38,118 nucleotides of DNA from Deltaproteobacteria bacterium PRO3 (GTDB lineage Bacteria > UBA10199 > DSSB01): assembly GCA_030263375.1 (NCBI GenBank), contig SZOV01000021.1, positions 1 to 38,118 on the forward strand, read 5' to 3'. Of the stretch, positions 1 to 38,118 are shown in pieces. The stretch's first letter is position 1. Every line of letters starts with the position of its first letter. The notes beneath the pieces were generated by a model. The model did not search any database. It saw only the letters and a list, made by a program, of their open reading frames with translations, and was not told where the DNA came from. The position numbers and the translations under genes are program-made.

Positions 1-3000
1 CGCCGGGCGCGGACTCCCAAGGACCTCGAGGCCGTTCAAGCGGACCTCTTCGCGGCGATGCGCGCCGGCGGGGTCATGAACCGCGGCTTCCGCGCCGCCG
101 CGGCGGATTGGAGCTCCGAGCTGGCCGGCCTCGCCGCCACCACCCTCGAGACGGCGGCGCTCGCCGCGGTCTCGGGCGGCGCCGCGGCGGCGGGCAGGGT
201 GCTCCGTTCCCTGCGGGGCCTACGCGCCTTGGAGAGGACGGGCGGCGCGCTTGCGGCGGCAGGGCGCCTGGGCAAGGGCGGCGGGGGCGCTCGGGCCGCG
301 ATGCGCGGGAGCGGCGGTCTGGCGCGGGCGACGCGCGAGATCTTCGATTCGCCCTTCACGCGCGCGGTTTTGATGGGCGGCTATATCTCGCTAGCGGAGA
401 ACACCGGCGCCAAACTCTCCGGCCAGCTAAAGACGGAACCCGACACCGTTCTAGGCTGGTTCAAGGACGCGGTCGCGACCGGCCTCGCGATGGGATTGGT
501 CGCCCCCTTGCAGCCCCACGCCGTTCGGGCCCGCGGGGATCTGTTTCGCCAGATGTGGTCGCGCTACGCCGCCGATCCGCGGCTGGGGCCGCTGCGCCTC
601 GCCGCCGACACCGTTCAGGAGGCCGTCGATGAGGTCCTGGACGCCTACGTCCGTCAAACGCTGGACGGCGACTACCGCGCGATGAGCTGGGAGGAGTTCC
701 GCGACATCGTCTCGGTCTGCGCCTTCGGCGGCGTCCAAATGGGGATGACCAAGCAGCTCATCGGCGGCGGAAGGTCCGAACCCAAGATTTCCCCCCCGCT
801 TGGGGAAGGAGGAAGGGCCGAGCCGAAGCCCCCGCGCCCTTCCCGCGAGCCGGGCCCCCGGGGCGGCGAGGGCCCTCCGAGTGCGCCGAGGCGGGAGAAG
901 CCGGGACTTGAAACGCGGACGCCGGAGCGTCGCTCCGCCGAGGCGGCCCCTCCCGAGCCGGACGTATTCCAAACGCTGAAGGTCGCTTCCGCAGAGGAGA
1001 TCCGAGAGCGGACGCCGAGGCTGGGCGAGATCGCCGATCAAGTCGGGAAGCGTTCAGCGGCCGACTACCTCGCCCTCCCCGCGGTGCGGGGACTCAGCCC
1101 CGGACAGCGCCGAATTGCGGAATCCGCCTTCGCGACCCTGGTCGCACGGACCGCGGGTCATTTTCAGGGCGGGAAGCTGAATAGGCTTGAGAATGACTAT
1201 TTCCGCCGGGCCGCCTTGGCCCAGCACGTCGGCTATCTCGGCGGCGAGCTGGGACGCAAATTTCCCTCCCTCGACGGCGCCCGCGTCAAGGCCATCCTGC
1301 AGCAGCATTTCGAAAATCCCTCCGGCGGGACGGAGGCCCTCGCCGCGAAGCTGCAGGCCGCCGCCGGCGGCGACGCGGAGCTCGGCCGCTTCGTGCGGGA
1401 TGAAAACAAGGCCTGGATGTTCGGCGGTTTCGGCGACTTGGACCATGCCTTGAACCTGCCGGGGGTTTACGCCGGACAAGCCCTGGTGAAATTCGCGACA
1501 GCCCTGGCCGGCGACCGGAAGCGAGGGAAGGCCCTGTTGCAACGCTTCTACGACGCCTCGTCGGAGGACTTGCAAAAGTTGATGGAGAAACCCGAGGGAG
1601 AGCTCGGCCTGCTCGTCCACTTCGCGGCGCGGGCCGCTCAGGCGTCTTGGCTGGTCTCCAAGCTGGGCCAAGGCGGCGTGGAGGCCGCAGTGGGGAAGGA
1701 CGCCAAGGCCTTGTCCCGCTGGACGGGCGACCTGATCGCCCCCTTCGACACGATGGCGGCGAAAAAGGGCTGGGCCGAGGTGGTGAAGGACCTCGACCAG
1801 GCGAGGACCTATTTGCAGCACCGCTTCGGGGACCGCTTCGATCTCCCGCCCAATCAACGCGGGACCCATTTCTTGACCGATCTGGAAGGTCGCCGGAATG
1901 CCGTCGACAAGCTGGTCGAGTCCGGCAAGTTGCGTTGGGTGGACGGACGTCTCGACTTCGTCCATCCGAAGGATCCCAACGAAAAGCTCGTCTTCGGCGG
2001 CGACCTCCCCGACCGGGGTCCGGACTCGGTCAAGCTGGTCCAGTGGCTCGTCGATTTGAAAAAGCGCTACCCGGAGCGCGTCACTCTGCTGTGGGGCAAC
2101 CGCGACTTGAACAAGCTGGGCCTGCTGCGCGACCTGCCGCGGATTCAGTCGGGCAAGGACCCGGACTACCGGGCCTGGTTGGCAAAAAAATTCCCGGAGG
2201 CGGAGTTGGAGAAGCGCTCCGGCGCCCTCGAGCAGCAGGTGGAGTATTGGTTGGAATCGCGCGGCAACCCCGGCGCCCTCGAGCGGCACCGGCTGGAGCT
2301 CGAGGAGCTCACCGACCGCCCCGTATCCCCCGAGGCGGCCGCGCGGGACTTTGTGGACCGCGTCCGCCCGGGCGGCGCCTTTTTCGAATATCTTCGGTTG
2401 GGCCAAATCCTCCACGCCGACAAGAATGTCCTCTACGTCCACGGCGGCGTCACTTCCACGAATCTGGGCGTGGTTCCCGGAAGAACCGAGAAGATCGGCG
2501 ACGCGCGTCGCTGGGTCTCCGAGCTCAACGCCTGGGGCCGGGCTGAATTGGAAAGCATCGAGCGCGCCTACGTCTCGGAGGGGATGGGCGGTACTATCCC
2601 CGGAACGCTGTTGGATTACGGCGACGCGATCTGGGACCCCGACGCCGACGCGGGCGGCGGGCGCCGCGGCGTCGTCTTCATGAACGACCAGAGCGTCATC
2701 TACCCGTTCCGCCAGCTTGAGGACGGCAATTTCCGCGGGCCCTCCCAAGAGGTCCTCGATTACTTCCGCGCGGCGGGCATCGACACCGAGATCAACGGCC
2801 ATTCGCCCTTCGGCGACCTGCCCGGCCCGATCAAGAGCCCGGGGATGTTGCGGGTGATGGCGGATACCTCTTACGGTTCGGAGGAGGCCGGGCACTCGCT
2901 GACCGTGGATGCCATGGGAGGCGTGTGGGTCCACGGCAAGAGCCGCCGCTCCGGGGCGGTGGAGTACCGCGTGTCCGCGGAGAGCCGGCCGCCGGTGGGC

Positions 3001-5607
3001 TATGTGACCGAGGACGGCTTCACGGTGGTCGGCAGCCGGCGCGGTCCCGGCGGCGGCTTCGAGTTTCTCTTGTCCAAGTATTACGACGGCTACCAGATCG
3101 CCGAAAAGGTGCTCACGAAGCGGCAGTTGGAGGAGCTTAATCCCGCTCCCGCGAAGCGCGAGGGGACGGAAGAGACGCATCGCCATCGCGATCTTTTGGT
3201 GAAAAACCTGCGCGCGAAGGGCAAGCGCATCCACACGATGGAGGCGGTCGCCAACGAGCTGGTCGGCGACCGGACCCCGGTGCTGGTGTCCGGCGCCTCC
3301 AAGTTCGGACAATACCCCGCCTCCGCGGAGACGGTGGAACGCGAGACGAGCCGTCTGTTGGACGAACTCGATCCCGAAAAGACCGTGTTGATCACCGGCG
3401 GCACGGACCACGGCGTGGAGGCGGTCGTCCACAAGCTGGCGCGGGAGCGGGGCTTCCGCGTCGTCGGCTTCATCCAGGAGGGCGCCATCCCGGGCGAGAT
3501 TGAGCTGGTCGACGACCTGGTGTTCGCGGGGGCCCGCAATCAATGGGTGGATCCGTTGCTCGCCGCGCTCAACCTGGTGAAGGCCAAACAGGGCCTGGCG
3601 CTCTTCGTCGGCGGCGGCGGGACGGTGAAAGAAGGGATCCTCGCCGCCGAGGCCGCGGGCGTCGACTTCTACTTGATGGCGAAGGCCGAGGGTACGGAGG
3701 GCGGCGGCGCCTCGGGCGAGTTGGCGGCGCGTTTCCCGGAGCGGAGCTTCCGCGGCGCGACGGACCTGCGCGGCAGGGCGGAGCGCGGCGGTCGGAAGAT
3801 CTTTCGCGGCGGCGCAGCGGAGGCCGAGGGTGCTGTCACGGGGTCCGGAGCTGAGCTGATTGCGGCGCTTACCTTCGGGCCGGAACTGCAGCGGCTGGCG
3901 AAGGGCCGATCCGGGCTTCAAGAAAATCCATTGCGGCTCTTGAACGCATTCCTGCGGGGCGACCTGGGCCGCGAGCCGACCCGCCACGAGGTGGAGGAAC
4001 TGGCGGAGCAAGCTCGGGAACGGTTAAGCGCAACCGACTGCGCTCGGATCGTCAGCGACCCTGAGACGGGACCGCCGGTCTTCCAGGTCTACACCCGAGA
4101 ATTCCTCGACGCGATGGCGACTTACATTCTCAAGCAGGCGGAGGCCTTCCGCAGGACCCACGGTCACGAGCCGCGGGTGGCGGAGATCGTCGCCGGCGAC
4201 GGACGACTGAGCCGGGCCCTCAACCGGCGACTGGCCGGCTTTGGCCTACGCATCCAACCCTCCGACCTCAAGGGTGAAAACGAATGGGGCATCGTCTTCG
4301 ACGAGTCGGTCGAGACGAAAGATGCGGTGGCCGCCGCTCGTGATGCGGACATCGTCGTCGCCGGTTGGATCTTCTGCGACAACACCTTCGACGTCGAGCT
4401 CGCGCGCGTCGTCGAGGAGGACCCGGCGAAGACGCTCATTTTCATCGGCGAGGGCAGATTAGGCGCGGCCGGTACCTTTGAGTTCTGGGAATTCGTGCGC
4501 GACAGAAAGATGCGGGAGGAGTTCGTGGAAGGCCTCAATATTTCCGGGGAAGGTGAGCCGATCGCCCAATCACGGCTCTCCTTTACGGATCTCGCCGACC
4601 GCAGCCAGGTGCAGGTGATCCGTTCGAATCGCGGCGAGGCCGTCTTGGATATGGCGCCTTCCGAAGTCCGGGACTTCGCCGCGACGGAGCGGGCCGGAAC
4701 GGCGACCAAGACGCTGCCGAGCGGCGAGCATTGGGAGATCGTCCGAGAAGACACGGAGGAATCGGGAGAGACCTTCCGGACGGCGCGGGCGAAGGACTAC
4801 GATCCCCGGAGCGACACGAAAGCCTCTCTGGAGGGCAACCTCTACGAGGTCTTCGTCAACCTTCCCGAACTGGCGCGGCGCTGGGGGATTCGCGCGAACC
4901 CCGACGGTACGGTCCGTTATCCCGAACTCGAGGGGCTCAATCGGCGCCTGAAAGCCGAGGCTTACGGTTTCCGCTTCTGGGAGCCCACCGACGCGGAGAC
5001 CAATGCCGAGGGGGAGGCGGAGCTTCTCCCCTACCTGGAGCATATGACCCGGGATCCGATGGAATTTCCCTGGTCGGGAAAGGGCCCCCATCACTTTCAC
5101 GACATCGTGGCCCACGGCTTGGGCTACGCCGCTCTGCCCAAGACCGTGATGAGGCAAATTCGAGCGACCTCGCTTGCCTATCGGGAGCTTTTGACGCATC
5201 CGGATTTTCAAGAGCCCCGTCTGCAGGGTCGTATCAAACGGTTGGCTCAGGACTTCGTGGATCACGTCGACGCCATGACCGCATTGTTGACCGACAGGTA
5301 TTTGCGCCTGGTGCACGAGGAGACAAGGCGGCCCGGCGAGACCCGCGAGGACATCTGTGCCGAAATCGAGGCCTCATTATTGGGACTGGCCGATCAGTCC
5401 GTCGCGGAGGTGCTGGAGACCGCCGGGCGCCACTTGGACACGAAGTACCCGCAGGGCAAACGCGCCCTGCTGCGGCTGCGAAAAATGGAGGCGCGGGCGA
5501 TGGTGGAGGAAGCGGGTTGGGAAGAAGCCAAGTCCGAGGCGGTGGCCGGGACCCTGTTGGCGCAGAGCCTCGCCCAGATGGGCTTGGAGCCGGAAGTGGG
5601 TAAATGA
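1..5607 (+). CDS. Giant multi-domain protein (PPP-like phosphoesterase, SLOG-like and methyltransferase-like domains), 5' truncated by window edge
   Basis: The reading frame is open from base 1. An ATG lies at 58, but homology to the 5337-residue giant at 11510 already starts before it (LFAAM at base 46), so the gene begins outside the window. Residues are counted from base 1. About 15-257 is an Ala/Gly-rich helical module shared with that giant. A Pro/Arg/Gly-rich linker follows at 258-320, then a helical region of no known family. A PPP-like metallophosphoesterase spans about 620-950: D627, GDLPDRG with D668 and D671, GNRD at 699-702 (normally GNHD/E), H814 and H934. A SLOG/LOG-like Rossmann domain spans about 1094-1250, with GGGGT at 1204-1208 and E1211. 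A methyltransferase-like Rossmann fold starts near 1390. The C-terminal third has a His cluster (HHFHD, then AHGLGY) near 1700 and belongs to no family I recognise. No signal peptide is visible within the window. The domain set suggests a multi-enzyme effector or conflict protein, but that is inference. Confidence 0.85.
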   Translation, partial: RRARTPKDLEAVQADLFAAMRAGGVMNRGFRAAAADWSSELAGLAATTLETAALAAVSGGAAAAGRVLRSLRGLRALERTGGALAAAGRLGKGGGGARAAMRGSGGLARATREIFDSPFTRAVLMGGYISLAENTGAKLSGQLKTEPDTVLGWFKDAVATGLAMGLVAPLQPHAVRARGDLFRQMWSRYAADPRLGPLRLAADTVQEAVDEVLDAYVRQTLDGDYRAMSWEEFRDIVSVCAFGGVQMGMTKQLIGGGRSEPKISPPLGEGGRAEPKPPRPSREPGPRGGEGPPSAPRREKPGLETRTPERRSAEAAPPEPDVFQTLKVASAEEIRERTPRLGEIADQVGKRSAADYLALPAVRGLSPGQRRIAESAFATLVARTAGHFQGGKLNRLENDYFRRAALAQHVGYLGGELGRKFPSLDGARVKAILQQHFENPSGGTEALAAKLQAAAGGDAELGRFVRDENKAWMFGGFGDLDHALNLPGVYAGQALVKFATALAGDRKRGKALLQRFYDASSEDLQKLMEKPEGELGLLVHFAARAAQASWLVSKLGQGGVEAAVGKDAKALSRWTGDLIAPFDTMAAKKGWAEVVKDLDQARTYLQHRFGDRFDLPPNQRGTHFLTDLEGRRNAVDKLVESGKLRWVDGRLDFVHPKDPNEKLVFGGDLPDRGPDSVKLVQWLVDLKKRYPERVTLLWGNRDLNKLGLLRDLPRIQSGKDPDYRAWLAKKFPEAELEKRSGALEQQVEYWLESRGNPGALERHRLELEELTDRPVSPEAAARDFVDRVRPGGAFFEYLRLGQILHADKNVLYVHGGVTSTNLGVVPGRTEKIGDARRWVSELNAWGRAELESIERAYVSEGMGGTIPGTLLDYGDAIWDPDADAGGGRRGVVFMNDQSVIYPFRQLEDGNFRGPSQEVLDYFRAAGIDTEINGHSPFGDLPGPIKSPGMLRVMADTSYGSEEAGHSLTVDAMGGVWVHGKSRRSGAVEYRVSAESRPPVGYVTEDGFTVVGSRRGPGGGFEFLLSKYYDGYQIAEKVLTKRQLEELNPAPAKREGTEETHRHRDLLVKNLRAKGKRIHTMEAVANELVGDRTPVLVSGASKFGQYPASAETVERETSRLLDELDPEKTVLITGGTDHGVEAVVHKLARERGFRVVGFIQEGAIPGEIELVDDLVFAGARNQWVDPLLAALNLVKAKQGLALFVGGGGTVKEGILAAEAAGVDFYLMAKAEGTEGGGASGELAARFPERSFRGATDLRGRAERGGRKIFRGGAAEAEGAVTGSGAELIAALTFGPELQRLAKGRSGLQENPLRLLNAFLRGDLGREPTRHEVEELAEQARERLSATDCARIVSDPETGPPVFQVYTREFLDAMATYILKQAEAFRRTHGHEPRVAEIVAGDGRLSRALNRRLAGFGLRIQPSDLKGENEWGIVFDESVETKDAVAAARDADIVVAGWIFCDNTFDVELARVVEEDPAKTLIFIGEGRLGAAGTFEFWEFVRDRKMREEFVEGLNISGEGEPIAQSRLSFTDLADRSQVQVIRSNRGEAVLDMAPSEVRDFAATERAGTATKTLPSGEHWEIVREDTEESGETFRTARAKDYDPRSDTKASLEGNLYEVFVNLPELARRWGIRANPDGTVRYPELEGLNRRLKAEAYGFRFWEPTDAETNAEGEAELLPYLEHMTRDPMEFPWSGKGPHHFHDIVAHGLGYAALPKTVMRQIRATSLAYRELLTHPDFQEPRLQGRIKRLAQDFVDHVDAMTALLTDRYLRLVHEETRRPGETREDICAEIEASLLGLADQSVAEVLETAGRHLDTKYPQGKRALLRLRKMEARAMVEEAGWEEAKSEAVAGTLLAQSLAQMGLEPEVGK

Positions 5608-5623
5608 TCTCCGGAACCCAATC

Positions 5624-6364
5624 CTAAAAATGAAATTCTCGGGGACCCTGCTTCGGCTCGACGCTCTCAAATGGCATGCCGACACCCCAACTGAAAGGTC
5701 CGGGAGACGCCGGCAGGCAGGAGAAATTCGCCGCGCCCGTTCCGGGGGCGGGGCAGTCTTGCAGGGATTGCAGCCCGGTCGGCGCGTAGCCGGGGCTGTA
5801 ATTCAAATAAAAAAGCCAGTATTCGAAGTTGGCCGGCCCTTCGGGTTGGGCGCTGCCGGGAAATTCCGCATGGAAGGCAAAGCGGCCGTCCGCTTGGGCG
5901 TCGATCGGAGTCTCCACAAACTTCATCCGCTTGAGGTCGATCGCGCGCAGGATCAGGCCTTCCTGGCAGGGTCGGGCGGCATGGGCCGACGCCTGACATT
6001 GGAGGGTGCCCGTGACTCGAATGCCCTTCAGGCTGGCCTCGACCGGGCCGGCGAAGACCTTCTGCTCGTATTCCTCGATCTTGGGAAAGATGTAGAAGTG
6101 GAACTTCTTGTCCTCGGGCGTGACGTCGGGACCGGGGTTTCCCGCCGGGAAGCCGGGCGCGGCTTGGTAGGCAAAAGCCGTCTCGCCACCGCCTTCGCCG
6201 CCGGCGCCGTTGACGGGTTGGGCGGCGGTCGGCGCCGAGGCCGGCGCGGCCGGCATCGCGGGCGCGTCCAGGGATCCGCCGCCACCGGCGGGGCCGCCCG
6301 AGGGGGCGAGACCGCCGCAGGCGACGACCCAGGCGCTAAATAAAAATGGAAGTAGCCTTTTCAA
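5624..6364 (-). CDS. Predicted lipoprotein, 246 aa, unknown function
   Basis: The N-terminus is a short basic start, a hydrophobic stretch and the lipobox VVAC, then a Gly/Pro/Ala-rich tether, as expected for a signal peptidase II lipoprotein. The start codon is TTG at 6364-6362, supported by GGGAG seven bases upstream and by the exact fit of the signal peptide; no ATG fits. The mature part carries Cys pairs (CQASAHAARPC; DC about 14 residues before the next Cys) and may be a small beta-rich domain. I recognise no family. It lies 56 bp downstream of another exported-protein gene on the same strand and converges on the giant gene, whose stop is 16 bp away. Function is unknown; export and lipidation are well supported. 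Confidence 0.8.
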   Translation of the reverse strand: MKRLLPFLFSAWVVACGGLAPSGGPAGGGGSLDAPAMPAAPASAPTAAQPVNGAGGEGGGETAFAYQAAPGFPAGNPGPDVTPEDKKFHFYIFPKIEEYEQKVFAGPVEASLKGIRVTGTLQCQASAHAARPCQEGLILRAIDLKRMKFVETPIDAQADGRFAFHAEFPGSAQPEGPANFEYWLFYLNYSPGYAPTGLQSLQDCPAPGTGAANFSCLPASPGPFSWGVGMPFESVEPKQGPREFHF

Positions 6365-6420
6365 ATGCGTGCTCCCTTAAGCATAAATCGGCGCCGCGGG
6401 GCCGGGAGTTGTGAATCGAC

Positions 6421-6981
6421 TCAATCCCCCCTCGACTTGGGGAGCAGCCCCGGGTCCACCGCCTTGAAGGTCCCCGGTGCCTTGTCTTGATCCCCAATAT
6501 TGACGCGGGGATAGCAGGCCTGCTGCACCTTGGCCGCCAATGCCGGTTTAGCGGCGAGTAGGTCCTGGGTCAGGATGGCCTGGGCCTCGGCGTAGGAGCA
6601 GACATAGACGCCGGCAAGCGGAGGATTTCCGGTGTAATCATCGCATTTCGTCAGCGGGATGCACTCCGTCATCGCCTGCAGCATCGCCCGGGCGATCGTC
6701 CAGTCTTGGCATTCCCCGAAGGCCTGACGGCAGTAGGGGCCGCTCTTGGCGAGGGCGAAATGAGGGCCGGGGACGCATTGTTTCCAAAAGGCGTCCTTCA
6801 GCTCATCGGGGACGAAGAGGTCCTCCTCGTCGAAGCTGCTTTGATATTCCAGGGCCGGACGAAACAGATAGACCGCTTTTTGCGAGGGAAAGGTGCAAGG
6901 CTCCGCCTTCAGGTGGGGGGTCAGGGCGAACGAGACAAGGATGAGAAACCCGAAGAGGGCCCGTCCAGGCGCCGATGCCAT
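6421..6981 (-). CDS. Exported Cys-containing protein, 186 aa, unknown function
   Basis: A Sec signal peptide of about 26 residues (hydrophobic core FGFLILVSFAL, likely cleavage after LKA) precedes a mature domain with eight cysteines. The ATG is preceded by GGAGG at good spacing. A helical segment, CQDWTIARAMLQAMTEC, with Cys near both ends resembles the Cys-flanked helix of the paralogous proteins at 8638 and 9388, so it may be a distant member of that family; this is tentative. It is the first gene of a probable two-gene minus-strand unit with the lipoprotein at 5624. It is divergent from the sigma-54 promoter of the 7284 gene, with a 302-bp intergenic region between them. Confidence 0.8.
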   Translation of the reverse strand: MASAPGRALFGFLILVSFALTPHLKAEPCTFPSQKAVYLFRPALEYQSSFDEEDLFVPDELKDAFWKQCVPGPHFALAKSGPYCRQAFGECQDWTIARAMLQAMTECIPLTKCDDYTGNPPLAGVYVCSYAEAQAILTQDLLAAKPALAAKVQQACYPRVNIGDQDKAPGTFKAVDPGLLPKSRGD

Positions 6982-7022
6982 GGGACCTCCTTAGTTCGGT
7001 TCCCGAGCTCAGGAACATATTA

Positions 7023-7050
7023 CGGCTCGGAGCCGGGATTTCCAATCCCG
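7023..7050. promoter_or_regulatory. Two adjacent inverted repeats in divergent intergenic region
   Basis: CGGCTC-G-GAGCCG (7023-7035) is followed at once by CGGGATT-TCC-AATCCCG (7034-7050). Both are perfect inverted repeats, 42 to 69 bp upstream of the minus-strand gene start at 6981. They could be an operator for the minus-strand unit or short RNA hairpins. Neither is followed by a T-run, so a terminator is unlikely. Confidence 0.4.
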
Positions 7051-7104
7051 AAATACGCGGGCTTGTCGCGCGATGAGCGGCGGGGAAATATCCCGATTCA
7101 ATTT

Positions 7105-7148
7105 TTATAAAATTATAAATATGCACAAATTTATTTATAAAATTATAA
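7105..7148. promoter_or_regulatory. Paired TTATAAAATTATAA boxes (putative enhancer/UAS)
   Basis: Two exact copies of TTATAAAATTATAA lie at 7105-7118 and 7135-7148, 30 bp start to start. Each contains two self-complementary TTATAA hexamers separated by AA. The downstream copy ends 65 bp before the GG of the -24 element at 7214. The same arrangement is found at 10801-10846 upstream of the next sigma-54 promoter, which argues for a specific activator-binding site rather than chance AT-richness in an otherwise very GC-rich locus. The most likely binder is a sigma-54 enhancer-binding protein. Confidence 0.65.
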
Positions 7149-7212
7149 TTATTTCCTCAGGCCTGCAAATATAACTATCGACAATTACAAAGTTTTTTAA
7201 AACACCCCTCCT

Positions 7213-7228
7213 TGGCACTCCTCTTGCT
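7213..7228 (+). promoter_or_regulatory. Sigma-54 (-24/-12) promoter
   Basis: TGGCAC then five bases then TTGCT gives the invariant GG (7214-7215), exactly 10 bases, then GC (7226-7227). This is a near-consensus RpoN promoter. Transcription should start near 7239, leaving a leader of about 45 nt before the ATG at 7284. It probably drives the 7284-10753 cluster. Confidence 0.8.
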
Positions 7229-7283
7229 TTTGGTATTCCGCGGAGCCACGAGCTCCTTTGGAATTCAAATTCGGAGGATCGCC

Positions 7284-8612
7284 ATGACCCAGACCGTTTC
7301 CCAGCCTAAAGCCAACGCCCTCAACCAAGACCCCGCCACGTCCGTCGACGAACTGTATTACGGCGAGGATTACGATTTCACCCTGGAAGAGGAGGCCCCG
7401 GCCGAGGAGAGCTCCTTTCAGATGCAGCCGACCGGGCTGACCGTCGACCAACTGCGCGGGCGCCTGAGCAGCCTCGTCGCCATGGTCGAGCAGAGCGATC
7501 TCACCGAGGAAAGCAAGTCCGCGCTGCTCCGCGAGATCCAAGTCGTTCAAAGTCAGATCAATTTCGCCCAATCCTTGAGCCCGGCGCAGCGCGACGCGGA
7601 ATTTTCCCGTCTCTACCTGCAGATCGGCCAGATCGAGTCGAAGTTCGCCGCCGGCGGCGCGGTCGACGCGGCGGGCGGGTCGGAGGACGTCGAGGGCGGC
7701 ACCGACGTGGCCTCTTTGCAGAAGCGCCGCGACGAGTGCCGGAAGCAGATCGACAAGCTCGAGGCCAAGGGTTGGATCACCGAGGAGCTGCACGAAAAAT
7801 TGAGCGCCAAGCTCGACCGCGTCTCCGACCTGGTCTCGGACCCGGACTTCGCCGAGGAGGCCGCCGCGCTGATCGAGGAGCTCGAGGGCAACATCGACGG
7901 GGTCAAGCAGATGTACGTCGAGGAAGGCGAGGCCGTCGAGGCCCTGGAGGGCGAGTCCGCCGAGGTGAAGGACGGCTCCCTGAAGGCCCTCTTGCAAATG
8001 GCCGGCGTGAGCGAGGAACAGGCCATGGCGGCCTTCAAGGCGGCCTTCCCCGGCAGCGAGATTTCCTCGGCCAAGGACCTCGCCAAGGCCATCGAGAAGG
8101 AGGAGGCCCCCTTCACCGCGCCGCCCAGCGCCGAGGTCATCAAATTTCTCGAGGGGATCGACGCCGAGTTCGCCCAGTCGGTCGCCAGCGCCAACCGTTG
8201 GGAGAAGACGGTGCTCGGCTCGAATTTGCAGAAGGCCGCCTCGCGTCTGACCGCGCTGCTGACGGCCTTGTACGGCAACGACCACATTATCCGCGTCACT
8301 CAGCCCGAGACCCAGAACGGTTATGAAGATTGGCGCCTGCTCAACGAGATCACCTTCGACGGCACCAGCTATTCCTTCACCCGCGAGGAGAAAGGCCAGA
8401 CGACCCGCGTCGCCTGGGAGGTGCTCGACGCCAACAGCAAGCCGGCGCCCGCCAAGCAGGGCGGCTCGGGCAAGGGCGGCCTACCCGACGTCCCGAGCGT
8501 ACCAGGCCCCGGGGACGAGATCGCCAACAAGGGGAAGGATCTGGTCGAGGACGGCATCGACGCGGGCACCGGCGCGGTGGACGACTTCGGCGACGCCACG
8601 GGTCTTTGGTGA
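7284..8612 (+). CDS. Acidic coiled-coil protein, 442 aa, unknown function
   Basis: The start is the ATG at 7284, preceded by GGAGG at 7273-7277. In-frame codons upstream would lie within the sigma-54 promoter and are rejected. The protein has no signal peptide. It has a strongly acidic N-terminus (DYDFTLEEEAPAEE), long charged helices likely to form coiled coils (about residues 50-110 and 140-240), a compact domain near 290-380, and a Gly/Asp-rich tail ending in GDATGLW. It has one cysteine. I recognise no family. It is first in a probable sigma-54-driven unit with the two 10-Cys proteins and the 9974 gene. A structural or secreted component of the same system is plausible but not shown. Confidence 0.85.
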   Translation: MTQTVSQPKANALNQDPATSVDELYYGEDYDFTLEEEAPAEESSFQMQPTGLTVDQLRGRLSSLVAMVEQSDLTEESKSALLREIQVVQSQINFAQSLSPAQRDAEFSRLYLQIGQIESKFAAGGAVDAAGGSEDVEGGTDVASLQKRRDECRKQIDKLEAKGWITEELHEKLSAKLDRVSDLVSDPDFAEEAAALIEELEGNIDGVKQMYVEEGEAVEALEGESAEVKDGSLKALLQMAGVSEEQAMAAFKAAFPGSEISSAKDLAKAIEKEEAPFTAPPSAEVIKFLEGIDAEFAQSVASANRWEKTVLGSNLQKAASRLTALLTALYGNDHIIRVTQPETQNGYEDWRLLNEITFDGTSYSFTREEKGQTTRVAWEVLDANSKPAPAKQGGSGKGGLPDVPSVPGPGDEIANKGKDLVEDGIDAGTGAVDDFGDATGLW

Positions 8613-8637
8613 TTCTTTTCAGACAAGGAGGATCGTT

Positions 8638-9249
8638 ATGAAAAGGAACTATGGAAACAAAATCATTTTATCGGGTTTGTGCCTGCTTCTTCTCTCCGCG
8701 TGCAGCGGCGGGACGGGCGGCTCCTTCGAGGCGCCCAGGGTCGACGCGAACCAGGATTCGGGCCTGGACTTGGGAGGAAAGCTGCCGACGGCACCGGCCC
8801 CCGACGGAGCATTGCCGCCGCAGCCGAGCGAGGCGCCGCAAGAGGAGGGGGTGGACGCGAAATTTCCGGCGCCATTGACGGGGAGTCCTGCAGGCGAAGC
8901 GGCCCTTTGCACGAGCGCCTGCCGGGAACAGGGAAAGCAGTGCGTGGTTTCGGGTCTCGAGGAAGACTCCGTCGCCGACTCCGTCGTGGTCTCGACCTGC
9001 GCCGACAAGGCCGTGGCTTGCGCCGACCAATGTCAAGGCGGGAAGGCGACCTGCGCCGACTTGGCCGAGATGCAGAGGGTCGTTTTCAACCAGTTCTGTC
9101 AAATCCAGGCCGCGGGAGATTCCAACAAGCTGATCGCCTGCGCCATCGGCTACAAGGTAAAGGTGGACGCCTTCAAAGCGAGCTGCGTCCAGGCTCAAGC
9201 GATGGAGCATTTCATCGAATCCCAGGAGAAACCCCTGCCCAATCTATAG
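8638..9249 (+). CDS. Predicted 10-Cys lipoprotein, 203 aa
   Basis: The ATG at 8638 follows AAGGAGG at 8625-8631. The N-terminus is basic, then hydrophobic (LCLLLLSAC); the lipobox LSAC places the lipidated Cys at residue 22. A Pro/Ala/Gly tether precedes a C-terminal domain with ten cysteines in the order C-x3-C-x6-C-xn-C-x6-C-x3-C-x6-C-x14-C-x13-C-x14-C. The protein encoded at 9388 has the same ten with almost identical spacing, so the two are paralogs. The pattern suggests a disulfide-bonded helical bundle outside the cytoplasm. The gene lies 25 bp after the 7284 gene and is followed by a stem-loop that is duplicated after its paralog. The family is not one I can name. Confidence 0.88.
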   Translation: MKRNYGNKIILSGLCLLLLSACSGGTGGSFEAPRVDANQDSGLDLGGKLPTAPAPDGALPPQPSEAPQEEGVDAKFPAPLTGSPAGEAALCTSACREQGKQCVVSGLEEDSVADSVVVSTCADKAVACADQCQGGKATCADLAEMQRVVFNQFCQIQAAGDSNKLIACAIGYKVKVDAFKASCVQAQAMEHFIESQEKPLPNL

Positions 9250-9268
9250 GATAGCGGAACCAACCCTG

Positions 9269-9307
9269 CCTTGGGCGCCGGCCTCGCCGCCGCCCAAGGC
9301 CAATTTT
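9269..9307 (+). terminator. Stem-loop, copy 1 (terminator-like or intercistronic)
   Basis: CCTTGGGCG (9269-9277) pairs with CGCCCAAGG (9291-9299), with an inner CGGC/GCCG extension. After CCAA comes a TTTTT run at 9303-9307. The T-run is offset by four bases, so termination may be partial, leaving downstream genes expressed at a lower level. A near-copy lies at 9922-9961. Confidence 0.65.
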
Positions 9308-9387
9308 TAAGAAAAAAACTCCTAGGTGCCCGGCGCAGGAATCTCGGTTGCCGGGCGAGGAGAAACGATAAGAAGGAGGGTAATAAA

Positions 9388-9906
9388 ATGAAACGGTCGA
9401 ATTTCCATCTGGTATTTTGGACTCTCTTAACGTGCTTTGCACCTCTCGCGGTTGAGGCGAATCCGGCGATGCCCGTCCCGGCTAACCTTCAAAACGTAAA
9501 GATGCAGCCCCATTTCGGTTGGGTGCTTGGTTGCATCGATAAATGCGAAAGCTTCTCGGCGTCTTGCCTAAAAGTCCCCCCTGGGGCCGAGTCGCCTCCG
9601 CCCGACTATACCCATGTGCCGGGAATCGCGCAGACGCTTGACTGCGCCGAAGCGCGCGTTTCCTGCCTTCGAAAATGGTGCAGCGAACCGGTTTCGTGTC
9701 AATTCTTGGCCGAGGCCTACCTGGATACGCTGCTGGATTCCTGCAAAATTCAAACCGCGGTGTTGGGAGAATTGTCTTACGATTGTTTCGGAAACGCCCC
9801 CGCCACAAAGGAAATTTTCCTGAATCAATGCATCGACGAATCCCGGGAAAATGAGATCAGGCAGCCGGTAAGGAACGAGACAAGGCGATTGAATCGTAGC
9901 GAATAG
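9388..9906 (+). CDS. Exported 10-Cys protein, 172 aa, paralog of the 8638 product
   Basis: The ATG at 9388 has GGAGG at 9375-9379. A Sec signal peptide (hydrophobic VFWTLLTCFAPLAV, probable cleavage after VEA near residue 24) precedes a domain carrying the ten cysteines of the 8638 protein: x3, x6, variable, x6, x4, x5, x14, x13 and x14 between them. CQFLAEAYLDTLLDSC aligns with the corresponding CADLAEMQRVVFNQFC. Unlike its paralog it has no lipobox, so it is probably released into the periplasm or secreted. The gene plus its downstream stem-loop look like a tandem duplicate of the upstream gene plus stem-loop. Confidence 0.87.
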   Translation: MKRSNFHLVFWTLLTCFAPLAVEANPAMPVPANLQNVKMQPHFGWVLGCIDKCESFSASCLKVPPGAESPPPDYTHVPGIAQTLDCAEARVSCLRKWCSEPVSCQFLAEAYLDTLLDSCKIQTAVLGELSYDCFGNAPATKEIFLNQCIDESRENEIRQPVRNETRRLNRSE

Positions 9907-9921
9907 GATCCTCGGACCCTG

Positions 9922-9961
9922 CCTTGGGCGACGGCCTTTCCGGCGCCCAAGGCCAATTTTT
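9922..9961 (+). terminator. Stem-loop, copy 2 (terminator-like or intercistronic)
   Basis: CCTTGGGCG (9922-9930) pairs with CGCCCAAGG (9944-9952), followed by CCAATTTTT. It shares the flanking ACCCTG before the stem and the CCAATTTTT tail with the copy at 9269, so the whole unit was duplicated. The ribosome-binding site of the next gene (AGGAG, 9962-9966) abuts the T-run, so the hairpin might also modulate its translation. Confidence 0.65.
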
Positions 9962-9973
9962 AGGAGCGTGAAC

Positions 9974-10753
9974 ATGTCGCTACCCAACACCCCCACTCCG
10001 CGGTTCGGAGTATTTTTGGAAGACAGCGGAAACGTCGCCGGGACCATCGATCTTCAGGACAAACTGCGAATCGGCGAGTTCAACACGGATCAGGTTCGAG
10101 AGATGAGCGTCGAGGATTTCCTCAAGCGAGGCTCTCCGGGGTTTTCAAGCCTGTCCCCGGCGCAGCGCCTCAAGAAGCTGGAGGAGCTGTTCGCGAAAGG
10201 CTCCATTGTCCAGGGAGCCCGGCCGAGACTGGCGCCGGAGGTGCGAAAGGCGGCGGCGGACGCCGAGACCGATCGGCGTCTCGCGGTAGAACGCGAGCGG
10301 CTCGGCGGCGATTTTCAGGCGCTGCATCGAGACTGGGAGTCCTACTACTCCGACCTAGAGAAGGCCGGTCGGGAGACTCCGGAGCTCAAGCTGCGCGAAG
10401 CGCGCCTCGAGGCGAGGACGGCCGAGTTACACCGGCGCTCCGAGACCCTGGGCCTCCGCGAAAAGCAGGAGGCCTTGGTGTACGGGCTCGAGGAACTCTT
10501 GGGGGCCGATCTCGACAGTCGCTCTCTGCGAATTCAGCAGCTTTCCCCGAACACTCTTCGGGTCGCCGCCGGCGATGCCACTAGAAAGGGGCTTGTTTAT
10601 TTCGTCGACGTCCATGCCCCAGCAGGGGGCTCCTGCACCACCCTGAGGACGCCCGTTCCGGGACCGGAGGGAGAGCCAAGGCATGGTCGGGCGATGTGTC
10701 TCGAGCCGGAGACCTTCGCCGCCTTTCGGGCGGTGAAAGACGGAGCTCGCTGA
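9974..10753 (+). CDS. Hypothetical helical protein, 259 aa
   Basis: The ATG at 9974 sits seven bases after AGGAG (9962-9966). A GTG at 9968 is too close to that site and is rejected. The N-terminal 60 residues contain IDLQDKLRIG, then MSVEDFLKRG and a Ser/Leu/Lys-rich helix; a similar order occurs in the 10988 product (see findings). The centre (about 90-165) is a highly charged coiled-coil region. The last about 90 residues form a small domain with CTT and MCLE cysteines. No signal peptide and no recognised family. It is last in the 7284 cluster and is followed by the regulatory region of the giant gene. Confidence 0.8.
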   Translation: MSLPNTPTPRFGVFLEDSGNVAGTIDLQDKLRIGEFNTDQVREMSVEDFLKRGSPGFSSLSPAQRLKKLEELFAKGSIVQGARPRLAPEVRKAAADAETDRRLAVERERLGGDFQALHRDWESYYSDLEKAGRETPELKLREARLEARTAELHRRSETLGLREKQEALVYGLEELLGADLDSRSLRIQQLSPNTLRVAAGDATRKGLVYFVDVHAPAGGSCTTLRTPVPGPEGEPRHGRAMCLEPETFAAFRAVKDGAR

Positions 10754-10800
10754 CTAAGGTTGTGGTCCGCCGGAACTTGACCTGAATTATTATTGAAAAA

Positions 10801-10846
10801 TTATAAAAATATAAAAATTTGAACGCAAGGTTTTATAAAATTATAA
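10801..10846. promoter_or_regulatory. Paired TTATAAAAWTATAA boxes (putative enhancer/UAS), second instance
   Basis: TTATAAAAATATAA (10801-10814, one mismatch) and TTATAAAATTATAA (10833-10846) lie 32 bp apart, start to start. The second ends 64 bp before the GG of the -24 element. Pair spacing and distance to the promoter match the instance at 7105-7148 (30 bp and 65 bp). Confidence 0.65.
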
Positions 10847-10868
10847 ATATCTTGTGAGGTCTGGAAGT

Positions 10869-10881
10869 TAACCAGCTGATA
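10869..10881 (-). promoter_or_regulatory. Putative IHF site
   Basis: Read on the minus strand, TATCAGCTGGTTA fits the IHF consensus WATCARNNNNTTR at every fixed position. It lies between the enhancer boxes and the -24 element, where IHF bends DNA at many sigma-54 promoters. The 7-kb promoter has only an imperfect equivalent (TATCGACAATTA, 7176-7187). Confidence 0.5.
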
Positions 10882-10909
10882 TTACTAATAGTATTAACCT
10901 TCCCGCTTT

Positions 10910-10925
10910 TGGCCCAAGGCTTGCT
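10910..10925 (+). promoter_or_regulatory. Sigma-54 (-24/-12) promoter of the giant-gene unit
   Basis: TGGCCC, then five bases, then TTGCT gives GG (10911-10912), exactly 10 bases, GC (10923-10924). The predicted start near 10936 leaves a leader of about 52 nt before the ATG at 10988, much like the promoter at 7213. It would drive the 10988 gene and, 30 bp after it, the 16-kb gene. Confidence 0.75.
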
Positions 10926-10987
10926 TTATAGAGCCGTGACAGCCGAAGGATGTTTCCTCGGCGGAAAAAAACGGGAGGACGATACTA

Positions 10988-11479
10988 ATGAATATTCGAG
11001 GAATCGACACTTGGAACGCTACGGAACGTCGCACCATCGACAACAAAGACATTCTGGAGATCGACCAAAAAGGAGAGACGAAACAGATCACCGTCAAGGA
11101 GTTCATGACGGACAAATACCACCCCGAGCTGTCGAAGGATAAAAAGCTCGCGCTGCTTCAGTCCACCCATTGGAAGGACCGGGGCGGCAAGGAAATCAAG
11201 TGGGAGCGAGCCTCGCAGCCCATCGAAAGCCTGATTTTCAACAACCCCACCGACGCCGCCAGCAAGACCAAGGCCTCCATCCACCGTTTTTGCCGGCAAA
11301 ACCCGGGCTGGACGCCCGAGCAGGTCGTGGAATTCAACAAGGCGACCAATGCCTTCGACGGAAAGCGGATCGACTCGCTTTACCGCGACGGGAAGTTCCC
11401 GGATTCCACCCATAGCGGAGTGCTCAACATCCATTTTCCTCCCAAAAATGTCGCCAAGGAAAACATCGGCCATATCTAA
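10988..11479 (+). CDS. Small hypothetical protein, 163 aa, co-transcribed with the giant gene
   Basis: The ATG at 10988 follows GGGAGG at 10973-10978. The protein is soluble, charged and has one cysteine. Its first 60 residues (IDNKDILEID, then ITVKEFM and a Leu/Lys-rich helix) resemble those of the 9974 protein. The rest shows no motif I know. It is the first gene behind the second sigma-54 promoter and only 30 bp upstream of the 5337-residue protein, so it may be a partner, adaptor or substrate of that machine. Base composition is less GC-rich than the flanking genes. Confidence 0.82.
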   Translation: MNIRGIDTWNATERRTIDNKDILEIDQKGETKQITVKEFMTDKYHPELSKDKKLALLQSTHWKDRGGKEIKWERASQPIESLIFNNPTDAASKTKASIHRFCRQNPGWTPEQVVEFNKATNAFDGKRIDSLYRDGKFPDSTHSGVLNIHFPPKNVAKENIGHI

Positions 11480-11509
11480 GCGGGCCTCCAGCTGAGTTGC
11501 GGAAGTACC

Positions 11510-14500
11510 ATGCCGAAGGAACTGACATCCCAACACCTGCGCGAGATGGGCTTTCACGAGTTAGCCTTATTTCACGAACATGGGGCCAGAGCCGAGGCGG
11601 AGGCACGCGATCCTCCGACGCCGGACATTTTACGCCCAATGGAGACAAGCCCCTTTGGGTCGGCGAACGAAAGTCCCCAAGCCTCCGTTTCCGATCCGAA
11701 CGCCGAGCTGCGTAGGCTTCTCGGGCCCTTAGTATCCCCTTTGCTTCGGGACGCGAGGGGGAGCTTCGACCCGGGCAAGGTCCATGCCAATAATTTCGAA
11801 GAGTTTCGCGATTGGCTTTTGGACCAAGTCTCCGTCGACGGCATCGCCTTCAATCAAAGCCTCCTCGCCTCCTACCACCAAGTCCTGGGCAAGGCCGAGC
11901 ACGAGCCGCTCCTGCGACGGCTCTGGGCGGAGGGCAGGGGAGAAAAGACGGAGGACCCTCCGCCGGCGGCCCTGCGGCGTTTGACGGCCGACCTGATCGC
12001 CGTCTCGGCCGAGCGCTTCGTCTCCTCCCACTTGAACGACCGGGAGGGCAGGAGAAGGCTGCGCGGCATTCTGGGCGATCCCGCGCAGTACAGTCGCGAG
12101 ATCCGGGCCGACCTGAGCAAGGCCATCGCCGCGGTAGGCGAACGGCAAGGGATCGGCGGTCTCTACGCGCACCAATCCGAAAAACAGATCTCATCGTGGA
12201 ATTATTTCAACTGGGGCGTGAGCGACGCCGAGCTTCGGGAGGCCGGACGCCTCGCCGAGGAAATCCTGACCGTCGCCGACGAGCAGGAGGCGCGGATCCA
12301 AGGTGCGGGGACCCAATACCACGATCACCCCGAGCGGGTGCGCGCGCTCGTGTCCAAGGAAAGGACGATTAAGCCCGAGGAGATCCGCGGTATTGCGCGA
12401 ATCGAGGCGGCGCATCGCGAAAAGGCCGATCCCCTATCCCAACTCCGGACCCGATTGGCGCGCTTCTGGCTTTTGGCGGCGGATTCCGACAACTGGCGGG
12501 TCGATAACGCCTACTCCGGCCCTACCCATCGCCTGTATCTGATGGCCGAGACCGAGCGCCTGCTTTCGCTGACCGAAAACGTCCGCGACGAGGCGGGCCT
12601 GCGCTGGCTCAACGGGCGGGTCCAGGAATTCTTGGCGGCGCCGCTGCCGGCGAAGCCCGGCTCGGACTTCGGACCCCTCGCCGAGGCCTGGAGATGGCTG
12701 GAGCATAAGACCGTCGGTCGGGGCCTGGAGGAATTGTTTGAGGCCGTGCCGGAGGGGCACAAAAGCCCCTATCTTCAATTAAAAGAGCTCTCGCATACCT
12801 GGAAGCACTCCGTCGCCATGGGCGAGACGCTGCTCCCGGAGGTGAAGATCCCGCCGCCGCTCGAAGGAGAGGAGGTCCAGGGAGATTCGGCGGAGCTGCG
12901 GCGGGCGGTCTCTCACCTTTCCTCGGAGCTGCACAAGACCAAGCATCAGTTTTGGTACCAGTACAAGCAGCACAAGGCCCTGTCGCGCGGGGCCTCGAAT
13001 GTGGCGAGCTGGTTCGGCGCGGGGGACATCGAGGATATCCGCGAGGCCAACCGCTGGATCGACGATTGCCTGCGGCGGTTGGCCGGGGTTCGCGCGAAGG
13101 AAGACCTGGAGGAGGAGCTGAAGGGACTGTACCGCGAGCTGAAAAAGGACGGCAGGCTCTTCGCCGCGATGGAGGCCGCGGAAATGGAAGGGACCGAGCA
13201 GCTGATCGGACTGATCCAAACGGTGGCGGAGATCGCCGCGATCTCGTTGGTCACCCAGGGGATGGGCACCGCCGGAGCGATCGCCAATGCGGCGCGGGCC
13301 GGTCGCGCGATGCAAGGCGCGCTTCAGACCGCGGCCGGCGCGCGCCGTATCGGCCAGGGGGCGGAGGCCCTGGCGTGGGCCTCTAAGGCGGAATACGGGA
13401 TGAAGATGGGGATGGCGATCTCCGCCACCGAGAACGCGGTGGCGTTCGGCACGGGCGAGGTCCGGCAGGGACCCGAGACCCTGCTCGCCTGGGGCAAGGA
13501 CAGCCTTACGACCGGCGCGGCGATGAGCCTGTTCGGCCCGCTGTCGATGGGCGGCGGCTCCGCGCAAGTCTCGCGCAACCTCGGCAAGGAGCTGTTCCAC
13601 CGCTATGCCCAGCAAGGCGCGAAAGGCCTGGGCCACTTGGCCAAGGACACGGCGGCGGAGACGGGGGAGGAGCTCTTCGACGCCCAACTGCGCCAGGGCC
13701 TTGACGGCCATCATCGGGCCCTCGGCGCCGATCAGATCCGCGAGATCACCTTGGTCAGCGGCTTCGGCGGGGCGCAGATGGGGGCGCTGAATCACGGCTT
13801 TCGGATACTTCAGCAGAAAGCGGATATTACGATTGCGAATTCCCGGAAGGATAGCGCGGAGGATCCCGAAGCCGCCGCGCCGCAAGCCTTCTCTGCGGCT
13901 GGGAGGCAGCTTCTCCTCGCCCCGATGTGGATGTTCCTCGGCGCGGGTGGCCCGGGCGGCCTGCCGCCGGGCCGCGGTGAGACGGCCTTGGGAAAAGCGC
14001 CGGATACCGAAAGCCACGCCAAACGCCTCGCCGCCGTCCATGCTCGTTTGGAGCCGGTCTTCGCCAAGGTCGGCGAGCCGCTGACCCTCCGCGATCTGCT
14101 CTTGGCCGGCCAAGTAACCGCCGAGATGAGCCTCAAGAACACGGCGCTGTCGATGGAAGAGAGCCTGCGAATCGTCTACGCCGACCGCTTTGCCAACGAG
14201 GAAATGCGGGAAGAAGTACAAAAAATCATTCGGAAGGGCGTGGAGCAGGAAGAGTCGAGGGATGAGGCCGACCGGATCCAAGGGGAGGCGTTGTCGTCGA
14301 AATATCTTCTGGCCCAACTTTCCTCTTGGAATCCTCGCCTCACGGACGGATCAAGAAACGAAGATCCCATTATTTTCCACATTCCGGGTCCGGAGAGCCT
14401 GGTTTTCGCGCCCTCCACCTTCAAGGCGGTGCAAGGACTAGCGGCGGGTATCTTGACGCGAACTCCAGTTTATTTGCTGGGCGAGACGGGCACCGGGAAG

Positions 14501-17500
14501 AACGCGATGCTGCGGTACTTGGCCTGTCGGACCGGAACGCCGCTGATCCGCATCAATTTCAACCGCGAGACCGACGCCTCCCAGCTTTTCGGGCACCTCG
14601 AAATCGAGCGGGACGAGCAAGGCAATCGCCGCGTCGTGCTGCGCGACGGCAGGATGATCCGGGCGATGCGGCACGGCGCCTGGGTCGTCTGGGACGAGGC
14701 GAATCTCGCTTCCGAGGCCTTCCTGGTCGCGCAGAACGACCTCATCCAGCAGATCCAGACAGGTAAAGTGACGGTTCGCCAGGGCGGCAAGTTGGTCGCG
14801 ATCGACGTCCATCCGCATTTTCGCCTGTTCGCCACCGGCAACCCCGAGGGCTACGCGGGGCGCAAGGCCACGGAGCGCAGCTTCGGCAACCGTTGGCTGA
14901 AGATTTTCGTCCAGCCCATGTCGGTGGAGGAGCAGCAGGCCTTCTTGGCGACGGAGTACAAGGAATTAAGTCCGGAGAGTGCGGAAGTTATTCCGGCGGC
15001 CTTGCATGCTTTAAAACTGGTCTTGGGCGGAGAGAAAATAACGATCCGTACCCTCAAGCTGGTAGCGGGGAGGATTCAGGAGATGGAATCGGAAAGCCTA
15101 TGGGAGAGGGGGGACGCCGCGGCCTCTCCTCAACTCACGCCTCAAGGCATGCGCGCCTGTCTTTCCGCGATCGAGGCCGAGGTCCTCGACGGGCTGAATG
15201 GCGAAGATTATCAAAAGGCCGTTCAGGCCTTGGCCCAGGTCTTGCCGCGAGGGACCTATGAAATCAAAGACTATGTCTCCCAGCCTCCAAGCCGCGAAGA
15301 GTTCGAGGCGAAGGTCGGCGAATACGCGGGACTCTTGGACCGTGGCGGACAGGAAAAAAACCAAGGCAGGGAGCAGAAGGAAGACCGGGAAGAACCCGAG
15401 GCCCAGGAACATGAAGCGCGGGACTGGGGCGAGTTCGTTCCCGTCCCGACCTTCCTCAAGTACGCCGCCAAGGCCCTCGACTCCCTGATCCGCGGCGACC
15501 ACCTGCTGATCGAGGGGCCGCCCGCCACCTCCAAGTCCTCCTTCATGCGCCTGATCGGACGGCTCTCCGGCCAAGAGGTGATCGAGGCGACGGGTTCCGC
15601 CGACCATTCCAGCGCCGACATGATCGGGATGCCCGCTTTGGACGAAGCAGGCCTCCTGATCTTCGAGGAGGGGTATTTCCTCAAGGCCCTGAAGGAAGGC
15701 GCCATCCTGGTGATCAACGAGGCCAACTTGATACCGGCCGAGGTCCTGGAGCGGCTCAACTCGGTCTTTGACGACGACCGGATGATCGTGGTGAGCGAGA
15801 ACGGACATGAGGCGCCGGTGAAGGCGCATCCAAACTTCCGGCTGATCCTCACGCAGAACCCGGCAGGGATGAACGGCGGTCGCAAGCGCCACTCGCCCGC
15901 GCTGGAGAACAAGTTCCGCAAGATATTTATCCGGGACGCCATCTCCCAAGAAGAACTCACCCTCCTCGCCCGCGAGAGTTTCCCCGCCCTAGCCCCCGCC
16001 GCCGGCGAGATGGCGCGCTTTCATCAGGAGGCGGCACGGACTTTTACCGGCGCGGGAGTCCAACTTACTCTTCGCGATCTAGGACATTGGGGCCTGATCG
16101 CCGCAGCCTTGGCCCAAAGCGGAACACTGCGGCCTCACGAAGCCTTGCTGCTCGGCGCTGAGCTGGCCTACTTGAGTCGCAGCGCAGATCCCGATCTCCG
16201 CGAGAAGCTGCAACCGGAAATGTCCCGATTGGCCGCCGATCTCTCGGGCAAGACATTCCCAAGGGAGGATGTGCAGGAGGAGGCTGACCCCGTCCGTCAA
16301 ACCATCCGCCGCATTCTTGCGGATCCCGAGGTCGAGAATCTCCAAGCCGTCTACATGCATTTTGCCGCCTTGCAAGGTATGAACTTCGAATCCTGGCTGC
16401 CGCGGGTGCTCAGGGAGCTGCCAGAGCGGGAATTTGAGGAAGTTTTGACCGCCCTCCAACCCATGAAACCCGAAGATGAATTGCGACTGTTGAAAGAATC
16501 GAAGAACCACGCGGCTCGAACGCGGCTCCTGAAAATGCTGGAGGAGGCGGATCGAGGCATTTGCGTGGATGTCGCGAGATTCTTGATTCATATGTTTCCA
16601 AGCGATGGCGAAGTTGGAAGCGCTCTACGAGCCAGGATGCTGGGCTATTTGGAAGAGCATGGATACGACGCGGGTGGGGCCGAGTATGCGGTAAGTATAT
16701 TGGGCACCGTGGGTCGAGGCGACAAAAAAATCAAGCAAATCCTTTTGGAGATGCTGTCAGACATTGATTGTGGCGTCCCAGAAGGTTGGATTGCTGATGC
16801 CTTGGGGAACTTGGGCATTGCCGATGACGGCGTTGAAAACGGCCTTCGTAACATAATAGATCGCGATCATGGAATTTCGGGATTCATCGCGGTTCAAGCT
16901 TTGGTCAAGTTAGGACTTGCTGACGAGGGAGAAACTCGTCAATTCCTCTTCGAATTTATATCGAACGAGGGGGATTATTGGGACTTTGGCGAAGCGCGCC
17001 GAGGCGCATGGAAGCTTCTGGATGACTTGGGAATTGCCGACGAGGAGGCGAGAGAACGGCTGCGCATGGTGGTAGTGAATCAGCGGGTGGAAATAGTAGA
17101 CCGATTTGCCGCCGTATCCCGGCTCGACAAATTGGGGAGGGACGGCGAATTCGTCCGGGATGCGGTCCTCTCGATGGCGAACGACCTTCTCTCGGAGATG
17201 AGAGATGCCGATTCAAGAGTACGCGAATCGGCCATAACCGGTTGTCGCCACACTTTCCTCGTCAAGGCTGTTCAACAAGGTCCCATCGCCGAGGCCCTTC
17301 AACAGGGCCTTTTGGAGAGGCTTCACGACGAAAAGGAGTCCATACGATTTGAAGCCGCCACGTCATTGGTTGCATTGGGGCTGGGCCTAGAAGCGGTCGA
17401 AGCATGGCTGGCCGATCAATTCTCCCGCCAGAAGAACTGGACCGATAAGCTCAAAGCCGCGGAGATGTTGTTTCGTCTCGGACGGGGCGAGGAGATAAGA

Positions 17501-20500
17501 GAGGAGGTTTTCCGAAATTGGCGTGAGTACCCATACTATGTTTTCCGGTTATGGTCCGAGTTCGGTATGGCGGACGAGCGGTTCCAAAGCGTCCTTATCG
17601 AAGCCCTCAAGGAGGACGAGACGGCAAGCGCCGCGGAAAGATTCTTGGATCAAGTTTTCCCGGGCTGGGATCGGGAGGTCCAGCAGGAGTTCCGCAAATA
17701 TAATAAGATCCTCGCCCAAGAGCTCTCCCGCAAACAGTCCGAAGTCGTCGAAGGGCAGGGCGTCGCGTTGGCCGAAGTCGAGCGTGGCCTCCCGAAGTGG
17801 CAGGCGAAGGGGCGCGAGGCGGAGGGGCTTGCGGCGTATATACCTGGCGAAGCCGAGTTGTTTATCGGAGGATCCACCGCCCAGGCCCTGCAAGGCATGG
17901 TCGGGGGAATCCTTGCACGGCTTCCGGTCTACCTGATGGGCGAGACGGGGACGGGGAAGAACGCGATGCTGCGGTACTTGGCGCATCAAACCGGCACGCC
18001 GCTTTTGCGGATCAACTTCAACCGCGAGACGGACGCCTCCCAGCTCTACGGCCATTTCGAGATCGAGCGCGACGCCCAAGGCCGACGCCGCGTCGTGCTG
18101 CGTGACGGCAAGATGGTTCAGGCGATGAGGCACGGCGCCTGGGTCATCTGGGACGAGGCGAATCTCGCTTCCGAATCCTTCCTAGTCGCGCAGAACGATC
18201 TCATTCAGCAAATCCAGACAGGACGAGTGACCGTCCGCCAGGGCGGGAAGCTCGTCACCATCGATGTCCATCCGCATTTTAGACTATTCGCCACCGGCAA
18301 CCCCGAGGGCTATGCGGGGCGCAAGGCCACCGAGCGCAGCTTCGGCAACCGCTGGCTGAAGATCTTTGTCCGGCCCATGTCGGTTGAGGAGCAGCAGGCC
18401 TTCTTGGCGACGGAGTACAAAGATTTAAGCCCGGAGAGCGCGGAGTCCCTGCCCGCGCTCTTGCATACCTTGAAGATCATCCTAGGCGGGGAGCGGGTGA
18501 CGCTGCGGACCTTGAAGCGGGTGGCGGTGCGGATTGCGGAGGCGGAAGGGAAGGGAAAAGACCTTTGGGAGGGCCCGGCCACCCTTTGGGTTTCTGCAGG
18601 GGAGGGCAGGCACGGGGGCCTGCCCCTACAGTTGTCGGCATCGGGGATGGAGGCCTATGTCGCGGCCCTCGAGGCGGAGGTCTTGGATGGGTTGAACGGG
18701 GAGGACTACGCCAAGGCCGTCCAGGCCTTGGCGCAGGCGCTGCCTCGCGGAGAGCAGGCCGTCTCGGATTACTTGAATCGACCGGCGAGGGCCGAGGAGT
18801 TTTTTGCGGAGGCGGAGAGGTACCGCGGTGTCGCCGGGGCCCTTCCCGAAGGGCCCCTACGGCGCGACCCCCACTGGGAGGACCTGGTGCCGGTGCCGAC
18901 GACCGTCAAATACGCGCGGAAGGTCCTCGACTCCTTCCGGCGCGGCGACCACGTCCTGATCGAGGGCCCGCCGGCCCTCTCCAAGTCGGCGATCCCGAAG
19001 TGGCTGGGTAAACTCCTCCATCAACCGGTGATCGAGGTGACCGGCTCGCCGGACCACAGCGCCTCGGAAATGATCGGGATGCCTAGTTTGGACGAGGCGG
19101 GTAATCTGATCTTCCAAGAGGGGTATTTTCTCAAAGCGCTCCAAGAAGGCGCCATCCTGATCCTCAACGAGGCGAACCTGATCCCGGCGGAGGTCCTGGA
19201 GCGCCTCAACTCGGTCTTCGACGACGACAAGATGATCGTGGTCAGCGAGAACGGCCGCGAGGCGCCGGTGAAGGCACACCCCAAGTTCCGGCTGGTCCTG
19301 ACGCAGAACCCGGCGGGGATGAACGGCGGCCGCAAGCGCCACTCGCCCGCCCTGGAGAACAAGTTCCGCAAGATATTTATCCGCGACGCGTTCTCGCAGG
19401 AAGAGCTCATTCTCATCTCCCGCAAGAACTTCCCGGCCCTGTCCACGGCTGCCGAGGAGATGGCGCGCTTTCATCAGGAAACGGCACGGACTTTTGCCGG
19501 TGCGGGAATCCACCTCACCCTGCGCGATCTAAGGCATTGGGGCCTGATCGCCACGGCTTTTACCCAAGCCGGAACGCTGCCGCCTCACGAAGCCTTGTTG
19601 CTCGGCGCCGAGCTGGCCTACTTGAGTCGCAGCCCGGATCCCGATCTCCGCGAGAAGCTGCAACCCGAAATATCCCGATTGGCCGCCGATCTCACGGGCA
19701 AAAATTTCTCAAGGAAGGATTTTCAGGCGGATCCTTCGACCGCTCCTTTAAGGGAAAAAATTAAAAAAATACTCGAAGACCCGAAAAGGACCAGCGTGCA
19801 GGAGGTTTATGAAACCTTCGCCCGGGAGAAACTCTGCGGTTTGGACGTGCTGCTCGCCAAAGCCCTTCCTCGGGACGAAAAGGTGATAACGGAGATTTTG
19901 TCGCATTTATCTTGGCCTCACTGGGTAAAAGCCGAGTGGATCGAGCGATTCCAGATCAAATCGGGTTTCGCCTTTTTAGAGCAACTCTTAGCGGGTGACC
20001 CATACCTCGATCCGATTTATCAGGATTCCGCAAGAAGCGCCGCGGCCAGGGCGCTGGGCGGACTGGGCGATGAACGGGCGTTCCCGCTCTTGGCGCGGAC
20101 TCTGGGTGATAAGAAGGATTCCGTAAAAAGCGCCGCGATCGAGGCCCTGGGCACACTGGGTGACGTGCGCGCATTCCCCGATTTGGAAAAGATCTTAAGC
20201 GACTTGACCCGTTATTATCGCCCCTACCGGGTATCGGCGGCCAAGGCTCTGGGCAAGCTGAGGGATAAACGCGCGATCCCTATTTTGAAACGAGCCTTGA
20301 AAGATGACAATTTGGATGTCCGAGCCGCCGCCGCCGAGGCCTTGGGAGAGTTGGGTCACAAACGCTCGTTCCTGCTCCTGGAACGGGCATTGGAGGATAA
20401 GTTTGCTTTCGTAATCATGCGAAGATCCGTTGTCCGCGCCTTCGGCAAACTAGGGGACACCCGCGCGATCTGGAGATTAGAACGCGTCTTAGAAAATAAA

Positions 20501-23500
20501 AAAGAGGATGCGGAAGTAAGAAGTGCCGCCGCCGAGGCCTTGGGAGAGCTGGGGCCCAAACATTCGTTTTCCTTCCTGCACCGAGCCTTGAGAGATTCTA
20601 ACGTTTCCGTGCGAAACTCAGCGGCAAGGGCTTTGGGAAAGTCGGGCGATATTCGGGCCGTCCCTCTTTTGGAAAGCGTCTTGGCAAATGAGGAGGTTGA
20701 GGAGGTAAGAATCTCCGCCGCCATGGCCTTGGTCGAGTTAGGACACCGAAAAACCTTCCGGTTTTGGGAACAGGTTCTCCGAAGCCCTTATTCGTATCCA
20801 AGTAGCCGGCATTCCGCCGTCATGGCCCTTGCCGGGTTGGGCGATTCGCGCGCTCTCCCCCTCTTAAAAGAGGCCTTGGAAGATACGGCTCCGGACGTCC
20901 GATTCTCCGCCGCCGAGGCTTTGGACAAGCTTGCTCCCGGTTGGGACCAATCGTTTCCGGAGGCATTCGCTGCCTTGCAAAAAATGCTCGTAGATGAGCT
21001 CTCCCGCCGCCTCGACGATGCCGATGAAAGGCAGAAAAAAAGGATCAAGTCTTTGCTGAGGTCCCTGCCGAAATGGGAAGCTTCGGAAACGGAGGCGGCC
21101 GATCCTCTCCGGCAAATCATCCGACGGCTCCTCGAAGATCCCGAAGCGACCGATCTTGGAAAAATTTATGCGCATTTTGCGGCCGAGGAGGGGCTGCCCT
21201 TGGACCTCTGGCTGTCCCGGGTGCTTCGCGGTTTGCCCCAAGAGGCATTTCAAGAGATGCTCCCAGGCATGGGGCGACCGGAAGGGGCCGTGATCGAGTT
21301 GCTGTCGCGCTCGAAGAACCCGGCCGCCGGGGATCTTCTCCTGGAGTGGTTGCAGGACGAGGATCTCGCGCAGGACGCCGTCGACGGCCTGGGCCGTTTG
21401 GGCTTGGCGAGCGAGGCCGTCGTGCGTGCGCTCGTCGAGAAGCTCCGCTCCGACGGAAACCCGGTCATCCGCATGTGCGCCGCCGAGGCCCTGGGACGTT
21501 TGGGGTCCACGGAGGAGGCCGTCCTGAAGGCCCTGCGAGCGCGCCTAAACGACGAAGACGTCGACGTTCGAATGGCGGCCGCGCGGGCCTTGGATGAAAT
21601 GGGTTTCGCGGATGAGGCGGTCCGCGACGTCTATTCGGCTATCCTGGAGGATCCGAGACAAGATGAGTGGGATTTGGACCCGATCCCGACCTTGCAGGAA
21701 CTGCAGCTGCGATTGGACGCCGCCGAGGCCTTGGCGAGATGGGGGAACCCCGGCCGAGCGGTCCCCTTCCTTCTGGAAAGGTTTCAGGATCCCCAGGAGG
21801 AGGAAGGGGTGAAAATCTGGGCCGCGGGCGCCTTGCTCCGATGGAGAGGCCGCGACGAGGACTTGGAAAGATTTCTTCTGAACCGAGCGCGCTATGGGTA
21901 TTCGTTCGATTCGGTGCCGGCCGCCCAGGTTCTGGCCGGGTATAACCTGTACCGTGAGGAAGTGAGGGAGGCGCTGCTTTGGCAATGGGAAGGGCACCCC
22001 GGCGAGCAGGGGGAAATCATCGCGAAGGCCCTGGCTCGCCTGGGGCAAGCCGACGAAGCTGTCCGCGAGACGCTGCTAAAGATTCTTGGGCACAAAGATG
22101 AGGGCGAGGCTCCTTATTCCTCGCTGGAAGGAAATTGGGCCGCCGCCGAAGCCCTGGATCGATTGTTTCCGGGTTGGGATCAAGAGATCCTTGTAAAATT
22201 TCAAAAGTATCAAAAGATACTCGCCGAAGAGCTCTCCCAGCGACTCTCCGCGGTCGAGGGTCCCCAAAAAATCAAAATCGAATCCCTGTTGCGGGCCTTG
22301 CCCAAGTGGGAAGCTGTTCCGCCGCCGGCGCCGGATCCTCAACGCCAAGTCCTCCGCCGTCTCCTGCAAGACCCCGAGCTCCACGACCCGGTTCAGCTTC
22401 AGCGGGCGTTGGCCGGTGAGCACCAGGTCGCGCTCTATGTCTGGATGGGCTATTTCATGAAAGACGCGCCCCAGGAAGAGCTGGAGGCCTTTCTCGACAA
22501 ATTACCTTCGGTGACGGATTGGAAACCTTGGCCCGAGGAATGGATCGCCCAATTCGGCCTGCGGCAAGGACTCCCGTACTTGCTTCGCTCCGCGCGGCTC
22601 CAGCGTTGGGACCATCGCGAGCGGCGCTGCGCGGCCATCCAGGCCCTGGGACAGCTCGGCGTGAACAACCCCGAGGTTGAGGCGGTCTTGGCGGGCGGTC
22701 TCAAGATCACCCCGGTGCAATCGGGCGCCGGCCTTATGCAGACCTCTACCGACATCCCGCGCCTGGCGCTTCGGTCCCTGAGGCGTTTGGGTCTCAAATC
22801 GCCGATCCTGCAAGCGGGGATTCAAGGATTGTTCGCTGCCCCGAACTCGGCCCTCCGCCGCGAGGCCGCAGAGGCCTGGGTCGAGCTCGGCCTCCCGGTG
22901 CCGCTCGAGCTTTCCCAAGTCCTGCTGGACCGCGTCGCTTGGTCGATGGGGCGGGTGGAGGAGCGGGTCGACGCCGCCCGCGCCCTGGGTCTGCTCCGGC
23001 ACGCCCCGGCGGCGGAGGCCCTGCGCGCGGCCCTAACGGATTCGGAATACCTGGTCGGCATCGCGGCGGCCGAGGCCCTGGGCCGCATGGGCCTCTCGGT
23101 GGAAGAGGCGCGGCGCCACCTGTTGCAGCGACTGGAAAACGTCTCCCCGGAGGTCCGCGTCGCCGCCGCTCAATCCCTCGCCGCCTTAGTCTGGGGCGGG
23201 GAAGACGTCGAGAGGTCTTTGATCGCCCGGCTCAAGGCGCGCGGCTTCGAGGAACGCCGCGCGATGGCCGTAGCCCTGGGCGCTCCGCAACCGTTGAGCT
23301 TGGCGGCCCGTGCGGCCTTGCTCAAGGTCCTCGACAAGGACCGCCATTTCAAGGTGCGCCTCGCCGCCGCGCGTGCCTTGAGCCGTAGCCCCGAGCGGGT
23401 GCCGGAGGTGGAGTCCTTCCTCGAGGACGCTCTCCACAAGGGCGATCCCGACGACCGTCAGGAGGCCTGGGAGATCCTCGTATCCCTGGCCTGGGATGCC

Positions 23501-26500
23501 CCCAAGATCGAAGGACTCTTGCTCGAGGCAGGCCAGGACATGCCTTGGGATCGCGCCGCGGCCGCGCGGGGCATGGCCGAGCGCGGCATTCGCAGCGAGG
23601 CGGCGAAGAAAGTCCTGTTGGGAGCGCTGCGGGACGAGTGGGACGCCGTCGGTTTCCCGGCCCTACGGGCCTTGAATCAGCTCTTTCCCGAATGGGACCG
23701 AGAATTGAAGGCTGTGGCGCACCGAGCTCGGACGCTGATCCCGGAAGAGCTGGCGCGCAAGCAATCCGATGTCGTGGAAGCGACGGCGGTGGAGTTGGCC
23801 GAAATCGAGCGGGGTCTCCCGCATTGGCGGGCTCAGGGCCCCGGGGCTCAGGGCCTTGCGGCCTATGTGCCCGGCGAGGCAGGGCTGTTTCTCGGCGGTT
23901 CCACCGCCCAGGCCCTGAAAGGCTTGGTCGGAGGGATCCTGGCGCGGCTCCCGGTCTACCTGATGGGCGAGACGGGGACGGGGAAGAATGCGATGCTGCG
24001 GTACCTTGCGCACCTGACCGGCACGCCTCTCCTTCGACTCAACTTCAACCGCGAGACCGACGCCGCTCAGCTCTACGGCCATTTTGAGATCGAGCGCGAT
24101 GCTGAAGGCAAGCGCCGCGTCGTCCTGCGCGACGGCAAGATGATCCAGGCGATGAGGCACGGCGCCTGGGTCGTCTGGGACGAGGCGAATCTCGCGTCAG
24201 AAGCCTTCCTGGTCGCGCAGAACGATCTCATCCAGCAGATTCAGGCAGGCAAAGTGACGGTCCGCCAGGGCGGCAAGTTGGTCGCGATCGAGGTTCACCC
24301 GCACTTCCGTCTCTTCGCCACCGGCAACCCCGAGGGCTACGCGGGGCGCAAGGCCACCGAGCGCAGCTTCGGCAACCGCTGGCTGAAGATCTTTGTCCAG
24401 CCCATGCCGGTGGAGGAGCAGCAGGCCTTCTTGGCGACGGAGTACAAGGAATTAAGCCCGCGAAGCGCGGAGTCCCTGCCCGCGGTCCTGCACGCCTTGA
24501 AGATCGCCATGGGCGGGGAGCGGGTGACCTTGCGGACCTTGAAGCGCGTAGCGCGCCGAATTGTGGAGGTGGAAGGGAGAGGGAAAGACTTTTGGGAGGG
24601 GCCGGCCACCCCTGGGGTTTCTGCAGGGGAAGCCAGGCACGGGGGCCTGCCCCTTCAGTTGTCGGCATTGGGGATGGAGGCTTATGTCGCGGCCCTCGAG
24701 GCGGAGGTCTTGGATGGGTTGAACGGGGAGGACTACGCCAAGGCCGTCCAGGCCTTGGCGCAGGCGTTGCCTCGCGGAGAGCATGTCGTGCCGGATTACT
24801 TGAATCGACCCATAGGGGCCGAGGAGTTTTTCGCGGAGGTGGAGGGGGACCGCGGCGCCGTCGGGGCCGTTTCCGAACGGTCCTTGCAGAGCAACGCCCA
24901 CTGGGAGGACCTGGTGCCGGTGCCGACGACGGTCAAGTACGCCCAGAAGGTCCTCGACTCCTTTCGGCGCGGCGACCACGTCCTGATCGAGGGCCCGCCG
25001 GCCCTCTCCAAGTCGGCGATCCCGAAGTGGCTGGGCAAGCTCTTGAATCAGCCCGTGATCGAGGTGACGGGCTCTCCCGATCACAGCGCCTCGGAGATGA
25101 TCGGGATGCCTAGCTTGGACGAGGCGGGCAATCTTATCTTCCAAGAAGGCTATTTTCTCAAAGCACTCCAGGAAGGCGCCATCCTGATCCTCAACGAGGC
25201 CAACCTGATCCCGGCGGAGGTCCTGGAGCGTCTCAACTCGGTCTTCGACGACGACCGGATGATCGTCGTGAGCGAGAACGGCCGCGAGGCGCCGGTGAAG
25301 GCCCATCCCAAGTTCCGCCTGGTTCTCACGCAGAACCCGGCGGGGATGAACGGTGGGCGCAAGCGCCACTCGCTCGCGCTCGAGAACAAGTTCCGCAAGA
25401 TCTTTATCCGCGACGCCTTTTCGCAAGAGGAGCTCGAGGCCATCGTCGGCGCGGCTCTCGCCCCCGGCCGGGCGCCCACACCGCCGCGGACGCAGGGGGG
25501 AGGCGGAAGTTCGGGGGGACCGGAGGGCCCCCGTAGCCCGCGGCACCGGCCGAGCCCCGCGGCCCATCCGCTGCCGGCCCGCGTCTCGCCGGCGATGGGC
25601 ACGGCGCGCTGGTTCGCCGCCGTCGCACTGCCGGGCGTCGCCCTGGACTCGGTCTTCGAGCGCAAGGGCAAGGCGCGATCGTCCGAAGCGCCGCGGCTTC
25701 CGGCCACGGAACAAAAGCGTTTGGAAGAAAAGGCCGCCGCGGCCACCGAGGAAGTCCAAGCCCGCATCGACGCCTTCATGAGCGAACACGGCCGGACCCT
25801 CGAGAACCTCGGAAGCCTCGCCGCCATGAAACGGATCCGCGTCCTCGTCGATCTTACGGGCGAGGTCGACTTGGCGGCCCTCAACCTGGATACCGGCGAG
25901 ATGTGGGTCAACCCCTTGGCGGCAGGGGAACTGAGCCCCGGCCAAATCGCCGCCATCGCCCTCCACGAGGGCGGTCACGGCGCCGTCAGCCGCGTCGGCG
26001 ACGGCTTTTTCTTCGAAAAGCGTTCGCGCCACCTCCTCGCCAACTGCCTCGAAGACCCGCGCGTCAACGAGTACGCCCTGGCCCGCCTCCCCGGGGCCCG
26101 CGGCGACTTCGCTTCCCTTTACGAGAAATTCTTCCCGCCCACCAAGGCCGATCCCGCGGCGAAACCGTCGCCATTGCCCCCGCTGGGCGAGCTGCCGCAC
26201 GAGCAATTCGCCTTGGGCTTTCTCGAGCTCTGGGCCAACGGTCGCGTGACCGGGCGCATCGACCTCCCGGAGGTGCGAGAGGCCTTGGAATCCCTCGAGC
26301 CGGTGGCCCGCCGCATCTGGGGGACGCACCCCCACTTCTACCATCCTCAGGAGAAGGAGGTCTTAGCCAAGCAAAACGAGGTCTACGCCCTCGTCCGCGA
26401 GAAAATCCTCCCCAGCTATGAGCGATTTTATCAGGTCTCCCTGGGAGTTCTGGAGGAAAGGTTGCGGGAAGGCCACGTGGGCGAAGGCCGCCCCGTCCCG

Positions 26501-27523
26501 GGGATCGACGCGGAGGATTTAAGCGCCGAAGCCCGCGAGTTGCTGGAGCGGCGGGCGGGCCGGCTGGCGGAACGGCTGGAGCCCCGCGAGGCCGCCGGGC
26601 GGCGCCGCGAGCAGGTGGAGCGGGCGCGGCGTCGTGGCGAGGGCGCGGGGTTGGGCGCCGGCGCGTCTCCCTACCGCGAGTCGGACTTCAAGCCTTACGG
26701 CGAGAAGACGGTCGCCGACCTGCTTCAGGAACGTGGCATTCGGAAGGCGAACCGCGAGGCCTTCTACGACAACAACCCCTGGCGGCGCTATTTCGACCCG
26801 GTGTCGGGCGTCGCCGCGCAGCTGGCCGAGTTGCTGCGCCAGGTCCTGCGGCTGGACGCCGATTTCGACTACCGGGGCCACTATGTCTCCGGACCGCGAC
26901 TCGACGTGCGCAAGGCGGTGGAGACCCTTGTGAAAAACGAAGCCGGGATATTTTCCGAAGGCGACTTAAAGCTCTTCTTGCGAAAGAAGTTTCCCACGCG
27001 GCGTTCCCATAAGTTTGTCCTGCTCCTCGACGAGTCGGGCTCGATGAAGGGTGACTCGCAGGCGCCGGCGCTTCAGGCGGTGGCCCTCTTTCTGCACGTC
27101 CTCGAAGGCCTGCGGGTGGACCACGTGGTGGCGGGCTTCAGCGACACGCCCAACCTCCACAAGGATTTTCAAGACCTGGAAAGGTCGGAGGCGGCAAAAA
27201 ACGCCCTGATGGCCGAGCTGGAGTCGGCGGGTGGCGGCGGCACCAACGACCTGGCGGGCCTCAAACTGGCCGCGGAGCTGCTGGCCGGCCAGGAGGCGGA
27301 GGAGAAGACCGTCATCGTCGTCACCGATGGGATGGGCGTGGACACGACGGCAGCCTATGTGAAGGATCTGGAGGCGGCGGGCGTCAAGGTCGTGGGCGTC
27401 GGGGTCGGCGCGGGAACCGAGTCGGTGACGCGAGTTTACGGAGACCATTACCAAAGCGCGGACTTCCGCGACCTGCCCAAGACCCTGCTGCGGATCTTGG
27501 CCCGGCGGATGCTCGGAGCTTAA
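11510..27523 (+). CDS. Giant midasin-like protein: 6 AAA+ domains, 4 HEAT cassettes, HEGGH domain, VWA/MIDAS (5337 aa)
   Basis: One uninterrupted frame of 16 kb. The ATG at 11510 has a modest GCGGAAG upstream. Residues 1-540 are mostly helical; about 550-770 is an Ala/Gly-rich module shared with the gene at base 1. Three AAA+ pairs follow. The a domains have canonical Walker A GETGTGKN (991, 2144, 4153), Walker B WDEAN (D1062, D2215, D4224) and sensor ATGNPEG (1108, 2261, 4270). The b domains have GPPAxSKS (1336, 2486, 4495) and INEAN/LNEAN with Asn in place of Asp (N1403, N2553, N4562). HEAT cassettes occupy about 1593-2100, 2741-3187, 3198-3600 and 3609-4110. A Gly/Pro linker, HEGGH (4819-4823) with LED at 4847-4849, and a MIDAS domain (DESGS at 5174, T5245, D5273) end the chain. 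The order of AAA ring then MIDAS matches midasin; the individual domains resemble bacterial MoxR/VWA pairs. The likely role is ATP-driven remodelling of a partner bound by the MIDAS. Substrate unknown; no signal peptide. Confidence 0.93.
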   Translation: MPKELTSQHLREMGFHELALFHEHGARAEAEARDPPTPDILRPMETSPFGSANESPQASVSDPNAELRRLLGPLVSPLLRDARGSFDPGKVHANNFEEFRDWLLDQVSVDGIAFNQSLLASYHQVLGKAEHEPLLRRLWAEGRGEKTEDPPPAALRRLTADLIAVSAERFVSSHLNDREGRRRLRGILGDPAQYSREIRADLSKAIAAVGERQGIGGLYAHQSEKQISSWNYFNWGVSDAELREAGRLAEEILTVADEQEARIQGAGTQYHDHPERVRALVSKERTIKPEEIRGIARIEAAHREKADPLSQLRTRLARFWLLAADSDNWRVDNAYSGPTHRLYLMAETERLLSLTENVRDEAGLRWLNGRVQEFLAAPLPAKPGSDFGPLAEAWRWLEHKTVGRGLEELFEAVPEGHKSPYLQLKELSHTWKHSVAMGETLLPEVKIPPPLEGEEVQGDSAELRRAVSHLSSELHKTKHQFWYQYKQHKALSRGASNVASWFGAGDIEDIREANRWIDDCLRRLAGVRAKEDLEEELKGLYRELKKDGRLFAAMEAAEMEGTEQLIGLIQTVAEIAAISLVTQGMGTAGAIANAARAGRAMQGALQTAAGARRIGQGAEALAWASKAEYGMKMGMAISATENAVAFGTGEVRQGPETLLAWGKDSLTTGAAMSLFGPLSMGGGSAQVSRNLGKELFHRYAQQGAKGLGHLAKDTAAETGEELFDAQLRQGLDGHHRALGADQIREITLVSGFGGAQMGALNHGFRILQQKADITIANSRKDSAEDPEAAAPQAFSAAGRQLLLAPMWMFLGAGGPGGLPPGRGETALGKAPDTESHAKRLAAVHARLEPVFAKVGEPLTLRDLLLAGQVTAEMSLKNTALSMEESLRIVYADRFANEEMREEVQKIIRKGVEQEESRDEADRIQGEALSSKYLLAQLSSWNPRLTDGSRNEDPIIFHIPGPESLVFAPSTFKAVQGLAAGILTRTPVYLLGETGTGKNAMLRYLACRTGTPLIRINFNRETDASQLFGHLEIERDEQGNRRVVLRDGRMIRAMRHGAWVVWDEANLASEAFLVAQNDLIQQIQTGKVTVRQGGKLVAIDVHPHFRLFATGNPEGYAGRKATERSFGNRWLKIFVQPMSVEEQQAFLATEYKELSPESAEVIPAALHALKLVLGGEKITIRTLKLVAGRIQEMESESLWERGDAAASPQLTPQGMRACLSAIEAEVLDGLNGEDYQKAVQALAQVLPRGTYEIKDYVSQPPSREEFEAKVGEYAGLLDRGGQEKNQGREQKEDREEPEAQEHEARDWGEFVPVPTFLKYAAKALDSLIRGDHLLIEGPPATSKSSFMRLIGRLSGQEVIEATGSADHSSADMIGMPALDEAGLLIFEEGYFLKALKEGAILVINEANLIPAEVLERLNSVFDDDRMIVVSENGHEAPVKAHPNFRLILTQNPAGMNGGRKRHSPALENKFRKIFIRDAISQEELTLLARESFPALAPAAGEMARFHQEAARTFTGAGVQLTLRDLGHWGLIAAALAQSGTLRPHEALLLGAELAYLSRSADPDLREKLQPEMSRLAADLSGKTFPREDVQEEADPVRQTIRRILADPEVENLQAVYMHFAALQGMNFESWLPRVLRELPEREFEEVLTALQPMKPEDELRLLKESKNHAARTRLLKMLEEADRGICVDVARFLIHMFPSDGEVGSALRARMLGYLEEHGYDAGGAEYAVSILGTVGRGDKKIKQILLEMLSDIDCGVPEGWIADALGNLGIADDGVENGLRNIIDRDHGISGFIAVQALVKLGLADEGETRQFLFEFISNEGDYWDFGEARRGAWKLLDDLGIADEEARERLRMVVVNQRVEIVDRFAAVSRLDKLGRDGEFVRDAVLSMANDLLSEMRDADSRVRESAITGCRHTFLVKAVQQGPIAEALQQGLLERLHDEKESIRFEAATSLVALGLGLEAVEAWLADQFSRQKNWTDKLKAAEMLFRLGRGEEIREEVFRNWREYPYYVFRLWSEFGMADERFQSVLIEALKEDETASAAERFLDQVFPGWDREVQQEFRKYNKILAQELSRKQSEVVEGQGVALAEVERGLPKWQAKGREAEGLAAYIPGEAELFIGGSTAQALQGMVGGILARLPVYLMGETGTGKNAMLRYLAHQTGTPLLRINFNRETDASQLYGHFEIERDAQGRRRVVLRDGKMVQAMRHGAWVIWDEANLASESFLVAQNDLIQQIQTGRVTVRQGGKLVTIDVHPHFRLFATGNPEGYAGRKATERSFGNRWLKIFVRPMSVEEQQAFLATEYKDLSPESAESLPALLHTLKIILGGERVTLRTLKRVAVRIAEAEGKGKDLWEGPATLWVSAGEGRHGGLPLQLSASGMEAYVAALEAEVLDGLNGEDYAKAVQALAQALPRGEQAVSDYLNRPARAEEFFAEAERYRGVAGALPEGPLRRDPHWEDLVPVPTTVKYARKVLDSFRRGDHVLIEGPPALSKSAIPKWLGKLLHQPVIEVTGSPDHSASEMIGMPSLDEAGNLIFQEGYFLKALQEGAILILNEANLIPAEVLERLNSVFDDDKMIVVSENGREAPVKAHPKFRLVLTQNPAGMNGGRKRHSPALENKFRKIFIRDAFSQEELILISRKNFPALSTAAEEMARFHQETARTFAGAGIHLTLRDLRHWGLIATAFTQAGTLPPHEALLLGAELAYLSRSPDPDLREKLQPEISRLAADLTGKNFSRKDFQADPSTAPLREKIKKILEDPKRTSVQEVYETFAREKLCGLDVLLAKALPRDEKVITEILSHLSWPHWVKAEWIERFQIKSGFAFLEQLLAGDPYLDPIYQDSARSAAARALGGLGDERAFPLLARTLGDKKDSVKSAAIEALGTLGDVRAFPDLEKILSDLTRYYRPYRVSAAKALGKLRDKRAIPILKRALKDDNLDVRAAAAEALGELGHKRSFLLLERALEDKFAFVIMRRSVVRAFGKLGDTRAIWRLERVLENKKEDAEVRSAAAEALGELGPKHSFSFLHRALRDSNVSVRNSAARALGKSGDIRAVPLLESVLANEEVEEVRISAAMALVELGHRKTFRFWEQVLRSPYSYPSSRHSAVMALAGLGDSRALPLLKEALEDTAPDVRFSAAEALDKLAPGWDQSFPEAFAALQKMLVDELSRRLDDADERQKKRIKSLLRSLPKWEASETEAADPLRQIIRRLLEDPEATDLGKIYAHFAAEEGLPLDLWLSRVLRGLPQEAFQEMLPGMGRPEGAVIELLSRSKNPAAGDLLLEWLQDEDLAQDAVDGLGRLGLASEAVVRALVEKLRSDGNPVIRMCAAEALGRLGSTEEAVLKALRARLNDEDVDVRMAAARALDEMGFADEAVRDVYSAILEDPRQDEWDLDPIPTLQELQLRLDAAEALARWGNPGRAVPFLLERFQDPQEEEGVKIWAAGALLRWRGRDEDLERFLLNRARYGYSFDSVPAAQVLAGYNLYREEVREALLWQWEGHPGEQGEIIAKALARLGQADEAVRETLLKILGHKDEGEAPYSSLEGNWAAAEALDRLFPGWDQEILVKFQKYQKILAEELSQRLSAVEGPQKIKIESLLRALPKWEAVPPPAPDPQRQVLRRLLQDPELHDPVQLQRALAGEHQVALYVWMGYFMKDAPQEELEAFLDKLPSVTDWKPWPEEWIAQFGLRQGLPYLLRSARLQRWDHRERRCAAIQALGQLGVNNPEVEAVLAGGLKITPVQSGAGLMQTSTDIPRLALRSLRRLGLKSPILQAGIQGLFAAPNSALRREAAEAWVELGLPVPLELSQVLLDRVAWSMGRVEERVDAARALGLLRHAPAAEALRAALTDSEYLVGIAAAEALGRMGLSVEEARRHLLQRLENVSPEVRVAAAQSLAALVWGGEDVERSLIARLKARGFEERRAMAVALGAPQPLSLAARAALLKVLDKDRHFKVRLAAARALSRSPERVPEVESFLEDALHKGDPDDRQEAWEILVSLAWDAPKIEGLLLEAGQDMPWDRAAAARGMAERGIRSEAAKKVLLGALRDEWDAVGFPALRALNQLFPEWDRELKAVAHRARTLIPEELARKQSDVVEATAVELAEIERGLPHWRAQGPGAQGLAAYVPGEAGLFLGGSTAQALKGLVGGILARLPVYLMGETGTGKNAMLRYLAHLTGTPLLRLNFNRETDAAQLYGHFEIERDAEGKRRVVLRDGKMIQAMRHGAWVVWDEANLASEAFLVAQNDLIQQIQAGKVTVRQGGKLVAIEVHPHFRLFATGNPEGYAGRKATERSFGNRWLKIFVQPMPVEEQQAFLATEYKELSPRSAESLPAVLHALKIAMGGERVTLRTLKRVARRIVEVEGRGKDFWEGPATPGVSAGEARHGGLPLQLSALGMEAYVAALEAEVLDGLNGEDYAKAVQALAQALPRGEHVVPDYLNRPIGAEEFFAEVEGDRGAVGAVSERSLQSNAHWEDLVPVPTTVKYAQKVLDSFRRGDHVLIEGPPALSKSAIPKWLGKLLNQPVIEVTGSPDHSASEMIGMPSLDEAGNLIFQEGYFLKALQEGAILILNEANLIPAEVLERLNSVFDDDRMIVVSENGREAPVKAHPKFRLVLTQNPAGMNGGRKRHSLALENKFRKIFIRDAFSQEELEAIVGAALAPGRAPTPPRTQGGGGSSGGPEGPRSPRHRPSPAAHPLPARVSPAMGTARWFAAVALPGVALDSVFERKGKARSSEAPRLPATEQKRLEEKAAAATEEVQARIDAFMSEHGRTLENLGSLAAMKRIRVLVDLTGEVDLAALNLDTGEMWVNPLAAGELSPGQIAAIALHEGGHGAVSRVGDGFFFEKRSRHLLANCLEDPRVNEYALARLPGARGDFASLYEKFFPPTKADPAAKPSPLPPLGELPHEQFALGFLELWANGRVTGRIDLPEVREALESLEPVARRIWGTHPHFYHPQEKEVLAKQNEVYALVREKILPSYERFYQVSLGVLEERLREGHVGEGRPVPGIDAEDLSAEARELLERRAGRLAERLEPREAAGRRREQVERARRRGEGAGLGAGASPYRESDFKPYGEKTVADLLQERGIRKANREAFYDNNPWRRYFDPVSGVAAQLAELLRQVLRLDADFDYRGHYVSGPRLDVRKAVETLVKNEAGIFSEGDLKLFLRKKFPTRRSHKFVLLLDESGSMKGDSQAPALQAVALFLHVLEGLRVDHVVAGFSDTPNLHKDFQDLERSEAAKNALMAELESAGGGGTNDLAGLKLAAELLAGQEAEEKTVIVVTDGMGVDTTAAYVKDLEAAGVKVVGVGVGAGTESVTRVYGDHYQSADFRDLPKTLLRILARRMLGA
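14402..16265 (+). repeat. AAA+ pair 1 coding block
   Basis: This encodes a canonical AAA_5/MoxR-type domain followed, 345 residues on between Walker A motifs, by the GPPATSKS domain and a helical lid. It is the most divergent of the three blocks and lacks the roughly 13-residue insertion present in the linkers of pairs 2 and 3. An Arg-rich RKIFIR near the end of the b domain is a candidate arginine finger. Confidence 0.85.
16286..17810 (+). repeat. HEAT cassette 1 coding block
   Basis: It opens with the cap DPVRQTIRRILADPE and closes with FPGWD through LPKW, the same caps used by the other cassettes. Between them are degenerate HEAT helical repeats. The stretch from about 16650 to 17600 is visibly richer in A/T at third positions than the AAA blocks on both sides. 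Confidence 0.7.
18594..18631. repeat. Imperfect palindrome inside the ORF, copy 1
   Basis: CTGCAGGGGAGGGCAGGC and the opposing GCCTGCCCCTACAG form an imperfect hairpin in the linker between AAA domains 2a and 2b. On the minus strand it begins CTGTAGGGGC, the same core as the intergenic palindrome at 31711. It adds about 13 residues in frame relative to pair 1. Confidence 0.6.
18836..18857. repeat. Perfect 22-bp palindrome inside the ORF
   Basis: GGGGCCCTTC-CC-GAAGGGCCCC, followed by TACGG, so its minus strand also reads GTAGGGGC. It lies in the 2a-2b linker, coding for a short nonconserved stretch. The matching place in pair 3 has only a decayed version. Confidence 0.55.
19733..21070 (+). 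repeat. HEAT cassette 2 coding block
   Basis: This is the clearest HEAT array: about nine repeats of roughly 31-34 residues with the AAxALGxLGD...A...L signature of the PBS-lyase/EZ-HEAT type. The start cap contains WPHWVKAEWIERF, also seen in cassette 4, and the end cap is APGWD through LPKW. Lower GC than the AAA blocks. Confidence 0.8.
21100..22315 (+). repeat. HEAT cassette 3 coding block
   Basis: Begins DPLRQIIRRLLEDPE and ends FPGWD through LPKW. It encodes several HEAT repeats, including AAEALGRLG and AARALDEMG. It directly abuts cassettes 2 and 4, so three cassettes sit in tandem between AAA pairs 2 and 3. Confidence 0.75.
22334..23840 (+). repeat. HEAT cassette 4 coding block
   Basis: Begins DPQRQVLRRLLQDPE and ends FPEWD through LPHW. 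It contains repeats such as AARALGLLR and AAEALGRMG and returns to the high-GC codon usage of the AAA blocks. Confidence 0.75.
23880..25437 (+). repeat. AAA+ pair 3 coding block
   Basis: Near-copy of pair 2 through the b domain, but the helical lid after the b domain is missing. Coding runs straight into a Gly/Ser/Pro-rich linker and then the HEGGH and MIDAS domains. This marks the junction where the AAA ring is joined to its C-terminal effector part. Confidence 0.85.
24621..24658. repeat. Imperfect palindrome inside the ORF, copy 2
   Basis: A 38-bp near-copy of the element at 18594-18631 in the 3a-3b linker, with decayed arm pairing (CTTCAG for CTACAG, GAAGCC for GAGGGC). It was probably copied along with the AAA pair. 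Confidence 0.55.
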
Positions 27524-27554
27524 CTGAGAATCGGCCGCGCGAGCGGGTTTGAAA

Positions 27555-29846
27555 CTAAGAATGTTTGGCGCCGTCGCCCCCCACCACCCGCACCTCCAAG
27601 GGCTTGACCGTGTCGAGGTGCACGTCGCGCTGCGGGTAGGCGATGTTGACCCCCGCCTCGCTGAAGGCGCCTTCGATCATGAAGCGCAGGTCGCTCTCGA
27701 CCAGGCGCCGCTCGAGGGAGTTTTGGATCTTCAGCCAGAAAAACAGATCGAAAACCAGCGAGTCGTTGCCGAAGTCGCTGAACAGGACGATCGGCTCGGG
27801 CGTTTGGAGGACCTTGCCGTGGTCGGAGGCGGCCTTCTTGAGGATGTCGGCCACCTGCCGGGTGTTTGAACCGTAGTCCACGCCGACGCGGATGCTCGAG
27901 CGGATCATGTTGTCGGACAGGGTCCAATTGACGACGGCCTTTTCTAAAAAGGCGCTGTTTGGGACGATCATGTGGATGTTGTTGAAGGTGCGGATCTGCG
28001 TGCTGCGGCCGCCGATCTGCTCGACGACGCCGGCGTTGCCGTCCGTCTCGATGATGTCGCCCACCTTGATCGGGCGCTCGATCAGCAGGATCAGGCCGCT
28101 GATGAAGTTGTTCATCAAATTTTGACTGCCGAAGCCGACCCCGATCGCGACAGCGCCGCCCAGCACCGCGAAGAGCGTCAGCGGCACCCGCACCAGGTGC
28201 AAGGCCGTCAGGACGAAGAGCAGCATGAGGAAATAGAAGGTCAGCTTGCGCAGCGCGGCCGCCACTCCCGGCGTCACGCCGAAGCGCGGCAGGACGCGAT
28301 CGGCCAGCATCCCGCTGAGACGCCTCGCCAGCATGAAACCGAAGACCATCAGGATCACCGCGAAGAAGACCTTGCTGACGGTGATGGGGCTGTCGTCCAC
28401 CGAGGTGAGCTCGTAGTTCCAGACGTGGAGGAAGCGCTCCCAAATCCGGGACATCCGGTCCGAGAAGCTCACTTGGGCGTAACGGGTTTCCTGTTCGGCC
28501 AGGAACTTCTCGTAGAGCTTGCGGGTCAGGGCTAGGGAGGCGAGGTGGTCCTGCATCGTGTCGATGTTTCGCTGGAGGGCCTCCCTTTGCTGCTGCAGCC
28601 AGCGCTTGGCCTCGGGATCGGCTTCGCCCTTGGCGCGGGCCTTCTCCTCATTTTCCACCAGACTGTTCCGCAAGGAGTTGAGCCGCAGATTACTCAGTTC
28701 CTCGTCGCGCCTCAGCTGATCGAGGTATTGCCGGGTCTGCGGCTGCCACGCAGCGATCTCCGGTCGGTCGGTCTTGCCGCTCAACAGACGGTAGCGGCGC
28801 TTCCAAAGCTCCTCCAACTCCTTGAGGCGCTTGAGCCGGTCGTTGAGCAGCTCGCCCTGTTGCTCCAAGGCGGTCTGGGCGAGGCGCTTCGCCTCGACCT
28901 CCTCGATCAGGGCCGGCGCGGGGGAAGCGTTTTCATCGAGGCGTTTCCGGGCTCGGTCGTACTCTTTGGCGGCGGCCTGGAGCTCCTTTTGCTGCCGCTC
29001 CAGGAGCTGGGAGAGTTTTTCCGACTCGGCGTTTAGCAGGTTCAATTCGCGCTTGAGGTCCTCTTCCCCAAATCGGACGCGCTTCTCGAGGTAGGAGATC
29101 TCCAGGGCGTTGAGCGTCTGCTGCTTTTGGAAAAAGACTCGGTAGTTTTTCGCGACCTCGAACTCCAGCTCGCGCAGCGCCAGGCGCAGCTCCGCCTGGC
29201 GGCTCTTGAGCTGGGCCAAGGCGAGGGCGGGCTCGAGGGCCGCTCGCTCCGCGCCGTCCTTGGCCGTCTCGACGGCCTCCTTGGCGCGGCGCCGCTCCTG
29301 CTCGGCGGTCTGGAAATCCTTCTTCGCCTCCTCAGCGGCCTCCTGACGGGATTTGTAGATCTGCTCGCGGTTGCGCTGGTTCTTCTTGGCCTCCACCTCC
29401 TGGCCGCGCAGGCGGTCGAGATTGTTGAAGTCCACGGCGAAATCCTTGGGGAGGGTTCCGCTTTTCCACTGGTTTTCTTCCGACTCCAAGGCCGCGGTGC
29501 GGGCCAGGATTTTTTTCTGCGAGGCGAAGGCTTCCAGCAGGTCGCCGTAGATCAGGTCGAGACTCTCCAGCAGTTGGATCCGATCGTTGAGATAGCGGTT
29601 TTCCACTTGGGGGGCGCTCTCGGCGAGCTGGGAGAGGGACTGCTTGGCCTGCTCCAGCTCTTGGGCATTGCGCTCCTGCTGGGTGCGGACCTCCGCCTCG
29701 GTGAGGGCCTTCTTCTGGGGCGCGGGGGTGGCATTACTACCGTTGCCGCCGGGGAGCAGGGGGTTGTCGAAGGGGAAGGCCGCCTGGCCGGCGGCGGGGC
29801 TCAGCAAGCTGAGCCAAAGGACGAGATGAACCCAAAGACGCTTCAT
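27555..29846 (-). CDS. MscS-family mechanosensitive channel with long periplasmic coiled coil, 763 aa
   Basis: A signal peptide (about 22 residues, ending AAGQA) precedes about 430 residues of charged coiled coil. Then come transmembrane helices near 489-510 and 532-552 and the pore-lining TM3 from about 555 (GGAVAIGVGFGSQNLMNN). The MscS beta domain follows (VGDIIETDGNAGVVEQIGGRST...) and an alpha/beta C-terminus. The size and layout match MscK/MscM-like large members rather than the short MscS. It protects against hypo-osmotic shock in the inner membrane. It lies 22 bp after the upstream PLP-enzyme gene, probably in one operon. No clear Shine-Dalgarno precedes the ATG. The 31-bp convergent gap to the giant gene holds no visible terminator. 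Confidence 0.9.
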   Translation of the reverse strand: MKRLWVHLVLWLSLLSPAAGQAAFPFDNPLLPGGNGSNATPAPQKKALTEAEVRTQQERNAQELEQAKQSLSQLAESAPQVENRYLNDRIQLLESLDLIYGDLLEAFASQKKILARTAALESEENQWKSGTLPKDFAVDFNNLDRLRGQEVEAKKNQRNREQIYKSRQEAAEEAKKDFQTAEQERRRAKEAVETAKDGAERAALEPALALAQLKSRQAELRLALRELEFEVAKNYRVFFQKQQTLNALEISYLEKRVRFGEEDLKRELNLLNAESEKLSQLLERQQKELQAAAKEYDRARKRLDENASPAPALIEEVEAKRLAQTALEQQGELLNDRLKRLKELEELWKRRYRLLSGKTDRPEIAAWQPQTRQYLDQLRRDEELSNLRLNSLRNSLVENEEKARAKGEADPEAKRWLQQQREALQRNIDTMQDHLASLALTRKLYEKFLAEQETRYAQVSFSDRMSRIWERFLHVWNYELTSVDDSPITVSKVFFAVILMVFGFMLARRLSGMLADRVLPRFGVTPGVAAALRKLTFYFLMLLFVLTALHLVRVPLTLFAVLGGAVAIGVGFGSQNLMNNFISGLILLIERPIKVGDIIETDGNAGVVEQIGGRSTQIRTFNNIHMIVPNSAFLEKAVVNWTLSDNMIRSSIRVGVDYGSNTRQVADILKKAASDHGKVLQTPEPIVLFSDFGNDSLVFDLFFWLKIQNSLERRLVESDLRFMIEGAFSEAGVNIAYPQRDVHLDTVKPLEVRVVGGDGAKHS

Positions 29847-29868
29847 AAGAAGGTTTATAGATAGTGGG

Positions 29869-31041
29869 TTAGGACGCGGAATGTCGAATCTTTTTTATCA
29901 GGGCCAGGACGCGGTCCATTTCTTCCATCGTGTTGTAAAAGTGGGGGGAGAGGCGCAGGCCGCGGCGGCGCACCGTGGCGTAGACCCGCTCCGCGTGGAG
30001 GCGGCGCTCCAGGGCGGGCCGGGCCTTGCCCTCCGGATCCCCCGGGAGGCGGAAGCTGACGATCCCGGAGCGCTGGGCCTCGTGGAGGGGGGAGGCCAGT
30101 TCCATCCCCAGCTCCTGCAGGCCCGCGATCAGTCGGTCGGTTAAGGCCAGGATTCGCTGGGCGATGCGCGGGACGCCCGCCTCGAGCAGCAGCTCGACCG
30201 CGGCGCCCAGGCCGTAGATCGACAGTCCGTTGTGGCTGCCCTCCTCGAAGCGCCCGGCGTCGGGGCGCAGCTCGAAGTGGACGCGGTCGAAGTCGAGGGG
30301 CTGGACGACGCTGTTCCAGCCCAAAAGCGCCGGTTCGATCTTTTCGATCAAGGCCTTGCGGACGTAGAGGAGGCCGATGCCCTCGTGGCCGAGCAGCCAC
30401 TTGTGGGCGTCGGCGGCGAGGAAGTCGACCCGGTCGCGGTCCACGTCGAGGGGGAAGGCGCCCAGGCTTTGGATGGCGTCGAGCATGAAATGGATGCCGG
30501 TGTCGCGGCAGAGCCGCCCGATCTCGGCGACGGGGAGGCGGTAGCCGCTCCCGTATTGCACCGAGCTGAGCGAGACGACGCGGGTCTTCTCGGTGATCAG
30601 GCGCTCGAGGTGGCCCAAGTCCAGCTCGGCGCCCCGGGCGGGGATCTTTTTCAGGACGACGCCGGACTTTTCCAGGGCCATCCAGGGGTAGACGTTGCTG
30701 GGGAATTCGGCCTCGCTGATCAGGACCTCGTCGCCCTCGCCCAGGCCCAGCCCGCGCGCGATAAGCGAGAGGCCGTGGGAGGTGTTCTTGACGAAGGCGA
30801 TCTCGCCGGCCTCGGCGCCGATCAGCCGGGCGCAGGTCGCGCGGATCTCCTCGATGCGCTTGTGCCAGCGGGCGGCTTGGGTGTATCCATGCTCGAGGGC
30901 CTCGCGGTTGAAGAGCTCGACCGCCTCGGCGACCCGGCGGCTGATCGGGGCGACGCCGGCGTGGTTGAGATAGATCCAGTCGCGGGTCACGGGAAAGAGC
31001 TTGCGGTAGTTTTCGATCTCTTCGGGCGAGAAGGCCTGCAT
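29869..31041 (-). CDS. Class V PLP-dependent aminotransferase/cysteine desulfurase-like enzyme, 390 aa
   Basis: Fold-type I PLP enzyme. It has LNHAG near the N-terminus (residues 25-29), NTSHGL near residue 86 for phosphate binding, D188 (MLDAIQSLG) for the pyridine nitrogen, and the Schiff-base Lys K214 in DAHKWLLG. Downstream, RFEEGSHN is typical of the isopenicillin-N-epimerase/selenocysteine-lyase-like branch. No SufS/IscS-type catalytic Cys loop is evident, so desulfurase activity is not assured. The start ATG (31041) overlaps the divergent ATG at 31040; an extended start upstream would run through the opposite gene and is rejected. Confidence 0.85.
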   Translation of the reverse strand: MQAFSPEEIENYRKLFPVTRDWIYLNHAGVAPISRRVAEAVELFNREALEHGYTQAARWHKRIEEIRATCARLIGAEAGEIAFVKNTSHGLSLIARGLGLGEGDEVLISEAEFPSNVYPWMALEKSGVVLKKIPARGAELDLGHLERLITEKTRVVSLSSVQYGSGYRLPVAEIGRLCRDTGIHFMLDAIQSLGAFPLDVDRDRVDFLAADAHKWLLGHEGIGLLYVRKALIEKIEPALLGWNSVVQPLDFDRVHFELRPDAGRFEEGSHNGLSIYGLGAAVELLLEAGVPRIAQRILALTDRLIAGLQELGMELASPLHEAQRSGIVSFRLPGDPEGKARPALERRLHAERVYATVRRRGLRLSPHFYNTMEEMDRVLALIKKIRHSAS

Positions 31042-31714
31042 GGGGATATCGGAGCACGTCTTGGGCACAAAATCCAAAAAAATCTTTGCCGAGATGTTCC
31101 AGCGCCTGCTGGACCGCTTTGGCCCGCAGCATTGGTGGCCGGGCGAGACGCCCTTCGAGGTGATGGTCGGGGCCGTCCTCACGCAGAACACCAGCTGGAA
31201 GAACGTCGAGAAGGCCCTGGAGAACTTGAAGCGCGAGGGCTTGCTGAGCCTGTCGGCCCTGTTGGGGCTCTCCGACGCGGCCTTGGCGGAGAAGATCCGG
31301 CCGGCGGGCTATTTCAACGTCAAGACGAGGCGCTTGAAGGCCTTTTTGGAGTTCTTGCAGGAGCGCTACGCGGGCGACGTCCAGCGGATGCGCGCGCGGC
31401 CCACCGAGCGCCTGCGGGAGGAGCTGCTGGCGGTCAAGGGCATCGGCAAGGAGACGGCGGACAGCATCCTGCTCTACGCCCTGGGGCACCCGATCTTCGT
31501 GGTCGATGCCTACACCTACCGCGTCTTCACGCGGCATTTCCTGGCGCCGGAGGAGGCGGGCTACGACGAGCTGCAGGAGCTGGCGACGGATCACGTCCCG
31601 GCCGAGGCAGAGCATTATAATGAGTTTCACGCCCTCTTGGTGTCCGTGGGGAAGGAGTTCTGTGGGCCCAAGCCGAAGTGCGAGGGTTGTCCGCTGGAGG
31701 GGTTGAATTGGTAG
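31040..31714 (+). CDS. MagIII/endonuclease III-like DNA glycosylase, 224 aa
   Basis: HhH-GPD base-excision glycosylase. N-terminal FGPQHWWPGETPFEVMVGAVLTQ and RPAGYFN are typical of the MagIII (3-methyladenine glycosylase III) branch. The helix-hairpin-helix is KGIGKETAD (133-141), with E138 where bifunctional EndoIII has Lys, and the catalytic Asp is D156 (VVDAYT). The C-terminus has C208, C214 and C217, but N223 stands where EndoIII has the fourth cluster Cys, so a normal [4Fe-4S] cluster is doubtful. This suggests a monofunctional glycosylase. An alternative start is TTG at 31061, preceded by GGAG, which would remove seven residues. Confidence 0.85.
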   Translation: MGISEHVLGTKSKKIFAEMFQRLLDRFGPQHWWPGETPFEVMVGAVLTQNTSWKNVEKALENLKREGLLSLSALLGLSDAALAEKIRPAGYFNVKTRRLKAFLEFLQERYAGDVQRMRARPTERLREELLAVKGIGKETADSILLYALGHPIFVVDAYTYRVFTRHFLAPEEAGYDELQELATDHVPAEAEHYNEFHALLVSVGKEFCGPKPKCEGCPLEGLNW

Positions 31715-31739
31715 GGGCGAACCTTGTGTTCGCCCCTAC
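31711..31739. repeat. GTAGGGGC-type palindrome, probable bidirectional terminator
   Basis: GTAGGGGCGAAC and GTTCGCCCCTAC are perfect 12-bp arms around CTTGT. It lies in the 27-bp gap between two convergent genes and contains the TAG stop of the glycosylase gene. It has the look of a REP-like dispersed element; related cores occur inside the giant gene. Confidence 0.7.
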
Positions 31740-31741
31740 GC

Positions 31742-32335
31742 TCAGTGCCCGTGCCCGGCGGTGAAATACGGATTCGTCCCCGCCGCGTGGTCCGTCTGGT
31801 CGATGACCGCCACGACTTCCGGCACGACTTCTTTGAGCCGCGTTTCGATTCCGTATTTGAGCGTTTGGTCGACGCCGTGGCAGCCCTGGCAGCCGCCGCC
31901 CATGAAGAGGTAGACCTTCCCGTCGCGATAGTCGAGCAGCTTGGTGTAGCCGCCGTGGCTGGCCACCGCCGGATTGATCTCTTTCTCGAGGACCTCGAGG
32001 ATCTTGCGCACCTGCGGATTGCTGGTGTCGAGGCTGCCGGCCCCGGCCGCCGCGGGCTTCTGCACCTTGACCTCGAAGACGCCGGAGAGCACCCCGCCGT
32101 CGAGGTAGTCGACGGCGATTTCTTCGATCTCGTCGTTGGAGGTACGGTCGACGACCAGCTTGAGGTCCTCGACGAACTTCACGTCGTCGATGGAGGGCAG
32201 GGTGGCCAGGTCGATCAGCGGCAGGTGGATGTAGGTGCCGGCCTGGTCGGGGAGCATGACCCCCCAGCTCTTCGGGTCTTTTTCCTTCAGCAGGCCGCGG
32301 ATCTTTTCTTTAGCTTTGTCGGTCAGTTTCAGCAT
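31742..32335 (-). CDS. nfuA: NfuA-like Fe-S biogenesis protein, 197 aa
   Basis: The N-terminal about 90 residues resemble a degenerate A-type (HesB/IscA) domain without its Cys ligands. After an Ala/Gly linker, the NifU-type domain carries the cluster-binding pair C149 and C152 in GGGCQGCHG. This two-part design is that of NfuA, which carries [4Fe-4S] clusters to apo-proteins in the cytoplasm. The ATG has AAGGA seven bases upstream. It ends close to the palindrome at 31711 and lies 15 bp downstream of the VapC-type gene on the same strand, so it might share a transcript with it. Confidence 0.88.
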   Translation of the reverse strand: MLKLTDKAKEKIRGLLKEKDPKSWGVMLPDQAGTYIHLPLIDLATLPSIDDVKFVEDLKLVVDRTSNDEIEEIAVDYLDGGVLSGVFEVKVQKPAAAGAGSLDTSNPQVRKILEVLEKEINPAVASHGGYTKLLDYRDGKVYLFMGGGCQGCHGVDQTLKYGIETRLKEVVPEVVAVIDQTDHAAGTNPYFTAGHGH

Positions 32336-32350
32336 GGGTTTTCCTTTGGA

Positions 32351-32728
32351 CTACGGTCTGAATATTCGCAAATTCAGTTCTTGGATGAATTTAAAGTGCT
32401 TTTTGTTGCCCGTGGCAAGGGGTAATTGGTTTTCGACGGCGGTGGCGGCAATAATGGCATCCCCCGCCCGCAATCCAGACTTGAGACCGTATTCCTCGAT
32501 GTAAACGAGGGCACGATGCCCTATATTTTCGGACAGGGGAAGGACGTTGAACCCGAATTCGGAGAGAAACTGCCGCGTCACCTGCTGTTGAGACTTGTTT
32601 TCGGCGCATTGCAAGAGTTCGAGGTAGGTTTGGACGGAGAGATATCGCTCGGGGGTCTCATCGATCAGCTTGGCCGCCTTGGTATTTCCCCTTTGCACCC
32701 AGATGAAGATATCGGTGTCAAAGATCAC
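32351..32728 (-). CDS. VapC-type PIN-domain toxin, 125 aa
   Basis: A PIN-domain ribonuclease with the expected acidic set D4 (IFDTDIFIW), E37 (YLELL), D90 (GDAIIAATA) and N108 (TGNKKHF). Length is normal for VapC. The start overlaps the end of the antitoxin gene by 11 bp, the usual coupled order of antitoxin then toxin. Such toxins cleave tRNA or rRNA; the target here cannot be told. Confidence 0.9.
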   Translation of the reverse strand: MIFDTDIFIWVQRGNTKAAKLIDETPERYLSVQTYLELLQCAENKSQQQVTRQFLSEFGFNVLPLSENIGHRALVYIEEYGLKSGLRAGDAIIAATAVENQLPLATGNKKHFKFIQELNLRIFRP

Positions 32729-32957
32729 GGAAACGGCCGCCTCTCAGCTGGTCCATGGTTTGGTCGGGGCGGGGGGATTTACCCTTCCGCAGGCCGAAGA
32801 AGGCATGGGACGAGACCTTTCCGGCTGCCTTGGGCCGCGGGGGGAGGATGGTTCCCTTGACCTTGCCGTGGTATAGGATTTGGATTTTTTCGTTTTTTTC
32901 GAGGGCCTTGAGGATGGCCTTGGTCTTGTATCTCAAATCGACGATCGAGGCGTTCAT
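32718..32957 (-). CDS. VapB/Phd-like antitoxin, 79 aa
   Basis: Small protein starting MNASIVDLRYKTKAILKAL, the typical Phd/YefM-like DNA-binding N-terminus, then a basic, flexible C-terminus expected to wrap the toxin. AGGGA lies about seven bases before the ATG. It immediately precedes the PIN toxin with an 11-bp overlap. A compact set of inverted repeats upstream (32974-33008) is a likely operator for autoregulation. Confidence 0.82.
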   Translation of the reverse strand: MNASIVDLRYKTKAILKALEKNEKIQILYHGKVKGTILPPRPKAAGKVSSHAFFGLRKGKSPRPDQTMDQLRGGRFRDL

Positions 32958-32973
32958 AGACTTCCCTTAAATA

Positions 32974-33008
32974 TGTCTAAGAAATAAAGACATTTTGAAG
33001 AAAATGTC
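32974..33008. promoter_or_regulatory. Putative operator of the toxin-antitoxin pair
   Basis: A perfect inverted repeat GACATTTT-GAAG-AAAATGTC (32989-33008) overlaps a second one, TGTCT (32974-32978) with AGACA (32988-32992). The three TGTC half-sites sit 17-50 bp upstream of the antitoxin start in an AT-rich patch, as expected for conditional repression by VapB/VapC complexes. Confidence 0.55.
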
Positions 33009-33065
33009 AATCGTCCTTCCTTCTCTGGCGGCTCGGTCCGGCCATTGGTGGTTTGTCGACAGAAA

Positions 33066-33647
33066 CTAAGTCTCTTGGCTACGGATCCACTTTTTGAGAG
33101 GCCGGGGTTGGAAGGCCCGCATCTTGGCCAGCAGCGCCTCGGGGTCGGCGTCATCCAGCAAAAGCTTGCGGTGCTGGGGCTTGAGGAACTTCCTTCGCTC
33201 GGCCGTCGCGAGGAAGGCGAGGATCTCGTCGAAATAGCCCGCCACGTTGAGCAGGCCGCAGGGCTTGCCGTGTAGGCCCAGCTGTCCCCAGGTGAGGATT
33301 TCGAAGAGCTCGTCCAAGGTGCCCAGGCCCCCGGGGAGGGCGATGAATCCGTCGGAGAATTCGTACATCAGGCGCTTGCGTTCGTGCATCGAGTCCACGA
33401 CCAATAGTTGAGTGAGGCCCTGGTGCGGAATCTCCTTGGGGAAGAGGGCGCCCGGGATGATGCCGGTGACCCGGCCGCCCCGCTGCAGGACGGCGTCCGC
33501 GATCCGCCCCATTAAGCCCACCTGGGCGCCGCCGTAGACGAGCTCGATATTTTCCCGGACGAGCAGGCCCGCCAGCTCCTCCGCGGCCTTGCGATATATC
33601 TCGTTATCACCCTCGCTGGAACCGCAGAAGACGCAGATGCGGTGCAT
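33066..33647 (-). CDS. LOG-family (TIGR00730-type) phosphoribohydrolase-like protein, 193 aa
   Basis: Rossmann-fold LOG protein with CVFCGSS at the N-terminus, MHERK at 87-91 and the signature PGGLGTLDE at 105-113. Family members release a base from nucleoside 5'-monophosphates (cytokinin riboside monophosphate in plants; AMP in some bacteria). Here a nucleotide-salvage or housekeeping role is likely. Full family length. GAGG lies eight bases before the ATG and overlaps the stop of the preceding gene, so the two are probably coupled. Confidence 0.9.
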   Translation of the reverse strand: MHRICVFCGSSEGDNEIYRKAAEELAGLLVRENIELVYGGAQVGLMGRIADAVLQRGGRVTGIIPGALFPKEIPHQGLTQLLVVDSMHERKRLMYEFSDGFIALPGGLGTLDELFEILTWGQLGLHGKPCGLLNVAGYFDEILAFLATAERRKFLKPQHRKLLLDDADPEALLAKMRAFQPRPLKKWIRSQET

Positions 33648-33657
33648 GATATAAACC

Positions 33658-34179
33658 TCATGAAAGCAATTTAAACGAATTCAAAAATTTGCCGATGCCC
33701 GCGGCGGCGCCCGTCGGACCGCTTGCGACGATCACGTAGAGCCGCTTGTCCACCAGGAAGAAGCGCGCCTTGCCGGCGCCACCGCCGTTCAGGGTGAAGC
33801 TGAGCTCGCGGCCCTCGCTCTTGCCGAGGCTGATCTCGTTGAAGGCGTTTTCAGAACCGCCGGCCTCCTTCAGTAACCCATCCTTGGCCTTGTTGAAGAT
33901 GGTGCGGCTGCCGCCCAGCGTCACCGCGATGCCCGGCAGCTCGGAATAGGAGGCGCTGTAAGTGACGCCCCCGGCCTTGATCGTATAGGTGCTCTCCTTG
34001 ACCGCGCCGACGAAACTCTTGTGGACGGATTGCGTCAATTGCGGCTTCCCCGGCATTGCGATGCTGAACCCGCCCTCCGGGGGGGTGAAGGTCTGCCACT
34101 TGGCCTCGGCCGCGGCCGGCCAAAGCGCGAAAGCGGCCAGCCACAGCGCGACGAAAATTACGACGTTTCTTGCGCGCAT
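33658..34179 (-). CDS. Exported small protein, 173 aa, unknown function
   Basis: Signal peptide of about 26 residues with a hydrophobic core (VVIFVALWLAAFALW) and cleavage after AEA. The mature part begins KWQTFTPPEGGFSIAMPGKP, a pattern common in small periplasmic PsbP/DUF1795-like proteins, with a beta-rich body and no cysteine. The start used is the ATG at 34179, preceded by GGGAGG; an ATG four codons upstream lacks a site. It overlaps the control region of the LOG gene downstream. Function unknown. Confidence 0.82.
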   Translation of the reverse strand: MRARNVVIFVALWLAAFALWPAAAEAKWQTFTPPEGGFSIAMPGKPQLTQSVHKSFVGAVKESTYTIKAGGVTYSASYSELPGIAVTLGGSRTIFNKAKDGLLKEAGGSENAFNEISLGKSEGRELSFTLNGGGAGKARFFLVDKRLYVIVASGPTGAAAGIGKFLNSFKLLS

Positions 34180-34238
34180 AAGGCCTCCCACTGCTCTAGA
34201 AATTCTAAGGGAAAAGGCGGGGGGCTGTCTTTAGAAAA

Positions 34239-36785
34239 TTAGGGCTTCACGACCGAGAGGATGTATCGGTCGAGCTTGAGGATCTTGCGCGCCACCTTGA
34301 GCACGTCCTCCCGCGTCACGCGGAGGATCTTCTCGGGCAAGAGCAGCCATTCGCGGCGGTCGAGGCCGTAGATCTCGTTGAAGGCCAGCTGGGTGGCGAC
34401 CGTGCTGTTGCGCTGCAGGTCGATCTCGTAGGCCCCGACCATGTATTGCTGGGCGCGCTCGAGCTCTTCGGGGGCGACGAGCTCCTCGGTCACCTTATTT
34501 AGCTCGCGGAGGATGCCCTCGATGGCGGTGTTCACCTTGCGTGGCTCGGTGGCGATGTAGACGCCGAAATAGCCGGGCTCGACGCCCTCCTGGCTGAGCG
34601 AGGTGACGGAGTAGGCCAGCGACATCTTGTCGCGGAGCTCGATGAAGAGGCGTCCGCCCTGTCCGGCGAGGATGTTGTTGAGCACGTCCAAGGCATAGCG
34701 GTCTTTGTCGGCGTAGCTGACGCCGCGGAAGCCCAGCACCAGGTGGGCCTGGAACTTGTCCTTGGTCTTCTCGACGGTCTGGATCGCCGTCGGCGCCGGG
34801 TCGACCTTGGGCGGCTTGAAGCCCCTGCGGCGCCCTCGGATGGACTCGAGGGCGGGGCGCAGCAGGCCGGCTATGGTCTCCCAATCGAAGTCGCCCACCG
34901 CGCTGATCACGAGATTGCGCGGGTCGAGGTTGTCCCCGAAGGCCCGCTTGACGTCGCCGACCTTGAAGCGCCGGACGTTGGCCGCGTTGCCCAAGAGCGA
35001 CATGCCGTAGGGGTGCTTGGGGAAGAGGCGCTGCTGGAACTGCTTGAAGGCCAGGGAGGCGAGTTGGTCTTCCTCGCGGCGCAGGGCCTCGAGGATGTTT
35101 TGGCGCTCGCGCTCCAGCTCCTGCTTGTCGAAGCGCGGGTGCAGCAGGGCATCGAGGAAGAGCTGGACGCCGTCGCGCATCTTCTCGCTCAAGAAATCCG
35201 CCTTCATGCCGGTCACATTGCGTCCGTTGTAGGCCTGGATGCTGCCTGCGATCATCTCCACCTCGCGGGCCATGGCCTCGGCGTCGAGGGTGGCGGTGGA
35301 CTTGCCCCAAAGCTGGGCGAGCAGGCCGTGGATGCCGTTGGTCTTGGGCGTCTCGGCGCGCAGGCCGCCCAGGTGGGCGGTGCGGATCACGACCGTGGGG
35401 ACGTTGTGGTTTTCTTTCAGGATGAGGCGCAGGCCGTTCTTCAATTTCAGATAGTGCACCTCGTCGGCGGCCCTCTTGGCTGGGCGCTTGGCGGGCTTGC
35501 GGACCCGGGCCCAGTCGAGGAGGTCTTGGGCGACGATCTTCCGCTTCGAGTCCTGCGGGTAGATCAGGCCGATGTTCAGGCCCTCGGGCTTGAGGTATTT
35601 GGCGGCGACCTCGCGGACGTCGTCGGGGGTGACCGCGTCGATCTTTTGGTAATAGTGCTCGTCGAATTGGTACTGTTTGAGGATGGTCTCGAAGTAGCCG
35701 TACTTGCGCGCCAGGCCCTCGACCGTCTCTTTTTCGTAGACCGCGTCGCTCTTGATGTTGATCTTGGCCCGGGCCAGCTCGTCGTGGTCGAGCTTCTTGT
35801 CCTTGAACAGGTAGATCTCTTCCATCACCGCCAGCGTCGCCTTGGCGAGGTTTTTCTCGGGCAGGTTGTAGCCCACCGCGAAGAGGCCGGGGTCGGCCGG
35901 AGAATAGACGTAGGAATAAATCGAGTTCACCAGCCCCTTGCGTTCTTTGATATTGAGCTCGAAGCGAGAGCTCTCGCCCTCGCCCAGGATGTGGCTCAAG
36001 ATGTCCAGGGCGGGGATATCGGCATGGTCGAGGGCCGGGACGTGGTAGCCCAGCATCATCGTGCTGCCCTGGATGGGGTTGGTGAGGACGACGGAACGGG
36101 CCTCGGTCTGCGGCGCCTCCGGCGCGCCCGCGCCGCGGGGCGTGGGGCGGGAGGGCAGCTGGCCGAAGATTCCGCGACAAAGTTCCAGCGCCCGCTCGGT
36201 CTTGAAGTCGCCGGCTAGGACCACGACCATGTTCTCCGGGACATACCAGGAGCGGTAGAAGTCGAGGATTTTCTCGCGGGGGAAGCCCTGCACCGTCTCC
36301 TTGAAGCCGATGATCGGGCGCCCGTAATTGTGGGTCGGAAAGGCCTTTTCGAAGAGCGCCTCCGAGAGCACCTTGCTGGGGCTGTCCTTGCTGCGCAGGA
36401 TCTCCTCGATGACGACCTCCTTCTCGCGGGCGAGCTCGTCGGGGTCGAAGACCGAGTTGAGCACCGCGTCGGAGAGGATGTCCAGGCCGGCCTCGAAGTG
36501 GCGGCTGGCGAGGGTGCAGTAATAGACGGTCTCGTCGAAGCTGGTGTAGGCGTTGACGTCGCCGCCGCTGGCCTCGATGCGCTTGGCGACCTCGCCGGGC
36601 CCGAGGCGCTCGGTGCCCTTGAACAACATGTGCTCGATGAGGTGGCAAATGCCGGCCTCCTGGTCGGTCTCGTAGCGAGAGCCCACGCGCACGCAGCAAT
36701 TGATCGAGACGACGGGGGCTTGGTGGCATTCGACGAGGAGGAGAGTGGTGCCGTTGGGCAGGACCTGGCGGTTGATTTGCAACAT
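34239..36785 (-). CDS. M16 family zinc metallopeptidase, two-domain, 848 aa
   Basis: The N-terminal half has the inverted zinc motif HLIEH (H48, E51, H52) followed about 75 residues later by the third ligand Glu (E127/E128 in VVIEEIL). A second M16 unit starts near residue 440 (YLKLKNGLRLILKEN) and has GIHGLLAQL where the zinc motif should be, so it is catalytically inactive. It forms the other half of the clam-shell chamber. No signal peptide: the chain starts directly MLQINRQVLPNG, so a cytoplasmic peptide-degrading role is likely unless the start lies upstream. The ATG is poorly supported by a ribosome-binding site. Confidence 0.92.
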   Translation of the reverse strand: MLQINRQVLPNGTTLLLVECHQAPVVSINCCVRVGSRYETDQEAGICHLIEHMLFKGTERLGPGEVAKRIEASGGDVNAYTSFDETVYYCTLASRHFEAGLDILSDAVLNSVFDPDELAREKEVVIEEILRSKDSPSKVLSEALFEKAFPTHNYGRPIIGFKETVQGFPREKILDFYRSWYVPENMVVVLAGDFKTERALELCRGIFGQLPSRPTPRGAGAPEAPQTEARSVVLTNPIQGSTMMLGYHVPALDHADIPALDILSHILGEGESSRFELNIKERKGLVNSIYSYVYSPADPGLFAVGYNLPEKNLAKATLAVMEEIYLFKDKKLDHDELARAKINIKSDAVYEKETVEGLARKYGYFETILKQYQFDEHYYQKIDAVTPDDVREVAAKYLKPEGLNIGLIYPQDSKRKIVAQDLLDWARVRKPAKRPAKRAADEVHYLKLKNGLRLILKENHNVPTVVIRTAHLGGLRAETPKTNGIHGLLAQLWGKSTATLDAEAMAREVEMIAGSIQAYNGRNVTGMKADFLSEKMRDGVQLFLDALLHPRFDKQELERERQNILEALRREEDQLASLAFKQFQQRLFPKHPYGMSLLGNAANVRRFKVGDVKRAFGDNLDPRNLVISAVGDFDWETIAGLLRPALESIRGRRRGFKPPKVDPAPTAIQTVEKTKDKFQAHLVLGFRGVSYADKDRYALDVLNNILAGQGGRLFIELRDKMSLAYSVTSLSQEGVEPGYFGVYIATEPRKVNTAIEGILRELNKVTEELVAPEELERAQQYMVGAYEIDLQRNSTVATQLAFNEIYGLDRREWLLLPEKILRVTREDVLKVARKILKLDRYILSVVKP

Positions 36786-36868
36786 GGGTCCATCTGATCA
36801 CGTTTCTCGAACCCCTGAAAAGAAAATTTTTCCTTTCTTCACGGGGCCCCGCGACGTTAAATGGAGGC

Positions 36869-37498
36869 ATGCTGAAACTGCTCTTGGTCCGCCACGGCGA
36901 GACCGACTGGAACCGCGACCGGCGCATCATGGGACGGCAGGAGATCGGCCTCAACGAGACCGGCCGCCAGCAGGCTCTAGCGCTGAAAGAGGCCCTGGGC
37001 CGCTTTCCCGTCGACGCCGTCTACAGCTCCAGCGTGTGCCGGGCCCGGGAGACCGCCCAGATCCTGGTCGAGGACCGGGGGTTGACGCCCCGCTACGACG
37101 AGCGCCTGGTCGAGATCCACTACGGCGAATGGGTCGGGCGCACCTTCGAGGAGGTCCGGGCCCTGCCGGACTACACGCCCTATTTCACGCGCCTCGAGAC
37201 TCCGGTGGCGCCGGGCGGCGAGACCCTCTATCAGGTCCGCGACCGGGCCTTGGACTTCATCGCGCAATTGCGCCGGGAGCACCCGGACCAGACCGTGGTG
37301 GCGGTCTCACATGCCGACTGGATCAAGTGCGCGGTGATGGAGTTCTTGAAGATTCCTTACGAGAACATCTGGAAGTTTCGCATCGACAACGTCTCGGTGT
37401 CGCTGATCGAGTGCGACCCGCTGGGCTGGGACCGGGTGGTCTGCGTCAACCAGCGCGGGGATTTGGACCGCTTGTTCGTGACGCGTTTCGCGTTTTAA
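36869..37498 (+). CDS. Histidine phosphatase family protein (phosphoglycerate mutase-like), 209 aa
   Basis: RHGETDWN at the N-terminus gives the phosphorylated His H9 with R8. A second Arg lies in SSSVCRARET (R58/R60), E82 is the acid and H148 (SHADWIK) completes the pocket. Length and motifs fit CobC/GpmB-like phosphatases; the substrate cannot be assigned. GGAGG lies only one base before the ATG, unusually close, but no other in-frame start keeps the RHG motif. It is 17 bp upstream of ligA on the same strand, and divergent from the M16 gene. Confidence 0.9.
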   Translation: MLKLLLVRHGETDWNRDRRIMGRQEIGLNETGRQQALALKEALGRFPVDAVYSSSVCRARETAQILVEDRGLTPRYDERLVEIHYGEWVGRTFEEVRALPDYTPYFTRLETPVAPGGETLYQVRDRALDFIAQLRREHPDQTVVAVSHADWIKCAVMEFLKIPYENIWKFRIDNVSVSLIECDPLGWDRVVCVNQRGDLDRLFVTRFAF

Positions 37499-37515
37499 CG
37501 ATCCGATTTTCAACG

Positions 37516-38118
37516 ATGAAAAAAACCGCAACGCAAAAACCCATCAAGGAAATGGCCGTCCCGGAGCTGGAAAAAGCGATCCGGCACCATAACGACCTCT
37601 ATTTCAAGCAGGCCAAGCCCGAGATCAGCGACTACGAGTTCGACCGGATGGTCGAGCGCCTCAAGGAACTGAAGCCCCAATCGAAGGTCCTCGAGGAGAT
37701 CGGCTCCGACTTGAGCGAGGGCGGCGGCAAGAAGCTCGCCCATTCCTCGCCGATGCTCAGCCTCGACAAGGCCTACACGCTGGAGGCCCTGCGAGACTGG
37801 GCGGCCAAGCTGCACGGCGACGTGGTCGCCTCGCCGAAGATCGACGGCCTGGCCATCGCCATCCACTACGACGCCGAGGGGCGCTTGGACAGGGCCGAGA
37901 CCCGCGGCGACGGCCTCAAGGGCGACGACATCACCCGCAACGTCCAGGAGGTGGGCGACGTCCCGCGCAAGATTCCCCGCGGGCCCCTCGAGGTGCGCGG
38001 CGAGGTCTACATGCGTCGCTCGGTCTTCAAGAAGTACGAGGGGAGCTTCGCCAACCCGCGCAACCTCGCGGCCGGCGCCCTCAAGCAGAAAGACCCCAAG
38101 AAGACGGCCGACTACGAC
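37516..38118 (+). CDS. ligA: NAD-dependent DNA ligase, 5' part (runs off right edge)
   Basis: The first 201 codons are present and the frame is open to the last base. The N-terminal Ia domain has HNDLYF and ISDYEFDRM, which bind NMN/NAD. The adenylation motif is SPKIDGLA, whose Lys is the AMP-accepting residue. Downstream are TRGDGLKGDDITRN, LEVRGEVYM and FANPRNLAAGALKQ, all standard for LigA. The sequence opens with a short Lys/Thr-rich extension; no good ribosome-binding site precedes the ATG at 37516, so the exact start is less certain than the identity. Confidence 0.93.
   Translation, partial: MKKTATQKPIKEMAVPELEKAIRHHNDLYFKQAKPEISDYEFDRMVERLKELKPQSKVLEEIGSDLSEGGGKKLAHSSPMLSLDKAYTLEALRDWAAKLHGDVVASPKIDGLAIAIHYDAEGRLDRAETRGDGLKGDDITRNVQEVGDVPRKIPRGPLEVRGEVYMRRSVFKKYEGSFANPRNLAAGALKQKDPKKTADYD

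Follow-up and report, generated by a model that had tools for sequence, protein, structure and literature searches.

The analysed window, 38,118 nt on contig C21 of a 3.55-Mb draft genome, contains two adjacent genes, here called P0001 and P0002, which we read as ancient tandem paralogues. Their products would share an exported domain of two consecutive disulfide-stapled helical hairpins, produced both anchored and free and used as a binding module, and the stem-loop behind each gene would act within a common operon. Taken jointly, we regard this reading as about evenly balanced between right and wrong.

P0001 (positions 8638 to 9249, 203 amino acids) and P0002 (9388 to 9906, 172 amino acids) lie on the plus strand, each with a good ribosome-binding site (AAGGAGG). 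Both neighbours on either side are co-directional. The upstream gene (7284 to 8612, plus strand) encodes 442 amino acids with no signal peptide seen, ends 25 nt before P0001 and is likely the first gene of a transcription unit with the pair, while the downstream gene (9974 to 10753, plus strand) encodes an orphan protein of 259 amino acids. An AT-rich intergenic stretch between divergent genes at 7080 to 7260 carries promoter-like sites on both strands and is likely the promoter region of the gene run from 7284 to 9974.

Inspection of the P0001 N terminus by eye suggests a lipoprotein signal, MKRNYGNKIILSGLCLLLLSAC followed by S, in which the lipobox (LSAC followed by S) has Cys at +1. About 67 residues of linker, with a high content of P, A, G, D, and E, separate the lipobox from a 10-Cys domain (8908 to 9186, plus strand; Cys 91 to 183) for which four helices are predicted. 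P0002 reads as an ordinary signal-peptide protein (AEA followed by N) and has its 10-Cys domain at 9532 to 9831 (plus strand; Cys 49 to 148) and a charged, arginine-rich tail. The Cys spacing is 3,6,18,6,3,6,14,13,14 in P0001 and 3,6,25,6,4,5,14,13,14 in P0002. Both open reading frames were thus recovered with the features that a first-pass annotation had described, namely, ten Cys at near-identical spacing, an otherwise mostly diverged sequence (9 of 56 pinned non-Cys positions are identical) and, judged from the signal sequences, one copy that appears to be lipidated and one that does not.

The global alignment of the two domains scored higher than 4,998 of 5,000 shuffles. When the Cys were kept in place and the remaining residues alone were shuffled, 343 of 5,000 scored as well as the real alignment, and the evidence for homology is therefore mostly the Cys framework. 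Short local motifs are also common to both proteins (CA[DE]..V.C, LAE, and C.IQ.A), and together with the adjacency of the genes these sequence features support homology. A chance convergence of two unrelated proteins on a like Cys spacing would agree with the low identity elsewhere and with the Cys-fixed shuffles, but it would have to account for spacings that agree over about 95 residues, for adjacent genes, for common motifs, and for matching 3' hairpins, and we consider it very unlikely.

The Cys of each domain are arranged in mirror symmetry. If Cys 1-6, 2-5, and 3-4 are paired in the first half and 7-10 and 8-9 in the second, the sums of the paired residue numbers are exactly constant in P0001 (223,223,223 / 322,322) and constant within 1 in P0002 (147,146,146 / 252,252), while in the other groupings tested the sums were off by 18 or more. 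Random placement gave such mirror sums in 47 of 200,000 trials for P0001 (0.024%) and 317 of 200,000 for P0002 (0.16%), probabilities that are somewhat optimistic because the grouping was picked once spacing and helix prediction were known; permuted spacings gave 0.5% for each protein. The P0002 sums are no independent test of those in P0001 if the two are homologous, and the case for symmetry is made from two sequences of the domain. Constant sums mark helical hairpins whose helices are stapled by nested disulfides, as in solved alpha-hairpinins, five of which (quoted in PMC7191063) obey the same sum rule exactly. The bonds proposed from this pairing are C91-C132, C95-C128, C102-C121, C139-C183, and C154-C168 in P0001 and C49-C98, C53-C93, C60-C86, C104-C148, and C119-C133 in P0002. 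The genome also encodes a disulfide oxidant of the VKOR family, which would fit the formation of such bonds in the envelope.

AlphaFold2 models were built for both proteins from two-sequence alignments, i.e., at low depth. The best model of the P0001 domain (pLDDT 76, pTM 0.66) has helices at 2-21/30-47 and 54-73/77-101, with the five models differing widely in confidence, from 76 down to 47, and the P0002 model (pLDDT 67, pTM 0.60) has helices at 19-37/56-73 and 80-102/107-134. In both proteins, the turn centers implied by the Cys sums fall in loops of the four-helix models. A Foldseek comparison of the models with the PDB returned nothing significant and no solved analogue. The structure prediction that had been suggested as a check thus produced four helices in both proteins, but at low depth and with uneven confidence, and the earlier idea of one fold in both copies is made concrete by the mirror ladder and the models without being proven by them. 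We regard a fold of two disulfide-stapled helical hairpins as half-supported.

The same helices would also suit a thiol-rich four-helix metal binder resembling exported copper storage proteins (Csp), in which the Cys face inward and ligate Cu(I) or a different soft metal rather than form disulfides. The Cys at i,i+4,i+11 and at i,i+15 lie on the same face of a helix, and periplasmic Csp with Cys-lined four-helix bundles are known (PMC12510493, PMC9484137); the likeness would lie in small four-helix proteins with many helix Cys, some of them exported. However, the domain matched no Csp at E<=1 in Pfam or NCBIfam, no Csp was among the Foldseek matches listed for the low-depth models, and no metal-handling gene was recognized in the neighborhood. 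The exact mirror spacing and the even number of Cys are what stapled hairpins need, and the Sec-type export signals and the VKOR protein favor oxidation. We therefore judge metal binding by free thiols unlikely and retain the stapled hairpins.

Searches for relatives covered several kinds of collection. Pfam, NCBIfam, PHROGs, PADLOC, and PDB sequences gave no convincing match to the domain; weak single matches to Dna2_Rift, SslE, and a PHROGs scaffolding protein (E=0.013) were judged to be chance. A profile of the pair, the search that had been proposed earlier, matched only the two proteins themselves in 46 genomes of the phylum, and within the order it found no relative. P0001 had no match in the genus or in plasmids. 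Peptide-pattern scans of genome contig and viral contig collections, narrower in that they reach only relatives keeping the chosen peptides, found no relative, and neither did a DNA pattern for the Cys spacing among the matches listed from the genome contig collection, whose open frames were Cys-rich repeats or otherwise implausible. Where related genomes carry paralogues of the giant downstream gene, and on the contig that has an upstream-gene homologue, other Cys-rich exported open reading frames exist, none with this pattern. The pair is real, specific, and apparently undescribed, and the suggestion that the family is new holds for the databases searched.

Several further features of the neighborhood were recorded. 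The gene at 7284-8612 has a distant match in one relative (L014, G006:C229; positions 3562-5898, minus strand), where the homologue adjoins a second open reading frame with a similar acidic N terminus, possibly another family member. Downstream of the pair, positions 11510-27523 form a single open reading frame of 5337 amino acids that is laid out like eukaryotic midasin/Rea1, with six AAA_5 (dynein-related) modules followed up by HEAT repeats and, at the C terminus, a VWA domain. Relatives of its N-terminal part occur elsewhere in this genome (C57) as well as in G001-G003 and G006, and the N terminus of a 1849-amino-acid open reading frame at 58-5607, with a metallophosphoesterase and an SLOG-like region, matches part of the midasin-like frame. 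On the minus strand, at 6421-6981, p3 encodes an orphan exported Cys-rich protein, and the 8 Cys that follow its signal peptide include three nested pairs whose sums are almost constant (197,197,198; about 2% by chance, post hoc). As a third paralogue of the pair p3 was rejected, since profile comparison gave a probability of 1% and no homology was demonstrable.

Each gene is followed by a stem-loop. Hairpin 1 (9263 to 9312, plus strand) has a perfect 10-bp lower stem, GCCTTGGGCG/CGCCCAAGGC, a 1x1 mismatch, and an apical stem, followed by CAATTTTT; hairpin 2 (9916 to 9965, plus strand) is identical to it at 45 of 50 nt (90%). Both fold far better than shuffled sequences (z = -5.1 and -3.5, respectively). 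Of the five differences, four are in the apex; the two copies agree throughout the lower stem and in the flanks ACCCT and CAATTTTT, and at the 1x1 position both have a mismatch (C-C and A-G). The sequence occurs in only two copies in the genome, both at P0001/P0002; four other loose stem matches all lack the T tail, and 45 relatives gave only weak matches, E 0.05 or worse. The near-identical hairpin with the same tail after each gene, as first noticed, is therefore specific to the pair, and a dispersed repeat element, named at the outset as the finding that would undo the association, was rejected on these counts.

What was not supported as stated is the idea that gene and stem-loop were duplicated together in a single event. 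Over 56 codons at non-Cys positions in equal-length, Cys-pinned blocks, nucleotide identity between the genes is 32, 32, and 36% at codon positions 1, 2, and 3, with 28% expected by chance at position 3; the coding DNA is near saturation. Since the hairpins are 90% identical, including their unpaired flanks, they and the genes have not diverged in step, and a 50-nt stretch this well preserved cannot have drifted alongside the genes. The data from one genome fit three explanations alike: later copying of the hairpin from one site to the other, homogenization, and a sequence-specific constraint that holds it.

The hairpins could also be ordinary intrinsic terminators that make each gene its own transcription unit, with their identity due to recent local copying of a terminator. 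Like rho-independent terminators, they are strong GC-rich stems (-28.2 and -25.9 kcal/mol) placed directly after a stop codon and followed by TTTTT, and a 3-nt spacer need not prevent efficient termination at a hairpin with a T run. In contrast to the usual form, a CAA spacer separates the stem from the T run, which begins 3 nt past it and has five T only, and approximate terminator d scores are -22 and -32. The conservation of primary sequence also exceeds what terminator structure alone needs. Because only 20 nt lie between the stem of hairpin 2 and the start of the next gene (whose ATG at 9974 comes 12 nt after the end of the T run) and a scan for sigma-70-like sites found no promoter-like site between 8600 and 9974, the nearest upstream one on the same strand being at 7122-7149, we prefer, with modest confidence, intra-operon elements over two complete terminators. 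Termination after each gene is nonetheless quite possible, if somewhat short of an even chance.

We also considered a cassette-like unit in which, as in integron arrays, each gene carries a 3' palindrome that is a recombination site and is shared for that reason. The order gene-palindrome-gene-palindrome in one orientation fits such a unit, and the arms CTTGGGC/GCCCAAG are one base from attC core words. The attC core consensus is RYYYAAC/GTTRRRY; by inspection these words are absent, the similar words here standing in inside-out order and without the invariant GTT/AAC of that consensus. No integron integrase scored above the curated cutoff in the genome, the palindrome exists in two copies only, and the first gene belongs to a gene run with 25-nt spacing. 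An integron attC cassette was rejected, and we consider cassette-like origin extremely improbable.

In the reading that we prefer, both domains would fold oxidatively in the envelope, H1 and H2 being stapled by three nested disulfides (1-6, 2-5, and 3-4) and H3 and H4 by two (7-10 and 8-9), so that each domain would consist of two consecutive antiparallel helical hairpins. P0001 would be lipid-tethered at the end of its flexible acidic linker of about 67 residues, and P0002 would be released as a soluble protein; our guess is that both serve as a rigid binding module that resists proteases, one form being anchored and the other free. The stem-loops inside the co-directional gene run would most likely act on the shared transcript, as intercistronic elements for 3' processing or stabilization or for partial termination, and would be kept near-identical by homogenization or sequence constraint. 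Only tentatively do we propose the full combination of an undescribed bacterial extracytoplasmic domain with two tandem disulfide-laddered helical hairpins, an anchored/free pair, and RNA hairpins kept near-identical by homogenization or by sequence-specific RNA-level control coupling both genes. Near-saturated genes next to 3' hairpins of 90% identity offer a clean, testable case of a noncoding element outlasting or overwriting gene divergence. If the Cys ladder is right, five nested disulfides brace the helical hairpins of this compact bacterial scaffold; such a topology is known best from peptides of plants and proteins of mitochondria, to which the domain shows no sequence relationship.

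Among the mitochondrial proteins, CHCH/twin-CX9C and small Tim proteins are helical hairpins closed by nested disulfides after translocation and are imported via MIA40. P0001 and P0002 would resemble them in nested disulfides formed after translocation, but their Cys follow CX3CX6C...CX6CX3C and CX14C...CX14C instead of twin CX9C or twin CX3C, and export is by a bacterial signal peptide. Membership in the CHCH/twin-CX9C group was rejected, as two CX9C motifs are absent (3,6,...,14,13,14) and Pfam gave no match. Copper storage proteins are similar in helix count and Cys content, yet no family match appeared in Pfam or NCBIfam and no fold match among those listed for the low-depth models, and the mirror spacing suits disulfides. 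The alpha-hairpinins, plant defense peptides, consist of an antiparallel helix pair with nested disulfides Cys1-Cys4 and Cys2-Cys3 and constant pair sums, and are defined by a CX3C...CX3C motif, one per helix (PMC7191063). Here, the observed spacing (CX3CX6C...CX6CX3(4)C in hairpin 1 and CX14C...CX14C in hairpin 2) contains the twin CX3C only in part, which excludes membership by that definition, and no sequence similarity was shown. The proteins further differ in having two tandem hairpins with three plus two staples over about 95 residues and in being bacterial. The first motif nevertheless also begins CX3C, the sums are constant as the alpha-hairpinin rule demands, and the predicted helices match it. 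With alpha-hairpinins and similar animal helical-hairpin toxins, P0001 and P0002 would thus share, given the proposed pairing, a helix pair with nested disulfides and constant sums, and it is plausible that their domain is a new variant of the disulfide-stapled helical hairpin.
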